Positions 1 through 64,000 of a stretch of DNA of 64,000 nucleotides are shown here, piece after piece. This DNA comes from Pirellula sp. (GTDB taxonomy: Bacteria > Planctomycetota > Planctomycetia > Pirellulales > PNKZ01), in assembly GCA_013822735.1 (NCBI GenBank), contig PNKZ01000004.1, positions 186,001 through 250,000 of the forward strand, read 5' to 3'. A model generated the notes under the pieces. It searched no databases, had not been told where the DNA came from, and worked only from the letters and a program-made list of their open reading frames with translations. Within the stretch, counting starts at the first letter, position 1. Each line of letters opens with the position of its first letter. Made by a program: the position numbers and the translations under genes.

Positions 1-469
1 GTGTGCCTTCCGATCGTCGCCGGATCGCGAACTCTCGTTCGGGCAGTTCGCTTCTTGATTTACCGCCATCTGCTGGCCCCCATAACTACTCGATTCCCGG
101 ATGTCCGCGCTTCGACGTCGGTGGTCGAAAGCAACGTCCTCGCAGTAGGCCGTCGGCAAGTGTGCCTAATACGACCCCTATGCTTGGAATATCCCTTACA
201 AGTAGTTCGGCCCTCACAACCCGAACCTTAATCCAGAATCACCCAATTTGACGCCGACCCGCCGCCGGCACTGCATCTTCGTCGAATTTGCAAGCTGTGA
301 CCCAACAACGTGCTTCATACTGCGAACTTTGCGGCGACATTTCCGATAAAGCGAACTTTTCCGATTTCGATGAAAGTTCCGGTAGGGACGGTTCGATAAT
401 ACGGGGCAACGGATCATGCCGGCGATTTCCCCCCACGCCGTCACGCTCTGCCGAATGAGGAATTTCACG
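1..469. other. Leading non-coding stretch
   Basis: No convincing gene is seen. Short open frames on both strands here have no recognisable motif and no good ribosome site. A GATAAT hexamer at 395-400 lies about 70 bases before the first gene's preferred start and could be a -10 element, but no fitting -35 is visible, so it is not called as a promoter. The left end may contain the 3' end of an off-window gene that cannot be recognised. Confidence 0.4.
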
Positions 470-2134
470 ATGAACGCCCCCCACGTTCGCAACGTCGTTT
501 GCTTTTCGCTCGCTATGAGCATCTCCCTTTGGTCGCATGAAGTATCGGCCCAGTCCGGCGGCTGGTCGCCGGATCGCGGAGCCACGGCTTCGTCGTCGGC
601 TTCGAGCGCAGCCGCGTCGACCGCACCGATGCACGCTGATGCCGTGCGTCGGGCCGCGTGGAACGACGTAACGCCGAGTTGGCAACGTCGTACCAACTCC
701 ACCGCTACGCCGCGGTCGGCGGAGTTTACGGCCCGCACTCAGCGTATTCCCGCGACCGCGAGCGGCGGCTCCCGCGTCGTGTCGCACGATCAGGATTCCC
801 GCGCCTATTTCACAACCTCCCAAGGTGCGCGGCCGCAGGGCGTGCCAACCCGGCCCGATCATCAGTTCCTCGCCGAATACAACATTCGCCTTGCCGAAGG
901 AGAGAAGGTCGTCGGCCAACCGCAAATCACCGAACGAGGTCCCGTCGGCGGAACGCAACCGAAGCTTGCTGCTCCCCGCGGCACGCCAGGGGAAGTCATC
1001 CCCGTGCCGGACACAAACCTGGGCGGCGGCAGTTCCCGAATGCAAGATCCCTCGTCGCGCATGCTCGGCAGCGACATCCAAGAAGGCGAAACGATCTATC
1101 AAGACGGCGACGGCTTCCATCAAGACGGCCAGTCGATGCACGACGGAGAAATCCATCTCGATCCGGGAATGGAATTCGAAAACGGCGGTTCGATGGGGTG
1201 CTCGTCATGCGTCGGCGGCGGTTGTGCCGACGGCGTTTGCCAACCCGATCCCTGGGCCGATCCGAGTCGTTGTGGCGAGTGCGGCCTTTACGGCGGCCAC
1301 CGCATCGGTTGCGGACAAGTTGCACGCTGCTTGCACAATTGCCTCGGCTTCCTGTTTAGCGAAGCTTCGGTTTTCGCCGGCACGCAGGCATTTAAAGGTC
1401 CGCTCGATCTCGGCGTGAACGGCAACTTCGGCTTCAACGAAGGCTTCAATCTTGCCGGCGCGTTAATTCCGTTTCCGCGCTGCGGACTCGGTTATCAAGT
1501 CGGTGCTCGTTGGACGCAAAGCGATCTCTCCGGAACGGTGTTCAATTCGTCGGCTCGCGAGCAAGTGTTCGTCACGGCCGGCGTTTTCCATCGGGCGTAT
1601 CGCGGCTGTGGCCTCCAAGGGGGCGTGGTCTACGACTGGCTCACCGACAACTTCTACACCAAGCAAAGCCTGGCCGTGCTTCGTACGGAAGTCAGCTTTC
1701 TCAACGGCCGAGGCCATGAGTTCGGCTTCATGGGTACCTTCGGCGTGAAGAACGATTCGCTGACCGCCACGATCTTCAACATCAACGTCGTCAATGCACC
1801 GCTCGTGCCGACGGATATGTACAGCATGTTCTACCGCTACACGACGAAATACGGCGGCCAAGGCCGGCTTTGGGGCGGCTTTACCGACCAAAGCCTCGCG
1901 ATCTTCGGTACCGATTTCCGCGTACCGTTGTCGAACCGTAGCGACCTTGTCGGCGGCTTCAACTACATCCTGCCCGACAACGGCCAGAACAACGGCGGCA
2001 CCGCCGACGAATCGTGGAACCTAGCGATGAACTTCGTACTCTACTTCGGCCGCATGAAGGAAGGGATTCACAACACCCCCTACCGCCCGCTGTTCAACGT
2101 GGCCGACAACGGCAACATCATGCTGCAACAGTAA
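470..2134 (+). CDS. Secreted cysteine-rich planctomycete surface protein (DUF6666-like, probable beta-barrel)
   Basis: About 554 residues. The ATG at 470 is chosen over the in-frame ATGs at 416 and 455 because a GAGGAA ribosome site lies 8-9 bases upstream and the protein then begins with a normal signal peptide ending near SHEVSA-QS. Residues about 30-230 are low-complexity, rich in Ser, Ala, Gly and Asp. A block coded by about 1196-1345 holds nine cysteines in roughly fifty residues. The C-terminal 250 residues alternate aromatic and small residues (for example GFNEGFNLAGALIPFPRCG and LAMNFVLYFGRMKEG), as in outer-membrane barrel strands. The last part resembles planctomycete proteins annotated DUF6666, which I recall rather than tested. 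Function unknown; likely cell-surface. It converges on the amidinotransferase gene. Confidence 0.7.
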   Translation: MNAPHVRNVVCFSLAMSISLWSHEVSAQSGGWSPDRGATASSSASSAAASTAPMHADAVRRAAWNDVTPSWQRRTNSTATPRSAEFTARTQRIPATASGGSRVVSHDQDSRAYFTTSQGARPQGVPTRPDHQFLAEYNIRLAEGEKVVGQPQITERGPVGGTQPKLAAPRGTPGEVIPVPDTNLGGGSSRMQDPSSRMLGSDIQEGETIYQDGDGFHQDGQSMHDGEIHLDPGMEFENGGSMGCSSCVGGGCADGVCQPDPWADPSRCGECGLYGGHRIGCGQVARCLHNCLGFLFSEASVFAGTQAFKGPLDLGVNGNFGFNEGFNLAGALIPFPRCGLGYQVGARWTQSDLSGTVFNSSAREQVFVTAGVFHRAYRGCGLQGGVVYDWLTDNFYTKQSLAVLRTEVSFLNGRGHEFGFMGTFGVKNDSLTATIFNINVVNAPLVPTDMYSMFYRYTTKYGGQGRLWGGFTDQSLAIFGTDFRVPLSNRSDLVGGFNYILPDNGQNNGGTADESWNLAMNFVLYFGRMKEGIHNTPYRPLFNVADNGNIMLQQ

Positions 2135-2165
2135 GCCGGCAGGCTCGGAAACTCCGAATGCTCGA

Positions 2166-2999
2166 TCAAGAGGCGGCCCGCTTCCAAGCGGCCGCCTCTT
2201 CGCCGTCGAGCCGCAGAGTGAGGCACTTCGCGCTGCCGCCGGCTTTTACGAATTCGTCGAGTTCGGTCTCCACCGTGGCGAAGCCGTGGCGACGAAGATC
2301 GTCATGCAACTTCGGGCAGCCGGTATTTGTGACGACGGTCCGACCGACCACGACGGCGTTGCACGCGAACCGCCTTGCTTCCTCGCGCTCGACCGGAATC
2401 AGTAAGCGAATATACGACTGCAGCACCTGCAATCCATACGCATCGAACGCGCCCGGGTAGTAAATGGCCGTATCGTCGGCGAGCGGGCAGAAGCACGTAT
2501 CCAAATGGTAGTGGTAGTCGTCCGTGAGCTCGACAGGGATCACCCGCACGCCGAGCGATTCCCCCACGAGTTGATGCCCTCGGGCATGGCTGCGAATACG
2601 GTAGCCTGCGAACAGCGTATCGCCGCAGAACAATGCATCCCCCGCCCCTTCGAAGAAAATGTCTTCGGGCAATCGCGTCACTTCGAATCCGTTGGCGGTG
2701 AGCCAAGCCGCATCCAAAGGCTCTTCCCCCTGCCGCTCAACGTGCCGAAAGTGCGAGAGCACGGCCGTCTGCTTGTAGATCAGCGCCGCATTGGCCGTGA
2801 ACACCAAGTCGGGCAGTCCCGGCGCCGGATCCAAAAGTGAAATGCGCGCCCCGGCCGCTTCGAGCGCGGCGCGCAAGTTCTCCCATTGGCGTCTCGCCGC
2901 GTGAGCATCGCTACTGCGACTACGACTCATCCACGGATTGATCTCGTATTCAATCCCGTAGAAGTCGGGCGGACACATCATGATCCAAGGCTGCGTCAT
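2166..2999 (-). CDS. Amidinotransferase-fold guanidine hydrolase (DDAH / arginine dihydrolase-like)
   Basis: 277 residues of the pentein (amidinotransferase) fold. These enzymes attack a guanidino group with a cysteine. Visible active-site residues are Glu117 in FFEGAGD, His165 in YHYHLDTCFC and Cys259 in GGSAKCLTLRL. FTANAA at residues 67-72 carries Asn70, which by position matches the Asn reported to matter for arginine dihydrolase activity in cyanobacterial ArgZ; this match is from memory. The gene starts 6 bases after the stop of the ornithine-cyclodeaminase-like gene, so the two are co-transcribed. In cyanobacteria the same two domains form one protein that turns arginine into ornithine and then proline, so arginine is the likely substrate here. 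Dimethylarginine is the alternative. Confidence 0.85.
   Translation of the reverse strand: MTQPWIMMCPPDFYGIEYEINPWMSRSRSSDAHAARRQWENLRAALEAAGARISLLDPAPGLPDLVFTANAALIYKQTAVLSHFRHVERQGEEPLDAAWLTANGFEVTRLPEDIFFEGAGDALFCGDTLFAGYRIRSHARGHQLVGESLGVRVIPVELTDDYHYHLDTCFCPLADDTAIYYPGAFDAYGLQVLQSYIRLLIPVEREEARRFACNAVVVGRTVVTNTGCPKLHDDLRRHGFATVETELDEFVKAGGSAKCLTLRLDGEEAAAWKRAAS
2168..2200. terminator. Hairpin shared by two convergent genes
   Basis: A perfect ten-base stem, 2168-2177 with 2191-2200 (AAGAGGCGGC / GCCGCCTCTT), with further pairing inside (CCGCTT with AAGCGG). It covers the last codons and stop of the minus-strand amidinotransferase gene and lies 34 bases after the stop of the plus-strand gene. 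There is no T run on either side, so it is a plausible bidirectional transcription barrier or RNA-stabilising stem rather than a classical intrinsic terminator. Confidence 0.4.
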
Positions 3000-3005
3000 A
3001 GTGGA

Positions 3006-4307
3006 TTAGGTCCCGCGCCGTTCCGCCGCCAGTTCTTCCACGTCTTGCACCAATGCCCGCAAAAAAGGCTCGACGTCGGTCACGAGCCCCACCGTCTGAA
3101 ACGAACCGCGATCGTTGAGCTTGATCACCGTCGAAGGGTTGATATCCACGCACACCACCTTGACCCAAGCCGGCAAGAGATTGCCGACGGCCACGGAATG
3201 CAGCGTTGTAGCGATCATCAGGCAGAACGTTACGTCGCGAATGCGGCTGCGCATTTCTTGCTGCGCTACCAACGCATCCGTGATTACGTCAGGGAGCGGC
3301 CCGTCGTCGCGAATGCTTCCCGCCAAGAGAAAGTCGACGTTGTGTCGGACGCATTCGTACATGATCCCGGACTTGAGCACCCCTTGCTCCACGGCCTTGC
3401 GAATCCCGCCTAATCGACGAATACGATTAATCGAGCGCAGGTGATGTTCGTGCCCCGCTTCGACGGAAATTCCTTCCTCAAGCCGCACGCCTAGACTGGT
3501 CCCAAAGAGTGATTGCTCGATATCGTGCGTCGCGAGCGCGTTACCGGCAAAGAGCTTGTCGATGTAGCCGGCTCGAATGAGCCGACACAAGTGCTCGCCG
3601 CTGCCGGTATGCACGATGGCCGGGCCGCCGACAATGAGCGTCTTGCCGCCGCCGGTGCGCGTGCGCACGAGCTCGCGAGCGATCTCGCGAATCGCCGTCC
3701 CCTTCGGCTTCTCCGTCGATACGGCCGAGTTCATGAATTCGAACCCGTGGCGATCGGCCGAACGCTCCGGCGGGATGACGCGTACGCCCGCATGCCCGCA
3801 GACAAGTTGGTCGCCGCGGCGCACCTCGGTCATCGCGATGCAGCGGGCCTCGTTCGTCGACGGATCGATCACGACGCCGCAGTCCATCTCTTGCAACGCC
3901 ACCTCATACCAGTGGCCGCCGCGACGAACTTCGGTCCGTTGATTCGTCGTGCTGTAGAACCCTTCCGGGAACGCCCCGTCGATATCGGCCTCGACCAGGG
4001 TGCAATCTTGCAAGTCGGTCGGCACGGCACCATGGTCGCCGATGGCCGCCAATATCTCCTGCAGGCGCGTTTCGGTCTCCGCGCGAACTTCGATCAGTGC
4101 GAAACTCGGGTCGACGCGTGCCTGGCCAATCGTAATTTTCTTGATGCGAAACGTGCCGCCCGACTGTGTAATGATGTCGAGAATCTTCGGCAGGATCAGG
4201 CTGTCGATGATGTGGCCGCGGACCTCGACATCGTCGACAAAGCCGCCTAACTCGGGCAAAGCCGTCGGCGCGGCACCACGGGTCGGGTCGGCATGGCGAT
4301 GCGTCAT
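3006..4307 (-). CDS. LOR/SDH-domain protein, probable ornithine cyclodeaminase (TIGR00300 type)
   Basis: About 433 residues. The start at 4307 is preferred to the ATG two codons earlier because GAGGAG lies 6 bases before it. The N-terminal third (GGFVDDVEVRGHIIDS, GGTFRIKKITIGQ, SFALIEVRAET) matches the LOR/SDH conserved domain family; the middle has TLIVGGPAIVHTGSG, a glycine-rich probable NAD-binding loop. Archaeal members are reported NAD-dependent ornithine cyclodeaminases (ornithine to proline and ammonia), and the same domain is the C-terminal half of cyanobacterial ArgZ/AgrE. It is the first gene of a two-gene operon with the guanidine hydrolase, supporting an arginine-to-proline route releasing ammonia in the cytoplasm. 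No signal peptide. Substrate is inferred, not shown. Confidence 0.85.
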   Translation of the reverse strand: MTHRHADPTRGAAPTALPELGGFVDDVEVRGHIIDSLILPKILDIITQSGGTFRIKKITIGQARVDPSFALIEVRAETETRLQEILAAIGDHGAVPTDLQDCTLVEADIDGAFPEGFYSTTNQRTEVRRGGHWYEVALQEMDCGVVIDPSTNEARCIAMTEVRRGDQLVCGHAGVRVIPPERSADRHGFEFMNSAVSTEKPKGTAIREIARELVRTRTGGGKTLIVGGPAIVHTGSGEHLCRLIRAGYIDKLFAGNALATHDIEQSLFGTSLGVRLEEGISVEAGHEHHLRSINRIRRLGGIRKAVEQGVLKSGIMYECVRHNVDFLLAGSIRDDGPLPDVITDALVAQQEMRSRIRDVTFCLMIATTLHSVAVGNLLPAWVKVVCVDINPSTVIKLNDRGSFQTVGLVTDVEPFLRALVQDVEELAAERRGT

Positions 4308-4444
4308 GGCCATCTCCTCGCTTAATACACCAAGGGCGGTCGATCGGTCGGCAACGCAATTCTAGGTGTAGGGACCGAATCTCGGCATCTCGACTTTGAC
4401 GGTTCGGTCGGCTGGTAAGCCGCAAATCCCTGCGCCGTCACGAC

Positions 4445-4473
4445 TTCACAGCGGCCGGCGATAGCTCTATAAT
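4445..4473 (+). promoter_or_regulatory. Sigma70-type promoter of the Arg/Asp/His-rich protein gene
   Basis: TTCACA at 4445-4450 (five of six to TTGACA), 17 bases of spacer, then a perfect TATAAT at 4468-4473. It points toward the gene starting at 4560, giving a leader of about 80 bases. This is the best promoter-like match noticed in the window. It lies in the divergent gap between this gene and the minus-strand arginine operon. Confidence 0.6.
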
Positions 4474-4559
4474 CCGTTTTTCTCGACTAGCGCAGCGTCG
4501 CCGCGGGAATCCTCCGCCGGTGCGACCCGTAATCGAGCCCAAAACAACGGAATATTTTG

Positions 4560-5879
4560 ATGACTGACCAGGAAAAGAAGACGAGCCGTTGGGACACATT
4601 GGCTCAGGAACTGGGAGCGGATGCCAAGCCGCTGCCTAAGCGCCCGACGCCGCCGGCCGCCACAACGGCCCCTGCCCCACTACCGCCGACTACCGCCGCT
4701 CCCCCTGTCGAACCTGCGAAACGTAGCGGCTGGGACGAACTGACATCGTGGCTCGGCATCGGCGGCGCCAAGCGTGCCCGTGCCGAAGCGGCGCAAGCCG
4801 CCGCAGTACCAGTTGTCCCGCCGGCCCCGGCGGCCCGCCCCGTCGAAGATCGTCCGCGGCGTGAATCCGCGTTCCGCGCCGATCCGCTTCCTCGCCCTGA
4901 AGCTGCGCCTCCGGCACGTCCGCCGCGTCATGAACCTCGCGTTGCCGATATCCAAGAACCCGCTCGTGAGCCGGGTCCCGCCATCGGCTCGCGCGGACGC
5001 GAATTCGACGACTTCGGCGACGCGCTCCAAGAAGAACAAGACGTTCTGCAACGCGAACGTGATCCGGCCGGCAACGAACCGTCCGGGGATCGCCCCGCGG
5101 GCTCCGAAGGCAATCGCGGTACGGAAGAAGAGCAACAACGTCGCCGACGTCGTCGGCGCGGAGGCCGCGGCCGTGGTCGCGGTCGTACCGGCGACGGCGA
5201 GCGTCCGCAAGGCGATCGCGCTCCGCGCGATCCCGCTCGATCGAACTCCGGCCGCCCGCCGGAGGCGCGTCGCGACACTGCAAACGAAGGTGATTCGGAG
5301 TTCGTGGAAGTCGATGATCACGGCGACTTCGATGCCGACCATCATTCGGAAACCGATGCCGCGGCTCTTCACGATGCGAGCGCAGAGCCGGTAGAAGGTG
5401 TCGAAGGGGATCGTGGCGAACGTGATGGCGGAGGCGAAGACGGGAGCCGGCCGCGCCGTCGACGTCGCCGTCGTCGCGGTGGTCGTGGTCGCGAAGGAAG
5501 TCGTCCGAGCGACGGCCCCCGCAGCCCTGAAGGTTCCTCCGGCGCTCCGTCCGGTACGCGGTCGTCCGAAATGGAAGATGATTTCCATGACGATGCCGAT
5601 CATCACGATGAGGATTCGCCGCAGCCGGATCGCGACCGTCGGATCATTCATGACTCCGACGATCACATCGAGCATTCGGAAGAGCATCACGAAGACGAAC
5701 ATGACGGCGGCGAAGAGTTTCATCAGATCCACAAGGGAATTCCCACGTGGGATGAAGCGGTCGGGCACGTGATCAATGCCAATATGGAATCGCGGGCGCG
5801 CAACCCGAATCCGCAAGGCGGCCACCGAGGCGGTCATCGTGGCGGCGGACGCGGACGCGGCGGACGCGATCGCCACTAA
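4560..5879 (+). CDS. Highly charged disordered protein with Arg/Gly tracts (unknown function)
   Basis: About 439 residues, from ATG 4560. No enzyme domain is recognised. Two related short motifs open the protein: SRWDTLAQELGA near residue 12 and SGWDELTSWLGI near residue 58. Then come Pro/Ala-rich linkers, two RRRRRRR-GGRGRGRG tracts (near residues 195-215 and 300-320), and acidic and His-rich stretches with many DD, DH and HH pairs. The only fold-like piece is the short segment KGIPTWDEAVGHVINANMESR near the C-terminus, followed by a Gly/Arg/His tail. RGG tracts are common in RNA-binding proteins and in the arms of RNase E-type enzymes, so RNA binding is a guess. No signal peptide. The opposite strand also lacks stops, a by-product of the repetitive codons. 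Confidence 0.75.
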   Translation: MTDQEKKTSRWDTLAQELGADAKPLPKRPTPPAATTAPAPLPPTTAAPPVEPAKRSGWDELTSWLGIGGAKRARAEAAQAAAVPVVPPAPAARPVEDRPRRESAFRADPLPRPEAAPPARPPRHEPRVADIQEPAREPGPAIGSRGREFDDFGDALQEEQDVLQRERDPAGNEPSGDRPAGSEGNRGTEEEQQRRRRRRRGGRGRGRGRTGDGERPQGDRAPRDPARSNSGRPPEARRDTANEGDSEFVEVDDHGDFDADHHSETDAAALHDASAEPVEGVEGDRGERDGGGEDGSRPRRRRRRRRGGRGREGSRPSDGPRSPEGSSGAPSGTRSSEMEDDFHDDADHHDEDSPQPDRDRRIIHDSDDHIEHSEEHHEDEHDGGEEFHQIHKGIPTWDEAVGHVINANMESRARNPNPQGGHRGGHRGGGRGRGGRDRH

Positions 5880-6009
5880 GGCCGTCGCCGGAAATTCGCG
5901 GTAATCGGTCGAGCCAGGATTCGCATGCCGCGCTCGGCCGAGTTACACTGCCGGTTCGCGAATTGTTCCGCCGCAGGTACGCCCAACTACTCATCGCGGA
6001 GTCGGCATC

Positions 6010-7023
6010 GTGACACTCTGCTCGCTCGCCCTGCGTCCCTTGACGCTACGTCTGCTTGCGCCCGTTTGCTTCGCCTTATTGCTCGCAGGTTGCGGTGATC
6101 CCGTCGCCGACGCGCCTCCGTCGGGCAACAAAAAGCTCCGCATTGCCGTTATTCCCAAAGGAACGACGCACGAGTTTTGGAAGTCGGTGCATCACGGCGC
6201 CGCCCGCGCCGCGAAAGAATTCGACGTGGAGATCATCTGGAAGGGCCCGGTGAATGAAAACAGCCGGGAAGCCCAGATCAACATCGTCCAAGACTTCATG
6301 AACGGCGGCATCGACGGCATCTGCCTTGCTCCGATCAGCAAAGACTCGCTCGTTCGTCCCGTGCGGCAAGCGAAGGCGGCCGGCATTCCGACGGTAATCT
6401 TCGATTCCGGCCTCGATGATCCGGAAAGCATCGCGAGCTACGTGGCGACCGACAACGAGAAAGGGGGACGCCTCGGAGGACAATGCCTCGCCGAAGCCAT
6501 GGGGAAGAAGGGAAACGTGATTCTGCTGCGTTATAACGTCGGCAGCGAAAGTACGCAGCTCCGCGAAGACGGCTTTCTCGCGGCCCTGAAAGACTATCCG
6601 GAAATCAAAGTACTGTCCGATAACCAATACTCCGGCACAACGCGAGATACTTCGCTGGACGTCTCACAGCGTCTGTTGCTTTCGTTCCGCGATCAGGTGA
6701 ACGGCGTGTTCGTGGTCGCGGAGCCCAACGGCGTCGGCATGCTAGGCGCGCTGAAGGGTGCACAACTCGACGGCAAAGTAAAGTTCGTCGGCTTCGATCC
6801 GAGCCCGGCGCTGATCGATGCCATGACGCAAGACAAGATGCAGGGCATCGTGCTGCAAGACCCGGACACGATGGGCTACTTAGCCGTGAAGACGATGGTG
6901 CGACACTTGCGCGGCGAGAAGGTTGAGAAACGGATTTCTACCGGCGAGTATGTTGCGACGCCTGCCAACATGAATACGCCTGAAATTAAGAAACTGTTAT
7001 ACCCGCCGCAACTCGAAGAGTAG
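6010..7023 (+). CDS. Ribose-type sugar ABC transporter, substrate-binding lipoprotein
   Basis: 337 residues from GTG 6010. A signal sequence ends in the lipobox LLAGC with Cys28, so the protein is probably a membrane-anchored lipoprotein. The mature part is a periplasmic-binding-protein type I fold (RbsB/TMAO-LacI relatives): KLRIAVIPKGTTHEFWKSV at the first strand, GGIDGICLAPIS, VIFDSGLDD, and VNGVFVVAEPNGVGMLGAL. It is first in an operon with the ATPase (12 bases downstream) and permease. Sugars are the usual cargo of this family; the exact substrate cannot be read from sequence. Confidence 0.9.
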   Translation: MTLCSLALRPLTLRLLAPVCFALLLAGCGDPVADAPPSGNKKLRIAVIPKGTTHEFWKSVHHGAARAAKEFDVEIIWKGPVNENSREAQINIVQDFMNGGIDGICLAPISKDSLVRPVRQAKAAGIPTVIFDSGLDDPESIASYVATDNEKGGRLGGQCLAEAMGKKGNVILLRYNVGSESTQLREDGFLAALKDYPEIKVLSDNQYSGTTRDTSLDVSQRLLLSFRDQVNGVFVVAEPNGVGMLGALKGAQLDGKVKFVGFDPSPALIDAMTQDKMQGIVLQDPDTMGYLAVKTMVRHLRGEKVEKRISTGEYVATPANMNTPEIKKLLYPPQLEE

Positions 7024-7035
7024 GCGGGATCGCTG

Positions 7036-8532
7036 ATGTCGGATGCTTCACCTCTCTTGGCGATGCAAGACATCGCAAAACGCTTCGGCGCGACGCAAGC
7101 GCTCTGCAACGTATCGCTCGAAGTGCGCGCCGGCGAATGTATGGCGCTCATCGGCGAAAACGGCGCCGGTAAAAGCACGCTGATGAAAGTGCTGGCAGGC
7201 GCGCATGCGCCCGATTCCGGCACGATCTTGTTTGCCGGCCGGCCGTTTCTGCCCGACTCACCGCACGAAGCGCGACAAGCCGGCGTGGCGATGATCTACC
7301 AAGAACTCACTTTGGCGCCCGACCTGAGTGTGGTCGACAACGTCATGCTCGGGCAAGACCGACACAGGTTCGGCCGGCTCTTGGCAGGCGAAGAGCGGAA
7401 GTTGGTTCGCGACGCACTCACGCGTCTGGGCCACGCCGATCTGCCTCTCGATAAACCGGTTCGCACGCTTTCCAATGCCCTAAAGCAAGTCGTCGAGATC
7501 GCTCGTGCCCTGGTACAAGAGGCGCGCGTCGTCGTGTTCGACGAGCCGACCAGCTCGCTGACGCAACATGACGCACGCCGACTGTTTCAAATCATCGCCG
7601 GCATGAAGCAGTCGGGTATCGGCGTGATCTACATCAGCCACTTCCTAGAAGAAGTACGGGCCGTGGCCGATCGCTACACGGTGTTGCGCGACGGCTCCAC
7701 GGTCGGCACGGGCCGCTTATCGGATGTTTCAGAACCACAAATAGTGGCGCTGATGGTGGGACGAAGCGTCGAAGAGCTCTTTCCCCAAATCCCGCACCTG
7801 CCGGGAAAGACGCTGCTGGAGATCGCAAACCTTTCCGGGCGACGGATTCCTACGGGCATCGACCTGACGTTGCGCCGCGGCGAGATCCTCGGCGTGTCGG
7901 GCCTCGTCGGCGCCGGGCGGACCGAATTCTTGCGTTGCCTCGCGGCGCTCGATCCGGTGCGCTCGGGAGAGGTCCGCATCGCGCACAATCGCTTGGCCGC
8001 CACGCCGCGGGCTCGATTGCTCGCCGGCCTGGGGCTGGTGTCGGAAGATCGCAAAGCCGAGGGGCTCGCGCAAACGCAATCGATCGAAGACAATCTGACG
8101 CTGAGCAGGCTGCAGCCGTACGCACGCTTCGGCATGCTACACCTCGGGCGCCGTCGCGCGGCGGCAAAGCATTGGATGCAGCGTTTGCAAGTGAAGGCGG
8201 CCGGGCCGGGGCAAACCATTAGCGAACTCTCCGGCGGCAATCAGCAGAAGGTGGCGATCGCTCGCGTACTTCATCAAGAGGCCGAGGTATTGCTCCTCGA
8301 CGAACCGACGCGCGGCATCGACGTCGGCACGAAATCGGAAATCTATCGGCTGATGGGCGAGCTCGCGGCCGAAGGCAAAGCGATCATTTTCGTTAGTTCG
8401 TACCTGCCGGAATTATTGGCAATGTGCGATCGCATCGCCGTAATGTCGCGCGGACGCGTACGCGACGTCCGGCCGACCGCGGCGTGGACCGAAGAATCCA
8501 TCATGGCCGCGGCCATCCAAGCGGAAGAATAA
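7036..8532 (+). CDS. Sugar ABC transporter ATP-binding protein (RbsA/MglA family)
   Basis: 498 residues with two ABC domains in tandem, the usual length for RbsA/MglA. The first has Walker A GENGAGKSTLMK and Walker B VVVFDEPTSSL, with the shortened signature LSNALKQVVEIARAL typical of the first domain. The second has the variant Walker A GLVGAGRTEFLR, signature LSGGNQQKVAIARVL and Walker B LLLDEPTRGIDVG. In this family only one site is thought to be fully active. It energises the permease encoded 3 bases downstream. Cytoplasmic, membrane-associated. Confidence 0.95.
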   Translation: MSDASPLLAMQDIAKRFGATQALCNVSLEVRAGECMALIGENGAGKSTLMKVLAGAHAPDSGTILFAGRPFLPDSPHEARQAGVAMIYQELTLAPDLSVVDNVMLGQDRHRFGRLLAGEERKLVRDALTRLGHADLPLDKPVRTLSNALKQVVEIARALVQEARVVVFDEPTSSLTQHDARRLFQIIAGMKQSGIGVIYISHFLEEVRAVADRYTVLRDGSTVGTGRLSDVSEPQIVALMVGRSVEELFPQIPHLPGKTLLEIANLSGRRIPTGIDLTLRRGEILGVSGLVGAGRTEFLRCLAALDPVRSGEVRIAHNRLAATPRARLLAGLGLVSEDRKAEGLAQTQSIEDNLTLSRLQPYARFGMLHLGRRRAAAKHWMQRLQVKAAGPGQTISELSGGNQQKVAIARVLHQEAEVLLLDEPTRGIDVGTKSEIYRLMGELAAEGKAIIFVSSYLPELLAMCDRIAVMSRGRVRDVRPTAAWTEESIMAAAIQAEE

Positions 8533-8535
8533 TCG

Positions 8536-9582
8536 ATGAGCGAAGCTGCGACGCCGAACTCGGCACACACCTCCGGACGACGACGCCTGCAGGCAATCCT
8601 CACCGCGTTGGGACCATTATTGGCGTTGGTCGTCGTGCTCATCGCCTTCGGCATCGCCGACAAGTATCAGCGAGGCGACCGCGCAGCATTCCTAAGCGTC
8701 AATAACATTCGCAATATCAGCGAGCAGACCGTCGTCGTCGCCATGGCGGCGCTCGGCATGACGATCATCATTATCGCCGGCGGCATCGATTTAGCCGCGG
8801 GTACCGCTTTAGCTCTCGCATCGACGACGCTCGCTTGGTGCCTGAAGAACGATTACGGCGTAGCCGTCGGTCTCGTTGCAGCACTCGGCGTCGGCGCGCT
8901 CACCGGTCTCATCAACGGTACGCTCACCAGCTTGCTCGGCGTAGTGCCGTTTATCATCACGCTCGGCACGATGACCATCTACCAAGGCGTGGCCAAGCTC
9001 ATTGCCAATGAAACGACCGTGCAGCCGGCCTTCGCGCAGGTGCCCGAGTGGCTGCCGAATCTCACGTTTTCGCCCGTGAAGCCGCAATGGCTGATCTATC
9101 CCCTGTTGCCGAACTTTTCGACGAGTGTCTGGATTGTCGCCGCAGTGGCCGTGCTGATGGCGGCCATGCTGAAGTACACGATCTTCGGTCGCTACATTTT
9201 TGCGGTCGGCTCGAACGAAGCGACGGCGCGACTCTGCGGCATCAACGTTCGTTTGGTCAAGATCGGCGTCTACACGTTGGCCGGACTCTTCGTCGGCGCG
9301 GCGGGTATCCTGCAGTTCACGCGACTCACGAGCGGCGACCCCACCGGCGGCGTCGGGCTGGAACTTAAGATTATTGCAGCGGTGGTCATCGGCGGCGGCA
9401 GCCTCAGCGGCGGTCGCGGGAGTATTCTCGGCACAATCGCCGGCGCGGCGATCATGGTCGTGATCGCTTCCGGCTGTAATATTCTCGGCATTTCCAACTC
9501 GATTCAAGACATCGTCATCGGCACGATCATCATCGCCGCAGTCACGCTCGACCAATTTCGCCAGCGACGTTTGGCAAGTTGA
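8536..9582 (+). CDS. Sugar ABC transporter permease (RbsC family)
   Basis: 348 residues, very hydrophobic, about eight to ten membrane segments. Family landmarks include MAALGMTIIIIAGGIDLAAG in the first half, TLGTMTIYQGVAKLI, FAVGSNEATARLCGINV, and the conserved GGGSLSGGRGSILGTIAGA near the end. It begins 3 bases after the ATPase stop. Its stop overlaps possible upstream starts of the decarboxylase gene, so all four genes are probably one transcript. Confidence 0.95.
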   Translation: MSEAATPNSAHTSGRRRLQAILTALGPLLALVVVLIAFGIADKYQRGDRAAFLSVNNIRNISEQTVVVAMAALGMTIIIIAGGIDLAAGTALALASTTLAWCLKNDYGVAVGLVAALGVGALTGLINGTLTSLLGVVPFIITLGTMTIYQGVAKLIANETTVQPAFAQVPEWLPNLTFSPVKPQWLIYPLLPNFSTSVWIVAAVAVLMAAMLKYTIFGRYIFAVGSNEATARLCGINVRLVKIGVYTLAGLFVGAAGILQFTRLTSGDPTGGVGLELKIIAAVVIGGGSLSGGRGSILGTIAGAAIMVVIASGCNILGISNSIQDIVIGTIIIAAVTLDQFRQRRLAS

Positions 9583-9608
9583 CCTACTTCGTGGAGTCCG
9601 CACGCCCC

Positions 9609-11261
9609 ATGTCTCCGCGTTACCGACAACTGCTCGAAGACCTCCGACGTCAGTTTCCGCAGCCGGTATCCGATCCGGTGCATGACGCGTATTTCGTCTT
9701 CACCATTTTGCGTGCCTTAGATCAGGTCGACGCGCTCAAGTCGCAGATGCCGATGCTTGGCGCTCCGCGCGAGCCCGACTATGCCGAAGCCGTCGCCGCG
9801 CGGCTGGCGCCCGAAGGCCGGAGCTTGGAAGCCACGGTGCCGCAGCTGGTCGCACAATTGCAAGGAATGTTTTTGTGGGGGCATCCGCAAAGCCAAGTCA
9901 ACGTCATCACGCATCCGTCGATCGCCGGAATCATCGGCGTGCTGCTGGCTTCGACGTACAACCCAAACCTATGCAGCGACGAAAGCGGGCGAGGGTTTTC
10001 CGAAGCGGAAGTCAAAGCTTCGTCCATGGCGTCGGCCTTGGTCGGCTACGATCCGGCCCGATCGGGTGGCGTGTTCACGTTCGGCGGCACGGGCTGCTTG
10101 CTGTACGGAATGAAGATCGGCTTGGAAAAGGCGGTGCCCGGTGCGATGCGGCGCGGCGTGCGCGAGCCGGTGGTTGTGCTCGCTTCGGAACATTGCCACT
10201 ATGCCGTGCTCAATGCGGCCGGCTGGCTCGGCATCGGACAAGAGTCCGTCGTGCGCGTATCAACGCATCTCGACAACTCCCTGAAGATCGACGCTCTTGC
10301 CGCGGCTGCACGCCAAGCGCTGGGCGAGGGAAAGCGTATTGCTGCGATCGTAGCCACGATGGGCTCGACCGATGCTTTTGGAATCGACGACCTCCGGGCC
10401 GTACGCACGCTGCGCGATAATCTCGTCCGCGAGTTCGAGCTCGACTACACGCCGCACATCCATGCCGACGCCGTCATCGGCTGGGCTTGGAGCGTGTTCA
10501 ACGATTACGACTTCACCGCTAATCTGCTCGGCTTCCGTGGCCGCACGGTGCGAGCTCTGGCGCTGGCTCACAACCGCTTGCAGCACCTACGTCTGGCCGA
10601 TTCAATCGGCATCGACTTCCACAAGACCGGCTACGCGCCGTACATTTCGTCGCTCTTTCTTGTGCGGGAAGCGGCCGACTTCGGCACGATCGCTCGCGAC
10701 CGCGATTCGATGCCGTATCTCTATCAATCGGGCACGCATCATCCCGGCATGTACACGCTGGAAACCAGCCGTAGCGGCACCGGCCCCATGGCAGCCTTGG
10801 CGACGATGCTCATGCTGGGCCGCGAAGGTTTCCAAACGCTTTTGGGCCACATCGTCGAAATGGCGGAAGTATTGCGTGAGGGGCTAGAAGCACACCCGGA
10901 CCTCACGGTGCTCAACGGCGACAACGTCGGGCCCGTGACGCTCTTTCGCGTGTATCCGCCGGGGGTCGACACATTTACCGTGAAAGATCGCGAACGATCG
11001 GACCCGAGCTTCCAAACCAAGGTTGAGGAATACAATCGGCTCAATCGCCGCGTATTTGAGCGCGTAAATGCCGAGGCGCTGGCCGGCGGCGGCGTCGTAA
11101 TTTCAATGACCGACTGCTATCGCCACACGGATCACGGCATTCCGATCGCCGCTTTGAAGTCGTACGTCCTCTCGCCGTTTACGGAAGAAGACCGAATGCG
11201 ATCGATCATCGATCACGTGCTCGCCGCGCGCGACGAAGTGCTTGGCCGCGACTACGACTAG
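9609..11261 (+). CDS. PLP-dependent decarboxylase (group II amino-acid decarboxylase family)
   Basis: About 550 residues from ATG 9609; a TTG at 9579 and GTG at 9591 are in frame but less likely (a GGAG lies at 9593-9596). The fold type I core is visible: TFGGTGCLLYGMKIGL for phosphate binding, SEHCHYAVLNAAGWLGIG with the ring-stacking His, HADAVIGWAW with the pyridine-N Asp, and DFHKTGYAPY with the Schiff-base Lys339. The family includes glutamate, diaminobutyrate and aspartate 1-decarboxylases (PanP is about this length); which amino acid is used is not decidable here. Position directly behind a sugar-type ABC importer hints that the operon serves one nutrient, but this link is inference. 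Confidence 0.85.
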   Translation: MSPRYRQLLEDLRRQFPQPVSDPVHDAYFVFTILRALDQVDALKSQMPMLGAPREPDYAEAVAARLAPEGRSLEATVPQLVAQLQGMFLWGHPQSQVNVITHPSIAGIIGVLLASTYNPNLCSDESGRGFSEAEVKASSMASALVGYDPARSGGVFTFGGTGCLLYGMKIGLEKAVPGAMRRGVREPVVVLASEHCHYAVLNAAGWLGIGQESVVRVSTHLDNSLKIDALAAAARQALGEGKRIAAIVATMGSTDAFGIDDLRAVRTLRDNLVREFELDYTPHIHADAVIGWAWSVFNDYDFTANLLGFRGRTVRALALAHNRLQHLRLADSIGIDFHKTGYAPYISSLFLVREAADFGTIARDRDSMPYLYQSGTHHPGMYTLETSRSGTGPMAALATMLMLGREGFQTLLGHIVEMAEVLREGLEAHPDLTVLNGDNVGPVTLFRVYPPGVDTFTVKDRERSDPSFQTKVEEYNRLNRRVFERVNAEALAGGGVVISMTDCYRHTDHGIPIAALKSYVLSPFTEEDRMRSIIDHVLAARDEVLGRDYD

Positions 11262-11284
11262 CAATACAGCTGAGGTTGGCTGCG

Positions 11285-12727
11285 CTACTCCGGAATAATC
11301 TCGTAGCACACCAAGCGATCTTTGCCGCGCACATACATCAGGCCGTGAGCGATCGTGGGCGCCGCCCAGGCCGGGTAAGCCAAGAGTCTGACGGGACCGA
11401 GGCCCGACGGATCTTCGCCCCCTTCCGGCCGCACGGGCGTGAAACGGGACACGACATCGAACTTCTCCGGGTTCACCTTCAGCAGCAGCAATTCGCCGTA
11501 TTCGGTAAGACATACAAAGTGCCCGTCGACGTAGGTCAGCGAAGCCCGCGAGAGATCCGGTTCCGACCATTTCACTTCGCCGGTCGCCAACGACACGCAA
11601 CGGAGTTCCGCATTATTGGAATGGCGACCGCTCGAGCCGTAGAGGAAGCCGTTGATCTCAACGGCGGTGTTCCAATGGGTTTGCATCCGTTTGTCGCGAC
11701 GGCTTTGCTCGTCGCTCCAGACGACGTCGTAACCGCCAGGCCGCACTTTCAGCAGCGCACTGCCGGGACCGTACGTTTCTGAGATGAATACCAGGTCGCC
11801 GGCCGTCACGGCATTGGACGCGTTGACGCTTTCCAGAATAGGAGCACGCCAGGGGAACTGAAAATCTTGCTTGCCGGTGGTCGGATCAAACGCGAACAGC
11901 CCCGAACGCGCGAACTGGAAACACCAGCGACGGCCGCCGATCGTCGTGACGCGCGGCACCGCATAACTTGCTAAATCATCGCCGACGCGATATCGGACCT
12001 GACCTGTGCGTTTGTCGAACGCCACGATTGCCGTGCCGTTGGGCTTTACTAAGTCGAGCGCGCCGGGGGGAACTAAACGGCTTTCCGGCGGGCTGCCGCC
12101 GACATGAACCAGCAGCAAGTCCCCTTCGACCACCGGCGTGCTGCCGACGCCGAAAAAATTCGTGATAACGCCGAACTCGCGGCCAGTATCAACCTTCCAC
12201 ACGAGCTTGCCGTCGACGGCACGAACACAGTGCAGCATTCCTTCGGCGCCGTAAATGTAGACACGATCGCCGTCGACGACCGGCATGCAGCGCGGGCCGT
12301 TGTCGTAGCCGTAGAGGTCTTCGTAGGCTGTCGGATATTCAAACCTCCACAGTTCCGCCATGGTCGCGGCGTTTTGGCAAGTCAGACGAGCCATGTCTCC
12401 GTGGCGATCGAATTGAAACAGCCGCCCACGACTGATCGCCGGCATGCCGTAACCGGTGCCGACGCGTTGTTGCCATACGAGCCGTGGCCCGGATGCCGGC
12501 CAAGGGGAGATCAGCCCGCGTTCTTGCGACTTGCCGTCGCCGGTCGGGCCGAGAAAACCTTCCCAATCGCTTCCCTTGGTTCGCACAGAGAGATCCGGAG
12601 GCGGCGTATCCGTCGCGGCAGTCGCGGTGTCTTGGGAAAACGCGATATGCAACTCGACGCCCGCAACTAGGCACAGTATTGCCGCCGTGAATGACGACGC
12701 GCACCGCCGATTCGAACTGTTTCGCAT
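11285..12727 (-). CDS. Exported PQQ-like beta-propeller repeat protein
   Basis: About 480 residues from ATG 12727 (GGAG 6 bases upstream); a GTG at 12754 is possible. A signal peptide covers about the first 30 residues. The rest is a run of propeller blades with the alternating pattern of PQQ-like repeats, such as VVDGDRVYIYGAEGMLHCVRA followed by DGKLVWKVDTG, and TPVVEGDLLLVHVGG. Such proteins are abundant in planctomycetes and usually lie outside the cytoplasm; most have no proven catalytic role and may be scaffolds. An enzyme (quinoprotein) function is not supported by any visible ligand motif. It is divergent from arfB. Confidence 0.8.
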   Translation of the reverse strand: MRNSSNRRCASSFTAAILCLVAGVELHIAFSQDTATAATDTPPPDLSVRTKGSDWEGFLGPTGDGKSQERGLISPWPASGPRLVWQQRVGTGYGMPAISRGRLFQFDRHGDMARLTCQNAATMAELWRFEYPTAYEDLYGYDNGPRCMPVVDGDRVYIYGAEGMLHCVRAVDGKLVWKVDTGREFGVITNFFGVGSTPVVEGDLLLVHVGGSPPESRLVPPGALDLVKPNGTAIVAFDKRTGQVRYRVGDDLASYAVPRVTTIGGRRWCFQFARSGLFAFDPTTGKQDFQFPWRAPILESVNASNAVTAGDLVFISETYGPGSALLKVRPGGYDVVWSDEQSRRDKRMQTHWNTAVEINGFLYGSSGRHSNNAELRCVSLATGEVKWSEPDLSRASLTYVDGHFVCLTEYGELLLLKVNPEKFDVVSRFTPVRPEGGEDPSGLGPVRLLAYPAWAAPTIAHGLMYVRGKDRLVCYEIIPE

Positions 12728-12846
12728 CTTCCGCTCCGCGAACCATTTGCTCACTTACATCGTCTTCCGACGACCGTTCGTATACTATAGCAATCGCCCG
12801 GCCGCCGCGCGCCGGGGCCGCTAAAGACCTCGCAAAGCCGATTTCC

Positions 12847-13263
12847 ATGCTCGACGTCGCTCCGCACATTCAAATTCCGCTGGAGGAATTCACGTTCACG
12901 TATGCGCGCAGCTCCGGTCCGGGCGGGCAAAATGTGAACAAGGTGAACTCCAAGGCAGTGATGCGCTGGAACCCGACCACGAGCCCCAGCTTGCCGGAAG
13001 GCGTGCGAGCTCGGTTCTTGACGCAGTACGCTTCGCGATTGACCAACGACGGCGAACTCGTGATGACGAGCGAGCGGCACCGCGACCAGCCTAGCAATAT
13101 TGAAGATTGCTACGAAAAGGTTCGCGAGATGCTGCTGGCGGTGGCCAAGGCCCCCAAGAAGCGACGCCCCACGAAGCCGAGCAAGGCCTCGAAGCAACGC
13201 CGACTCGACAGCAAGAAGCGCGATAGTAACAAGAAGCAAAATCGCCGCGGCTGGAGCGAGTAG
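12847..13263 (+). CDS. arfB: Peptidyl-tRNA hydrolase ArfB (ribosome rescue, YaeJ family)
   Basis: 138 residues from ATG 12847; the open frame extends further upstream but the family begins here. ArfB enters the A site of ribosomes stalled without a stop codon and frees the peptide. The catalytic GGQ is in YARSSGPGGQNVNKVNSKA near residue 26, followed by the conserved Asn-Val-Asn-Lys segment. The C-terminal tail after residue 105 is Lys/Arg-rich (KKRRPTKPSKASKQRR), as needed to bind the empty mRNA channel. The length (about 140) and single domain rule out RF1/RF2. It is monocistronic, with a TATACT possible -10 at 12781-12786. Confidence 0.92.
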   Translation: MLDVAPHIQIPLEEFTFTYARSSGPGGQNVNKVNSKAVMRWNPTTSPSLPEGVRARFLTQYASRLTNDGELVMTSERHRDQPSNIEDCYEKVREMLLAVAKAPKKRRPTKPSKASKQRRLDSKKRDSNKKQNRRGWSE

Positions 13264-13283
13264 TTCACTTACCGCGATGGCTG

Positions 13284-13967
13284 CTAATGCTTGATTGCCG
13301 CGGCCAAACGCCCCAGCGCTTTCTCAATACCGTCGTGCGTGCCGAATACGGCCGAACCCGCCACGAGCACGTCGGCTCCCGCTGAAACGCAATCGGCGGC
13401 CGTTTGCGGATCAACGCCGCCGTCGACCTCGAGCTCGCAGCCCAAATTCGTTTCGTGGATCATCATCCGCAGCCGCTGGATTTTCGGCAGCATCGAGCGA
13501 ATGAACTTCTGACCGCCGAAGCCGGGGTTCACCGTCATAAGTAGCACGATATCGACATCGCCAAGGATCTCTTCCAGCACATTCAGCGACGTTGCGGGAT
13601 TGAGCACGACGCCGGCCTTCACGCCGAGCGACTTAATTCGCTGAACCGTGCGATGCAAATGGCGAGCACCTTCTGCATGCACTAGCAAGCTCGTCGCACC
13701 CGACGCGACGAACTCTTCGAGGTACCGCTCCGGCGCTTCGATCATCAGATGGGTTTCGAGCGGCAGCCGCGTGACCTTTGCGAGCGATTTCAAGATCGGC
13801 ATTCCGAAGCTGATGTTCGGGACGAACATGCCGTCCATAACGTCGATATGCAGCCGATCGACCCCCGAAGCGGCGGCGAACTTTTCAACTTCCGCAACCT
13901 CCTCACCGAGGCGAGTGAAATCGGCCGCGAGAATCGACGGTGCCAGCTTGACGTGAGATTCGCTCAT
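13284..13967 (-). CDS. rpe: Ribulose-phosphate 3-epimerase
   Basis: 227 residues from ATG 13967. Interconverts ribulose-5-phosphate and xylulose-5-phosphate in the pentose phosphate pathway. The TIM-barrel landmarks are LAPSILAADFTRLGEEV at the start, LHIDVMDGMFVPNISFG with metal-binding His and Asp, ETHLMIEAPERYL, MTVNPGFGGQKFI, and the second catalytic Asp in LEVDGGVDPQTA. It is last in a minus-strand row pgi-rpiA-pgl-rpe. A TATAGT on the minus strand near 14026-14031 could give it an extra promoter. Confidence 0.97.
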   Translation of the reverse strand: MSESHVKLAPSILAADFTRLGEEVAEVEKFAAASGVDRLHIDVMDGMFVPNISFGMPILKSLAKVTRLPLETHLMIEAPERYLEEFVASGATSLLVHAEGARHLHRTVQRIKSLGVKAGVVLNPATSLNVLEEILGDVDIVLLMTVNPGFGGQKFIRSMLPKIQRLRMMIHETNLGCELEVDGGVDPQTAADCVSAGADVLVAGSAVFGTHDGIEKALGRLAAAIKH

Positions 13968-14031
13968 TCCTAATCCATCGCCGATTCGAAAGGGGGACAA
14001 AAGCCCGAGGCGGGCGATCGACAACTATACC

Positions 14032-14778
14032 TTATTGTTCCAACTGGCTGGCGGCGGCCCGATCCACGTACCAGAGCAGTTCGCCGCCGCTCGGCTTGAT
14101 CATCTGACTGGGCAAGCGTTTGGGTTCGTTTCGACCGTGCAAGACGTCGCGCAAGACTTTTGCTTTGCCGACGCCCGTTACCAAGAACAGCACGCACGAC
14201 GCGGCATTGAGTACGAGCGCCGTCAGGGTGTAGCGACGCGTGTTGAGCTGCGGCACGTCGTTGGCCGCGACCCAGCGTTTTCGCACGTTCAGCGCCGAAG
14301 TAAACGGAAACAGCGAAGCGGTGTGTCCATCACTTCCCATACCGAGCAGCACCAAATCAAAGCTCGGCGGCGGGCCGTCGGCCGGAACGTCGAAAACTTT
14401 CGACAATTCCTTTTGATACTCGTTTGCCGCCTGTTCCGGTCGTTCGCTCTCGCCGAGGATTCGATGCACGCGCTCGTCGGCCACGTTCAAGACGTCGAAC
14501 AGCGACTCGCGCGCCAGCCGATAGTTCGAATCGGGATCTTCGGGCCCGACGGACCGCTCATCGCCGAAAAACCATTCCACCTTCTGCCAATCTACCTGAT
14601 TGCGATACGGCTCGGCTGTGAGTCGCGCGTAAAGACCTCGCGGCGTAGAACCACCGCTGAGTGCGACGGTAAATCGACCGCGCGCCGTGATCGCTTGTTC
14701 GGCCGCGTCGACGAACTTCGTCGCCGCGCCGTCAAACAGCGCCGTTTCGGTATCGAATACGCTCAGTGTGCCGTTCAT
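14032..14778 (-). CDS. pgl: 6-phosphogluconolactonase
   Basis: 248 residues of the DevB/SOL family, which hydrolyses 6-phosphogluconolactone to 6-phosphogluconate. Landmarks are FTVALSGGSTPRGLYARL for phosphate binding, VEWFFGDERSVGPEDPDSNYRLA, FDLVLLGMGSDGHTASLFP with the catalytic His, and the C-terminal basic patch with FLVTGVGKA. It sits between rpiA (57 bases upstream) and rpe (64 bases downstream) in the same direction. No glucose-6-phosphate dehydrogenase gene is in the window, although its product is this enzyme's substrate. Confidence 0.95.
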   Translation of the reverse strand: MNGTLSVFDTETALFDGAATKFVDAAEQAITARGRFTVALSGGSTPRGLYARLTAEPYRNQVDWQKVEWFFGDERSVGPEDPDSNYRLARESLFDVLNVADERVHRILGESERPEQAANEYQKELSKVFDVPADGPPPSFDLVLLGMGSDGHTASLFPFTSALNVRKRWVAANDVPQLNTRRYTLTALVLNAASCVLFLVTGVGKAKVLRDVLHGRNEPKRLPSQMIKPSGGELLWYVDRAAASQLEQ

Positions 14779-14835
14779 GGAGTGCGACTCTCAACGATGG
14801 ATGGAGGGCGGGCAAACTTCCTAGCGATTCAGGCG

Positions 14836-15522
14836 TCACAGCTTGCCGTGCGGACGGCGAAGTTCTTGGGTCATGCGAAATGTTTCGTCGTCGCCGACCA
14901 ACACCGTATCCGCCATTCCGAGAAAGAGCCCCGTATCAACGACACCGGGAATGGCTTGCAACTTCTGCTGTAAACCCAAAACGTCAGACATCGGGGCGAC
15001 TGCGACGTCGAGAATATAGTTGCCGTTGTCGCTCACGAATGGTCGGCCGTCAGTCTCGAACACTCGGCCGTCGTAGCCCAATCGGCGGACGTGGTAAAGC
15101 ACGGTCGCCGCTGCAAACGGCACCACTTCCACAGGCAGCTTGCCGCGCGTTCCCAAGCGAGGAGTCATCTTTTCACTTCCCACCACGATGACCAGTCGTT
15201 TGGAAACACTGGCGACGACCTTCTCGCGAACCAGCGCTCGGCCGTAACCCTTAATCAGGTCCAGGTTCGGGTCGACCTCATCCGCGCCGTCAACGGTAAG
15301 ATCAAGCGGCATGACTTCCGCTAGAGGCAGCGGCGACAGTCCCGACCGACGTGCCAATTCTGCCGTTGCTTCCGAAGTGGCAGTAGTGCGTACGCGCAGG
15401 CCGTTCCGCACGCGCTCGCCGAGTAGTTCGGTAAAACGATTTGCCGCTCGTCCGGAGCCGAGACCGACGGCCATACCGTCGCTCACAAACTCCAGCGCTC
15501 GTTCAAAAATCGTTCCATTCAT
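14836..15522 (-). CDS. rpiA: Ribose-5-phosphate isomerase A
   Basis: 228 residues, usual for RpiA, which interconverts ribose-5-phosphate and ribulose-5-phosphate. Visible are AVGLGSGRAANRFTELL (the family's GTGSTA phosphate loop, here GLGSGRA), LDLTVDGADEVDPNLDLIKG with the catalytic Asp/Glu pair, REKVVASVSKRLVIVVGSEK, and PVEVVPFA. The usual KGGGGAL loop reads KGYGRAL, an odd substitution beside the catalytic lysine that deserves checking. It lies between pgi and pgl and is probably co-transcribed with them. Confidence 0.95.
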   Translation of the reverse strand: MNGTIFERALEFVSDGMAVGLGSGRAANRFTELLGERVRNGLRVRTTATSEATAELARRSGLSPLPLAEVMPLDLTVDGADEVDPNLDLIKGYGRALVREKVVASVSKRLVIVVGSEKMTPRLGTRGKLPVEVVPFAAATVLYHVRRLGYDGRVFETDGRPFVSDNGNYILDVAVAPMSDVLGLQQKLQAIPGVVDTGLFLGMADTVLVGDDETFRMTQELRRPHGKL

Positions 15523-15587
15523 CCCGAACCCGCCCTTGTTCGAAACTTACTCAGAAACACGAACCGACGATCGCGCAGATCGCCACG

Positions 15588-17333
15588 TTACGCCAAGGCT
15601 GCTTCGACCCAGCCGCGCAATTGCTTAAGATCGGCCGCCACATCGGCGCCGAGATGCACACGAAGAATGCGCCGGTCGCGTTCGGCCAGCACGGCGAAAT
15701 CTCCCTGAGCTTGAGCCGCCTTCAACACGCCGAACGTATACTTCTGCCCGGGAATCGGCAGGTCTTCTGCGTCGTCCGACGTAATCTGTAAGAACACGCC
15801 GTTGTTCGGGCCCCCTTTGTGCAGTTGGCCGGTCGAATGCAGAAACCGCGGGCCGTAACCGACGGTCGTCGCCACTTGCTTGGCATTGCGCACGCCGTTT
15901 CGCATCGCCTGCAAATCCGTATCGTACGCATCGATCATCTCGATGTATGCGTTGATGGCGAAGTAGTCCCCTGCTCCGATGCGGCTCAGATGCGCTTTCA
16001 CAAGTGCCGCGGCCGAAGCTCCCGGGCCGGCAGCTTCTTGCAAGGCCTTGGCATTCGTCGGATCGGTGTAGATTCGCACGCTGCCTTCGGTGAGGATCGG
16101 CTCGTCGCTCGGCAAGCTACCGGACTGCTCATACGTTTCCATCAACGAACGCGCAACGATCTTCGCGCTCTCGACGTCGGGTTGGTCGAACGGATTGATG
16201 CCCAGCACCGCCCCGGCGGCCGCGGTCGCCATTTCCCAGCGGAAGAATTCTTGACCCAGGTGCAGCGTCGTCGGCACGTCGATAGTAATTACCGGATGGC
16301 CCGCAGCGCGCAGCTTCTCCACCGCCGCATCCTGTGATGCGTCAGGCTTTTCGGAGAGGCGCGAATAAACGAACACCCGATCATTGCCGTAGACCGTCGG
16401 CTCCGAGAGCCGTTCGCCGTCGACCGGCACGATTCCCTTGCCATGCTTGCCGGTGCTTTCTGCAATGAGTTGTTCGAGCCACGCCCCGAGGCCGGATATT
16501 CCTGGAGACGCAATCACCGTCAACTTGTCACGACCGGCCTTCGCCAGCACGCCCAACGCGATGCCGAGCAGCACGCCGGGGTTGTTTTTCGCGGCGACAT
16601 CGGCGGCGCACGCCTTCACCATCACGTGCGCACATTTCAGGAAGCCGACAGCGTCAATACCGGCTGACGCCGCGGGAATCATGCCGAAATTCGAAAGTGC
16701 CGAGAACCGCCCACCGATTTCCGGTAGACCGTAGTAGATGGTGCGAAACTTATCGGCCTCGGCGATCTTCTGCATCTTCGTGCCGGGGTCGGTCACGGTG
16801 ATGAAATGCTTACCTGCTCCGCCGAGACCCAGCGACTCTGCGGCCCGATCGAAGAAGTATTGCTTAAACGAGTTCGGCTCAATGGTTCCGCCCGACTTCG
16901 AAGCGACGACGAACAACGAACTCTTTGTTTCAAGTTTCTTATCCAACGCTCGAACTTGTGCCGGTACGGTCGAATCGAGCACCAGCAGTCGCGGATGCCC
17001 CGCCTTTTCGCCGAAAGTACGAGCCATCACTTCCGGGCACAAGCTGGAGCCTCCCATGCCGAGCACGACGACGTTATGGAACGGCGCCCCAGCATTGCCG
17101 CCGGCCGCATCCTGCGCGGCACTTTGCAAGTGCGCCGTGTCTTTGAGTTGGATGTCGACGATATCCAGCCACGCCATCCAGCGTGCTTCATCCGCGCCCG
17201 AGAACAGCGACGCGTCGCGCCGCCAAAGCTTGCCGACGTTGCCGGCTGCGTCCCAAGCCTGAACCACGGCATCGACGTCCGACGAGTAGCGCCCTAGCGA
17301 CAAAGATTGCGACGCGAGTGGATATTCGGCCAT
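15588..17333 (-). CDS. pgi: Glucose-6-phosphate isomerase (type related to transaldolase-Pgi fusions)
   Basis: About 581 residues from ATG 17333 (another ATG is 3 codons upstream). The protein has the SIS-domain isomerase fold: VVLGMGGSSLCPEVMARTFG, SLFVVASKSGGTIEPNS, HFITVTDPGTKMQKIAE, IYYGLPEIGGRFSALSNFGM and GKHGKGIVPVDGERL. The opening (LSLGRYSSDVDAVVQAWD, LWRRDASLF) resembles the isomerase half of bifunctional transaldolase/glucose-6-phosphate isomerase proteins, but the transaldolase half is absent. It heads the row pgi-rpiA-pgl-rpe. Upstream, a small ACCGC-GAAAAA-GCGGT hairpin lies at 17369-17384, possibly in its leader. Confidence 0.93.
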   Translation of the reverse strand: MAEYPLASQSLSLGRYSSDVDAVVQAWDAAGNVGKLWRRDASLFSGADEARWMAWLDIVDIQLKDTAHLQSAAQDAAGGNAGAPFHNVVVLGMGGSSLCPEVMARTFGEKAGHPRLLVLDSTVPAQVRALDKKLETKSSLFVVASKSGGTIEPNSFKQYFFDRAAESLGLGGAGKHFITVTDPGTKMQKIAEADKFRTIYYGLPEIGGRFSALSNFGMIPAASAGIDAVGFLKCAHVMVKACAADVAAKNNPGVLLGIALGVLAKAGRDKLTVIASPGISGLGAWLEQLIAESTGKHGKGIVPVDGERLSEPTVYGNDRVFVYSRLSEKPDASQDAAVEKLRAAGHPVITIDVPTTLHLGQEFFRWEMATAAAGAVLGINPFDQPDVESAKIVARSLMETYEQSGSLPSDEPILTEGSVRIYTDPTNAKALQEAAGPGASAAALVKAHLSRIGAGDYFAINAYIEMIDAYDTDLQAMRNGVRNAKQVATTVGYGPRFLHSTGQLHKGGPNNGVFLQITSDDAEDLPIPGQKYTFGVLKAAQAQGDFAVLAERDRRILRVHLGADVAADLKQLRGWVEAALA

Positions 17334-17473
17334 GGCCGGCATTCTCGGGGGGTGATGACAAGAGAAAAACCGCGAAAAAGCGGTGTTATGGGGAAGCCCA
17401 AACTCTTCCGCGGGCGAGCCGGTATCATAAGTTTTCCCCGTCGTGCCAACAAGCAGCCGAAGAGATTGGCACG

Positions 17474-17479
17474 TATAAT
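17474..17479 (+). promoter_or_regulatory. Possible -10 element of the GH13 gene
   Basis: A perfect TATAAT lies 57 bases before the ATG at 17536 in the divergent gap between pgi and this gene. No good -35 is seen at 16-18 bases upstream, so the call rests on the -10 alone. Confidence 0.35.
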
Positions 17480-17535
17480 CGAATGCTGCACTCGAAGATT
17501 GTCGCGCTTCCGTAAAGGACGCGCTTCCTGGCGAG

Positions 17536-19056
17536 ATGCTTCAACTTGTTCGGCACCCTGCGTACGGCACCATGTTTCCCACGCTTCACCAAATCCACAC
17601 ACGAGTCCTCCTCACCGAGCTTGGTGAAACGTTGCAACGCCGGGCGACGCTCGATGACGTGCCCGACGAACTTCTCGACGATTTGGCGCAACAGGGCGTG
17701 AATTGGCTGTGGTTGCTCGGCATCTGGCAAACCGGGCCTGCCGGACGGGAAAAGTCGCGCACCAGTGCCGACTGGCGCGCGGGCTTCCTCGAAGACTTGC
17801 CCGACTACACCGATTTCGACGTCTGTGGTTCGCCGTTCGCCATTTGCAATTACGTGCCGCACGTCGACTTCGGCGGCGTCGAAGGGCTGGCTCGTTTTCG
17901 CGAACGCCTTCGGGCTCGCTCGATACAGCTGATGCTCGACTTCGTACCCAACCACACGGCGCTCGATCATCCCTGGGTCGACGAACATCCGGAATATTTG
18001 GTTCAAGGCACGGATCAAGAATTGCGATCCGAACCGCAAAACTATATTCGTCTCGGCGATAAAATCTTCGCCCACGGGCGCGACCCGTATTTTCCCGGTT
18101 GGCGTGATACGCTGCAGCTCAACTATCGGCATGCAGGCCTGCGGCAAGCGATGATCGATGTGCTGCTTGGCATGACCAAGATGTGCGACGGTATCCGCTG
18201 CGACATGGCCATGCTGCTGCTCCCCAACGTGTTTAAGCGCACGTGGGGTGATCGCTCGCAGCCAAGCGACGGCAGCGATCCGATAGATTCGCCGTTTTGG
18301 CCCGAGGCGATCGACGCGGTACGCGCTCAGCGTGCCGATTTCCTATTTCTTTCCGAGGTTTACTGGGATCTCGAAGCAACGCTCCAAGCGCAAGGGTTTG
18401 ACTACACCTACGACAAATCGTACTACGATCGACTTTGTACCGGCGATGCCGAAGTGGTGCGCGATCACCTCTTGGCCGACGACGAATTTCAGCGCAAGTG
18501 CGCTCGCTTCCTCGAGAACCACGATGAACAGCGCGCCGCGGCGGTTTTTGAACCCTCGATGAGCGAAGCGGCCGCCGTGCTTACCTACACGGTGCCGGGG
18601 ATGCGATTTTTTCACGAAGGACAGTTCGACGGTCGCCGCAAACGAATGAATGTTCATCTTTCGCGCAAAGCGGAAGAATTCCCGAACCCGCTCGTGCTCG
18701 ACTTCTATCGGCGGCTGCTCACTTGCCTGCGGCGCAACGAATTTCGCGAAGGCCGGTGGAAGCTGCTCTCGCATCATGCGGCGTGGGCCGAAAACCCGAC
18801 CTGGCGAAACTTCATCGCTTACGAATGGCGCAACGAAAATCATGAAAAGACCTGGATCGTAGTCAACTACGGCCGGACGCAGGGGCAATGCTACGTCGAA
18901 CCGGCCGATGAATCGCTTCGCGGGCAATCGCTATTGCTCCGCGATCAAATGAGCCGTACCTGGTATCAGCGTGACGGCTACGAACTTTGCGATCGCGGGC
19001 TCTACCTCGACCTTCCGGCTTGGGGCTACCACATTTTCGACGTAAGCGTCACTTAG
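17536..19056 (+). CDS. GH13 alpha-amylase-family glycoside hydrolase or transglycosylase
   Basis: 506 residues from ATG 17536 (ATG 17572 is an alternative giving a clean family start at MFPTLHQIHTR). The four GH13 regions are all present: DFVPNHTALDHPW (I), CDGIRCDMAML with nucleophile Asp223 (II), FLSEVYWD with acid/base Glu274 (III) and FLENHDEQR with Asp330 (IV). No signal peptide is seen, so it probably acts on an internal alpha-glucan or sugar phosphate/sucrose-like substrate. The C-terminal domain is a short beta sandwich. The subfamily, and thus substrate, is not clear. It is transcribed away from the sugar-phosphate operon. Confidence 0.88.
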   Translation: MLQLVRHPAYGTMFPTLHQIHTRVLLTELGETLQRRATLDDVPDELLDDLAQQGVNWLWLLGIWQTGPAGREKSRTSADWRAGFLEDLPDYTDFDVCGSPFAICNYVPHVDFGGVEGLARFRERLRARSIQLMLDFVPNHTALDHPWVDEHPEYLVQGTDQELRSEPQNYIRLGDKIFAHGRDPYFPGWRDTLQLNYRHAGLRQAMIDVLLGMTKMCDGIRCDMAMLLLPNVFKRTWGDRSQPSDGSDPIDSPFWPEAIDAVRAQRADFLFLSEVYWDLEATLQAQGFDYTYDKSYYDRLCTGDAEVVRDHLLADDEFQRKCARFLENHDEQRAAAVFEPSMSEAAAVLTYTVPGMRFFHEGQFDGRRKRMNVHLSRKAEEFPNPLVLDFYRRLLTCLRRNEFREGRWKLLSHHAAWAENPTWRNFIAYEWRNENHEKTWIVVNYGRTQGQCYVEPADESLRGQSLLLRDQMSRTWYQRDGYELCDRGLYLDLPAWGYHIFDVSVT

Positions 19057-19150
19057 TCGGCCGTCGCAACATTTGCCACGTTGAAACCACGGCCGCCCGC
19101 GGCGGGTAGTAGCCTCCGATACGCACGCCCTCACGCAACGCGAGTCTTCC

Positions 19151-19879
19151 ATGCTGCGGCACTCCCTACTCGTTCCCGCGCTGTTCGTCGTCGGCTTCAC
19201 GTTTGCAATATCTTTGTTCTCGCCGACCATCGCTTCGGCCGAAGACGCGGAAGTGCAAACCCTCGGGCTATTACTGTTCGAGGATTTCGAAATCCTTGAC
19301 GCCTGCGGGCCGCTCGAGGTGTGGGGGAATTTGAAGAGCAAAGTTCGCGTCGTTACGGTGGCCGCCAAGAAGGGCTCGATCTCATCTGCCCAAGGGCCGG
19401 CACTTGTGGCGGAGTTTGGCTATGACGATTGCCCAAAGCTCGACATGCTTTTGGTGCCCGGCGGATTAGGTGCATTCCAAACCCTGAAAGATGCTGCAAC
19501 GCTCGAATTCCTGCGCAAGCGTTCGGCTGAAGCGAAGCTCACGATGTCGGTATGCAACGGCGCGTCGCTTCTCGCTGCGGCCGGCTTGCTCGACGGCCGC
19601 CCCGCCACGACCAACAAGGCCTACTGGAAACAATCGACCGCTCCGGGCCCGCAAGTAAAATGGGTACGGCAGGCCCGCTGGGTCGACGACGGGAACGTTG
19701 TTACTTCGTCAGGTGTTTCGGCGGGCATCGATATGACGCTCCACGTCGTCGAGCGCCTCTACGGCCCCGCAACCGCCGACAGATTGGCCGACGAAATCGA
19801 ATACGAGCGTCATCGCGACGCCGACTGGGATCCGTTCGCGGAAAAGAACGCGAAGCCGAAAGGAAGAAAACGCAGCTAG
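19151..19879 (+). CDS. Exported DJ-1/PfpI-family protein
   Basis: 242 residues. A signal peptide (about residues 1-30, ending TIASA) precedes a DJ-1/PfpI domain: LGLLLFEDFEILDACGPLEVW at the first strand, MLLVPGGLG, and the nucleophile elbow MSVCNGASLLAAAGLLDG with Cys135, then RWVDDGNVVTSSGVSAGIDM. This shape, close to the amidase-like domain of AraC-type regulators and isonitrile hydratase relatives, lacks any DNA-binding part. Function within the family ranges from hydratases to glyoxalases and chaperones; none can be chosen. Export of a DJ-1 domain is less usual than a cytosolic location. It converges with tsaB, 9 bases apart. Confidence 0.85.
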   Translation: MLRHSLLVPALFVVGFTFAISLFSPTIASAEDAEVQTLGLLLFEDFEILDACGPLEVWGNLKSKVRVVTVAAKKGSISSAQGPALVAEFGYDDCPKLDMLLVPGGLGAFQTLKDAATLEFLRKRSAEAKLTMSVCNGASLLAAAGLLDGRPATTNKAYWKQSTAPGPQVKWVRQARWVDDGNVVTSSGVSAGIDMTLHVVERLYGPATADRLADEIEYERHRDADWDPFAEKNAKPKGRKRS

Positions 19880-19888
19880 GTTGCACGA

Positions 19889-20581
19889 CTACTGCAAGCC
19901 GTCGCGTTTCTCTTCCGCCGCCGAGAGTCGGCCGTAGTACGGGACCAGATTCCACAGGTCGTCGCGATGTCCTTGCGCGAACAGCCGAGCGCCAACGTTT
20001 GCTACGTACGCGGCTTGCGGTTGCCATAGAACTTCCGGCGCCGCGATCACGCCCGTCGGCAACCGCGCCTTCAGTCGCGCGAGAATCGGCCCCGTAACGA
20101 TTTCGCCGGGCTGAAGTTGTGCGAGCCAGTCGTCAACAGTCGGCAGCGAACACTCCGTAGTTGCGTCTTCGCGCTGCCAACAGCCGTCGGAATCCGTTCG
20201 ATACGATGCTGCAAAAAGTTGGCCGCGGTGCGCATCGAGCACGGCCCAAAGTCGCGCACTGCCTGTCGGTACGGCGCAAGCCAACACATCCAACGAGTTG
20301 ACGCCGATGAGCGCCGCGTCGAGTGCATAGGCCAACGTCTTGGCGGTGGTAACGCCGATGCGCAACCCGGTAAACGAGCCCGGGCCGACCGTGACGGCGA
20401 TCGACTCGACGTCGGTCGGTAGCCAACTAGTGGCGGTGAGAGCGTTTTGAATCGCCGGCGCCAGCGCCTGGGCGCTTCGTTGCCCCGGCTTCAATTCAAC
20501 GCTGTTCAGCGTCGCCGTTGCGTCATCGAACAAAGCGACGCTGCCGCCGAGCCCGCTCGTTTCCAACGCCAGAATGCGCAT
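19889..20581 (-). CDS. tsaB: tRNA threonylcarbamoyladenosine biosynthesis protein TsaB
   Basis: 230 residues of the ASKHA fold. TsaB partners TsaD and TsaE to place the t6A modification on tRNAs that read ANN codons. The start MRILALETSGLGGSVAL, the segment AVTVGPGSFTGLRIGVTTAKTLAYAL and LWAVLDAHRGQLFAASY are characteristic. TsaB itself is not catalytic and serves as dimer platform. It stands alone here; tsaD and tsaE are not in the window. Confidence 0.95.
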   Translation of the reverse strand: MRILALETSGLGGSVALFDDATATLNSVELKPGQRSAQALAPAIQNALTATSWLPTDVESIAVTVGPGSFTGLRIGVTTAKTLAYALDAALIGVNSLDVLACAVPTGSARLWAVLDAHRGQLFAASYRTDSDGCWQREDATTECSLPTVDDWLAQLQPGEIVTGPILARLKARLPTGVIAAPEVLWQPQAAYVANVGARLFAQGHRDDLWNLVPYYGRLSAAEEKRDGLQ

Positions 20582-20878
20582 CGCCCAGAGTCTTCGAGGT
20601 AGATTCGGAAAGAGGAAAAGGGCGTGTCCGACTTCACTTCGCGTGGCCGCGGCAACCCGTACACGGCTCCGCTTGCGCTTGACCGGGAAACCGCGCTAAC
20701 CTAAACTGCTGCTTGCAGTTATATCAACAGTTCGCAAGGAACTTGAAGCCGCCCGGGGACGTACCCCTGGGGTCGCGACCCCTGCGGAGTGTAAACTAAC
20801 GGTCTTTGCACGACGCCTAGCCTACCTCGCCTTGCGTCTGTCGGGTAGTGGCCGTACGCCTTCGGATGTGAGCGACAC
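20582..20878. other. Divergent gap with a 14-base palindrome
   Basis: No gene is seen between tsaB and the phosphoesterase. It contains a perfect palindrome GGGGTCGCGACCCC at 20769-20782, preceded at once by GGGGACGTACCCC (20755-20767), which can form a second small stem. The palindrome sits about 100 bases before the phosphoesterase start and could be an operator for a dimeric regulator or an RNA stem in the leader. Confidence 0.4.
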
Positions 20879-21628
20879 GTGAAACGGGCTCTGATCAGCG
20901 ATATCCATAGTAATCTCGAAGGGCTCGAGGCGGTCCTTAGCGACATCGAAAGCCAGGGGATTACTGAAATCTTCTGCCTCGGCGACGTGATCGGCTATGG
21001 CCCGAACCCGCGCGAATGCATCGACCGCGTGATGCAGTTCGACGTCTGTATCCTCGGCAACCACGACCAAGGAGCACTCTTCGACCCCGAAGGCTTCAAT
21101 TCCGGCGCCGAGCGTGCGATTTTCTGGACGCGCGATCAACTCGAACAAAAGTCAGGCGATCCCGAAGCCAACGCGAAGCGCTGGGAGTTCCTCGGCGAAC
21201 GGCCGCGACTCCATCGCGACAACGGTTTTCTGTTCGTGCACGGCTCGCCGCGCAACCCTCTCAATGAATACGTCTTCCCGGAAGACGTGCACCATCCGAA
21301 AAAGATGGAGAAGCTCTTCTCGCTAGTCGACCGCTATTGCTTCCAAGGCCATACGCATGTGCCGGGCGTTTTCACGCAAGACGGCCGCTTCATTCGGCCG
21401 GAAGAAATGGGCAATCAATTCAAGCTGGGCGATTCGAAGCTGATGGTCAACGTCGGCTCCGTGGGCCAGCCGCGCGACGGCGATTCCCGCTCTTGCTACG
21501 TCATTTTGGAAGACGATCGCCTCGTCTACCGCCGCGTCGAGTATCCGCTCGATCGCACGATCGAAAAAATCTACGCCGTGCCCGAACTCGATAATTTTCT
21601 CGGCGATCGCCTACGTAAAGGCATGTAG
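20879..21628 (+). CDS. Calcineurin-like metallophosphoesterase (YfcE/diadenosine-tetraphosphatase-like)
   Basis: 249 residues from GTG 20879. The full metal-ligand set is visible: [15 protein letters not shown] (Asp-X-His), [18 protein letters not shown] (Gly-Asp), [10 protein letters not shown] (Gly-Asn-His-Asp/Glu), [15 protein letters not shown], and [12 protein letters not shown] (Gly-His-X-His). Proteins of this small group act on phosphodiesters or phosphoserine; substrate unknown. Cytoplasmic. It ends 68 bases before yidC on the same strand. Confidence 0.9.
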
Positions 21629-21696
21629 CGCCGCGACACTTCGGGTAGCCGTTCGACCGCGCCCGCCGGGCCGAGTCTTCAGGAGTTTTCCGTTTC

Positions 21697-24045
21697 ATGG
21701 ACAAGCGTTTCGTACTATTCATCGCCCTCACGGTGACCATCCTTTTCGGTCACCAGTGGTTGATGCAAAAGTTTTTCCCTCCGCCGCCGCCCAAGGCAGT
21801 CGAGGTCGTCAAGAAAGATCCGGCCGGCGCGGCGAAGGCCACGGCTTCCGGCACGGCAAAGCCTTCGGCCTCAGGTACGGCGAGCAATGCGCCGAAACCG
21901 GCCGGCGAAGTTTCCGGAGCTGCGGTGAAGCCCGCTGATGGGGCGTCTGCCGCCGCCCCATCCGACGTGCAACCGCAATGGATCACGCTCGGTTCGATGT
22001 CGCACGACAGCCCGTTTCGTATGCTCGTGACGTTGACGAATCGCGGCGCCGCGGTGGAGCGCGCCGAACTCAATCATCCGCGTTATCACGAAGTCGACAA
22101 TTTCAATAAGCTCGGCGGTTATCTCGGTTATCTGGCCGCGGAGAACTTTCCGCCGGCCGATCCCGATAAATCAAAGCCCAAACCCAAGCCGATCGGCTGC
22201 AAGGTCAACGTCGTCGGGCCCGGTACGCCTGCAGAAGCTGCCGGTCTGCAAGCGGGCGACGTCATCACGGCGATCGCCGACCAACCGACGCCGAACCTCG
22301 ACGACTTCGCTACGGCCGTTCGCGGCACGAAGCCGCGCACGAAAGTAAAGCTGAAATACCTTCGCGGCGCCACAGCCGAAAAGCCCGGCGAGACGCGCGA
22401 ATCCGACGTTGAACTGGGGCGTACGCCTCTGCAACTGATTCACCCGGAGTTCAGCGATCCGGCCGAGCCGACGAAGGCCGATCCGCTGTCGTTTATCACG
22501 ACGCTCCAAGACGCGAACGGCGACTCGTTGCCGGTAGAGAAAGCGGAGCTCGACGGCGTCGAACTTTACGACACCACGTGGGAAGTCTTGCCCGCTGATC
22601 CGAAACAACCGAACTCCGTCGCCTTCAAGAAGGCGGTCCCGCAGCGCGGCGTCGAACTGATCAAGCGGTACACGCTCGAACAGCGCGTGCCCGACGCGAA
22701 AACCGACACCGCTCAGGCCTATACGCTTCGGCTCAGCGTCGAATTGAAGAACACCACTGCGAACCCCAGCTTGCTGGCCTATCGCATCGGCGGACCGACG
22801 GGCCTCCCGGTCGAAGGGGCTTGGTATGCCCGCGACACGAAAATCAGTATCGCCGGCGGCGGCGCAGGCATGCGCGATGTGATGTACGGCCAATTCGACA
22901 ACGGCTATGCGACGAACGGCGTGTTTACCTGTACCCAAATCGTGGACAAATCGGCGACGCATCTCACGGAAAAGCCGATCAACTATATCGGCGTTGATGC
23001 GATGTACTTCTGCGCCGCCATGATTCCGCAAAAGGCTGATCCGAATGAGCGCCAGTTTGCGCGCGTCGTGCCGTTGCAAGTTGGGAAGTCGCCCAAAGAA
23101 GCCTATCGACTGAAGGAAACGGACGTCAGCTTTCAACTCATGCGCGCCCCCGTCGAGATTAAGCCGGGCGAATCGCTCAAGGACGAGTTCAAGCTCTTCC
23201 TGGGCCCGAAGGTGCCGGACTTACTCACCGAATACGGAATGGGAGCGCAAATCGACTACGGCTGGTTCGATTGGATCGCCATCCCAATGCTCTATCTGTT
23301 GCACACGTTCTACGGTTGGGTGGGCAACTACGGCATCGCCATCATCATGCTGACGCTCGTCGTCCGCATGGCCATGCACCCGCTGACGCGCAAGCAGGCC
23401 CAAAACGCGCAGAAAATGCAGCAACTCCAGCCGGAGATCAAGAAGCTCGCGGAGAAGTACAAAGGAAAACGCGAGGATCAGGCCCGCGCGCAGCAAGAAC
23501 TCTTTCGCAAGCACAACTACAGCCCGTTCGCCGGCTGCCTGCCGATCTTTATCCAGATTCCGATTTTCGTGGGCCTCTACAACTCGCTGAAGGTCGACGT
23601 CGAACTGCGGCAAGCACCGCTAATCTCGGAAAACATCCGCTGGGCTTCCGACCTCTCCGCGCCCGACATGCTTTGGTACTGGCAACCGGTGATGCCGTTC
23701 TTTGCCGGGGACGACGGTTGGCTCGGCCCGTTCTTGAATCTCTTGCCGTGCATTACGATCGCCCTGTTTCTCTTGCAGAACAAACTGATGATGCCGCCGG
23801 CGACCGACGAACAGACGGCCATGCAGCAAAAAGTCATGAAGTACATGATGGTGTTCATGGGCTTCATGTTCTTCAAGGTTCCCGCCGGCCTCTGCGTCTA
23901 CTTCATCACCGGGAGCATCTGGAGCATTTGCGAAAAGATGCTGTTGCCGAAGCCCAACATGGCGGCGACGCCGGCTTCGGAAGCGGTGATCGACGTGGAA
24001 GTGAAGAAGCCGGGCGAATCGACGAAGCGTTCCAAAAAGCGCTAG
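21697..24045 (+). CDS. yidC: Membrane protein insertase YidC with an embedded PDZ domain
   Basis: 782 residues, far longer than the about 550 of typical YidC. AGGAG lies at 21681-21685. Residues 5-25 are the first membrane span, then a Lys/Pro/Ala-rich linker. The periplasmic domain is split near residues 163-245 by a PDZ-like module (GCKVNVVGPGTPAEAAGLQAG, DVITAIADQPTPNLDDFATAVRG). The insertase domain begins near residue 522: YGWVGNYGIAIIMLTLVVRM holds the groove Arg, followed by the coiled-coil hairpin (QQLQPEIKKLAEKYKGKRED) and CLPIFIQIPIFVGLYNSL. The C-terminal tail is basic (KKPGESTKRSKKR), suiting ribosome contact. It inserts and folds inner-membrane proteins. mnmE follows 40 bases downstream, as in many bacteria. 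Confidence 0.95.
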   Translation: MDKRFVLFIALTVTILFGHQWLMQKFFPPPPPKAVEVVKKDPAGAAKATASGTAKPSASGTASNAPKPAGEVSGAAVKPADGASAAAPSDVQPQWITLGSMSHDSPFRMLVTLTNRGAAVERAELNHPRYHEVDNFNKLGGYLGYLAAENFPPADPDKSKPKPKPIGCKVNVVGPGTPAEAAGLQAGDVITAIADQPTPNLDDFATAVRGTKPRTKVKLKYLRGATAEKPGETRESDVELGRTPLQLIHPEFSDPAEPTKADPLSFITTLQDANGDSLPVEKAELDGVELYDTTWEVLPADPKQPNSVAFKKAVPQRGVELIKRYTLEQRVPDAKTDTAQAYTLRLSVELKNTTANPSLLAYRIGGPTGLPVEGAWYARDTKISIAGGGAGMRDVMYGQFDNGYATNGVFTCTQIVDKSATHLTEKPINYIGVDAMYFCAAMIPQKADPNERQFARVVPLQVGKSPKEAYRLKETDVSFQLMRAPVEIKPGESLKDEFKLFLGPKVPDLLTEYGMGAQIDYGWFDWIAIPMLYLLHTFYGWVGNYGIAIIMLTLVVRMAMHPLTRKQAQNAQKMQQLQPEIKKLAEKYKGKREDQARAQQELFRKHNYSPFAGCLPIFIQIPIFVGLYNSLKVDVELRQAPLISENIRWASDLSAPDMLWYWQPVMPFFAGDDGWLGPFLNLLPCITIALFLLQNKLMMPPATDEQTAMQQKVMKYMMVFMGFMFFKVPAGLCVYFITGSIWSICEKMLLPKPNMAATPASEAVIDVEVKKPGESTKRSKKR

Positions 24046-24085
24046 TTCCTTCGGCGGTCGGCATTGCGAGGCTTAGCGATTCGTC

Positions 24086-25447
24086 ATGTTCGACGCCGAC
24101 GAAACGATTGCCGCCGTGGCCTCCGCGCCCGGCGGCGCGATGCGCGGTATTGTGCGAGTGAGCGGACCGTGCGCCGTCGCTTGCGTCGAAGAGTTGCTGG
24201 TCGACGGCGGGCAACGTGCGGCACTGCGGAACTTGTCGCAACCAAATCGACTCGCGGTCGCGCTGCGGTTACCGCAGTTCGCGACTCCGCTACCCTGCGA
24301 TCTATACTGTTGGCCCGGCGTGCGCAGCTACACGCGAGCGCCTACGGCGGAGATTCACGCCGTGGGTTCGGCGCCGGTCATTGACGCGATCTTGGAAGCG
24401 GTCTGTCGGCAAGGCGCTCGCCCTGCTCGGCCCGGTGAATTCACGCTCCGCGCTTTTTTGGCGGGTCGCATCGACCTCACGCAAGCCGAGGCCGTGCTGG
24501 GCGTGATCGACGCCGCGGATCGCGACCAGTTGCAAACCGCCTTGAAGCAGATGGCAGGCGGACTCGCGATGCCGCTCGGCGCGCTGCGCAGCGATCTGCT
24601 CGATCTCACGGCCGAACTTGAAGCCGGCCTCGACTTCGTCGAAGAAGATATTCAATTCCTCGCCCGCGAGGATCTGGTGCGACGGCTCTCCGCGGCCTCG
24701 GCCGCCGTCGAAGCCCTACGAGAGCAACTCGGCAGTCGCGGCGAAGCGGTGCAGGTTCCGCGAGTCGCCATCGTCGGAGCTCCCAACGCCGGCAAGAGCA
24801 GTCTGTTCAACACATTGGTCGGGCGCTACGCGGCGCTAGTGTCGCCGCAGGCCGGCACGACGCGCGACTACCTCACTGCACGACTTTCTCTCGGCACATT
24901 GCCGATCGAGCTTGTCGACACGGCAGGAGTAGCGGACTTGGCGCTCGATCGAATTGACGAAGCGGCGCAACGCGCGACGGCCGACCAGGCTCGCACGGCC
25001 GCCCTGACGCTGCTGTGCCTCGATGCCGCGCAGCCGCCGTCCGCGCGACCGAGAAATGCCACAACCACCCGACAGATCATCGTCTGGACCAAAGCCGATC
25101 TGGCGCCTCACCGTGAGGCCGCTCAGGTGCAAGTCGCCTCCGACTTGCACGTCAGCGCGACGACGGGCTCCGGAATCGAGCGGCTGATCTCCGCAATCGT
25201 CGCGCATCTGCAAGACGCGGCGCCCGGCGAAGTCGTCGCAACCACCGCCGCGCGCTGCCGCGACAGCCTCGCACGAGCCGCCTATGCGCTGTCGGCAGCC
25301 GTGGAGCAGGCCCTCGGGCGTCACGGAGAAGAACTCATCGCGGCCGAAATCCGTCTCGCCCTCGACGAACTCGGACAGATACTCGGCGCCGTCTACACCG
25401 ACGATATTCTCGACCGCATCTTCAGCCGCTTTTGCATCGGCAAATAA
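24086..25447 (+). CDS. mnmE: tRNA uridine-5-carboxymethylaminomethyl modification GTPase MnmE
   Basis: 453 residues, the family's normal size. With MnmG it modifies U34 of certain tRNAs. The N-terminal folate-binding domain has DETIAAVASAPGGAMRGIVRVSG and RPARPGEFTLRAFLAGRIDL. The G domain inserted in the helical domain shows G1 GAPNAGKSSLFN, G2 region AGTTRDYLTA, G3 DTAGVAD, and G4 TKAD. The protein ends in the invariant CIGK, whose Cys is required. It follows yidC on the same strand. Confidence 0.97.
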   Translation: MFDADETIAAVASAPGGAMRGIVRVSGPCAVACVEELLVDGGQRAALRNLSQPNRLAVALRLPQFATPLPCDLYCWPGVRSYTRAPTAEIHAVGSAPVIDAILEAVCRQGARPARPGEFTLRAFLAGRIDLTQAEAVLGVIDAADRDQLQTALKQMAGGLAMPLGALRSDLLDLTAELEAGLDFVEEDIQFLAREDLVRRLSAASAAVEALREQLGSRGEAVQVPRVAIVGAPNAGKSSLFNTLVGRYAALVSPQAGTTRDYLTARLSLGTLPIELVDTAGVADLALDRIDEAAQRATADQARTAALTLLCLDAAQPPSARPRNATTTRQIIVWTKADLAPHREAAQVQVASDLHVSATTGSGIERLISAIVAHLQDAAPGEVVATTAARCRDSLARAAYALSAAVEQALGRHGEELIAAEIRLALDELGQILGAVYTDDILDRIFSRFCIGK

Positions 25448-25493
25448 AACGCGCCGAAACGAGCCCGGTTCTTATTCACGAGCCGACCGCCGA

Positions 25494-27467
25494 CTACTTG
25501 GTCGTAAACTCCAGAAACGGTCCGCACTCGTCGGTCCCGCGTTTCACGGCTTCGCGCGCCGAGGCGTCCCAACCGCTTTTCTCAACAAGCAGAGACTCGA
25601 TCGTCGACAATTCCTCTTCGGTGACGAACCGCGGCTGGTATCCCGTGAGTTGATTATCGCTCACGATCGGATATGCGCGCAGGACGACCTTCACGCGCGC
25701 TTCATGAACCGAGAAATCCGCCACGAGCGGCAGGCTAAACGGCGGCGCCTTATGAGCGGCGTAGCGGCCTCGCGAATTAAACAGAAAATTACCGACGCTG
25801 TAGAAGATCCAGCCGCGTTCGTCGTGTTCGACTTCCTGTAGCAAATGTGCGCCGTGACCGACGATCAGATCTACGCCCGCTTCGCGTAGGGCCCGCGCGG
25901 TCTTGGTTTGCTCATCGTTCTTCCACTCGTAATTGCCTCCCCAATGCACGAAGTACACGACGTACGCCTGCGGCGTCTCACGTCGCAGCTTCGCAACGGC
26001 CACACGCACGGCGGCCAAATCTACCGGCGCGCAGCCGGCTCGTTCGGCGCCGGCATAAAAGTGGTAGTCTTCGTCGTAGTCTTGGCGATACTCAAACGTC
26101 CCGAAGATCGCGAGCGTGATCGATTTGTCGCCGACGCGAAACTTTTGCAGCAGCGGACGCGCCGCATCTGCCAAGTTCTCCCCCGCACCGAACAAATCCG
26201 CGCCGGCCGCAACGAGGGCCGCACGCGTGTCGTCGAGCCCCTCGATGCCATGGTCTAGCGTGTGGTTGTTGGCCAGTGAAAAGGCGACCGGACCAAAACG
26301 ATTGAATAACGCGGGGACCTTCACCATGTCGCTGTAGTGAAGATAGTCTTTAGACTTGAGCGGACTATCGCGGCGAGCCGTCAGCGGCGTTTCGAGATTA
26401 ATCACGCTGTAATCGACGTTCTTCAGCAAGCGATCCAGGTTGGCCATGCCGTACTCATAGCCCTTTTCCGTGAGGACGTTTCCCTCACTGATTTTGGCGT
26501 ACTCATCCTGATAACTCTCGCCGCCGCTCGTGTCGCCGCCGAAAAGCACTCGAACTCGTTCGGGATTACGGCTCGTAATGGTAGGCGGAGCGAATAGACA
26601 ACGCACGGCGAACGGGGCCATCCCCAGGTTGCTATGACCGACGCCGGGTGCCGTGGCAAGCTGCCAGTTCAACGGCACGCCGAGCTTCTTTGCTTGCCGC
26701 TTCCCCGCATCGTAGAACGATTTGCCGCGGGCGAACCGGTGAGGCCCTTGCGCCATCGCTTCCGGTGTGCGACGCAAGTTGACGTGTTGCGCATCGATGT
26801 CCGCCGTGCCCAGAAGCACGACGAGCGGCAACCGCACCACTTTTTTCAGAGCGTCGCCATCGAGGGCCGCTCCCTGAAAACCATACGGAAACTTCACGGC
26901 GGTATCCGGCAAAGTCCACCAGCCAGCATTCGCGGCCACGGCCTTTACCACGCGAGCCTCGGGCACGTGGAAAAGAAACCGGTGCACAAACTGCGCGCCG
27001 GCGGAATGGCCGTAGAGAAAGTAGCGCTCGCTTCGATTATCCGTCGCGAGTTTCATCGCGTCGAAAATCGGTTCGATCAAGCTAAACGTCCATTGGTCGC
27101 GCGGTAGCGGGCGTTGTTGCTCGTCCAGCGTGTTGCCTGAGTTGTAACGATCTTCGCCGGGAAACGCTTGCTTCGAAAACTCGGGAACCAACAGGAGAAA
27201 GCGATACTTGCGCGCGTACGGGATCCACTCGTCGCGATACCGATCAGCATCGCGATTTACGCCGTGCATCACGATCAAGACCGGCGCGTCGTTACCCGCA
27301 TCTTCCGGAACGAAATACCATACTGGAATCGTCTTGCCGGCATGCCGTACCTCATGACGGCCGGCGCCCGGCGCAAGATTCGCCGCCTGCACCGACAGCG
27401 GCAAAAGAGCGACAGTGAGCACTAAGCAAATCACCGAAGGAAGTACAGCCGTCATGCATGTCTTCAT
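25494..27467 (-). CDS. Secreted fusion: alpha/beta hydrolase plus CapA-type metallophosphatase-fold domain
   Basis: 657 residues. Signal peptide at 1-28. Residues about 35-295 are an esterase/depolymerase-type alpha/beta hydrolase: VLIVMHGVNRDADRY for the oxyanion hole, nucleophile Ser155 in YGHSAGAQF, Asp near residue 222-224 in LLGTADIDA and His278 in GVGHSNLG. Residues about 305-657 are a CapA (PGA_cap) domain: VLFGGDTSGGE, INLETPLTA, FSLANNHTLDHGIEG, YFVHWGGNYEW, LIVGHGAHLLQEVE and YSVGNFLFNS. CapA takes part in poly-gamma-glutamate capsule synthesis or anchoring; related domains have phosphoesterase-like folds. Such a fusion suggests an extracellular polymer is both cut and transferred, which is inference. 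It converges with mnmE and is divergent from the amidohydrolases. Confidence 0.85.
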   Translation of the reverse strand: MKTCMTAVLPSVICLVLTVALLPLSVQAANLAPGAGRHEVRHAGKTIPVWYFVPEDAGNDAPVLIVMHGVNRDADRYRDEWIPYARKYRFLLLVPEFSKQAFPGEDRYNSGNTLDEQQRPLPRDQWTFSLIEPIFDAMKLATDNRSERYFLYGHSAGAQFVHRFLFHVPEARVVKAVAANAGWWTLPDTAVKFPYGFQGAALDGDALKKVVRLPLVVLLGTADIDAQHVNLRRTPEAMAQGPHRFARGKSFYDAGKRQAKKLGVPLNWQLATAPGVGHSNLGMAPFAVRCLFAPPTITSRNPERVRVLFGGDTSGGESYQDEYAKISEGNVLTEKGYEYGMANLDRLLKNVDYSVINLETPLTARRDSPLKSKDYLHYSDMVKVPALFNRFGPVAFSLANNHTLDHGIEGLDDTRAALVAAGADLFGAGENLADAARPLLQKFRVGDKSITLAIFGTFEYRQDYDEDYHFYAGAERAGCAPVDLAAVRVAVAKLRRETPQAYVVYFVHWGGNYEWKNDEQTKTARALREAGVDLIVGHGAHLLQEVEHDERGWIFYSVGNFLFNSRGRYAAHKAPPFSLPLVADFSVHEARVKVVLRAYPIVSDNQLTGYQPRFVTEEELSTIESLLVEKSGWDASAREAVKRGTDECGPFLEFTTK

Positions 27468-27841
27468 AGGTCACAAGTGCATTGAAACGAGAGCCGACAT
27501 TGCTTCCTTTGCCGCAGCCAAAATCTAACAGACGTGTCGGGAAGTGACGAGCCGGCCGTGTTTCGCGACGTACTTTGGAAAGCAATGGTCCCGCTCTTAG
27601 ATCGCCCTCAGGCAGCTGTGCGCCCCGCAAGCGAATCACGTGTACGAGTAGCTAGGCAACTCGGTCGCGGTGTCCTATGCCCGACGACTCGACCAGTTGG
27701 ACCGGATTGCGTCCGAATTCGCCGAAAAAGAAGCGAACTCGCGACGCTCACAGGCCTCTTCTGCTGGCAGCGGCGCGGGCCGTAGATTATCGTAAAAAAT
27801 CACCTGCACCCTGACGCACACCTCGATTCGGGAGCCTCGCG
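27468..27841. other. Divergent gap without a convincing gene
   Basis: 374 bases between two divergent genes. GGGAG at 27830-27834 is the ribosome site of the amidohydrolase gene. A 41-codon frame from GTG 27670 to 27795 has a helix-like stretch but no ribosome site or recognisable family. No strong promoter pair is seen. Confidence 0.4.
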
Positions 27842-30800
27842 ATGACGGCCTGTTCGTTTCGCCGCCACGTACCGCCGAATTTGCTTCGCCGCCTCGGTCC
27901 CCTTTGCTGCTTGGCCCTGCTTGCCGCGTCGGGGCACGGCGTGGAGCCGCGCACCGCGCCGGTTGCCGGGCTGCACGACAACACGCCGCAGACGCACGCC
28001 CTTGTCGGAGCGAAGCTCGTCCTCGCGCCGGGGAAGGTCGTGGAAAAGGGAACAATCGTCCTGCGCGACGGCCTCATCACGGCCGTGGGACCGGATGTCT
28101 CCGTCCCCGCATCGGCGGTCGTTTCGGACATGACCGGCCGGACGATCTACGCGGGCTTTGTCGATGCGGGCGGCGAGCAAGAGGTCACCGCACCCCGTTC
28201 CGCCGTCGGCGGCTGGAACGATTCCATCCGCCCGCACGTGCGACTCGATGAAAACTATAAGCCCGCGAGCGACGTCAACAAGCGTTATCGATCACAAGGC
28301 GTGACGCTGCGTATCGTCGCCCCGAGCGCCGGCATTATCAAGGGAACCAGCGCCGCCGTCACCACCGCCGACGACGCCCCGACCTATTCCGTCGTCGCGC
28401 CGCAAACGGCTCTGCACTTGCAACTGGAGCCCGCCGCCGAGAGCGAGGAAAACTATCCGGGCTCGCCTATGGGAGCAGTCGCCCTGGTGCGACAAACGCT
28501 GCACGACGCCGTATGGTACGCTCGGGCCTCGGAAGTATTTCGCTCCGGCACAAATGTACCGCGACCCGAAGCCAACGAAGCCCTGGCCTCGCTCAACGCG
28601 ATCCTTGCAAGCAAGCTGCCGCTCGTCGTGCAATCGCGGGATTGGCACTACTTTCTCCGCGCCGATGCGCTCGGACGCGAATTCGATTTGCCGATCATTG
28701 TGCACGGCTCCGGCACCGAATATCAACGGCTGGATGCCGTTCGCGCTAGCGGTCGGGCCGTGATCGTGCCGCTCAACTTCCCTGGTGCGCCGAATGTCGC
28801 CAATGCCGAAGCCGCGCTGACCGTATCGCTCGAAACGCTCATGCATTGGGATATCGCCCCGGAGAATCCTGGACGGCTGGCCGCGGCCGGGGTGCGCATT
28901 GCACTCACGAGTCGGCGACTCAAGCTCTCCGATTCACTACTGGCGCAAGTTCGCAAAGCCGTAGAACGCGGGCTGCCACCCGACGACGCCCTGAAAGCGC
29001 TCACGGTGACCCCCGCAGAGCTCTTTGGACTCGAGAAACGCTACGGCACGCTGGAGGTCGGCAAAGCGGCCTCGCTCGTCGTGGCCGACGGCGACTTGTT
29101 CACAAACCCCAAGGCCAAAGTGATCGACACCTGGGTCGAAGGGAAGCGATTCGCAATTCAACCGCACCTCTTCGCCGACCTGCGCGGCCGCTGGGATTTC
29201 ACCATTCCCAAAGCCGGCGGCGGTACGGAGCCCGTTTCTCTCGAACTCGAAGGAGAAGCCGAGAAGATCACCGGCAAACTCCTTCGCGGCAAGAAGGAAG
29301 CGACGCTCAAAAACACGGCGATGGACGGCGCTCAATGGAGTGCCGCGTTCAAAGGAGATGAGCTCGATTGGAAAGGGGAAGTGCAGATCAGCGCGGCGGT
29401 GCTGACGGCCCGCGACGACACGCGCGAAGATGCTCCCGGCATGAAGCTCGACGGCTTCCTGCTGCTGCCGCACGGCGAGCGCGTACCCTTCCAGGCAAAG
29501 CACACGGTGCTCGAAGCCAAGAAAAAGCCGACGCATGTGCAGGCCGATGATAAGGATCGCGCGGCCTTGTATGCTGTAAATTTCCCGCTCGGCGATTTCG
29601 GCCTGGCCGCGCCGCCGATGCAACCTAAGCTCCTCGCGTTTACGAACGCGACCGTGTGGACGAGCGGGCCCGCAGGCAAGCTCGAAGGGGCGACGGTCGT
29701 GGTCGCCGCCGGCAAGATCCAAGCTGTCGGTCGGAATGTGGCGGTGCCGAAAGGGGCCACGGTCGTCGATGCGAAGGGGAAGCACCTCACGCCCGGTATC
29801 ATCGATTGCCATTCGCACATCGCCACCGACGGCGGCGTCAACGAAGCGACGCAATCGATCACCGCCGAAGTGCGCGTCGGCGATTTCGTCGACTCGAACG
29901 ACATCAACATCTACCGCCAATTGGCCGGCGGCGTGACGACATCCAACATTCTGCACGGCTCGGCCAATACGATCGGCGGGCAGAATCAGGTGCTCAAGTT
30001 CCGCTGGGGAGCGCTACCGGAAGAGATGAAATTCGCGACGGCGCCGGCGGGCATCAAGTTTGCCCTCGGCGAGAACGTCAAGCGCAGTAACTGGGGCTCA
30101 AGTAGCCGGTATCCGCAATCGCGCATGGGCGTCGAGCAATTGCTACGCGACGCCTTCCGCGCGGCCGAAGATTACCGCCGCCGCTGGAAGGAGTACCGCA
30201 GCTTTAAACGCGGCCTGCCGCCGCGCTTCGACCTAGAACAAGAAGCACTCGTCGAAGTGCTGGAAGGAAAGCGACTCATCCATTGCCACTCCTACCGACA
30301 AGACGAGATTCTCGCATTCCTGCGCGTCTGCGAGGAATTCCACGTGCGCGTGGCGACGTTGCAACACATTCTCGAAGGGTACAAGGTGGCCGACGTCATG
30401 GCGAAGCACGGCGCCGGCGGCTCCAGCTTCTCCGATTGGTGGGCCTACAAATTCGAGGTCTACGATGCGATTCCCTACAACGGCGCCATCATGCACGAGG
30501 CCGGGGTCGTCGTGTCGTTCAACTCCGACGATGCCGAACTGGCTCGTCGCTTGAACCTGGAAGCCGCGAAGGCGGTGAAGTACGGCGGCGTGCCCCCGGA
30601 AGAGGCGCTGAAATTCGTGACGCTCAATCCGGCCAAGCAATTGGGAATCGACAAACACGTCGGCTCGATCGAGCCGGGGAAAGACGCCGATTTGGTGCTC
30701 TGGAACGGATCACCGCTTTCCACATTTGCCCGCTGCGAACAAACGTGGATCGACGGCCGCAAATATTTCGACCGCGCCGAAGACGTGCGCCGGCGCGAAG

Positions 30801-30973
30801 AGATGGCGGCCCGCCGCACGGCGCTCATCCAACGCGTGATCGCGTCGGGCGAGCCGATCGAAAAGTCGGACGATGATGAAAAGAAGCCTTCGTGGGCACG
30901 TGATGACATCTACTGCGGCTGCCGCTCGCCGCATGCGCGCCTCGGACAAGCTCAACAACAGGACGGCAAATAA
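27842..30973 (+). CDS. Exported tandem amidohydrolase (degenerate N-module, intact C-module)
   Basis: 1043 residues with GGGAG 7 bases before ATG 27842. A signal peptide covers about residues 1-36. Two imidazolonepropionase-like amidohydrolase modules are joined by a beta-rich middle domain (about residues 440-580, LRGRWDFTIPKAGGGTEPVS onward). The N-module has TGRTIYAGFVDAGGEQEV where active enzymes have a His-X-His, and IALTSRRLK where they have the metal Asp, so it looks inactive. The C-module has LTPGIIDCHSHIATDGG, LIHCHSYRQDE, ATLQHILEGYK and VVSFNSDDAEL, all metal ligands present. Probable role: hydrolysis of a cyclic amide or peptide outside the cytoplasm. The next gene, 3 bases on, is a related protein. 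Confidence 0.88.
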   Translation: MTACSFRRHVPPNLLRRLGPLCCLALLAASGHGVEPRTAPVAGLHDNTPQTHALVGAKLVLAPGKVVEKGTIVLRDGLITAVGPDVSVPASAVVSDMTGRTIYAGFVDAGGEQEVTAPRSAVGGWNDSIRPHVRLDENYKPASDVNKRYRSQGVTLRIVAPSAGIIKGTSAAVTTADDAPTYSVVAPQTALHLQLEPAAESEENYPGSPMGAVALVRQTLHDAVWYARASEVFRSGTNVPRPEANEALASLNAILASKLPLVVQSRDWHYFLRADALGREFDLPIIVHGSGTEYQRLDAVRASGRAVIVPLNFPGAPNVANAEAALTVSLETLMHWDIAPENPGRLAAAGVRIALTSRRLKLSDSLLAQVRKAVERGLPPDDALKALTVTPAELFGLEKRYGTLEVGKAASLVVADGDLFTNPKAKVIDTWVEGKRFAIQPHLFADLRGRWDFTIPKAGGGTEPVSLELEGEAEKITGKLLRGKKEATLKNTAMDGAQWSAAFKGDELDWKGEVQISAAVLTARDDTREDAPGMKLDGFLLLPHGERVPFQAKHTVLEAKKKPTHVQADDKDRAALYAVNFPLGDFGLAAPPMQPKLLAFTNATVWTSGPAGKLEGATVVVAAGKIQAVGRNVAVPKGATVVDAKGKHLTPGIIDCHSHIATDGGVNEATQSITAEVRVGDFVDSNDINIYRQLAGGVTTSNILHGSANTIGGQNQVLKFRWGALPEEMKFATAPAGIKFALGENVKRSNWGSSSRYPQSRMGVEQLLRDAFRAAEDYRRRWKEYRSFKRGLPPRFDLEQEALVEVLEGKRLIHCHSYRQDEILAFLRVCEEFHVRVATLQHILEGYKVADVMAKHGAGGSSFSDWWAYKFEVYDAIPYNGAIMHEAGVVVSFNSDDAELARRLNLEAAKAVKYGGVPPEEALKFVTLNPAKQLGIDKHVGSIEPGKDADLVLWNGSPLSTFARCEQTWIDGRKYFDRAEDVRRREEMAARRTALIQRVIASGEPIEKSDDDEKKPSWARDDIYCGCRSPHARLGQAQQQDGK

Positions 30974-30976
30974 CCG

Positions 30977-32311
30977 ATGAAACAGCTCGCACAACTCCTT
31001 GCTTGGCTTGTTGCCGCGGCTTCCACGACGGCCTCGCTCGCGCACGACGTCGTGCCGGGGGCTCCGCAGAAAGAACCGATCGCGCTGGTCGGCGGCACGA
31101 TCCATCCGGTCGTCGGAGCCGTCGTCGAAAACGGCACGGTCCTCTTTGAAGCCGGCAAGCTCACGGCGATAGGTCGCGACATTGCGCTACCGAAGAACGT
31201 CCGCAAGATCGACGTCCGCGGCAAGCACGTATATCCCGGCATGATCGACGTCGATACGGAGATCGGCCTCGTCGAAATCCAAGCGGTGCGCGCTACGGTC
31301 GACGATGCGGAAGTTGGCGAAGTCAATCCGAGTGCCCGGGCCGTCACCGCCTTTAATCCCGATAGCGAATTGATTCCCGTCACCCGCTCCAACGGCGTGC
31401 TCACGGCGATGACCTGCCCGCGCGGCGGACTTCTCTGTGGGCTGGGCTCCGTGATGCGGCTCGATGGTTGGACATGGGAAGACATGACGGTGCGCGGCGA
31501 CGCCGCGATGATCGTCGAATGGCCGGCATTGATCCAAACGCAAACGGCGCGCCTCGAACAACTGCGCATCCGCGAGGAAAAACGCGCGAAGGCGCTGGAA
31601 CAAATGACGGGCCTTTTCGAAAGTGCTCGGGCCTACCAGAAGCTCAAGCGGGCGCGAGCCGACCAAGGTGCTCCGCCGCCGGATTACGACGCTCGCTGGG
31701 AAGCGATGCTGCCGGTGCTCGAAGGACGAACTCCCTTGCACGTACGGGCCGATGACATGCGGCAGATTCAATCGGCCGTCGCCCTGGCGCGCAAGGAAGG
31801 GGTACGGCTAGTGATCGTCGGCGGTTATAACGCGCCGGAATGCGCGGAGTTGCTGCGATCGGAAAATGTAGCCGTGGTCGTCAAAGGAACGAATCGGCTC
31901 CCACGCTACCGAAACGACCCGTACGATGCGCCGTTTACCGTGCCGGCACGGCTCTATAAGGCCGGCGTCAAGTTTTGCATCAGCGCTTCCGATCGCATGG
32001 CAAACGTCCGCAATTTGCCGTATCACGCGGGCGCAGCGGCAGCGTACGGACTTCCGGCCGAAGAGGCGTTGAAGTCCGTGACGCTCTATCCCGCGCAGAT
32101 CGCGGGGATCGACAAGGAACTAGGGTCGCTCGAAAAAGGAAAGAGCGCCACGCTCATTGTGACGACCGGCGACCCGCTTGATATCGACTGCGAAGTGACC
32201 GCCGCCTATATCGACGGCCGTGAGGTCGATCTCACGGATCGGCACAAGCAACTACGCGACAAATACCAGCAGAAGTACCAACAAATAAACGCCGCCCGTC
32301 AGCAAGACTGA
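30977..32311 (+). CDS. Exported amidohydrolase-like protein lacking the His-X-His motif
   Basis: 444 residues with a signal peptide (about 1-24). It has the amidohydrolase frame: IALVGGTIHPVVGAVVENG at the start, KHVYPGMIDVDTEIGLVEI where the His-X-His should be (replaced by Asp-Val-Asp), KFCISASDRMANVRNLP with the late Asp kept, and the closing LGSLEKGKSATLIVTTGDPL strand. Loss of the first metal ligands suggests that it is not a normal metal hydrolase. It starts 3 bases after the larger tandem amidohydrolase, and the two probably work as a complex, with this one regulatory or substrate-binding. Its stop overlaps a strong hairpin. Confidence 0.85.
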   Translation: MKQLAQLLAWLVAAASTTASLAHDVVPGAPQKEPIALVGGTIHPVVGAVVENGTVLFEAGKLTAIGRDIALPKNVRKIDVRGKHVYPGMIDVDTEIGLVEIQAVRATVDDAEVGEVNPSARAVTAFNPDSELIPVTRSNGVLTAMTCPRGGLLCGLGSVMRLDGWTWEDMTVRGDAAMIVEWPALIQTQTARLEQLRIREEKRAKALEQMTGLFESARAYQKLKRARADQGAPPPDYDARWEAMLPVLEGRTPLHVRADDMRQIQSAVALARKEGVRLVIVGGYNAPECAELLRSENVAVVVKGTNRLPRYRNDPYDAPFTVPARLYKAGVKFCISASDRMANVRNLPYHAGAAAAYGLPAEEALKSVTLYPAQIAGIDKELGSLEKGKSATLIVTTGDPLDIDCEVTAAYIDGREVDLTDRHKQLRDKYQQKYQQINAARQQD

Positions 32312-32322
32312 CGAGCGGCGTT
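32288..32322 (-). terminator. Rho-independent terminator between convergent genes
   Basis: AACGCCGC (32288-32295) pairs with GCGGCGTT (32315-32322), and CGTCAG (32297-32302) with CTGACG (32308-32313), leaving loop CAAGA. On the minus strand the stem is followed by a T-rich run (complement of 32281-32290), so it fits an intrinsic terminator of the DUF1080 gene. It also overlaps the stop of the plus-strand amidohydrolase-like gene and may serve both. Confidence 0.7.
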
Positions 32323-32350
32323 GAACCAAATCACGTGATCTAAAACGAGA

Positions 32351-33247
32351 CTATTCCAACAACGAACGAATGCGACGAAGCGGTGCAAACGAACGGCGCA
32401 CATTGCGCGTTCCGGTCGTCGACTGTGTCGTGGTGACGGCAGGCTTCTCGGCTTCCGCCGTGGCCGTAGCGGTCGTCGATTCCGTCGCTGCGGCAGGCTT
32501 CTTCTCGGTCGCCTTGGCTTGCGGCTTGGCCGTCGCCGAAACCTTGGTCGCCTTCGAAAGATCGCGAATCTTGATGTTGCGGTAGCTCACCAAGTTGTTG
32601 TGGTCTTGCAGGCAGATGTGGCCGCTCGTCGGCTTGCCGAAGTCCGGGAACGCCTTGAACTTGCTCTTCTCGAGGCGTGCGTTCCAATCGTCGCTCCCCT
32701 TTACGTATTCGAAGTACTTCACGCCGTTCATGAAGTGCTCGCATTTTTCGGGGGTGATCACGATGCGGAGCGTGTTCCACTCGCCAGCCGGCTTCGTGGC
32801 GTCTTTGTCCGACGAATAGAACTGGTAGAGCCAGCCGGCCTTTTGCGGGTCGTGCCCGGCCTTGTTGTCTTGAATTTGGATTTCCGGACCGGTTTGCCAC
32901 GGGGTCTTGCCGGTTTCCTGCACGTGATACATCAGGCCGCTGTTGCCGCCCGGCTCGATGTTGTAATCGAGCGTGAGTTCGAAGGCCCCGAATTGGTCGG
33001 CGGTGATGATGTCGCCGGCACCTTTGTCTTCGCGAGTCAGCGCGCCGTTCTTGATCTTCCAACCGTCACTGACCGTATCCTTCTTATAGTTGCGCCACCC
33101 TTTGGTGGTCTTCCCGTCGAAGAGCAACTTCCAACCGTCGGCCTTTTCCGAATCGGTCAACGTGTTGAGCGGTTCGGCGGCTCCGGCGGACGCGACCGAA
33201 AGAAACACTCCCAAGAGCAGCGTGGGCAAACGATGCAGACAACGCAT
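32351..33247 (-). CDS. Exported DUF1080 (3-keto-disaccharide hydrolase-like) protein
   Basis: 298 residues from ATG 33247; further upstream codons are in frame but the signal peptide begins here (MRCLHRLPTLLLGVFLSVASAGAA). The DUF1080 beta-sandwich follows: WKLLFDGKTTKGWRNYKKD, DIITADQFGAFELTLDYNIE, GNSGLMYHVQE, GPEIQIQDNKAG, and GHICLQDHNNLVSYRNIKIRDL. Members are abundant in planctomycetes and include enzymes cleaving 3-keto-glycosides; many lie outside the cytoplasm. The last about 60 residues are an Ala/Thr/Lys-rich low-complexity tail. A terminator follows it. Confidence 0.9.
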   Translation of the reverse strand: MRCLHRLPTLLLGVFLSVASAGAAEPLNTLTDSEKADGWKLLFDGKTTKGWRNYKKDTVSDGWKIKNGALTREDKGAGDIITADQFGAFELTLDYNIEPGGNSGLMYHVQETGKTPWQTGPEIQIQDNKAGHDPQKAGWLYQFYSSDKDATKPAGEWNTLRIVITPEKCEHFMNGVKYFEYVKGSDDWNARLEKSKFKAFPDFGKPTSGHICLQDHNNLVSYRNIKIRDLSKATKVSATAKPQAKATEKKPAAATESTTATATAEAEKPAVTTTQSTTGTRNVRRSFAPLRRIRSLLE

Positions 33248-33492
33248 GACGAGCGACCTCAAAAAACGGGACAACGATAAAAAAACAGGGGAATCGGCCC
33301 ATTGTGCGAAATCCGCGCTGTTCCGCAAGCGATTGCGACGGACGATCAATGGGATGTTTCTCGATGGAATACGTTGCGAATTAGGCCTCAAGAGTCTCGC
33401 CGCCGCCGCACCTTGCCCAGCCTTTCACCGCAGCTTAGTCTAGATCCTCCGCCGGACGACTCTCCCCACCACAATTCAATGCGTGAACGGTT

Positions 33493-34476
33493 ATGCAACG
33501 CTCACTATTCGCTTCGCTGCTCCTCGCCGGACTCGTGTCGCTGTTGTCTACGGACGATCTCGCCGCAGCCGACAAATTTCCGACGTTCACGACGATCGCG
33601 GACGCCGGCGACGACTACTTCTTCCAAGGCGAATACTCCGGCAACTCGGCGACGCTCGGCCGCGTCGGCTTGCAGATCATCGCGCAAGGCGCCGGCGTTT
33701 ATCATGCGGTGCTCTATCCGGGCGGTCTGCCCGGCGACGGCTGGAACCATTCGCAACGTTTCAACTTCACCGGCAAGCGCAACGCGTCGCTGCTTAAGCT
33801 GGAAGGCGAAGCGGCTACCATCGACGTGCAAGTGGGCTTAGCCGTAATGCGCGATCCGTCAAAGCGGCAACTCGGCGCCTTGCGCCGTGTGCAGCGAGTG
33901 AGCCCGACCATCGGACTCGCCCCGCCGAAGGGCGCCACGGTGCTCTTCAACGGCACCAGTACGTCGGAGTTGGACGACAAGGCAAAGATCGCGCCATCGG
34001 GCAACTTGATGCACGGAACCACGATGAAGGAGCCGGTCGGAGACTTCCGCCTCCATCTCGAATTCCGCCTCCCGTACATGCCGACGGCGACCGGCCAAGC
34101 GCGCGGTAATAGCGGCGTCTACATTCAGAAGCGGTACGAAGTGCAAGTGCTCGATTCCTTCGGACTCGAAGGAGTGCACAACGAATGCGGCGGGCTCTAC
34201 AAGACGAAGGCACCGGACGTGAACATGTGCCTGCCGCCGCTCGTCTGGCAAACGTACGACATCGACTTTCGCGCCGCACGCTTCAATGCCGCGGGTACAA
34301 AGACGGCGGATGCGCGGATCACCGTCGTACAAAACGGCGTGACGGTGCAGAACAACGTGGCCATCCCGAACAAGACCGGCGGCGGTCAACCCGAAGGCCC
34401 GCAACCGTTGCCGATCATGCTGCAAGACCACGGCAACCCGGTCGAGTTTCGCAACATCTGGATCGTGCGCCGATAG
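33493..34476 (+). CDS. Second exported DUF1080 protein
   Basis: 327 residues with a signal peptide (about 1-27). Residues about 28-130 form an extra N-terminal domain (TTIADAGDDYFFQGEYSG) not seen in the neighbour. The DUF1080 domain occupies the C-terminal 190 residues: TVLFNGTSTSELDD, GDFRLHLEFRLPYMP, ARGNSGVYIQKRYEVQVLDS, ECGGLYKTKAPDVN, and PIMLQDHGNPVEFRNIWIVR. It is divergent from the first DUF1080 gene with 245 bases between, which look non-coding. Probably binds or cleaves a carbohydrate outside the cytoplasm. Confidence 0.9.
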   Translation: MQRSLFASLLLAGLVSLLSTDDLAAADKFPTFTTIADAGDDYFFQGEYSGNSATLGRVGLQIIAQGAGVYHAVLYPGGLPGDGWNHSQRFNFTGKRNASLLKLEGEAATIDVQVGLAVMRDPSKRQLGALRRVQRVSPTIGLAPPKGATVLFNGTSTSELDDKAKIAPSGNLMHGTTMKEPVGDFRLHLEFRLPYMPTATGQARGNSGVYIQKRYEVQVLDSFGLEGVHNECGGLYKTKAPDVNMCLPPLVWQTYDIDFRAARFNAAGTKTADARITVVQNGVTVQNNVAIPNKTGGGQPEGPQPLPIMLQDHGNPVEFRNIWIVRR

Positions 34477-34488
34477 CGGCGTTTGCGA

Positions 34489-35529
34489 CTAAGGCTTGCG
34501 AGCAATCACGCGGACCGAGTCGTACTTGAGAGGAGCCGAGGCACGCCACGTCTGTGCCAGGAGTCGCCAAGCGCGGACCGCGGAATTACGAGGCCGTAGC
34601 GACTGCGCGTACATGTCGCCGCCGATCGCTTGCAAACGGCGATGAATTTCCTGCTCGTCGGCGATCCATTCGGAATGAAACTGACGCGTATAGCCGGTGA
34701 ACTCGACCGCTTCGATTTCCATGCCTGCCCGTCGGCAGACCTCTTGCAAGCTCTCAGGCGTAAAGAAGTTTAAGTGACGCGGAGCATCGAGCCAGCGCCA
34801 CGCGGCGCCCGCATTTCGCAAGCCCAAGCACGCGTTGTTCGGCGTTTCGACGAAAAAGCGGCCGCCGCTGCGCAGCAGTTTGGCCACATTCGCGGTCGCC
34901 GCCTGAGGATCGAGCACATGCTCCAGCACGTGCATCATGGTGATCGCATCGAACTGTGCGTCATCCCAATCCTCGGGTAGTTGTTCGGCCGAGCCTTGCA
35001 ATACGTTCAAACCGCCATTGCGAGCCGCACGACAAGCGTCGGCATCGGGATCCAAGCCGAGGACGTTATATCCGGCTGCCGCTACGCGACGAAGTAAGCC
35101 GCCGTTGCCGCAGCCGATGTCGCACACCGTGGAACCCGAAGGAACGCCGAATCGCGCCAAGTCACTCGAAGACAACTCGGCAAGATTGCCGTAATCCGCC
35201 TGCCAAGCCATTCGCATCAGCATTCGTTCGGCGAACGAACGTTTTGCGGCTTCGGAGCGGGGAGCGTGATGCGTGTAGTAATCGTCGACCGCGTAATGGT
35301 CCGCGAGGTCCGTCAAGTTCGGCCGGGGTTCGAGCGAGCCGTAAGCACAAGGGTCGCACCAAAACAATTGGAACGGCGCCGACGTCTTCGGACGGCGCCA
35401 GTCGCCCGGCAATTGCAACCAAGGACGCATCTCCTGATCGCACAGCGTGCAGCGATTCGACTCCGCTTTCAACGGAGAGTCAGTCGCATTCAATCCGGAG
35501 GGTTCCAATAGCATTTCGACGGGAGACAT
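34489..35529 (-). CDS. SAM-dependent methyltransferase with N-terminal zinc-ribbon-like segment
   Basis: 346 residues. Four cysteines (Cys27 and Cys30 in CTLCDQE, Cys58 and Cys61 in FWCDPCAYG) can form a zinc ribbon. The Rossmann methyltransferase core has VCDIGCGNGGLLRRVAAAGY (SAM motif I), VLGLDPDADAC, DAITMMHVLEHVLDP, and LLRSGGRFFVETPN. This arrangement is common in methyltransferases of sugar and cell-envelope pathways; target unknown. Cytoplasmic. It converges on the second DUF1080 gene with 12 bases between. Confidence 0.85.
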   Translation of the reverse strand: MSPVEMLLEPSGLNATDSPLKAESNRCTLCDQEMRPWLQLPGDWRRPKTSAPFQLFWCDPCAYGSLEPRPNLTDLADHYAVDDYYTHHAPRSEAAKRSFAERMLMRMAWQADYGNLAELSSSDLARFGVPSGSTVCDIGCGNGGLLRRVAAAGYNVLGLDPDADACRAARNGGLNVLQGSAEQLPEDWDDAQFDAITMMHVLEHVLDPQAATANVAKLLRSGGRFFVETPNNACLGLRNAGAAWRWLDAPRHLNFFTPESLQEVCRRAGMEIEAVEFTGYTRQFHSEWIADEQEIHRRLQAIGGDMYAQSLRPRNSAVRAWRLLAQTWRASAPLKYDSVRVIARKP

Positions 35530-35674
35530 CAGCTTATGACTACCAAGGTTGAAGGAGTGGCTGCATTTTGCCGGTATGCCTCAAGACTAATTCGCGACCT
35601 TGACACGATCATCGAAGAACGTGTCTTGGAGCCGTGAGCCGCCGAAAACTAATCGGAATCGCGCGTCACAATCG

Positions 35675-36793
35675 CTACGAGCGGCGTTTTCGCGCGGAGA
35701 CTACGACATATCCCTTCACCTCGCGGGCCTCGACGTTGTCGAACCGGCCGGGAAGGTTGTCTAGATACCACTCCGCGAACTTGGTGACCATCCAAAGTTT
35801 GCCGCCGATTCTTAGCGCCGAGTGCGCGGCCGCCGTGAACAGTTCCGCGATGCGGAAATTGGCGTAGTAAGGCGGATTGCCGAGCGCCACATCGAACGAG
35901 CCCGGCGCGCTCGATTGGCCGCCCGCTTCCAATCGCGCCGCGTATCGACCTGCCGCGCCGTTGCGCTCGGCGTTGGCCTGCGAGCATTCCACGGCACGAG
36001 CATGGGAATCGATTGCTTCGACCAGCACCTTCGAGCCGCGCGCCGTGGCGGCAAGTCCCACGGCTCCCCAACCGCAGCCGATGTCAAGCACACGATCGCC
36101 GTCGACTATTTCCATGGCGTCGATCAAGCGACGGGCTCCGGGATCGATGCGCCGATGCGAGAACACGCCGGGACGACTCTCGACCGTGAACAATCGCTCC
36201 CGATCGCGAAACGCAAACTCCGCTCGGTAGTCGCGCACGCGCGGCGGCGGGCCAGTGCGATGGACGGCATAGACGACGCCGCGCTCCAGCGCGTGGCGAC
36301 GGACTTTGCCGCCGAAGGACTGTAACACCTCCGCCATCCAGCTATCGCGTGGGTTATCCGTGGCGGCCAGAAGCAAGCCGCCGTCACGTAATGCGAGGAA
36401 CCCTTGCTGCAATTGATCGCGTGTCAGCTCCCCATCCCCCTGCGACGAGAGAGGGAGGCCCACGACATCGACGTTGGGAAGCGTGAAGTCGGGCTCGCAG
36501 CGAAGCGTTAAATTCGTCGGACGTTCCGTCGCCTCGCCGCCTGCGGCAATCTGCAGCATATGCAAATCGAGGAACGACCCGACCACTTCGGCCGTCGGAT
36601 ATTGCCGGGCGGCAAAGTCGGCCAGCTGTGCACGCCCGGGCGATGTGCACAAGACGCGCGCCGGCACGAGGTATCCGACTGCTGCGGGCCAAGCATCAAG
36701 CAGCAATTGCTCGCTCACCTTCGGCTTAAGTTGCGAGTTTTCGGCTTCGTGTTCGTCGGAGTTGTAATTGTCGGCATCAGGCGAGTCGTTCAT
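35675..36793 (-). CDS. Class I methyltransferase of the RsmC/RlmG (rRNA guanine-N2) type
   Basis: 372 residues from ATG 36793; a TTG at 36853 is in frame but less likely. Two methyltransferase-like halves are seen: a degenerate N-terminal half (AQLADFAARQYPTAEVVGSFLD, LAATDNPRDSW) and an active C-terminal half with VLDIGCGWGAVGLAATARG, EAIDSHARAVECSQAN and VALGNPPYYANFRIAEL. The NPPY motif marks exocyclic-nitrogen methylation, and this two-half plan is that of RsmC and RlmG, which methylate guanines of rRNA. Which rRNA position is modified is not decidable. Confidence 0.85.
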   Translation of the reverse strand: MNDSPDADNYNSDEHEAENSQLKPKVSEQLLLDAWPAAVGYLVPARVLCTSPGRAQLADFAARQYPTAEVVGSFLDLHMLQIAAGGEATERPTNLTLRCEPDFTLPNVDVVGLPLSSQGDGELTRDQLQQGFLALRDGGLLLAATDNPRDSWMAEVLQSFGGKVRRHALERGVVYAVHRTGPPPRVRDYRAEFAFRDRERLFTVESRPGVFSHRRIDPGARRLIDAMEIVDGDRVLDIGCGWGAVGLAATARGSKVLVEAIDSHARAVECSQANAERNGAAGRYAARLEAGGQSSAPGSFDVALGNPPYYANFRIAELFTAAAHSALRIGGKLWMVTKFAEWYLDNLPGRFDNVEAREVKGYVVVSARKRRS

Positions 36794-36844
36794 AGCGTGC
36801 AATATAGCGTGCCGGCAGAGGTTCGCCGGCAGTCCCTGCTCCCC

Positions 36845-36873
36845 TTCTTTCAAATCGCCCCGGCTGCTATAGT
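36845..36873 (+). promoter_or_regulatory. Possible promoter of the glycosyltransferase gene
   Basis: TATAGT at 36868-36873 with TTCTTT 17 bases upstream (36845-36850). The -10 is good and the -35 weak. It lies 62 bases before the GTG start of the glycosyltransferase gene. Confidence 0.3.
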
Positions 36874-36935
36874 CCGCCGCTCGCCCGACACTTGCTTGCT
36901 CGTACGGCCCCCGCTATCGGTCAAGGAGGACCGCA

Positions 36936-38045
36936 GTGAAGGTCTTGGCATTTTCCGAAGGCCCGAACCACGTTTGCTATCGATACCGAATCGAGGCGTT
37001 TGCGTGGGCGCTGGCCGATCGCGGCTGGACGCTGGAATCGCAGCCGCTCGCCCCGAATACGTTTGAGCGTAGCCCGCAACTTCGCGCCGCGCTGGAAGCC
37101 GACGTGGTGATCCTCCAACGCAAACTCTTGCCGCTGTGGCAACTGCATCGCCTGCGACGATACTCGCGCGTGTTGCTCTACGACTTCGACGACGCTCAAT
37201 TCTGTCGCGACAGCTATAGCCGCAAGTCTTCGGCTAGTTGGACGCGATTGGCCAACTTTTGGGCCACGATCTATGCCGCCGACGGCGTCGTCGCCGGGAA
37301 CGGCTTCCTGAAAGAGCAAGCCTCGGCCTATGTCGGCGCGGAAAAGGTGCATCTGATCCCGACTTGCGTCAACGCTGAAACGTATCCCACGGCACAACAT
37401 CAGCGTCGCGGCTCAGGCGTGCGCCTCGTTTGGATCGGACAACACAGCACGCTGCCGGGGCTCTACGTAGCCGACCCGTTGCTGGAGGAAGCAACTGCGC
37501 GAACGCCGGGCTTGGAGCTGCGCGTGGTCTGTAATCAGTTTCCGCATCTACACGGCATTTCTGTCGTGCCGCGTCAATGGTCGCAAGCCGGCGAGGCGAG
37601 CGAGTTGGCCGATGCGGATATCGGCATTAGCTTCTTGCCGGATGATGAATGGAGCCGCGGCAAATGCGGCTTGAAGGTGCTGCAATACATGGCGGCCGGC
37701 CTGCCGGTCGTAGCAAATCCCGTCGGCATGAATTGCGAAATGGTCGAACACGGAGTGACGGGCTTTCTGGCACGCACGCCCGCTGAGTGGGCCGATTCGA
37801 TCGAAGCTTTGAGTCAGAATCCGGAATTGCGACGGAAAATGGGGGCCGCCGGTCGGCAAGCCGCGGAAGGCCGGTTCGGCGTCGCGTGCTGGGCGCCCCG
37901 ATTCGCCGACCTGATCGAGCGCGTCTACCAAGAGACCATCGGCCGACCGCCGCAAGACGTACGGCGATTCGACCCTGCACATTTCGAACCTGCGCAACCT
38001 CACGAAGAGCACGACTTCGTCGGCTTTCCGGAGCGGCAAGCGTGA
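36936..38045 (+). CDS. Glycosyltransferase (GT-B, GT4-like)
   Basis: 369 residues from GTG 36936, supported by an AAGGAGGA ribosome site 8 bases upstream. The start KVLAFSEGPNHVCYRYRIEAF and the C-terminal pattern ISFLPDDEWSRGKCGLKVLQYMAAGLPVV, where a Lys and a Glu-like loop contact the nucleotide sugar, then GMNCEMVEHGVTGFLA, fit a GT-B retaining enzyme. Donor and acceptor are not predictable. The stop overlaps the next gene's start (GTGA), so the two are translationally coupled. Confidence 0.88.
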   Translation: MKVLAFSEGPNHVCYRYRIEAFAWALADRGWTLESQPLAPNTFERSPQLRAALEADVVILQRKLLPLWQLHRLRRYSRVLLYDFDDAQFCRDSYSRKSSASWTRLANFWATIYAADGVVAGNGFLKEQASAYVGAEKVHLIPTCVNAETYPTAQHQRRGSGVRLVWIGQHSTLPGLYVADPLLEEATARTPGLELRVVCNQFPHLHGISVVPRQWSQAGEASELADADIGISFLPDDEWSRGKCGLKVLQYMAAGLPVVANPVGMNCEMVEHGVTGFLARTPAEWADSIEALSQNPELRRKMGAAGRQAAEGRFGVACWAPRFADLIERVYQETIGRPPQDVRRFDPAHFEPAQPHEEHDFVGFPERQA

Positions 38046-38917
38046 CGCGACGGTGCTTTTCTCCGTCGCCGATCGGTACCATCCGCCCTGCGGGTTCGGG
38101 CGCCGAACACCGTTTGCCGAAGTTCTCGCGCAGAGGATTCTTAGGCGCGGTCGCCGCTATGATCGGCGGCTGCCGGGCGCTCCACGAGCGCAAGCTCCCG
38201 CTGGCCGATCAACCGCAAGCGGAGTACGACCAACTCGTCATTCACAGTACGTTGGAGCTCCCGTCGCAGCACCGATTGCTGGAGGAACTGCGCCTGCTGC
38301 GGACCGATCTCCTGCAAACCTTAGCGCTGCGGGCTTCGAACGAGCCGATTCACGTCTATCTCTTTGAGACGGAGCAAAAGTTCGATGAGTTCATGCGTAG
38401 TAGCCATCCGAACTTTCCGCTGCGCCGTGCGTTCTTCGTCGAAAGCGATACCCGGCTGAGCGTGTTTGCCTTCTGGGGCGACCGTGTGGCGGAGGATCTC
38501 CGACACGAAACATCACACGGCTATTTGCATTCGGTCATGCGCAATATTCCTCTTTGGCTCGACGAAGGAATTGCAGAGTATTTTGAAGTGCCGCGGGGTA
38601 CCGGGGGACTAAACTTGCCGCACGGCCAGCAACTGCTCACGATGCTCATGACGCAAGGCTGGCGTCCGAATATGGCCCGGCTCGAATCGCTCACGGCGGT
38701 CGGCGAGATGCGCCAGGAGGACTACGCCGAGAGTTGGGCCTGGGTCCATTGGCTCCTGCACACCGAGCCGGAGCGCCGGATCCTGCTGCAACAGTTTTTG
38801 CAGTCGATCCGCTCACAGGCCGTTTACCTGCCGCTTTCGGCGGCCGTGAAATCGGGCACGCCCGATGCCGAGCACAAGCTGTGCGATCATCTCTTTGCAC
38901 TCTGCAGCACGAAATAG
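38042..38917 (+). CDS. Tat-exported HExxH (gluzincin-like) lipoprotein
   Basis: About 291 residues from GTG 38042, which overlaps the glycosyltransferase stop by four bases. The N-terminus holds a twin-arginine motif (FSRRGFLGAVAAM) followed by IGGC, a lipobox, so it is likely a folded protein exported by Tat and lipid-anchored. The zinc site is RHETSHGYLHSV with His155-Glu156-X-X-His159, then IPLWLDEGIAEYFEVP, the third ligand Glu typical of DUF1570/peptidase-MA-like gluzincins. Probable role: cell-envelope metallopeptidase. The coupling with a glycosyltransferase suggests that it acts on a glycosylated or envelope target. Confidence 0.8.
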   Translation: MTRRCFSPSPIGTIRPAGSGAEHRLPKFSRRGFLGAVAAMIGGCRALHERKLPLADQPQAEYDQLVIHSTLELPSQHRLLEELRLLRTDLLQTLALRASNEPIHVYLFETEQKFDEFMRSSHPNFPLRRAFFVESDTRLSVFAFWGDRVAEDLRHETSHGYLHSVMRNIPLWLDEGIAEYFEVPRGTGGLNLPHGQQLLTMLMTQGWRPNMARLESLTAVGEMRQEDYAESWAWVHWLLHTEPERRILLQQFLQSIRSQAVYLPLSAAVKSGTPDAEHKLCDHLFALCSTK

Positions 38918-39073
38918 CGTCGTGCGGCACGAAGTCGCGGCCGGCCAAAAGTTGGCTTGCGAATCGACGTAGGCAGCGGTAGTTTTGCGCGTGGGACCGT
39001 GCGCCCCGCGATCTTTGACAATTTGACGATGTTGCCGCCTCGCGGTCGACGTAACTAGTCGAACGCGGATACG

Positions 39074-39209
39074 ACTTACGTCGACGGCATTTTTGCCGGT
39101 GCGCAGATTCCGCAGGTTTATCTACGCACATGTCAAAAAACGGGGGGGAGGGGGTGCGCAGATAACTGCGACTTATCTGCGCACGGCGAAACGGACCGTC
39201 GACGTAAGT
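39074..39209. repeat. Nested inverted-repeat element between convergent genes
   Basis: Outer arms are a perfect 14-base inverted repeat, 39074-39087 and 39196-39209 (ACTTACGTCGACGG). Inside are two hairpins: 39099-39108 with 39120-39129 (one mismatch), and a perfect 12-base pair 39154-39165 with 39173-39184 (GTGCGCAGATAA) with a 7-base loop. Another GTCGACGTAA copy lies at 39045-39054. A poly-purine run follows the first hairpin (CGGGGGGGAGGGGG, 39141-39154). No target-site duplication is seen. The whole fills the gap between two genes that converge (38918-39252). It could be a transcription barrier, REP-like element or miniature mobile remnant. Confidence 0.75.
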
Positions 39210-39252
39210 GGGGAATGTGTGATGCGACTTACGACGATCTGCCGCCGGGAAA

Positions 39253-39804
39253 CTAATTCGCCCGCAGGTCGGGAGGAATCTCGCGGATCTTCAGAACGTC
39301 GATAATCTCGCGTCCTTTGAGTTCGCGCATTACTTTGTCCCACAAATCGGTTTCGGTCGAGAACGCGTGTTGCGCCGTCGCGGGCAAGATGTGCCAAGAT
39401 TCTTCCGCGAGTTCGGCTTCGAGTTGGCCCTCGCTCCAGCCGGCGAATCCGGCGAAGAAGCGAACCAGTCGATCAGGTTCGGCCGCCAATTGCTCTAACG
39501 CGCCCCGATCGGTGGAGAAATGCAGCCCGAGTGCGACTTCGCTTTCGCCCAGATCGGCTTGATCGTGCACCGCCATGAGCGGGCCCTCACATGGTCCGCC
39601 GAGATAGATGAGGTCGTTCCGTCGACACGGTGCTTCGCTTACCTGATTCCAGACCTGCGGCAGATGAACGTCGAGCGGGCGATTCAGCACCAAGCCGAGC
39701 GCCCCTTCGACGTTGTGCTTTACCATCAACACGACGGAGTGAAAGAAGTTCGGGTCGCGCAATTCCGGCGAGGCGATCAGAAGCTTGCCTTGCAGCGATT
39801 CCAT
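39253..39804 (-). CDS. YqgE/AlgH family protein
   Basis: 183 residues, usual length. The family pattern is clear: LQGKLLIASPELRDPNFFHS, VVLMVKHNVEGALGLVLNRPL, LIYLGGPCEGPLMAVHD, VRFFAGFAGWSEGQLEAELA and ESWHILPAT. The function is unsettled; AlgH influences alginate and virulence gene expression in Pseudomonas. Cytoplasmic. The next gene upstream on the same strand is an EamA transporter whose stop is 36 bases before this start. Confidence 0.95.
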   Translation of the reverse strand: MESLQGKLLIASPELRDPNFFHSVVLMVKHNVEGALGLVLNRPLDVHLPQVWNQVSEAPCRRNDLIYLGGPCEGPLMAVHDQADLGESEVALGLHFSTDRGALEQLAAEPDRLVRFFAGFAGWSEGQLEAELAEESWHILPATAQHAFSTETDLWDKVMRELKGREIIDVLKIREIPPDLRAN

Positions 39805-39839
39805 CTAGTCTTCTCGTTGGTGCGCTTGGAACAACGCAA

Positions 39840-40802
39840 TCACTCCATAACGTCGGCCGGTCCGGGAGGAACGCGCGCCGCGCGCGATACTTCGCCGCGA
39901 AGCAGCATCCAAGCCGTGGGGACGATGATCAACATCATGCCGGCCAGCGAGTTCCATTGGAAGGCGCGCCCGAGAAAGCAAAGTTCGAAAACGTAGCAAA
40001 ACACGACTTGGCTCAAAGCCACGACTGCCACGCGCGAAGCCGGACCGGCGGCAAACGCTTTGGTGAGAAAGATTTGCCCTACCGAGGCCGACAGGCCCAG
40101 TGCGATCAGCAACAGCCACGTCGTGGGGGCGAGCGACGTAAAGTGCTCTTGCTGCGTGCCTGCGGTCGTCATCAAGGCCAAGCAAAAGCAGGTCGCCACA
40201 CCTGAAAAGTGCACAACGATCGTTTGCGACGGAATGCGTTGTAGCAGATTAAGACCGATCACGACTCCGGCGCTTAGGACGGAACTGATTCCCGCAGTGA
40301 TCAGCCCGCCGATCCGGTCGGCCCCGGCAACGGCCGCCCCCTGCTCTCCTTGATTAATCAGCGCAGCCCCGGCCACGCTGCACACGACGGCCGGCCACAC
40401 CTCGAAGCTCGGCCGCTCACCGAGTATCGGCCAGGAAAGAATGGCGACCCAAATCGGAAACATATTCGTGATGACCACGACGTCGGACGCAGGCAAATTT
40501 TTGAAGGCGTAAAACGTGCACATCAGGCTTATGCTGCCGAAGATGCTGCGGAGCCAAAGCGTGCCGGGCTTCCAGAAGACCAGCGGAATGCCGCGCGACT
40601 TCGCGAGCGTAAACGTGAAGACGAAGGCGAAGGAGGTGCGAGCCAGTGCGACGACCGTCCAATGGCACCCGTGGTTGAGCGCATGGGCAAGTTCCGACAT
40701 GACCGTAAAGGCGGCGGCGCCCGTCAGCATCCAAAGATAGGGGAGCACCGCGACCGGCCGCCTTCCGAAAACGCGTTCCTTGGAGCACGTCTCTATAAAC
40801 AC
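39840..40802 (-). CDS. EamA/DMT-family transporter
   Basis: 320 residues with about ten hydrophobic segments in two EamA repeats: YLWMLTGAAAFTVMSELAHAL, ARTSFAFVFTFTLAKSRGIPL, SIFGSISLMCTFYAFKNLPA and SDVVVITNMFPIWVAILSWPIL in the first half, and GLSASVGQIFLTKAFAAGPASRVAVVALSQVVFCYVFE in the second. Drug/metabolite exporters of this class carry amino acids or other small molecules; substrate unknown. It precedes YqgE on the same strand. Confidence 0.9.
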   Translation of the reverse strand: MFIETCSKERVFGRRPVAVLPYLWMLTGAAAFTVMSELAHALNHGCHWTVVALARTSFAFVFTFTLAKSRGIPLVFWKPGTLWLRSIFGSISLMCTFYAFKNLPASDVVVITNMFPIWVAILSWPILGERPSFEVWPAVVCSVAGAALINQGEQGAAVAGADRIGGLITAGISSVLSAGVVIGLNLLQRIPSQTIVVHFSGVATCFCLALMTTAGTQQEHFTSLAPTTWLLLIALGLSASVGQIFLTKAFAAGPASRVAVVALSQVVFCYVFELCFLGRAFQWNSLAGMMLIIVPTAWMLLRGEVSRAARVPPGPADVME

Positions 40803-41133
40803 AGAGCCGCGAACCCGGCCCGCTGGGGAGCGTCAATTATTCCGATAACGCAGGGGAGCGACAACCGCCGCCGCATGATGGTTCGCGGCTTGCGTCGCGG
40901 GTTACTTCGTCGCCTCGCGTCAGCGCGGTTGCCCTAGGTATCCGCATTGCGACCCCGGCGACGACGGCTTGCATTGACGATTGCCGAGAATTCGCACGCT
41001 TTCCGCCCCTGGTTCAGGCCGGCCTGGGGTTGTCGCCGGCCGAAAGTTTGGTAATTTAGTGGTTTCTCATTTGCGGCACGGCCGTCGCCCTGGGCAACCG
41101 GAGTCGGCGTTTGCGTCGCATTCGAGAATATGC
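40803..41133. other. Gap before tRNA-Arg without a convincing gene
   Basis: No gene is recognised in these about 330 bases. Open frames on both strands look like chance. TTGTCG at 41030-41035 and TAATTT at 41052-41057 are 16 bases apart and could be a weak promoter for the tRNA, but the match is poor. Confidence 0.35.
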
Positions 41134-41150
41134 ACGAGCCCATGGCTCGT
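41134..41150 (+). other. Hairpin in the leader of tRNA-Arg
   Basis: A perfect seven-base stem ACGAGCC / GGCTCGT with loop CAT ends three bases before the mature tRNA 5' end at 41154. It would form a stem just upstream of the RNase P cut site in the precursor. A chance palindrome is the alternative. Confidence 0.4.
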
Positions 41151-41153
41151 CGG

Positions 41154-41227
<74 letters not shown>

Positions 41228-41243
41228 CTTTCTATAAAATGCG

Positions 41244-41290
41244 AAGCCTCGGACGATTGCGGATTATTCCGCGGTGGCCCGAGGCTTTTT
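41244..41290 (+). terminator. Rho-independent terminator of tRNA-Arg
   Basis: AAGCCTCGG (41244-41252) pairs with CCGAGGCTT (41279-41287), followed by a T run to 41290. An inner stem GCGGA/TCCGC (41259-41263 with 41268-41272) sits in the loop. It lies 17 bases after the tRNA 3' end. Confidence 0.9.
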
Positions 41291-41483
41291 GCGTTAGTCG
41301 TTCACTTGGCTTGTAGAACGGGCTGCCTCGCCGCGCTAACTCTTGGTTCTAAGCACGCCGAACCGACTTCCGAAGTAATAGGACCGGCCAAATCTGACGA
41401 CGGCGGTTGATACAATAGCAGCCGCCAGAAGTTCGGGGCTCTCCCAAGCTCAAGCGAGAAGTGTCGTCTGAGGCGACTGGAAT

Positions 41484-42917
41484 ATGAACGCACGATTTTC
41501 TGCGGCGCTCGTGCTCTCGTTACTCATCACCTCCCCCGCGACGGCCGCGGAGCGATCGCCGAACGTCGTCGTCGTACTGCTCGACAATCTCGGCCAAGAG
41601 TGGCTCGGCTGCTACGGAAGCGAATCCGGCAAGACGCCGCATATCGATCGCCTCGCGGCAGAAGGCGTGCGCGCCGAGCATTGTTATACGCCTCCAGTTT
41701 GCGGACCGAGCCGCATCGTGCTGCTTACCGGCCGCTATCCGTTTCGAACCGGCTACACTTTGCATCATGATGCCGGTCTCTACGGCGGCGGCGGCCTTGA
41801 TCCGGTACGCGATCTCATCTTCCCCAACGTGTTTCATGAGGCCGGATTTGCGACCGGCATCTTCGGCAAGTGGCAAGTCAACGATCTGTATGCCGAGCCC
41901 GATGCACTCCGGCGGCACGGCTTCGACACACATGTCGTTTGGCCCGATGCGCTTGATGTCGCGAAAATGGACGATGCTCAATGGGCACGCTGGCATAAGG
42001 CGATTGCCGAACACGACGTGTCAACGACGCAAGCAATGTTGCCGCTGAGCGAGAGTCGCTACTGGGACCCGGTCGTGCTGCGCGAAGGCAAGCGCGAAGT
42101 GCTCAGCGGGCGTTATGGTCCCGACGTCTTCCAAGAGGCGGCGTTCGCTTTTCTGCAAGCGAATCGAGAAAAGCCGTTCCTGCTCTACTGTCCCATGGTG
42201 CTGACGCACGGGCAATCGTTCCATGAACCCGTCGTGCCCACGCCGGACAATCGAAGCACGAATCGCCCGCACGAAGCGATTTATGCCGACATGGTAAGCT
42301 ATGCCGACAAACTAGTCGGGGCGCTCATCGCAGAACTGGAACGACTCGACTTACGTAAGAACACGATCGTCGTCCTGGCAACCGATAACGGTAGCGAAAG
42401 CCGTCTGACGGCACGCAGAAGCGGTCGTGAGGTAAACGGAGGCCTCTATAGTTTGACGGAAGCGGGAATCGACGTCGGGTTGATATTCAACTGCCCGGAA
42501 CTCATTCCGGGCGGTCGAACAATCCCGCTCGCCGACTTCACCGATATTTTCCCCACGCTCTGCGCATTCGCCGATGTGCCGCTGCCGACCGGCCGCGAGT
42601 TTGACGGCCGCTCGCTGGCGCCGTATCTACAAGCCAGTGAGGGAGCGAAGACGCCGCGCGAATGGATATTCTGCCAGTACCACATTCGCAGAACTGTTCG
42701 CGATGAACAATTCAAGCTCTACTCGACGGGCGAGTTGTACGATGTGAGCCGAGACCCTGCGGAATTGCAAAACCTTATTGCGAGTGACGATTCGCGAGCC
42801 GGGGCGGCAAGAAAGCGATTGCAAGCAGTGCTTGATTCGCTCCCGCCCGATTCGCCGCCGCCGTTCAAGTTGCGTAGTCAAAGCGCTTTCAAACTCGAAA
42901 GCGAAGGGAAGCTCTAA
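41484..42917 (+). CDS. Secreted type I sulfatase (first of two)
   Basis: 477 residues with a signal peptide (about 1-22). The formylglycine motif is CGPSRIVLLTGRYP with Cys73, the Cys-X-Pro-Ser-Arg form that is oxidised to the catalytic aldehyde. GKTPHIDRLAAEGV and SYADKLVGALIAELERLDL are family segments, and VVLATDNGSES is the late metal-ligand region. The first metal pair reads LLDNLGQ, with Asn35 where an Asp is usual. It probably removes sulfate from a polysaccharide outside the cell; activation needs a formylglycine-generating enzyme not in this window. It opens a cluster with a serine hydrolase, a sulfotransferase and a second sulfatase. Confidence 0.92.
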   Translation: MNARFSAALVLSLLITSPATAAERSPNVVVVLLDNLGQEWLGCYGSESGKTPHIDRLAAEGVRAEHCYTPPVCGPSRIVLLTGRYPFRTGYTLHHDAGLYGGGGLDPVRDLIFPNVFHEAGFATGIFGKWQVNDLYAEPDALRRHGFDTHVVWPDALDVAKMDDAQWARWHKAIAEHDVSTTQAMLPLSESRYWDPVVLREGKREVLSGRYGPDVFQEAAFAFLQANREKPFLLYCPMVLTHGQSFHEPVVPTPDNRSTNRPHEAIYADMVSYADKLVGALIAELERLDLRKNTIVVLATDNGSESRLTARRSGREVNGGLYSLTEAGIDVGLIFNCPELIPGGRTIPLADFTDIFPTLCAFADVPLPTGREFDGRSLAPYLQASEGAKTPREWIFCQYHIRRTVRDEQFKLYSTGELYDVSRDPAELQNLIASDDSRAGAARKRLQAVLDSLPPDSPPPFKLRSQSAFKLESEGKL

Positions 42918-42968
42918 GAATCGTCTCGCACCGCCATTCGTTGCAAAATACGACACTTAGGGCAGTCC

Positions 42969-44114
42969 ATGCTCGGAACACTTCACAACCTTTGCCGCTT
43001 CTTCGCCCCGATTTTTCTGCTTATCAATAGCGCCTCCGCCGATGAGCGGCTCACTAAGGGGATCGACCGCTTGGTGGCGCGCGAGGGAATCACCGACGAC
43101 TCTCCCGGTGTGGCAATCCTGGTCTATCAACCTGGAAAGATTAACTTTCGCAAGGGATACGGCCTCGCGGACCTAAAGACGAAAACGCCGATCACGCCGC
43201 GCACGATGTTCGAACTCGCGTCGCTGACGAAGCCCTTCACGGCGACGGCGATTCTCATGATGCAAGATCGCGGATTGCTGACGATCGACGATGACGTCCG
43301 CACTTATCTACCCGAACTACCCGAGTATCGAAGCGGACCGATTCGAATACGTCAGTTGCTCGCACATACGTCGGGTCTGCCCGAATACTTGGAGATGGAA
43401 AACGTTCCCGCCCGGCATCGCACATACTGGACCAACGAAGACTACGTCGGCGAGTTTGCACGACAACGGAGCGACTACCCGCTCGAATTTGCCGTCGGAC
43501 AACGATACGAGTACTGCAACTCCAACTACTTGTTGGCGGGAACGGTCATTGCGAGGGTCGCGAAGACGTCGTACGGAACGTTTCTCCGCAACGAGATCTT
43601 TGCACCGTGTGGAATGAAGCAATCGTTCGTGTACGAGTCGCCGACTTCGGCGCCCGCGCCGCCGGCAAACGGTTACCATCGGGCCGTCGGCTACGAGCGT
43701 GGTAAGCAACAACTGTGGAAGGCCGCATGGGGCGTGCCTCCGGCCCGCAATGAAGAGACGTTGACCGTCGGCGACGGCGGCATCTGGACCAATCTCGAAG
43801 ACATGGCCGCTTGGGATGCCGCACAACGGGCCGGAACACTTTTGCAGCCCGCGACGAATGCACGATCGCATCAACGATCACGGTCAGCCGACGGCAAGCA
43901 AAACGACTACGGCCTAGGCTGGGAACTATTCTTCGAAGACGGCAAGCTCATCGGCTACGGCCACAACGGCTCATGGGGTGGTTTCCGTACGTCGTACTAC
44001 CGCTATCTCAAGGCTGATCGCTCGACGGTCATCCTCAGTAATCGCGGCAACTTTGACGCCGACGGCTTTTGGTATCCGCTTAACGATGTGATCGAGAACC
44101 ATCTCGATGAATGA
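42969..44114 (+). CDS. Exported class C beta-lactamase-like serine hydrolase
   Basis: 381 residues with a signal peptide (about 1-24). The three active-site motifs are Ser85-Leu-Thr-Lys88 in FELASLTKPF, Tyr-Cys-Asn in RYEYCNSNYLL, and His-Asn-Gly in YGHNGSWGGF. Such proteins include esterases, D-aminopeptidases and peptidoglycan hydrolases; true beta-lactamase activity should not be assumed. It lies 51 bases after the sulfatase on the same strand and may be co-transcribed with it. Confidence 0.9.
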   Translation: MLGTLHNLCRFFAPIFLLINSASADERLTKGIDRLVAREGITDDSPGVAILVYQPGKINFRKGYGLADLKTKTPITPRTMFELASLTKPFTATAILMMQDRGLLTIDDDVRTYLPELPEYRSGPIRIRQLLAHTSGLPEYLEMENVPARHRTYWTNEDYVGEFARQRSDYPLEFAVGQRYEYCNSNYLLAGTVIARVAKTSYGTFLRNEIFAPCGMKQSFVYESPTSAPAPPANGYHRAVGYERGKQQLWKAAWGVPPARNEETLTVGDGGIWTNLEDMAAWDAAQRAGTLLQPATNARSHQRSRSADGKQNDYGLGWELFFEDGKLIGYGHNGSWGGFRTSYYRYLKADRSTVILSNRGNFDADGFWYPLNDVIENHLDE

Positions 44115-44156
44115 CACTGGGACGAATAGTTGCGGCGACACAATCGACACGCCGAG

Positions 44157-44861
44157 CTACCTGGACGCCAGTTCGCGAACCGCGGCTTTGGGCAGCTTGA
44201 GCAGCGCGAACAATCGCTCCTGTTCGTCTCCCTCAAGCTTGTGGCCCGACACGTAGAACGGCCTAAGATGCTCAACGACTCGCAACGTAGCGTCTCGGCC
44301 GCGCAAGGTCCCCGTATCTAAACGCCCATTGTCTTCGAACAGATCCGCGACCGCGCTAATGCAGTTCTTGGCCCGATTGCGAATCAATCGATCGACAACT
44401 TTGTATTGAACCTGACCACTATTAAGACGCTCAAGCTGTTCTTCTGCACGGTGATACAACTCGGGCTGAATCTCAAATGCACCGCAAAGAATGACGTCCA
44501 ACCGGTTCCTTTCGGCAAACGACAACGTTTCTTCAAGGGACTTGTTAATTCCTCGCTCGGCGGGGCGAGTTAGCTTAATAATGCCCGTGGTGGAGCACCA
44601 ACTGATGGTACGCGTCTCCGCGGCTTTTTCGGTCGAGACACTTGGCACTTTGATGAATGTGGCGAAGGTGTGTGACTTATCAATCGCGTTGTTCGACGAT
44701 TGATACGCGAAAAAAACTGCATAGTAACGTTCGACGCTTTCGGAGCGGCTCTTTGCGGCATCACTCGTCGCCACGAGTTCGGATGCTTCCGTCGTAGCCA
44801 GGATAAACACGACCGAGATCAAACCGACAAACATTGCTCGAAGACCGATAGTCGCAAACAT
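44157..44861 (-). CDS. Unknown exported protein
   Basis: 234 residues with a hydrophobic N-terminal signal or anchor (MFVGLISVVFILATTEASE). No family is recognised. Three cysteines (ISWCSTTG, VILCGAFEI, KNCISAVADLF) are spread through the chain, and the C-terminal half is helical with many charged residues. Segments such as YYAVFFAYQSSNNAIDKSHT and VEHLRPFYVSGHKLEGDEQE could serve for homology searches. By eye the gene is richer in A+T than its neighbours, which may mean transfer from elsewhere. It converges with the beta-lactamase-like gene. Confidence 0.75.
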   Translation of the reverse strand: MFATIGLRAMFVGLISVVFILATTEASELVATSDAAKSRSESVERYYAVFFAYQSSNNAIDKSHTFATFIKVPSVSTEKAAETRTISWCSTTGIIKLTRPAERGINKSLEETLSFAERNRLDVILCGAFEIQPELYHRAEEQLERLNSGQVQYKVVDRLIRNRAKNCISAVADLFEDNGRLDTGTLRGRDATLRVVEHLRPFYVSGHKLEGDEQERLFALLKLPKAAVRELASR

Positions 44862-45093
44862 AATCGCTCCTTTTGCCTAGTCAGGTTGCGTCGTACGATC
44901 AATGCATGCAGCGTGCCAATCGTTTCGGCTTGACGTTGCGATTTGTCATGCCCTGCAATTTCTTGGATTTCCGACGGCAACGACCGAGGTGGTGCGGTAG
45001 CGTGGCGAACAGTTGGGATTGAGAATGGTCAATCATTAACCGGAGCGATAACGTGGCTTGAGGCGACGTGAGACACAGAAGGGAGAGAGCAAC

Positions 45094-46227
45094 TTGGCCG
45101 CAGCATCGAAAGGCGTAAGCAACTACAAGGCGCGAAAGCTGCGCTTCTACCATGTTCGGAATTGGCTCGGCATGCCGCTTTCCGTTTGGCTGCCGCTGCT
45201 TGCGCGAAATCACTTCGCGGCGACACGCATCGGCCAGCTGTTCCGAATGATGCTGTTCGCCACCGGCAACTCCCTGATGCATCGTGCGGATCAGTTGATC
45301 TATTCACGACGAGTGCGGCGAGCGCCGGAGCCGGAGCCGCCGTTGTTCGTCGTCGGCCATTGGCGGACCGGAACGACCATGCTGCACGAGTTACTCGTGC
45401 AAGACGAGCAATTCGCTTTCCCGACCACGTATCAGGTGATGGGGCCGCATCATTTTCTGTTGAGCGAGCGGTTCGTTCCCAAGCTAATGGCCCACGCCAT
45501 GCCCGAGCGGCGTCCGATGGATAACATGGTCGTCGGGTTCGATAAGCCGCAAGAGGATGAGTTTGCTTTGTGCAATTTGGGACTGCGGTCGCCCTATTTG
45601 AAATGGGCCTTTCCTCGGCACTACGCCGAGCCGGGACTCTATCTCGATGTCGATGCGTGGGACGAAGTCGAGCGACGACGCTGGACCGAAGGCATGGTGT
45701 GGTTCATGCGCCGCTTGGCATGGCGCGACCGACGACGCATGGTGTTGAAATCGCCGACGCACACGGCCCGACTAACAACGCTCTCCGTCGCATTTCCTGG
45801 CGCACAATTTATTCATATCGTGCGCGATCCCTACACCGTCTTTGCTTCCACAGTGCATACCTGGAAGCAACTCTGGGAGTCGCTGGCGTTTCATTCGCCG
45901 AACTTCGACGGGATTGAAGAGTATGTGTTGGCGACATTCGAGAAGATGTATTCCAGCTTCGAGAGGGCACGACCGACGCTTCCTCCCGATCAGCTCTATG
46001 AGCTACGTTACGAAGACCTCGTGCGCGAGCCGGTCGCAGAAATGGAGAAGGTCTACGAACGTCTCGGGTTGAAGAACTTCACGGCGGCACGGCCGAAGCT
46101 CGAGGCATATTTCGCCTCACGCCGCGACTACCGCACCAATCGCCACGAAATCTCCGACGATTTGCGAGCGGCCATTGCGAAACGCTGGGGCGGGTACATG
46201 CGGCAATACGGCTATGAGTCCCCGTAA
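45094..46227 (+). CDS. PAPS-dependent sulfotransferase
   Basis: About 377 residues from TTG 45094, chosen because GGGAGAG lies about 5 bases before it; a TTG at 45058 is in frame but lacks one. The 5'-phosphosulfate loop is FVVGHWRTGTTMLHELL, and the 3'-phosphate-binding segment is FIHIVRDPYTVFASTVHTWK, with YELRYEDLVREP later. It moves sulfate from PAPS to a sugar, lipid or protein acceptor. It is placed between two sulfatases, so sulfate may be both added and removed from polymers in this locus; which acceptor is used is unknown. Confidence 0.9.
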   Translation: MAAASKGVSNYKARKLRFYHVRNWLGMPLSVWLPLLARNHFAATRIGQLFRMMLFATGNSLMHRADQLIYSRRVRRAPEPEPPLFVVGHWRTGTTMLHELLVQDEQFAFPTTYQVMGPHHFLLSERFVPKLMAHAMPERRPMDNMVVGFDKPQEDEFALCNLGLRSPYLKWAFPRHYAEPGLYLDVDAWDEVERRRWTEGMVWFMRRLAWRDRRRMVLKSPTHTARLTTLSVAFPGAQFIHIVRDPYTVFASTVHTWKQLWESLAFHSPNFDGIEEYVLATFEKMYSSFERARPTLPPDQLYELRYEDLVREPVAEMEKVYERLGLKNFTAARPKLEAYFASRRDYRTNRHEISDDLRAAIAKRWGGYMRQYGYESP

Positions 46228-46260
46228 ACACCACGACGACTCGTGACAATGTCTGGACGA

Positions 46261-47772
46261 CTATTTCAATGTTGCCGGTTCGATGCCGGGAATCGTCAGC
46301 GGAAACACGCTATTCGCGACCACTTCGCGACGAAGCACTTCCTCAGCTTGCTGCACGACCTCGGGTCGCGAATTGGCGAGATCGTGCTGTTCGCCGCGGT
46401 CGTTGTCGAGATCGTAAACCTCCCACGGTCCAGCCGATTTCGTTTTAAGCCCCTGGCGGACGACCTTCAGCGATCCGAAACGAACGGCAACCTGTCCGCC
46501 ATATTCCGGGAAGACCCACACCATCGGCTTCCGGTCCTCCAAAGTTGGACTTTTGCCGAGGAGCACCGGCCAGAGACTTTCGCCGTCGAGTCCTGCCGGC
46601 TTCGGCAATCCGACGGCATCGCAGAGCGTGGGAAACCAATCGGCGAAGTAGCTCGGCGTGTCGTTCACCGCCCCTGCCGGAATCAATCCCGGCAGTTTCG
46701 CGATCATCGGCACTCGGATTCCTCCTTCGTAAACGCTGCCCTTGTAGCCTCGCAGGTCGGCCGTGCTCTGAAAGAAGGCCGTATCGGCCCCGCCGATATG
46801 GAATCGCGGATCAGCTTTACCACCGTGCGTGGCGCCATTGTCGCTCGAAAAGACGACGAGAGTCCGCTCCGCCACCCCGGCCTTGTCAAGCGCCGCAAGT
46901 ACGCGCCCGACGTAACCATCGAGATCGCTAATCATCGCCGCGTACGCGGCGCGCGGGCGAGGGTGCGGGAGATAACCATTGTCGCCGCGATACACTTCCT
47001 GATCCCACTCGATCGGAAACCGGTCCACCGACGCTCGCGGCGGATGCATGGCGACGTGCGGTTCCGTAAACGGCAGATAAAGGAAAAACGGCTTTGTTGC
47101 GTGCTCGGCAACGAACTTCTCCGCTTCCGCAATGAGCAGGGTCGGCGCGTACGTTTCGCCGATCCAATCCTCCAGTTTCACTTCCCCTTCGGCTTGCTTG
47201 GCGGCGCCCGGTATCGGCCGGCGATTGATGATTATCTTCTCCGCATTGCGCCAGAGATGCGGCGGGTAGAAACTGTGCGCGACCGATTGGCAGTTGTAGC
47301 CGAAGAACAGGTCAAAGCCCTTTCGATTCGGGTCGCCACTGCTGCCGACCGGCCCCAGCCCCCACTTGCCCATTGCACCGGTCGCATAGCCTGCGGCTTG
47401 AAGCAATTGAGGAAATGTTTGCGCCGCGGCCGTCAAAGGATACTGGCCCTCGGTAAACTGCGGCAGGCGCTGTTTGGCCGGAAGGTTACCGCGGATCTCC
47501 GCGTGGCCGAGGTGCTTTCCCGTCATCAGTACACAACGCGAGGGAGCGCAGACGGGAGCTCCGCTATAGTGCTGTGTGAAGCGCATTCCTTCCGACGCGA
47601 GTCGATCGATATTGGGCGTGGGAATCTTTTGCTGACCGTAACACCCAAGCTCGGCCCAACCCAAATCATCCGCCAAAATGAAGACGATGTTCAGCGTCGG
47701 AGCATCGTTCGCCTGTGCGATGGCGGGCGATGCGAGTAACGCGGTAAGGAAATAAAAGAAGAAGTATTTCAT
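46261..47772 (-). CDS. Secreted arylsulfatase-type sulfatase (second of two)
   Basis: 503 residues with a signal peptide (about 1-22). The active site is CAPSRCVLMTGKHLGHAEI with Cys75 for formylglycine, and the full metal pair is kept (ILADDLGWAELGCYG, Asp35 and Asp36). Further landmarks are GKWGLGPVGSSGDPNRKGF, EPHVAMHPP, and VVFSSDNGATHGG. Close to planctomycete arylsulfatase A-type proteins for sulfated glycans. It converges with the sulfotransferase, 33 bases apart, and is divergent from the caspase-like gene. Confidence 0.95.
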   Translation of the reverse strand: MKYFFFYFLTALLASPAIAQANDAPTLNIVFILADDLGWAELGCYGQQKIPTPNIDRLASEGMRFTQHYSGAPVCAPSRCVLMTGKHLGHAEIRGNLPAKQRLPQFTEGQYPLTAAAQTFPQLLQAAGYATGAMGKWGLGPVGSSGDPNRKGFDLFFGYNCQSVAHSFYPPHLWRNAEKIIINRRPIPGAAKQAEGEVKLEDWIGETYAPTLLIAEAEKFVAEHATKPFFLYLPFTEPHVAMHPPRASVDRFPIEWDQEVYRGDNGYLPHPRPRAAYAAMISDLDGYVGRVLAALDKAGVAERTLVVFSSDNGATHGGKADPRFHIGGADTAFFQSTADLRGYKGSVYEGGIRVPMIAKLPGLIPAGAVNDTPSYFADWFPTLCDAVGLPKPAGLDGESLWPVLLGKSPTLEDRKPMVWVFPEYGGQVAVRFGSLKVVRQGLKTKSAGPWEVYDLDNDRGEQHDLANSRPEVVQQAEEVLRREVVANSVFPLTIPGIEPATLK

Positions 47773-47931
47773 AAGTGTTCCGACGACGGATGGGAGAGGC
47801 GACTTCAGACAATTCTCTCAGAACGGAGAGTCTCGGCAAATTGCGCGCGCTTTGTTTGCAACGAGACGTCAGCAACATGATAATCGCGGAGTGCATACAT
47901 TGTCTAAATTAGCGTTGTCGTAAGGATCAAG

Positions 47932-50151
47932 ATGCGGATTGCGCGTTCCCGCCGGTTGCCTGTTGGCGCACTGGGGGCGTTACTCGTGCCCATGCTGCTT
48001 GTGATGCGAGCGTCCGTCGACGCGGAAGAGCCGAGCCCTCCTTCGCGCTACGCGCTGCTCGTCGGATGTACCGAGTATTCCGAACTAGGCCCCGATTATC
48101 GGTTGCAAGGACCGGATAATGACGTCGGGTTGATCCACCGGATGTTGCGCGAGCGATTTCAGTTCCAGGACACCGACATTGTGCATTTGGTTGCCGCGCA
48201 ACCGCCGATGTTGCGACCAACCCGCATAAACATTCTTCGCGAACTGGAACGCCTCACTGAGCGAATTCGGGACGGCGATCAGGTTGTGCTTTTGCTCGCC
48301 GGCCACGGAAGCCAACTTCCCGACTACGATGGGGACGAAGATGACGGCTTCGACGAAGTATTTCTACCGGAAGATACGCCTAGGAGCGCCAACGCGGGCA
48401 ACGTCGAGCGGGGGATTACAGATGACGCCCTGGCAAGCTTCTTTGGGCAATGGCGGCAAAAAGGAGCGAACGTTCTTTTCCTAGCCGATACGTGCCATTC
48501 CGGAACCATGTCTCGCGGCTGGGACAATGCAGATCGCACGCGAGGCGTAAGGCATGTTCCCGCCGATGTTCTATCGTCGCCCGATTTGGTACGCGACGCC
48601 GAACGGAAAGCTCGCGAACAGCTGGCGAACTCCGCCACCGCGAAGAAAGAGCACGACGAAACACGGCAGGACGATCTCCGCGGCGGTTTGACGGCGCTAT
48701 TTGCGGTGCCGCCGACGGCGTTGGAACAAGAGCATCCGATGCCTCCGCCCAATTGCGCCGCCGACGCTGCGCGTTTCGGGCGTTTGACCTATGCATTGCA
48801 TCAAGTGTTGGCGACGGCGCAAACACCGCTGACGCACCGCGAACTCGGCCAAGCATTGGCGCGGCAGTACCGCGATTGGGCGTGGTTCCCGTTGCCTGAA
48901 ATGGAAACGACGTACCTGGATAAGGAAGTGCTTGGAAAACGCACCTGGAATGATCGTTCGGCACTTCAATTCTCTCGGGCTTCCGACGGCACGTTGGAAC
49001 TCAATCAAGGGCTCGTTCACGGGCTGTCCCCGGGAACGATCGTGCGAATCCTGCCGGACTCGAGCCACATCGTCGATCCGAATGCCGTACAGGCGCAGCG
49101 GTACGTGACCGTCGCGCGCGCGACTCCCCTGAACGCCGTTGTCGAGCCTATTGCATTCGACGGCGCGTCGGCGGTTTCACCGGCGGATGTCCGAACTCCC
49201 GCTTCCTGCGAAATCGCGCAATTAGACTACGGCCCCCTGAAGCTCTCCGTGCGAGCGATTGCTTTGCACGAACATGATCCGAATGCGCCGAAGGTCGATG
49301 CATCGCAAGTTCAACGATTACGAACTACCGTTTCTGAGCTGGCAACTGCCAAGGAAGCGTTAGTTCGCGAAGCCGGTCCCAATGAATTGGCCGACGTACT
49401 GCTCATCGCCGGACCGCGCGGCATCGCCATGCGATTACGAGACGAGGAACGTTCGCCGCTCACCGCCAATGAAGTACGTACGGACCTATTTGGCCCCTAT
49501 TCGGTTGATGACACATTATCCGTAGCGCTCGCACGTGATTTGCGGCAAATTGCGGTGGCTGAAAACCTTCGTCGCCTCGCAGTCGACGGGCGACCGCAGA
49601 ATGTGTCGAAGCGTGACAAAGCGAGCGTACACGTTGATTGGCGTTTGGCGCGGGGCCATACGACAAAGGGACCGTGGACGCCGCTCTCCGACGGCGATGA
49701 ACGTCGCTTCACGCGCGGGGACGTTCTGCGCCTCACTCTGCAAAACGTCGGAACAACGCCGGCCGACGTCACGGTGCTCTACCTCGACGCCGCAAGGCAG
49801 ATTCAAAGCCAATACCCTTCGTTGCGGGCGTCTCAAGCCGGCGCGTACAACACTCTGTCGCCCGGCGCAATCCACGAACTTACCATCAAGATCAACGACG
49901 GCACCGTCGGCGCAGAAGACATTCTGATCGTTTCCGTTCTACACACGCCGCCGCTTTCGGTGAACTTCGCGTTCCTACAGCAGCCGGGCCTAACTCCTGC
50001 CGACCTTCGGCAAGTACGAGGCGAAAGCACGTCTCCGCTCGATGCTTTGCTGGAAGCGTCGTTATCGGGCACTCGCGGAACCCGCCGGACGAACATGGCC
50101 CGTCCCTTTACGCTACAACGCATCCGTCTCGACGTTTTTCGCTCACCTTAA
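47932..50151 (+). CDS. Exported caspase-family (C14) protease with large C-terminal domain
   Basis: 739 residues with a signal peptide or anchor (residues about 10-31). The caspase fold shows RYALLVGCTEYSELGPDYR, then the catalytic His125 in VVLLLAGHGSQLP and Cys188 in VLFLADTCHSGTMSRG. An acidic run DYDGDEDDGFDE follows the His, as in metacaspases. After residue about 350 comes a long beta-rich region. Near residue 620 it has VTVLYLDAARQIQSQYPS and LTIKINDGTVGAEDILIVSV, like the DUF4384 domains that accompany caspase-like proteins. It probably cuts proteins after basic residues, in the periplasm. It is the first of five plus-strand genes that end at 57108. Confidence 0.85.
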   Translation: MRIARSRRLPVGALGALLVPMLLVMRASVDAEEPSPPSRYALLVGCTEYSELGPDYRLQGPDNDVGLIHRMLRERFQFQDTDIVHLVAAQPPMLRPTRINILRELERLTERIRDGDQVVLLLAGHGSQLPDYDGDEDDGFDEVFLPEDTPRSANAGNVERGITDDALASFFGQWRQKGANVLFLADTCHSGTMSRGWDNADRTRGVRHVPADVLSSPDLVRDAERKAREQLANSATAKKEHDETRQDDLRGGLTALFAVPPTALEQEHPMPPPNCAADAARFGRLTYALHQVLATAQTPLTHRELGQALARQYRDWAWFPLPEMETTYLDKEVLGKRTWNDRSALQFSRASDGTLELNQGLVHGLSPGTIVRILPDSSHIVDPNAVQAQRYVTVARATPLNAVVEPIAFDGASAVSPADVRTPASCEIAQLDYGPLKLSVRAIALHEHDPNAPKVDASQVQRLRTTVSELATAKEALVREAGPNELADVLLIAGPRGIAMRLRDEERSPLTANEVRTDLFGPYSVDDTLSVALARDLRQIAVAENLRRLAVDGRPQNVSKRDKASVHVDWRLARGHTTKGPWTPLSDGDERRFTRGDVLRLTLQNVGTTPADVTVLYLDAARQIQSQYPSLRASQAGAYNTLSPGAIHELTIKINDGTVGAEDILIVSVLHTPPLSVNFAFLQQPGLTPADLRQVRGESTSPLDALLEASLSGTRGTRRTNMARPFTLQRIRLDVFRSP

Positions 50152-50288
50152 TCGCACATGATGCGAACGGTTCCTTTTTCGTCGGCTTGATTGTTTGCGG
50201 CATGAATTCCCTCCAACTACAATGAGGGGGCCAATCGGAGCTTTGCGGCGGCGTCGCGGCTCCTCATGCCCGCAACTTGAGCCACAAC

Positions 50289-52241
50289 ATGAGAACTGAA
50301 CCTCGTAATGCGCGACGTTTCCAACGTCCGCGATTTGCCCTTCTCGGCGTGTCTGTACTTCTTTTCGCAAGCCTATCTTGGGCACTTGCCGCCCATGAAG
50401 CACTGCGTGCGCACCAGGCTGCCGAAGGAAAATCTGGAAAGCTCCCTCCGAGCAACCGAGAATCGCTGCCCCGTAATGCAAAATCGGCCTTACACCTGTC
50501 GCCCGAAATCGCAGCTTGGGCGCAAGCGCTTCGAGGGCGTTTCGTTGCTGTCGACGATAACGCGCTACGGAAGATGCGCAGTGACGCAAAGACGGCGCTG
50601 GCCCAATTGCGATCAATAACCAATCCGTTGCCCGACGGAGCTGTGTGGGCCAAGACGTGGAACCTTGCAGGGCTGGAGACTTTTCTTAACACCGAGAAGC
50701 CGACGGAAGCCGCAGCCTTGAGTGCTAAGGAAGCTCTTTCAGTCGCCGCTCCGGCGGCGCTCGAGCCTAGTCGCCGATTGCTGGCGCATCGCCTTGGCGC
50801 ATTTGTCGACGCACGTTTTTGGTCACCGTCGGATGCCGACGCAGTTGCACGTCAAATCAATACGCTCGCCGAGGCCGCGCAACTGCATGGTTCGAACAAC
50901 GTCACTCAGAAGATCGAAGCGGCCGCCAGAGACGCGTTCGCCGCACTATCGGCCCGACGACGGGGCTTAGACTTACTTGTCGCATATCGCGCCGAACATT
51001 CAACTTTCAACTTTCGCAATCGCGTCGGCGCCGATTACGTCAGTGCGCAGTCGAAGCGGCAGTTCCAACTTCCGGTCGACTATCGTACGTCGACCGGCGG
51101 AATCAACGTCCATGTGCATGGCACCGCCGTCGCAGATGCAACGGCGCAAGTTGTGCCCAATCCGGAGCGCGCCGAGGTCCGCGTCGATGTGCAATCTGTC
51201 GGCAAATTTACCGTCGACGGCTCGAAGGGGCGCGTGCGGTTACAGGCGGCGAGCACGCAACGACTCCAGTCGACGCAGCCTTTGTTCATCGACGCAGGCA
51301 AGATCGATTCGCCGGGAGCCCGCATCTGCGATCGCAGCTGCACAAAACTAAATTGTCTCTCTGTTTGTATGCGACTACCGCTCGCCGAACGCGTTGCGGC
51401 AGCCGTGGCTTCGCGCATTGCCGCCAAGAAGCTCGCTGAGCACGACCCGGAGATTGCTCGCCAAGTGGAGAAACGCGTGCGTGAGCGTGTGGAAGACGAA
51501 GCATACGACATTACCTATCGCATCAACGGCGGCTTCGGCAAGCTTGCCTCCGGTTTCTTTCCGGCCGACGGCGAGGCGCAACGCCTGACCGTTCATAGCG
51601 ACTCCGACGCGATTCATTGGCAGGCGATGTACGTCGATGACGACGAATTGGGAGCCTTGGCCCCGCCCCGTTTTGAACAGCCGGCCGTCGACCTTGATGT
51701 GCAAACCTGGCTTCACGAATCGGCGATCAACAATTGGGGCTCGCGGCTGAGCGGAAAAATGCTCGACGAAGCGACCTTTTGGAAGGTCCTTTCCGACGAG
51801 TTCAAGCTACAGAGTTCGGTCGTGGAGAAGCTGCCCCCCTTGCGTTCCGCTTCGGTCCTTCGATTTTCCTCCGCCGATCCGCTGACGATGCGTTTTGAAC
51901 GCGGTGAAGTCGTCATTACGCTCGGGTTGCAGGGTTACATGCTGGACAATCGTCCAACTTGGAATACTCCGCGCAAGGCCACGGCCCGGTATCGTCTACA
52001 GCCCGGCCCAAGCGGCATGCAGTTTCGACGCGCCTCGGCCGACTTTGAAGAAGACTCCGCCTGGCAAGCGGTACTCGACCGCTTTCTTCCGATTACGTTC
52101 GAACCGAAGCCTCGCTTTCAGAATTCAAGCTTTAAAGATCGGCTGACCGTTCGCAACCTTTCCATTGCCGACGGCTGGCTCTTCATCGGTACCGTTCGCA
52201 CTTCGAAACTACCGTCCACATCGGCGGTCGCACAGGAGTAA
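50289..52241 (+). CDS. Unknown exported protein with Cys cluster
   Basis: About 650 residues from ATG 50289 (TTG 50277 is also in frame). An N-terminal hydrophobic segment (FALLGVSVLLFASLSWALA) is a signal or anchor. Residues about 40-240 are helical; about 240-360 beta-rich (GGINVHVHGTAVADATAQVV). Four cysteines at 347, 351, 356 and 360 (CDRSCTKLNCLSVC) could bind a metal or form disulfides. A Lys/Arg/Glu helix follows (ARQVEKRVRERVEDEAYDIT), then more beta-rich sequence. No family recognised. Its stop is 7 bases before the patatin-like gene, so they are co-transcribed; the first caspase gene lies 137 bases upstream. Confidence 0.8.
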   Translation: MRTEPRNARRFQRPRFALLGVSVLLFASLSWALAAHEALRAHQAAEGKSGKLPPSNRESLPRNAKSALHLSPEIAAWAQALRGRFVAVDDNALRKMRSDAKTALAQLRSITNPLPDGAVWAKTWNLAGLETFLNTEKPTEAAALSAKEALSVAAPAALEPSRRLLAHRLGAFVDARFWSPSDADAVARQINTLAEAAQLHGSNNVTQKIEAAARDAFAALSARRRGLDLLVAYRAEHSTFNFRNRVGADYVSAQSKRQFQLPVDYRTSTGGINVHVHGTAVADATAQVVPNPERAEVRVDVQSVGKFTVDGSKGRVRLQAASTQRLQSTQPLFIDAGKIDSPGARICDRSCTKLNCLSVCMRLPLAERVAAAVASRIAAKKLAEHDPEIARQVEKRVRERVEDEAYDITYRINGGFGKLASGFFPADGEAQRLTVHSDSDAIHWQAMYVDDDELGALAPPRFEQPAVDLDVQTWLHESAINNWGSRLSGKMLDEATFWKVLSDEFKLQSSVVEKLPPLRSASVLRFSSADPLTMRFERGEVVITLGLQGYMLDNRPTWNTPRKATARYRLQPGPSGMQFRRASADFEEDSAWQAVLDRFLPITFEPKPRFQNSSFKDRLTVRNLSIADGWLFIGTVRTSKLPSTSAVAQE

Positions 52242-52248
52242 ACCGCCC

Positions 52249-53733
52249 ATGATGTTCGCTCGTGCAGGTAGCTGCCATCCTTTCCTACTGTTCGCCTCGG
52301 TGCTGCTTCTTGGGGCGGCAACACTTCCGACGGCCGCCGCGCCGCCATCAGGCCTTTCCGTCGAGGAACGCCGTCGCTTTGCCGACGCGCAGCTGATGTT
52401 CTGCTTCCAAGGAAAGGGCTCGTGCCTCCCCTACGATGCCGGAGTGCTTCACGAGGCGTATTCACGACTCCCTGCGCTCCGCGAAAATCGCGTAATCATC
52501 GCGGGCAACAGCAGCGGCTCTATCGCCGCAGCTTATTTCGCATGCTTCGGGTTTAGCGATGCGACGGTTAAGCATGCCGTCACCCGACTTACGGAAGGAA
52601 ACCGCGACGCCGTGCGGAATATGGAGAACCCGCATTCCAAACTGTCGAAATCTATTCGCGGCAAGCCGACGGAGATTTCGCACGAGAACCTCCGTGAATA
52701 CATCGCCTTCGCGTTGGGTGTCGAGCGCTGGCAAGATGCGAAGTCGCTCGACGAAATCGTGGCCCGCAGCACGGCCAAGCCGCGCTACCCGATCATCATC
52801 GTCAGCTGCAACAAAGAAGTTCTGGAAGATGCCGATGCGAGCGACGGCCGTGCGTCGTCGCGCTACAAGGAGTTCGATCTCAATACGCTCACGGCCTCCT
52901 GGCGTCCCGAGGTTCACGAATTCTATCGGGCGCATCCCGAGCGTTTCGCGTCCGACCACCCCGACCTCGTTCTTTCCGACGATCGTCGGATCGGCCGCGG
53001 CGTAACATATTTCGTCGACCGCACGATGTACGCTCTTCTCAGTCAAATTCCTCCCGAGGAACGGCAAGCCGATTTGCGGCTAATTGAAACTGCCGCCGAC
53101 GTCGCCCTGGCGATCAAAGCGTCCGTCTCCGAGCCTACCTACTTCGCGCCCGTTCCCGAGTTGCAACCCGATCGCTTGCTCGTCGATAGCCGGCAGGGCG
53201 ACCTCGGCAATGTTCGCAAGCGCACTTATTACGGCGGATATATCGTTGCCGTGCCGTCACAAGACGTCCGCCGGATGTTGCCGGGCGTGCGTGTTTTCGG
53301 CACGGGCTTCCGGCATTTCGCATTGCTGTCTCGCTCGACGGTCCGTGATTGGCTATTGGCCGATGTCGAGCTCGTGGCGCAGCGAACCGAGTGGTGGGCC
53401 GACCTGGAAACCTACCCCGATGCCGAGATGGAAAGCCACATGGATTTTCGCGATCTTACGGCGCAGCAGGAATTTGAATTCGGACGTCGTCGCGCCGTGG
53501 AATGCTTCGCAGGCCATGCCGGTTTGCCGAAATTCGTCGCCCGCCCGAAATTCGATTACCCCGCGGCGGCCGCGATCATGCCCGCATACGCGGCAGATGA
53601 CATGTTCGAGAAGCCGGAGGCCCCTGCGATCGCTCAGAAAAGCGGCAAGTCCGGCGACGTACCCGCCCGGCAGCCGCTAAAATCCAACCGAGGTCTCGGG
53701 CCGCTCCTCACGGAACCTCGCCACGTGCCATAG
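52249..53733 (+). CDS. Exported patatin-like protein, apparent loss of catalytic Asp
   Basis: About 494 residues from ATG 52249 (GGAG at 52235-52238). A signal peptide (about 1-31) precedes a patatin-like domain: MFCFQGKGSCLPYDAGVL where the oxyanion loop should lie, then the Gly-X-Ser-X-Gly elbow IIAGNSSGSIAAAYFA with Ser88. The second catalytic residue, an Asp in a DGG/DGA turn, seems to be replaced: the segment that best aligns is RTYYGGYIVAV with Tyr328. Lipase activity is therefore doubtful, or another acid is used. The C-terminal 100 residues are Ala/Pro-rich and unlike the family. It lies in an operon with two caspase-like proteases and a HEAT-hydrolase. Confidence 0.75.
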   Translation: MMFARAGSCHPFLLFASVLLLGAATLPTAAAPPSGLSVEERRRFADAQLMFCFQGKGSCLPYDAGVLHEAYSRLPALRENRVIIAGNSSGSIAAAYFACFGFSDATVKHAVTRLTEGNRDAVRNMENPHSKLSKSIRGKPTEISHENLREYIAFALGVERWQDAKSLDEIVARSTAKPRYPIIIVSCNKEVLEDADASDGRASSRYKEFDLNTLTASWRPEVHEFYRAHPERFASDHPDLVLSDDRRIGRGVTYFVDRTMYALLSQIPPEERQADLRLIETAADVALAIKASVSEPTYFAPVPELQPDRLLVDSRQGDLGNVRKRTYYGGYIVAVPSQDVRRMLPGVRVFGTGFRHFALLSRSTVRDWLLADVELVAQRTEWWADLETYPDAEMESHMDFRDLTAQQEFEFGRRRAVECFAGHAGLPKFVARPKFDYPAAAAIMPAYAADDMFEKPEAPAIAQKSGKSGDVPARQPLKSNRGLGPLLTEPRHVP

Positions 53734-53793
53734 GCTCATGAACGCGCACGAAGCAGCGCCGTGCGAGTTATGTTCGACGTCAGGAAGGCTTCG

Positions 53794-54915
53794 ATGAACC
53801 GCCGGACCACCATACTTGTCACACTTCTTGGCGCGGCTCTATTGTTGTCGCCCAACTTCGCGGCCGCGCAGAATATTCACGCGATTATAGTCGCCGATAC
53901 GTCGCCGGCGGCAGGCTGGGGCATCTATCAGCCGAACGTGGAATTCGATGTGGTCCACATGCAGGGCTTCTTCGAGCAGAATGCTCCGGCCGACGCGCTC
54001 GTGCTGACGCGACATACGCTCGATACGAACGAGCAAGCGTCGCCGGCACGTATACTCGCACTGCTGGGAGCATTGAAGCCCGCGCCGAGAGATACCGTCG
54101 TACTCTACTATTCCGGGCACGGCGGCATCGACGATCGCGGGAGCTATTTCGAACTCGTCGGCGGCAAGCTCTATCGCGATGAGGTCTGCACCCAACTCAA
54201 AGCCAAGGGAGCTCGCCTCGCCGTGTTGCTGAGCGATTGTTGTAATTCGCGGAGCGACGGTCGTGCGCAGACCGCTCCCCGCGCCATTTTTCGCCGGCCG
54301 GAAACGTTCACGCCGTTGTTCCGGTCGCTCTTCGTGCAGCCCGACGGTTTCGTCGACGTTACGGCATGCGCGCCCGGTCAGAGCGCCTTTTTTTCCCCGC
54401 CGCCGACAGATGGCGACTCGGTCCCCGGTTCGCTCTTCACCAAGGCGCTGGCCGCTTGGACGGAAGAACATGCCGAGCGCGAGGCGACATGGGATGAGTT
54501 GGTAAACGACGTCGGCATCGAGGTGCATCTAGCTTTTGGCGAAGCATATCCGCAGGGAGCGACATTTGCCAAAGGCGCTCCCGTGCAGACCGACCAGAAT
54601 GTTTTTGCGCGCGAATACCCCGGCATGCCGCCGGAGCGCGGCCCACGTATCGGGATTGCCGTTCGCGACGACGAAGGCGCCGTGAAAATTGTCGAAGTCG
54701 TTCCCAATTCACCCGCCTGCCGCGCGTTCAATCTCGAAACGGAAGCGTACGTGCCGTTAGTCGTCGGCGGTCGCGTCACAATGATTAACGGCAATCCAAT
54801 CGCCGACAGTCAGGCGTTTACTACCGCTATCAAAGAATCCACCCCAATTATCCGGCTCACGATTGCCAATCCTGGCGCCGATCCGCAAGAATTTCTCGTT
54901 CGACTGCGTTACTAG
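53794..54915 (+). CDS. Exported caspase-family protease with C-terminal PDZ-like domain
   Basis: About 373 residues from ATG 53794, supported by AGGAAGG 5 bases upstream; ATG 53770 and GTG 53761 are in frame. A signal peptide ends near AAAQN. Caspase landmarks: VVHMQGFFEQN, catalytic His109 in VVLYYSGHGGIDDRG, and the Cys pair 149-150 in VLLSDCCNSRSD. Residues about 285-373 look like a PDZ domain (VRDDEGAVKIVEVVPNSPACRAF, GGRVTMINGNPIADSQAF). PDZ domains bind exposed C-termini, so this may direct the protease to substrates. Third gene of the tight row starting at 50289; the HEAT-hydrolase follows after 12 bases. Confidence 0.85.
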   Translation: MNRRTTILVTLLGAALLLSPNFAAAQNIHAIIVADTSPAAGWGIYQPNVEFDVVHMQGFFEQNAPADALVLTRHTLDTNEQASPARILALLGALKPAPRDTVVLYYSGHGGIDDRGSYFELVGGKLYRDEVCTQLKAKGARLAVLLSDCCNSRSDGRAQTAPRAIFRRPETFTPLFRSLFVQPDGFVDVTACAPGQSAFFSPPPTDGDSVPGSLFTKALAAWTEEHAEREATWDELVNDVGIEVHLAFGEAYPQGATFAKGAPVQTDQNVFAREYPGMPPERGPRIGIAVRDDEGAVKIVEVVPNSPACRAFNLETEAYVPLVVGGRVTMINGNPIADSQAFTTAIKESTPIIRLTIANPGADPQEFLVRLRY

Positions 54916-54927
54916 GAGACCGTTTGC

Positions 54928-57108
54928 ATGACGCCGCCCACCGTTAATCGAGCCGTCGCAACCAAAACGTCCGCGCCACGGATCTCGTCGGTATGGTTGC
55001 CTCTCCTGGCTCTGGCAGTATTCGCGTCAACCGACAACGTCGCAGGACAATCGCCGGCGGACGATGCATCGTCCGGGCCCGCTACGTCTGCCGCTCCCTC
55101 GTCTACCACCCCGCCGCGGATCAAGGCGAATCCCGACGTTGTCACCGACGATTGGGCCGCGCAAGTCCTCCGGAGCGACCCCCTCACCAAGCTGCCTCGA
55201 CCGACAATCGCCGACCTTCGCAAGGCCCTGGCCGATCCGAAGCAGGCAGATCACGTGTTGCCGCGTCACTTCGTTCGCGCGCAACTTCCTGCAACGGAGC
55301 AGACGGAATTACTGCGTGAAGCGCTGCGTCATACGTCGCTCGAGGTTCGACGACAGGCGGCCCACGAGCTACAGCGGCAAGGCCTGCTGGAAGAAGCGGT
55401 GGGCGCGCAGCTCGTGGAATTCGCAATTCGCAAGGACTCCAAAGACGATTTCACGGCGGTCATTGCGTTGCAAGACGTGATACTGCCGTGGTCGCAAGTC
55501 TCCGAAGCCTACTGGCAGGAAATCTTGCGAGCGCTCGCTTCGGAGAATAGCGGCGCATCCTTTGCGGCGTCGAGGCAATTGAGTCGCTGGGGCGCCGACG
55601 CCGTTCCCCGCCTGCTGGATGCTGCGAAATCGGACGACAAGTCGCTTCGCAACGCCGCGATTCGCGCCTTGGCGGAGATCGTCGGCACGGCGCGCGCCCT
55701 CGAGGCTCCGTCGGGAGTCCTCTTGCCCACGTACGGCGCGGCGGCCGAGACGCGACGGGTTGAACCCGCCGGCGGATCCGCGCCGCCGCCGGCCGTGGTT
55801 GCTAAATCAATGCCTGTCGTTCGCACGGAGGTTCATCAGGATCGCATGCTCGATCACAAGCATCCGAATTCCGTGCGAGTCTATTACGGAACGAATCGGG
55901 AAGTGCTTAAGACGGTCCCGGAACCCGGCTATCTGTTGTACGGATTGCCAATTGTTCTGCTCTTCGTAATTTGCATGGCGTTTCGCGGTATTCGCAAACG
56001 ATTGGCCGGCAAGACTGTGTGGGGAGCGATCATGTCGCTATTTATTGTTACGGCGACCGTCGGAGCGAGCGCCTGGATCGTGCTAGTCTGGAATCAAGAA
56101 TATCGCTCTGCCTACACGGAGACCGTCGGCGTTACGTACGGAGCGCATCGTGAAAAGGACGGCGGCGTTCACTACGGCTATTGCGACGTCTCGATTCCGC
56201 CGACGCACTCCGTGGGAGAGATCGAACGGCCGCTGCTCGGCGGCGAAGACGAAGCGCAGCACGTGATGTTGCGTCGCAATGAAGAATTGAAGGAAGACGC
56301 GTTCTTTAAGGAAGTGCGGCAGGTTTTGGCCGAACGCGCGGCCGACGAACGCAACTGCTTTATCTTCGTGCACGGCTACAACGTCACGTTTGAAAAGGCG
56401 GCAATGCGCACCGCGCAGATTCACTACGACCTCAACTTCCGCGGCGTGCCGATGTTCTACAGCTGGCCTTCGCGCGCCAACGTACGCAGCTATTTTTCCG
56501 ATCGCAACGAGATCTTTTATAGCTACGAACACATCATGCGCTTTCTCTTGGCCACGGCCGAACGCGTCGACGCCAAACGCGTGCACGTGATCGCCCATAG
56601 CATGGGAGCCGACGCCGTGAGTCGGGCCATTCTGGCCATGGGCGACCGCGGCAAAATCTTCGATCAAATCATCCTAGCGGCGCCGGATATCGACGCCGAC
56701 GTGTTCCGCGACCAAGTTCAGCCGCGGATGCAGCAACTCGCCAATCGCACGACGCTTTATTGCTCGCGGAACGATTGGGCGCTGCACGCGTCCTACGCCT
56801 TCAACGATAGCGTACGTCTCGGCGATTCCAGTCGCAGCATCTTCGTCGCCGACGGCATGGATACCGTTGATGCTTCGGATATCGACACCGATCTACTGGG
56901 CCATTCTTATTATGGCGACTGCCTCAAGTTGCTGAACGACGTTCAATTGGTGATCGAAAAGAATCTGCCTCCCCTCGAACGCCGGCTTACTTCGCGCGAC
57001 AGGGAGAAACTGAAGTACTGGACCTTCATGGAAGATCTCCCGAAGCCGAAGCCGACGACGGCCGCGGATGCAATACCGACGCCGTCACCGACCTCGACGA
57101 AGCCGTGA
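54928..57108 (+). CDS. HEAT-repeat, two-TM protein with DUF900-type alpha/beta hydrolase domain
   Basis: 726 residues. After a signal peptide or anchor, residues about 110-260 are HEAT-like helical repeats (LEVRRQAAHELQRQGLLEEAV, DKSLRNAAIRALAEIVG). Two membrane spans follow at about 334-352 (YLLYGLPIVLLFVICMAF) and 364-390 (MSLFIVTATVGASAWIVLVW). The C-terminal half is a DUF900 hydrolase: NCFIFVHGYNVTFEKAA with the oxyanion HGYN at 482-485, MFYSWPSRA, and HVIAHSMGADAVSRA with Ser558. DUF900 members are esterase-like with little-known substrates. Likely topology places the HEAT and hydrolase domains on the same side of the membrane. Last of the five-gene row; it ends one base from the kinase gene on the other strand. 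Confidence 0.85.
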   Translation: MTPPTVNRAVATKTSAPRISSVWLPLLALAVFASTDNVAGQSPADDASSGPATSAAPSSTTPPRIKANPDVVTDDWAAQVLRSDPLTKLPRPTIADLRKALADPKQADHVLPRHFVRAQLPATEQTELLREALRHTSLEVRRQAAHELQRQGLLEEAVGAQLVEFAIRKDSKDDFTAVIALQDVILPWSQVSEAYWQEILRALASENSGASFAASRQLSRWGADAVPRLLDAAKSDDKSLRNAAIRALAEIVGTARALEAPSGVLLPTYGAAAETRRVEPAGGSAPPPAVVAKSMPVVRTEVHQDRMLDHKHPNSVRVYYGTNREVLKTVPEPGYLLYGLPIVLLFVICMAFRGIRKRLAGKTVWGAIMSLFIVTATVGASAWIVLVWNQEYRSAYTETVGVTYGAHREKDGGVHYGYCDVSIPPTHSVGEIERPLLGGEDEAQHVMLRRNEELKEDAFFKEVRQVLAERAADERNCFIFVHGYNVTFEKAAMRTAQIHYDLNFRGVPMFYSWPSRANVRSYFSDRNEIFYSYEHIMRFLLATAERVDAKRVHVIAHSMGADAVSRAILAMGDRGKIFDQIILAAPDIDADVFRDQVQPRMQQLANRTTLYCSRNDWALHASYAFNDSVRLGDSSRSIFVADGMDTVDASDIDTDLLGHSYYGDCLKLLNDVQLVIEKNLPPLERRLTSRDREKLKYWTFMEDLPKPKPTTAADAIPTPSPTSTKP

Positions 57109-57109
57109 G

Positions 57110-59896
57110 TTACTTTCCCTCGGCGACGTTTTTCGCTCCTCCGGTCTTGAGCGCGGCAAGCCGTTGCGTGTAGCTCATTACGAGTTCGGCGTCGAGTAGC
57201 GTGGGGTTGGCCTCCATGATCTCCAGTTGCTTTTGTAAGGCGCTCGTGAGCATCGGTCCGCCGCCGCCCGATTGCGAAATGAAGCTTTCGATCGCTTGCT
57301 TGAGATCCGCGAAGGCACCGGCCTGATCCTTGAGCGTCAGCTTGGAATTGCCCCGCACGAAGTAGGCCGTCGCGTTGTCAGGCTGCAAATCGATCGCCTT
57401 GCCGGCGTCGCTCACGGCCTCTCGGTACTGCTTCAACTCATAGTGCGCCGTGGCGCGATTCAGATAGGCCGAAGCGTTCTTATCGTCGAGGCTCAGCACG
57501 TCGTCGTACTCCGCGAGCGCCGTGCGCCAGTCGCCCTGCCGGCCGTAGCAGAAGGCGCGGCCCAGGCGAGCATCAATGTGACGAACGTCCAACTCCTTCA
57601 CGACGGTGTTGAAATCAACCAGTGCCGAACCGAAGTCTTGCTCCGACAAGTAGGCATCGCCGCGCTTCACGTACGCTTCGGCCGTTACGCTCCGCAAGCC
57701 TTTGGGATCGACCGAGGGAACTTCCTGCAATTCTTTCGCCGCGATCAACACCGCGGAAATCTCGCGCACCGTTTTGGCCTTCTTCAGTTGTTCGCGGAGT
57801 CGTGCTAAGAGGTCGGCGACACGGAAGCTCACGCCGAACGAAGCCTTCGCGGTGAGCGGCGGCGTGCCGGAATCCTTCACCTCAAAGGAGATCGTCACCG
57901 GCTTGGCGGAAAGGTCCTTGCCGATATCCGGCGAGTACGTGATGCGGCCCGTTTTAGTATCGAGCTTCACTCCGTCCGGAACGGGAGCGGCAAGCGCTAT
58001 GTGCATCTTACTGCCGGGGGCGGCATCCGGGTCCCGCGCCTTCACGGTCAATGTAAGAGCCGGCCCATCCGTCTCCAGCGGCAGCGTCACGATCTGATCG
58101 GGGATGGCCGCGATCACCGGCGGTTTGTTCTCGGCGGCGATATCGAACTCCACTTCGGTTTCGGCCGATAGCGAGGGCGTTCCATCGTCGGCGACGGAAA
58201 GTTTCATCTTCGTCGCCTTGCCGGCGAACAAGCTGCTCGGCGTCCAAGTTAATTCTCCCGTCGCGGCATCCAACACGGCTCCCTCCGGCAGCGAACTTGC
58301 CTTGGCTACGGCAAAGCGAAGTTTTTGCGCGGGAAGATCCGCATCCGTCGCCTGCAATTTTACGCGCAGGGCGCCGTCAACACGGCCGGCCACTCGAGCA
58401 ACTGGCTGCAGCACCGGCGCCGCATTCACCTCCGTGACGTTCACCTCCAACGCCTGTTCCGAAGAGAGGGGCGGCGTGGCATCATCACTCGCGCCGATGC
58501 GCACCTTAAACTTTCCCGGACCTTGGCTTTCGCTCGGCGTCCAAACCAGCGCGCCGGTCTTCGCATCAAGCGTCATGCCGGTCGGACCTTCAATCAGATT
58601 CAACTTCAGGCGCTCGCGCGGCGTCGCATCATCTTTTACGTCGATCGGCAACTTCCAAGCCGCCGATTCAGGGATCGCGCTGCTCGCGGCGGTCGACGTA
58701 GCAAGAAACTTCGGAGCTTGATTGGGAGGCACGACCGGTTCCGGCGGCTTCTTCGGCGGAACATCCGCCGGCTTTTCGGCGACATCTCCGGGCGCAGGCG
58801 CCCCGGGTTCTTCCGGAATCAGGAAGATGCCGACCGCCGCAACGGCGAACAGCGCCGCGACGATCATCGCTTTGCGGCTTTTCTTCTTCTCATTCACCTT
58901 GGGCTTTGCCGCAGCGGCGTTCGTACGCGATGCGGCCCCTTTTGCAGCCGGAGGAGGAGCGGAAGCCCCGGCCACAGTTGCGGTGTCGTACTTGGAAGCA
59001 GGATCAAAGACGCGATTAACGCCGCCGACGAGCTCTGCTCCTCCTCCTGCAGCACTACCGGTCACGCCGATTTCCGGAGCAACGATCGGCACCAGCGGCG
59101 ACGGCGATAGATCGCGGAGCGCCTCCTCCGCCGTCAGATAGCGATCCCCTGCTTTCTTTTTGAGCAATCGGTCGAGAACCATCGCCAATTCCAGCGACGC
59201 GCCGGGAACGAGCTCTGCGGTGCCCGGCAGTTTCGTTTCTTCACCTGCATGCCAACGCATCCAGGCCGTGCGGCTCTCCTGCTCGTTGCCGCCGACGCCC
59301 GGAAAGAGTCCGTCGAATTTCGGGCCCAACAACAGTTCCAGCACGCTGAATCCGAGCGTGTACAGATCGGCCGCCGGTCCGTATTCGCCGAACGCAGGGC
59401 TCACCGCTTCCGGCGCCACGTACTTCATGAGCCGCTTCTGATACGGCAATCCGCCGACGACCGCGGCTCCGACGGAGAAGCTCAGCTTGATTCGGCCGGC
59501 TCGATTGAGCAGCAACGAATGTGGACGGATGTCGCCGTGTGTTCGTTTCTGCTCATGCAGACGCTGCAGACCCGCAAGACCTTGGCGAAGCACGGAACGG
59601 GCCGCCTCCGGGTCGAGCGGACTTTTGAGCAGTTGTGCGCAATGACCGCACATCAACTCCATCACGATCCATCCTTGCGCGCGATCGACTGCAAAGACCG
59701 GCACCAGCCGATCGTCGGTCAGTTGGGCGAGGAAGGTGATTTCATCCCAGAAGCGCGGAGAGCGCTCCGCCTCTTTGCGCAGCGACGGGTCTAATTGAAA
59801 GATCGCCACTTCTCGCTTGAGCGAGAACTGCACGCCGCGGTAGACGGTTCCGTAGGCATTCTGCCCGAGCGATTCCCAGGTTTCGAAGTCGGCCAT
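57110..59896 (-). CDS. Kinase-like (probable pseudokinase) protein with TM, Ig/cadherin-like and TPR domains
   Basis: 928 residues. Residues 1-265 follow the Ser/Thr kinase plan: glycine loop LGQNAYGTVYRG, catalytic-loop HGDIRPHSLLL (Asp122), YVAPEAVS, ADLYTLGFSVLELLL. But the VAIK lysine is Phe33 (REVAIFQLD) and the DFG motif is absent (RIKLSFSVGAAV, about 136-146), so phosphotransfer is doubtful. A membrane span at 342-361 is followed by three or four putative-Ig/cadherin-like domains (each with the GVKLDTKTGRITYSPD-type ending, about 400-720), and then TPRs (about 760-890, for example ASAYLNRATAHYELKQYREA). It is last in the tad operon, 31 bases after the FHA gene. The TPRs would lie outside the cytoplasm. 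Confidence 0.88.
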   Translation of the reverse strand: MADFETWESLGQNAYGTVYRGVQFSLKREVAIFQLDPSLRKEAERSPRFWDEITFLAQLTDDRLVPVFAVDRAQGWIVMELMCGHCAQLLKSPLDPEAARSVLRQGLAGLQRLHEQKRTHGDIRPHSLLLNRAGRIKLSFSVGAAVVGGLPYQKRLMKYVAPEAVSPAFGEYGPAADLYTLGFSVLELLLGPKFDGLFPGVGGNEQESRTAWMRWHAGEETKLPGTAELVPGASLELAMVLDRLLKKKAGDRYLTAEEALRDLSPSPLVPIVAPEIGVTGSAAGGGAELVGGVNRVFDPASKYDTATVAGASAPPPAAKGAASRTNAAAAKPKVNEKKKSRKAMIVAALFAVAAVGIFLIPEEPGAPAPGDVAEKPADVPPKKPPEPVVPPNQAPKFLATSTAASSAIPESAAWKLPIDVKDDATPRERLKLNLIEGPTGMTLDAKTGALVWTPSESQGPGKFKVRIGASDDATPPLSSEQALEVNVTEVNAAPVLQPVARVAGRVDGALRVKLQATDADLPAQKLRFAVAKASSLPEGAVLDAATGELTWTPSSLFAGKATKMKLSVADDGTPSLSAETEVEFDIAAENKPPVIAAIPDQIVTLPLETDGPALTLTVKARDPDAAPGSKMHIALAAPVPDGVKLDTKTGRITYSPDIGKDLSAKPVTISFEVKDSGTPPLTAKASFGVSFRVADLLARLREQLKKAKTVREISAVLIAAKELQEVPSVDPKGLRSVTAEAYVKRGDAYLSEQDFGSALVDFNTVVKELDVRHIDARLGRAFCYGRQGDWRTALAEYDDVLSLDDKNASAYLNRATAHYELKQYREAVSDAGKAIDLQPDNATAYFVRGNSKLTLKDQAGAFADLKQAIESFISQSGGGGPMLTSALQKQLEIMEANPTLLDAELVMSYTQRLAALKTGGAKNVAEGK

Positions 59897-59927
59897 GGTT
59901 TCCGTCCTCGTGAGCCGGGCCTGTTGT

Positions 59928-60728
59928 TCAGTAGGCCCCGGGCGTGATTTGTTGTGTTACGAACGATTCGGCCTCCAGCAATGCATCCGGTACCGGACGC
60001 CCCTGCGTGAGGAGTTGATTTTTTTCCCAAACGATCCGATCGCGAAGCCGGCGATAACCGGCCGCGGAACGAACCTCATCGCCCCGATAGGCGTCGGCGT
60101 ATGACTTGCTCAGTTGAATCCATAGGTCAGGAGCGCAATTCGGATCCTTTTGCAACAAGGAAACCACCTCGGAGAACGGCGCGGGAGCTTTTTCCTCCCC
60201 TGCAGCGGGCCCAGAAGGAAGGAATTCGTCGGAAAACAGGATCAAAACGGCGGCAACGGCGAATACCAAGCCCGCAATAATCGCACCGGTGTTCGACTTT
60301 TCTGGTTTCGGTTCCGATGGACTTCCGCCGCCGATCGCCACGTCGTCCGGCGATGCGCCGGCGACAGGTACTGCCTCGCGAACCGGCTGCGGATCCGCCG
60401 GCAACGGACGTCGGGTTGGAGCGCCGTCGCCCGAGGTTTCGAGTTTCAACGCCGAGCCGTTGGGGAATCGAAGCGTCTTGCCCGACCGCCACACGCCGCT
60501 TTCGCTGGGAGCGAGCGTGACGGCGTCAAGTTGCAATGGCGCCGAACTGCGGTTGAAGACGGTGTATCGTCCGTCGCCGTAACGCACTGTGAGTGCATGC
60601 GGCTCAACTCCGGAATCGGCCAGCACGAGTTCGCAACTCGGGTCGCTTCCGAAGCGCAACACTTCGTACTCGACCCATAGTTCCGAGCCGGCTTCCGCCC
60701 CTTCGACGACAATGAGTTTTGCAGGCAT
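59928..60728 (-). CDS. FHA-like domain membrane protein with altered phosphopeptide site
   Basis: 266 residues. Residues about 1-95 look like an FHA domain: VLRFGSDPSCELVLADSG, then VEPHALTVRYGDGRYTVFNR. Where active FHA domains have Gly-Arg and Ser-Arg-His, this has Gly27-Ser28 and Glu42-Pro43-His44; Asn59 is kept. The canonical phosphothreonine contacts thus seem lost. A membrane span follows (IIAGLVFAVAAVLILF, about 140-160). The C-terminal part (LWIQLSKSYADAYRGDEVRS) is helical. It lies 6 bases after tadC and 31 before the kinase gene, so it is part of the Tad operon. Confidence 0.75.
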   Translation of the reverse strand: MPAKLIVVEGAEAGSELWVEYEVLRFGSDPSCELVLADSGVEPHALTVRYGDGRYTVFNRSSAPLQLDAVTLAPSESGVWRSGKTLRFPNGSALKLETSGDGAPTRRPLPADPQPVREAVPVAGASPDDVAIGGGSPSEPKPEKSNTGAIIAGLVFAVAAVLILFSDEFLPSGPAAGEEKAPAPFSEVVSLLQKDPNCAPDLWIQLSKSYADAYRGDEVRSAAGYRRLRDRIVWEKNQLLTQGRPVPDALLEAESFVTQQITPGAY

Positions 60729-60734
60729 GAGTTA

Positions 60735-61634
60735 TTAAATTCCCAGCGCGCCCAAGATAAATGGCGCACCGATAATGATCAGGCAGGCGATCATGATCAC
60801 CATGCCCGGAAGGACGATATTCACTTGCGCCGTACCGGCGGCTTTTTCGGCCCATTGCGAACGTTTGAGCCGCATCTGTTCCGCTTGTAATCGGAACGTC
60901 TGCGCCATCGGAGTGCCGAACTCGTTTCCTTTGTTCACCATGAAGACAAGTTCTGCCACGTCGTCGTCGGGCACTCGCTGTTGGAAGCGTTGCAGACTTT
61001 CGTTCAGCGGACGGCCGAGATTGATCTCGCTGACGATGATCGAAAGCTCGTCTCCCAGCGGATGGCCGCGCAGGTCGCGCACCAGGGTATTTAAGCCGTC
61101 CATGAGCCCCCCGCCGGCCTCGAGCATGAGCGCCATCAAGTCGACGGCGAACGGCAACCGTCGCTTGACGAGCGACGTTCGGCTCTCGGCCTTCTTCGCC
61201 ACACTGCTCACGGCGTTGTACTGCAGAAAGGCGGTGGCGGCGACGGCAAGCACCACGCCAAGCCCGGGCCCACCCATCAGAAAGCCGAGCATGAATCCAA
61301 TGCCGCCGCCGATCAATCCTTCCACGAGCTTCACGGCGAGAAACTCCTCCGGCTTCCACGGCAACGGTTCGCCCGCGGAAACGAGCTGCGTCGCCAGCTT
61401 CGGAAGTTTACCGCCGCGGCGATACCATTGCGACAATTCGTCGACGATCGGTTCGAACCAGCGGTAGGCGGAGTTTCCCTTACGCAAGGCGATCCGTCGC
61501 GACGCTTCAAACTCCCACGTAGCCGCCGTTTTCGGCAAAGGCCGATTTACGGAACGTTGGATCCATGCGGTGAGCGCAGCCGTTCCGAGCCCGGCAAAGG
61601 TACTGGCGGCGAGAAGTAATTGGGCTCGTTCCAT
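60735..61634 (-). CDS. tadC: Tad-type inner-membrane platform protein TadC (T2SS F family)
   Basis: 299 residues of the type II secretion F family. The core helical segment is RRLPFAVDLMALMLEAGGGLMDG, with EINLGRPLNESLQRFQQRV and VNKGNEFGTPMAQTFRLQAEQMR, then a closing membrane pair (VNIVLPGMVIMIACLIII). Extra hydrophobic segments lie at residues about 5-25 and 110-140. With TadB it forms the platform that the TadA ATPase acts on to extend a fine pilus or secrete proteins. Spaced 21 bases from tadB and 6 from the FHA gene. Confidence 0.9.
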   Translation of the reverse strand: MERAQLLLAASTFAGLGTAALTAWIQRSVNRPLPKTAATWEFEASRRIALRKGNSAYRWFEPIVDELSQWYRRGGKLPKLATQLVSAGEPLPWKPEEFLAVKLVEGLIGGGIGFMLGFLMGGPGLGVVLAVAATAFLQYNAVSSVAKKAESRTSLVKRRLPFAVDLMALMLEAGGGLMDGLNTLVRDLRGHPLGDELSIIVSEINLGRPLNESLQRFQQRVPDDDVAELVFMVNKGNEFGTPMAQTFRLQAEQMRLKRSQWAEKAAGTAQVNIVLPGMVIMIACLIIIGAPFILGALGI

Positions 61635-61655
61635 GTTGATATGACGCTGGTTCCG

Positions 61656-62510
61656 CTAAACGTCCAAACTCAAGATGCGATTAGCCCACCGCACGGCGGC
61701 ATACACGATGACGATCACAAAGACGAGGACGACCTGGCCGAGGATCGTCGTAAATAAGAGCGCGGTCCCCTCAGGATTCAAAAAGTAGAACAAGCCGAGA
61801 AACACCGCCGGAAACGCCGCGAGCATCACGACGACCTTGCGACCGCTTTCAGTATCCGCTTCGAGCTTACGTTCGAGGCGTTGATTCTCCTGCAAGCTCC
61901 GACTAATCCGTTCGAGCGCGTCAGTAATCCTCCCGCCACGCTCTAAGCTGACCAAAAGCGCCGAAGTGAACAATGTGAAGCCGTCGAGCTTCAGGCGGTC
62001 GCGGGCTTGAATCAGCGCCTCGGAAAGGGGTCGGCCGCCGCGATAGTCGCGCACGATGCGATGCAGCTCCGTCGCCAACGGCTCGGGCGTTTCTTGCGCG
62101 ACGTTCTCGATGCCCTGGGCCAACGAAAGCCCGGCACGCGTGGCGTTGGCGAGCGCCGTCACGGTGCCGACCAATTGATCGCGCAGCAACTTGCTGCGCC
62201 GATGGATCATGAGATGCAAGTAGAGCTTCGGCGCGACGTACACCAGATACACCGCGGCAAAGGCGACGGGCCACATCCCGAGGCCGATCGAAAACAGTAC
62301 GAACACCGCGGCCATCGCAATGCCCCACCAGCGCATCAGCTCCGGCATGCGATCGCTTCCGAGGCTCAGCGCATCAAGCATCGGCCGCACCTCGGCGACG
62401 TAGCGTACGGCCAAGCGATCCCAAAGCGGCATCACCAGTTGCACGACGTAAAACGCCGTCGCGCCGATGGCGATGCTCGAAGCGAAAAGTAGGATAGGTG
62501 CCAAATCCAT
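61656..62510 (-). CDS. tadB: Tad-type inner-membrane platform protein TadB (T2SS F family)
   Basis: 284 residues from ATG 62510; an upstream in-frame ATG would overlap tadA. T2SS F features: LVGTVTALANATRAGLSLAQG, EAQIENVA-like EGIENVAQETPEPLATELHR, GRPLSEALIQARDRL, LVSLERGGRITDALERISRS, LEADTESGRKVVVMLAAFPA and a hydrophobic C-terminus. It lies 29 bases after tadA and is one of the two platform components. Hydrophobic N-terminal spans begin at residue 2. Confidence 0.9.
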   Translation of the reverse strand: MDLAPILLFASSIAIGATAFYVVQLVMPLWDRLAVRYVAEVRPMLDALSLGSDRMPELMRWWGIAMAAVFVLFSIGLGMWPVAFAAVYLVYVAPKLYLHLMIHRRSKLLRDQLVGTVTALANATRAGLSLAQGIENVAQETPEPLATELHRIVRDYRGGRPLSEALIQARDRLKLDGFTLFTSALLVSLERGGRITDALERISRSLQENQRLERKLEADTESGRKVVVMLAAFPAVFLGLFYFLNPEGTALLFTTILGQVVLVFVIVIVYAAVRWANRILSLDV

Positions 62511-62539
62511 GATGTCGAACGATCGGCGCTCACGCAGAC

Positions 62540-64000
62540 TTAGAGATAGAACGTGTTCAAGTCCAACAAGCCGGTGCTGATCAGCTTTTCCATAAACGTC
62601 GGTAAGCAACCGGTCGGGCGAAGCATCGGCTTGCCGTCGACCGTTTCCAATTGAAACAGATCCTTCAACCGCATCTGTTTGGTGACCTCGTCATACTCCA
62701 CGACTTCGGCGATCTGCGTGACGCGGCGCGAGCCGTCGCGGAGTCGCGCTTGCTGAACGATGAGATCCACCGCCGAAGCGATCTGCCGATGGATCGACTC
62801 GACCGGCAAGTCGGCCGCCATTTGCACCAACACCTCGAGGCGCAAGATCACGTCTTCAGCGCTATTCGCGTGAATCGTGGTCATCGAGCCGTCGTGTCCG
62901 GTGTTCATGGCCTGGAGCATATCGAGCGACTCGCCCGAGCGGCATTCGCCGACGACGACACGGTCGGGCCGCATACGGAGAGCGTTCTTCACGAGATCGC
63001 GAATCGTGTACTCGCCGCGTCCTTCGACGTTGGCCCCTTTCGTTTCGAGCCGCACGACGTGTTCTTTGGCCAGCTGCAATTCGGCCGTGTCTTCGATCGT
63101 AACGATGCGTTCCTTGTCAGGAATGAAGTCGCTCAAGCAATTGAGCAGCGTGGTTTTACCGCTCCCGGTGCCGCCGGCAATGATGATGTTGGCGCGCGAC
63201 AACACGGCTGCCTTGAGAAAGGCCGCTACCGTCGGCGTCAGGCTCCCCTTGGCGATCAGGTCGTCGACTTTCAACCGTCGCGATGGGAACTTGCGAATGG
63301 TGATGCACGGACCGCTAACGGCCAGCGGCGGAATCACGGCGTTGACGCGACTCCCGTCCCACAGCCGGGCATCCACGAGCGGCTGCGACTTGTCGATGCG
63401 CCGCCCCACGCGCGAGACAATCCGTTCGATAATCGCCAACGTTGTTTCGTCCGACGTGAAGCGACGGCCCGAATTCTCCAGCACGCCCGACTTCTCGATG
63501 TAAATATGCTCGCGGTCGACGACCATGATTTCCGACACCGTCGGCACGCGGAGCAAATCTTCGAGCGGACCGTAGCCGAAGACGATGTCTTTGATTTGCT
63601 TCTTGAGGTAGCGAAAGGCCAGGTATTCGCGAAAGTCGCGATGCACGGCATCGGCCTGGGCCGCAAACGCGGGCCAAAACTTGCGTTCGACGGCTTCCAG
63701 ACGTTCCGTAAGAGGCGCCGACGCAGGGATCTCCAACTGCCGGGTCAACCGCAGGTTGGTCTCCTGCATTTCCCGTTCGCGATCGGCTACGATGGAAAGA
63801 ATGCGACTCCAGGGAGCGCCGCCGGCGAGCGAGTTGTCCACGGTCGCGGCCGACGAATTGAGCATATCGTTCAGCATTTCGCTACGAAGCGCATGGCCGG
63901 CGACGTGCAAAATGAGCGCGTCGTTCTCCGCTTTGAGCAATCCGCGTAGCCGAGCGATCTCTTCGATGTTGTGCTCGAGCACGAGGAGGTATTCGTCGGT
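62540..64000 (-). CDS. tadA: Tad-system ATPase TadA/CpaF (5' end beyond window)
   Basis: At least 486 codons; the frame stays open through 64000, and the GTG at 63982 has no good ribosome site, so the N-terminus is probably outside the window. The secretion-ATPase core is complete: FGYGPLEDLLRVPTVSEIMV, IIAGGTGSGKTTLLNCLSD (Walker A), ALRMRPDRVVVGECRSGESL (Walker B and Asp box), MNTGHDGSMTTIHANSAEDV (His box). The visible N-terminal part (LVLEHNIEEIARLRGLLKAE) is helical. It powers pilus assembly or Tad secretion in the cytoplasm; tadB follows 29 bases downstream. Confidence 0.93.
   Translation of the reverse strand, partial: TDEYLLVLEHNIEEIARLRGLLKAENDALILHVAGHALRSEMLNDMLNSSAATVDNSLAGGAPWSRILSIVADREREMQETNLRLTRQLEIPASAPLTERLEAVERKFWPAFAAQADAVHRDFREYLAFRYLKKQIKDIVFGYGPLEDLLRVPTVSEIMVVDREHIYIEKSGVLENSGRRFTSDETTLAIIERIVSRVGRRIDKSQPLVDARLWDGSRVNAVIPPLAVSGPCITIRKFPSRRLKVDDLIAKGSLTPTVAAFLKAAVLSRANIIIAGGTGSGKTTLLNCLSDFIPDKERIVTIEDTAELQLAKEHVVRLETKGANVEGRGEYTIRDLVKNALRMRPDRVVVGECRSGESLDMLQAMNTGHDGSMTTIHANSAEDVILRLEVLVQMAADLPVESIHRQIASAVDLIVQQARLRDGSRRVTQIAEVVEYDEVTKQMRLKDLFQLETVDGKPMLRPTGCLPTFMEKLISTGLLDLNTFYL

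Follow-up and report, generated by a model that had tools for sequence, protein, structure and literature searches.

An exported caspase, patatin-fold and predicted BPI/CETP-type gene cluster in Pirellula, with a proposed role in envelope lipid handling

Gene content of the cluster

The window analyzed here is a stretch of 64,000 nucleotides from Pirellula sp. Positions 47932-57108 hold five intact and closely packed open reading frames, A to E, all on the plus strand, as an initial annotation made from the letters alone had reported. Gene A (47932..50151) encodes an exported C14 caspase-family protease with a long C-terminal region (Pfam Peptidase_C14, 3.2e-15). Gene B (50277..52241) encodes an exported protein to which AlphaFold2, Foldseek and VIA assign a predicted BPI/LBP/CETP-type TULIP fold. 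The product of gene C (52249..53733) is an exported patatin-fold protein, recognized from its predicted model and from a Pfam Patatin match (7.6e-6) slightly below the gathering cut-off. Gene D (53794..54915) encodes a second exported caspase-family protease, which ends in a PDZ domain (C14, 2.1e-7; PDZ_2, 9e-6). Gene E (54928..57108) encodes a signal peptide, HEAT repeats (HEAT_2, 6e-8), two transmembrane helices and a DUF900 alpha/beta hydrolase domain (1.7e-46). These Pfam matches agree with the domains first proposed for A, C, D and E.

The A-B gap of 125 bases (50152..50276) is the place that, in two congeners, holds X, a gene for a TPR-CHAT protease. The remaining gaps of 7 (B-C), 60 (C-D) and 12 bases (D-E) are as originally given, when the starts of C and D are taken as 52249 and 53794, respectively. 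The divergent intergenic region 5' of A (47773..47931) has promoter-like matches on both strands, by consensus only, and a promoter and terminator scan, which was not informative, found no clear terminator between the cluster genes. Sulfotransferase-like and sulfatase-like genes adjoin the cluster at 45058-47772. Downstream, on the minus strand (57110-64000), are genes for Ser/Thr kinase-Ig-TPR, FHA, TadC/TadB-like and CpaF-like proteins. This Tad/kinase operon was considered as part of the system and rejected, as in congeners it is conserved away from the cluster, on other contigs.

Both A and D belong to caspase family C14, having the domain together with the His/Cys dyad. The dyad of A (His in GHGSQ, Cys in DTCHSG) is intact in all four homologues, and in D the His and the CC pair are invariant over 13 rows. 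The Ser, Asp and His motifs of E are retained in nearly all of its homologues; E is predicted to span the membrane two times, with a short inter-TM loop that is strongly basic in this genus. For A to E and X alike, almost all full-length homologues in other genomes have an export-type hydrophobic segment at the N-terminus, as called by a hydropathy heuristic rather than SignalP; this upholds the earlier view that all five cluster products carry export signals or anchors. The genome itself, 99%-complete, has two C14 caspases, one PF01734 match and one DUF900 match, these being the only matches detected genome-wide, and every one of them lies inside the cluster.

Predicted folds of B and C

BPI and CETP are human lipid-binding immune proteins. 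The AlphaFold2 model of B (pLDDT 80, pTM 0.71) comprises a helical N-domain, residues 76-241 or thereabouts, and a predicted two-domain TULIP fold, residues 242-644. Foldseek matches the model to CETP with an E-value of 4.2e-12 and to BPI with 1.4e-11, the CETP, BPI and LBP matches spanning 4e-12 to 1e-9, and VIA gives Z-scores of 13.6 for BPI (rmsd 7.4 over 341 residues) and 11.8 for CETP. The two TULIP domains adopt the boomerang arrangement in the predicted model, and B is accordingly predicted to be a two-domain lipid-binding protein of the BPI/LBP/CETP (TULIP) fold. This link rests on the predicted fold, because none was found at the sequence level: Pfam has no family for the 13 members of the B alignment tested, and a profile search against PDB sequences returned no BPI match for B. 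A Cys cluster had been put forward as the hallmark of B, but these cysteines are not conserved across the family; they are incidental and do not define it.

Bacterial relatives of BPI have been described before. DUF4403 is a predicted bacterial full-length BPI homologue (PMC6791001), and bacterial structures cluster with human BPI in a structure-clustering study (PMC10584675). Assignment of B to DUF4403 (PF14356), or to any other Pfam family, was rejected, as none of the aligned B sequences matches; a DUF4403 family search over the relatives found none, with its controls also silent. B resembles BPI, LBP, CETP and the bacterial TULIP proteins (DUF4403, YceB, P47/OrfX2) in its two TULIP domains and their predicted BPI/CETP arrangement, but differs from them in having no Pfam family, an extra helical N-domain and an adjoining or fused patatin-fold partner. 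Gasdermin matches to the B model are weak (Foldseek E 0.01-0.2), and B and C, the proteins that the models cover, model as TULIP and patatin.

The model of C (pLDDT 74, pTM 0.79) shows a patatin fold whose nearest matches are CapV and CapE: the VIA Z-scores are 17.7 for CapV, 17.3 for CapE and 15.5 for patatin, over 237-258 residues at an rmsd of 3.7-4.5. As with B, no sequence-level link to the solved patatins was found, and the relationship is drawn from the predicted fold. All 18 sequences of C that cover the site have GNSSG, the GxSxG nucleophile serine motif, and the FQGKGS loop is retained in the window protein. The catalytic Asp of the DG[GA] motif, however, is missing from 18 of the 18 sequences covering that site, where Y, T, I, N, V or C precedes GG (Tyr in the window), whereas canonical planctomycete patatins retain VDGG. 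The assignment of the Asp position is a motif comparison, as profile alignment to canonical patatins is reliable at the serine and weak at the Asp. Since the Asp is missing in every sequence, lipid hydrolysis by C is doubtful.

Near the end of C (53680-53733), a L[KR][TS]xRG motif, with small variations, recurs in all complete sequences, while the rest of the tail is variable. The motif could be a protease site or a docking motif. Binding of the C-terminus of C by the PDZ domain of D was considered and dropped, as the tail motif is present also where D is absent.

Recurrence and modular structure

All three congeners searched keep the gene order, with proteins 43-71% identical. In one (G002) the order is A-B-C-D-E, and in the other two (G001 and G003) it is A-X-B-C-D-E, X being an exported TPR-CHAT protease (loci L040/L082 and L041/L083; Pfam CHAT, 8e-57) that retains its protease dyad. 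The B-C-D-E order is also found in about five further genomes from other Pirellulales; the genome-collection scan shows it in the Pirellulales MAGs L088, L091 and L092, with C-D-E in L093. Because proteins this divergent keep their order, and because B-C-D-E recurs further afield, the arrangement is not due to chance. A check of the five-gene order across planctomycete genomes was called for at the outset; it finds the order in congeners and its last four genes more widely, so that neither is the order confined to this genome nor are the neighbors of these genes unrelated in relatives. The genes flanking the cluster do vary between genomes, and no neighbor gene of any kind is shared beside it among the compared loci; the unit is therefore the cluster itself.

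The closest association is that of B with C. Across the 98 relatives and the genome-collection scan, C was found in 18 genomes, and B adjoins it in all of them; an ATGA 4-base overlap occurs at 9 of the 11 B-C junctions read. In one genome (L089), B and C are fused in a single ORF of 1116 aa. Its product still has a hydrophobic segment at the N-terminus, and where the signal peptide of C would be expected there is a short linker rich in proline. Among 392 phylum-wide genomes C is found in the window's own genome only, which suggests that the B-C system does not extend beyond Pirellulales. Within the order, the relatives search finds C in 8 of 98 genomes, and 46 of the 98 have a member of the wider B family.

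D-E adjoins B-C in 11 of the 15 genomes with informative flanks, either collinear or, in two genomes (L085 and L094), convergent. The C tree places the B-C-D-E order in three separate clades, two rows lying on long branches. However, B-C occurs without D-E in L087, G005 and G010 (and in L086 and L090, both short contigs), and in G056 D-E is found with no B-C, so neither arm is strictly tied to the other. A adjoins the cluster in four genomes, all of this genus. The make-up of the system is thus modular, with B-C as the core, D-E as a second module and A and the TPR-CHAT protease as additions found in the genus only.

Such a make-up might also arise if two separate modules merely shared a neighborhood, with B-C serving in outer-membrane lipid transport or metabolism, D-E forming a periplasmic pair for quality control that is unrelated to B-C, and A being a bystander. 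We regard this as somewhat unlikely. The loci with B-C or D-E alone, the restriction of A to one genus and the TPR-CHAT gene that splits A from B in two congeners are all consistent with it. Against it, D-E adjoins B-C in most genomes with informative flanks (11 of 15), whether collinear or convergent, and does so across distinct clades of the C tree, while the genes around the cluster are not conserved.

Several loci have features of their own. An exported TPR-CHAT protease encoded elsewhere on the chromosome of the window genome (L121, 9543-12581, minus strand) is 54% identical to X over 855 residues, and is a possible partner in trans. In one of the convergent arrangements (L085), an ORF for a DUF676/DUF7379-like esterase (11341-12354, minus strand) lies between C and E. 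In G019 the B-C-D-E order is kept with B split across two contigs, and directly upstream of the B fragment is a gene for a giant RHS/He_PIG repeat surface protein of 2518 aa (L045, 1444-9000, minus strand).

Envelope lipids and alternative readings

The cluster probably handles or senses cell-envelope lipids. The initial annotation had suggested a protease-activated lipid or envelope effector pathway; its lipid theme is strengthened by the predicted BPI/CETP fold of B, while its effector part is weakened, as C lacks the usual Asp and a 'lipid effector' cannot be assumed. We tentatively favor, at a little less than an even chance, a reading in which B and C form a lipid-binding complex in the periplasm, coupled to the PDZ-caspase D and the membrane-anchored hydrolase E, for the surveillance or turnover of envelope lipids. 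What is observed in favor of this reading is the gene content, the co-conservation, the export-type segments and the catalytic motifs; the folds of B and C are modeled.

The module would sit in the periplasm, tethered to the inner membrane. There B, tubular and BPI/CETP-like, might take up a lipid, whether LPS, phospholipid or a lipoprotein acyl chain, and pass it to C, its presumed obligate partner, the two being coupled in translation or fused. C would either process the lipid by means that do not need the usual Asp or, as we think likelier, bind it as a sensor or adaptor. The responding arm, acting on or downstream of loaded B-C, would consist of D, a caspase-type protease directed by its PDZ domain, and of E, whose hydrolase would face the periplasm from an anchor in the inner membrane. 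A and the TPR-CHAT protease may be upstream, genus-level additions that add regulation. Here we infer the lipid binding, the transfer to C, the proteolytic activation, the order of events and the direction of signaling. A more specific version, to which we give only a small chance, has B presenting lipid to C as an Asp-less patatin-fold receptor that signals to periplasmic PDZ-caspase and CHAT-type proteases. Such a lipid-sensing, caspase-executed circuit would resemble animal LPS sensing in its logic, with no homology implied.

To our knowledge, caspase-type CHAT systems and CBASS patatin effectors are cytosolic. The cluster could be a periplasmic counterpart of the cytosolic patatin effectors, a form of extracytoplasmic defense or programmed death in which injury to the envelope, by phage entry or a predator, activates the caspases and C or E harms the membrane. 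We consider this distinctly unlikely. It agrees with the CBASS effectors CapV and CapE being the nearest solved folds of C, with the part that caspase-type proteases take in bacterial death systems and with the patchy occurrence within the order (8 of 98 genomes). Against it, the cluster has no cyclase, NTPase or recognized defense gene, PADLOC gives a generic caspase only, C is without its catalytic Asp, the window flanks hold sulfatase, sulfotransferase and Tad genes, and no relative of C was found in viral contigs. C shares its fold and GxSxG serine with CapV, CapE (CBASS) and plant patatin, but differs in being exported, in lacking the Asp and in having no adjoining nucleotide cyclase; none is recognized in the cluster by Pfam, NCBIfam or PADLOC, and the cluster does not class as CBASS.

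Very unlikely, in our judgment, is a secreted system for antagonism or scavenging, in which B would bind foreign LPS and C, E and D would degrade it in the envelopes of other cells. The BPI-type fold of B, the export-type segments on all of the proteins and the RHS-repeat neighbor just upstream of B in G019 are what one might expect of it, but signal peptides alone imply periplasmic export only, E is predicted to be membrane-anchored and the RHS neighbor occurs in one genome only.

Bacterial caspases are mostly discussed as cytosolic enzymes of stress, death or defense. The cluster resembles the bacterial caspase systems (gasdermin-linked, type III-E Craspase, orthocaspases) in the C14 domains of A and D and in the TPR-CHAT protein X of two congeners, but its proteins are exported, their partners are of lipid type and neither gasdermin nor gRAMP is recognized in it. 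In Craspase, TPR-CHAT works with gRAMP/Cas7-11, while X is exported and the cluster contains no recognized gRAMP-like gene. The NTP-dependent conflict systems of multicellular bacteria are likewise protease-armed and multi-gene, and have been reported in planctomycetes as well (PMC7159879), but the present cluster is without an NTPase or regulatory switch, and the text of that paper does not mention patatin or BPI. The first reading of the locus had recognized no described system with this set, and the PADLOC result accords with it. Nor was a published description found in the literature searched, which is weak evidence, subscription papers lying mostly outside it. In our assessment the gene set is new, and the mechanism is a proposal.

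Export signals mark the only two C14 caspases of this genome, and these are linked to a protein of predicted BPI/CETP fold and to its patatin-fold partner. If our reading is correct, it would place caspase function outside the cytosol, provide a BPI-like planctomycete family that lacks annotation, and has members in 46 of 98 order genomes, with a partner, and pose a tractable question as to how planctomycetes handle their envelope lipids.

Other members of the B family (L065-L075 and L080) often adjoin a conserved protein of about 158 aa, with the motif DCLPLRSVGRLDIPxDASP and no Pfam family, and some of these loci are also near a thioredoxin-like protein. This setting is a separate and more widespread context for the B fold.

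Follow-up and report, generated by a model that had tools for sequence, protein, structure and literature searches.

A Tad-linked kinase-like protein of Pirellula sp. without key catalytic residues, encoded beside a motor ATPase with a degenerate FHA domain

The last gene of a Tad pilus locus in Pirellula sp. encodes a membrane protein that an annotation pipeline would call a Ser/Thr kinase, and in which residues needed for catalysis are missing. This leads us to ask what a kinase fold of this kind does next to a pilus motor, all the more so since bacterial pseudokinases are little studied. The window analysed here is a stretch of 64,000 nucleotides (contig PNKZ01000004.1, positions 186,001 to 250,000), to whose numbering the following features refer.

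57110..59896, minus strand: Tad-linked pseudokinase, 928 amino acids, ATG start
59072..59896, minus strand: its kinase-like domain, residues 1-275, with VAIF, HGDIRPHS and FSV in place of VAIK, HRDxxxxN and DFG
residues about 400-690 of the same protein: Ig/cadherin-like repeats (Pfam)
residues about 740-850 of the same protein: TPRs (Pfam)
59928..60728, minus strand: FHA-like and transmembrane (TM) protein, Yop-YscD_cpl at 32.0 bits, just under the cut-off of 33.2
60735..61634, minus strand: TadC-like T2SSF membrane platform protein (Pfam)
61656..62609, minus strand: TadB-like T2SSF membrane platform protein (Pfam)
62540..64000, minus strand: TadA/CpaF motor ATPase, truncated by the window edge (Pfam)

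The Pfam Pkinase match covers residues 5-260 (E 1.5e-20, 74.2 bits), meaning that homology to the Hanks-type kinase fold extends over the whole domain while catalytic residues are missing. At the positions of the Lys, HxD Asp, Asn and DFG Asp of an active Hanks-type Ser/Thr kinase, the protein has F, D, S and F. The initial annotation had placed a Phe at the VAIK Lys, and Phe33 (VAIF) is indeed found there, aligned with the VAIK Lys of solved STK24 chains. It was also right about the missing DFG Asp: residues 140-142 read F-S-V and neither Asp nor Glu occurs anywhere in 137-160, although the STK24 Asp falls on F140 only in a profile alignment and is skipped in a single-sequence one. APE is present, as had been reported. 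The HGD and glycine loops, described as kept, are so only in part. The catalytic loop H120-G-D-I-R-P-H-S127 retains HxD Asp122 and has Ser127 for the Asn, a loss that adds to the earlier observation, and the glycine loop GQNAYG retains two of its three Gly. Helix C Glu52 is present, and Lys27, six residues N-terminal of position 33, is conserved within the genus. An active WNK-like kinase was considered and is disfavoured; the position of the WNK-type rescue Lys is occupied by Gly16. Beyond a single TM segment at 343-361 (hydropathy scan), Pfam detects the He_PIG/Big_9/cadherin-like repeats and TPRs that had been claimed. AF2 models were poor, with pLDDT 45 for the kinase domain (three sequences: window, L014 and L015) and 39 for the TadA FHA domain (two sequences, L014 and L015).

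In this genome, Lys, HxD Asp and DFG Asp are all present in 33 of the 36 Pkinase domains. Besides the window protein, the exceptions are L197 (G000:C16:76300-78400), a kinase-like protein that keeps HGDVRPQN and has Gln in the VAIK motif and LQFP at the DFG site, and L198 (G000:C33:7600-9700), with VVVR for VAIK, CRN for HRD and DFG kept.

The same condition is found in three other genomes of the genus, G001 (probably contig JAFLCO010000134.1), G002 and G003 (probably JAEUIN010000341.1), which have F or W at the Lys position, a kept HGD, S or T at the Asn and FS or FA at DFG. Catalytic residues are therefore absent in all four genus genomes searched, and since three further genomes show the same losses, chance or a sequencing slip is excluded. 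The earlier view of a catalytically dead kinase-like protein is well supported. A contig scan returned two loci only, both in the genus. The reading frame is open in all four genomes, the G002 protein being shorter, with a match that stops ahead of the TPRs. Within the genus, pairwise dN/dS (NG86) is 0.11-0.26 for the kinase domain, rough values given that dS runs from 0.8 up, and 0.04-0.10 for the ATPase part of TadA. The pseudokinase gene is under purifying selection, yet evolves faster than the motor.

The gene closes the series tadA-tadB-tadC-FHA/TM-kinase, in which tadA, tadB and tadC are adjacent and in order, as in a Tad pilus locus. Spacing is tight, with 31 bp between the pseudokinase and the FHA-like/TM gene, 6 bp from there to TadC and 21 bp from TadC to TadB, and the listed TadB ORF overlaps the end of TadA. 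Together with the congruence of the kinase and TadA trees and a neighbourhood that is conserved across many genomes, this spacing gives good support to the proposal that the protein belongs to the adjacent Tad machine. The plus-strand genes at 47932-57108 converge on this operon. All in one direction, they encode two caspase-like proteins (Peptidase_C14), of which one has a PDZ domain, a protein with a weak likeness to patatin, and a DUF900 hydrolase that carries HEAT repeats.

The FHA phosphothreonine-binding motif consists of the Arg of GR plus S-R-x-H. An N-terminal FHA-like domain of TadA, absent from the initial annotation, lies beyond the window, within G000:C4 250001-250426, and can be aligned with FHA-TadA relatives, as in class III CpaF. 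It keeps GR, has A-D-R-A for S-R-x-H and so lacks the phosphothreonine-binding motif. In Pfam it is matched only by Yop-YscD_cpl, at E 8e-5, below the cut-off; in TadA relatives the FHA domain scores above it. The protein at 59928..60728 has GS and VEPH where an FHA domain has GR and SRxH. Related membrane proteins occur between tadC and the kinase elsewhere (for example L057:7592-8626, compared with 59928-60728 of the window), their N-terminus being a zinc ribbon in an intact version of the kind described below (G022), whereas in some genomes, the window genome included, it resembles FHA.

How widely kinase and FHA-TadA occur together was followed in 296 genomes of the order, presumably Pirellulales, with two profiles, A1 from five kinase domains (threshold E 1e-40) and A2 from nine TadA N-termini (E 1e-12). 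Each was found in 51 of the 296 genomes and both in 46; of these 46, 33 carry the two genes on a single contig, separated by no more than 14.4 kb, and 13 on different contigs. The C-terminal parts of the kinase relatives differ, including FGE-sulfatase, PEGA, Ig and caspase domains; the Tad-linked intact kinase of G606 (L115:2399-5338), for instance, ends in a caspase-like domain. Some clusters carry a second, shorter TadA-like ATPase gene (L048:7487-8686, L049:7601-8818, L046:16232-16999), which in some cases adjoins the degenerate kinase, and in G220 the degenerate Tad kinase has as its neighbour a gene for two kinase-like domains, at least one of them degenerate (L064:9954-12281).

Alignment with planctomycete kinases at tad loci, the check proposed in the initial annotation, separates two versions of this locus. 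Most relatives are intact, with VAIK, HGDxKPxN and DFG in the kinase and GR...SRxH in the FHA domain of TadA. In the others, including the window genome, kinase and TadA FHA are both degenerate. In the first draw, 48 of the 51 FHA-TadA genomes could be assessed (including G273, whose kinase was located only later): 35 have an intact kinase with RSRH, 13 a degenerate kinase without it, and none is mixed. A larger draw brought FHA-TadA to 62 of 396 genomes, and the 11 new ones, drawn after the rule had been noticed, all agree, with seven intact and four degenerate pairs (G634, G673, G690, G727). All 59 assessable pairs of the order thus agree in state, counting as intact, as far as read, the partial kinases of G184 and G278, readable only from HxD onward. 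Left out are G042 (a short ORF that is not TadA), G079 (kinase not found) and G288 (a degenerate kinase with an unreadable FHA); three weak kinases that lack an FHA-TadA (G014, G029, G031) and genomes in which TadA was not found (G225, G252) stand outside the pair counts. One degenerate genome, G727 (L141, L158), belongs to a genus of which four members (G284, G671, G683, G701) have the intact version, which suggests transfer or replacement of whole Tad loci.

Outside the order the pairing holds in one direction. G337 and G472 combine an intact kinase with RSRH, and G601 and G327 a degenerate kinase with an FHA domain lacking it. A rule equating an intact kinase with a perfect FHA motif fails there on seven counter-cases, in which one or two residues of S-R-x-H are missing beside an intact kinase (RSKQ in G606; S replaced by A or N in G372, G406, G478, G491, G512 and G630), so the strict motif is not needed where the kinase is intact. 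The converse holds throughout the sample: where the kinase is dead the FHA domain is never canonical, R-S-R-H being found in none of the 19 readable cases (G288 is unreadable), and the Arg of SRxH is missing from every readable degenerate FHA. No kinase was seen in the stretch of five further FHA-TadA loci outside the order (G382, G400, G534, G549, G558), and G582, whose nearby kinase scores only 68.9 bits, is excluded from the counts.

Trees were built from subsets of 49, 55, 47 and 53 rows, with close relatives and short pieces dropped. In rooted trees of the TadA ATPase part, all degenerate forms from within the order group together as a single clade (99/98 with 55 rows, 100/97 with 53), and a second degenerate group, G601 and G327, is sister to the intact G472. 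The kinase tree (47 rows, G029 included) recovers the same two groups with weaker support (90/92) and shows several long branches among the degenerate forms. Phylogenetically, the pairing thus comes down to a single old clade and one further case from outside the order, which is no statistical proof; with only two phylogenetically independent cases the sign test (p 0.5) cannot reach significance. Since Lys persists in some branches of the degenerate clade and HxD Asp in others, both were probably present in the ancestor of that clade. In the 53-row TadA tree, assuming no regain, Lys was lost at least three times within this clade, HxD Asp at least four times plus once outside, DFG Asp at least six times plus once outside, and DFG Gly once per degenerate group; residue states were entered by hand for these counts, and branching within the clade is partly uncertain. 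We read this pattern as suggesting that catalysis was abandoned once per group, after which single residues decayed in parallel while the gene was retained.

Several explanations of the window protein have to be weighed against this background. That it is a functionless, decaying remnant is very improbable: several catalytic residues are gone and long branches occur among the degenerate forms, but the frame is open throughout the genus, selection is purifying, and the degenerate kinase is retained across five families (f1, f6, f7, f15, f17). We also consider it improbable that some non-canonical transferase activity survives in the domain, or that nucleotide is bound by a different set of residues. 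Such a function would be favoured by the precedent of SelO, a pseudokinase with another activity, by the conserved Lys27, and by retention of the HxD Asp, the Glu of helix C and part of the glycine loop; against it, Lys, Asn and DFG Asp are all gone, a bulky F or W sits at the Lys position, 137-160 holds no acidic residue, and relatives of the same clade have lost other catalytic residues instead.

Phosphorylation in trans by another kinase of the genome, followed by recruitment of an FHA protein, is modelled by mycobacterial MviN and FhaA, and the 33 other Pkinase domains with K, D and D could supply the kinase. Against it, neither of the two FHA-type domains encoded here has the phosphothreonine motif S-R-x-H, and this scenario, too, seems improbable. 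A dead transmembrane sensor, whose Ig/TPR ectodomain would bind a wall or surface ligand and whose pseudokinase would signal allosterically to the motor, is the more serious rival, though still unlikely. It fits the single TM segment with a large ectodomain and the varied C-terminal parts of the relatives, as expected of sensors; it fits less well with the G002 protein, which matches only as far as the region ahead of the TPRs.

The likeliest reading of the window protein is a structural, scaffold-type role, as initially suggested, a reading helped by the FHA domain of TadA being degenerate along with the kinase and by a precedent in type VIIb secretion (T7SSb). A pseudokinase paired with an FHA motor that also lacks its key residues points to structure rather than to signalling. 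At the ancestral locus, the membrane kinase would have been active and the FHA domain of the TadA motor able to bind phosphothreonine, the two presumably forming a phospho-switch on the Tad motor, and the lineage of the window genome would have lost both ends of it together. The pseudokinase domain would then most likely dock, free of phosphorylation, on the degenerate FHA domain of TadA, perhaps also on the neighbouring FHA-like membrane protein, and so anchor the motor at the inner membrane, while its Ig/TPR part would reach across to the other side. We hold it somewhat better than even that the protein is in this sense a membrane docking hub of the Tad motor, convergent with T7SSb; contrary to docking, the Arg of GR is still present in the FHA domain of the window genome. 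The residue losses, the operon, the co-occurrence, the matching states, the congruent trees and the purifying selection are direct observations, whereas inactivity, docking and the ancestral switch are inferred. The wider scenario, a planctomycete Tad phospho-switch that became a phosphorylation-independent dock in one old lineage, independently repeating T7SSb, is put forward more tentatively, at somewhat less than even confidence. If true, pseudokinase plus pseudo-FHA would be a general, repeatedly evolved means of coupling a motor ATPase to a membrane complex. The pseudokinase family described here offers intact sister forms at the same locus, together with a candidate partner that decays in step, so that a change from signalling to scaffolding could be traced and tested directly; it would also show what many CpaF motors use their FHA domain for.

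Our literature search found nothing on a pseudokinase with Tad, CpaF, FHA or Planctomycetes, nor on Tad pili with a protein kinase in Pirellulales. The accessible part of a survey of Planctomycetota kinases, which sorts them by K-D-D sites, does not mention Tad pili (PMC11032199), and searching the main text of a review of bacterial pseudokinases from 2025 for the terms Tad and Planctomycet- gave no hit (PMC12599244). The Tad-linked pseudokinase with a co-decaying FHA motor appears to be new; the arrangement of a dead kinase with a degenerate FHA domain is already known in T7SSb.

Tad motor ATPases with a fused FHA domain are known as class III CpaF (PMC12019362), and KilF of the Myxococcus Kil system also bears one (PMC8460266); in the accessible parts of both papers the motor is not paired with a kinase or pseudokinase. 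The PpkA-Fha1 threonine phosphorylation pathway, described as regulating type VI secretion, likewise joins a kinase and an FHA partner in the control of an envelope machine and may serve as a model for the intact version, although its kinase is active and its FHA domain is not fused to a Tad motor. Closer still to the intact version is type VIId secretion (T7SSd), where TsdD, a predicted membrane kinase, stands beside the FHA ATPase TsdC. According to the portion of the source available to us, the FHA motors of T7SSd and T7SSe conserve the phosphothreonine site, and the predicted kinase of T7SSd could act with its motor (PMC11217815). That is another secretion system, however, and the window genome has the degenerate version.

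The degenerate version finds its counterpart in YukC/EssB of T7SSb. According to the part of the study available to us, this membrane pseudokinase has a Phe that partly occludes its ATP site and does not bind ATP; tests in E. coli showed binding to the FHA domains at the N-terminus of the YukB/EssC motor. Those of YukB lack phospho-binding residues, and docking is phospho-independent (PMC9600267). Like the window protein, YukC/EssB is membrane-anchored, with an N-terminal cytosolic kinase fold and an outer domain, and its occluding Phe recalls the Phe at the VAIK Lys. The immediate neighbours of the window protein are T2SSE and T2SSF Tad proteins, in place of the FtsK-type EssC/YukB ATPase and WXG100 proteins of an EssB/YukC context. 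FHA binding, shown for YukC/EssB, is what we infer for the window protein; the ectodomains differ, the hosts are Bacillota there and Planctomycetota here, and the motor is an FtsK-type ATPase in T7SSb and the VirB11-like ATPase of a Tad pilus in Pirellula sp.
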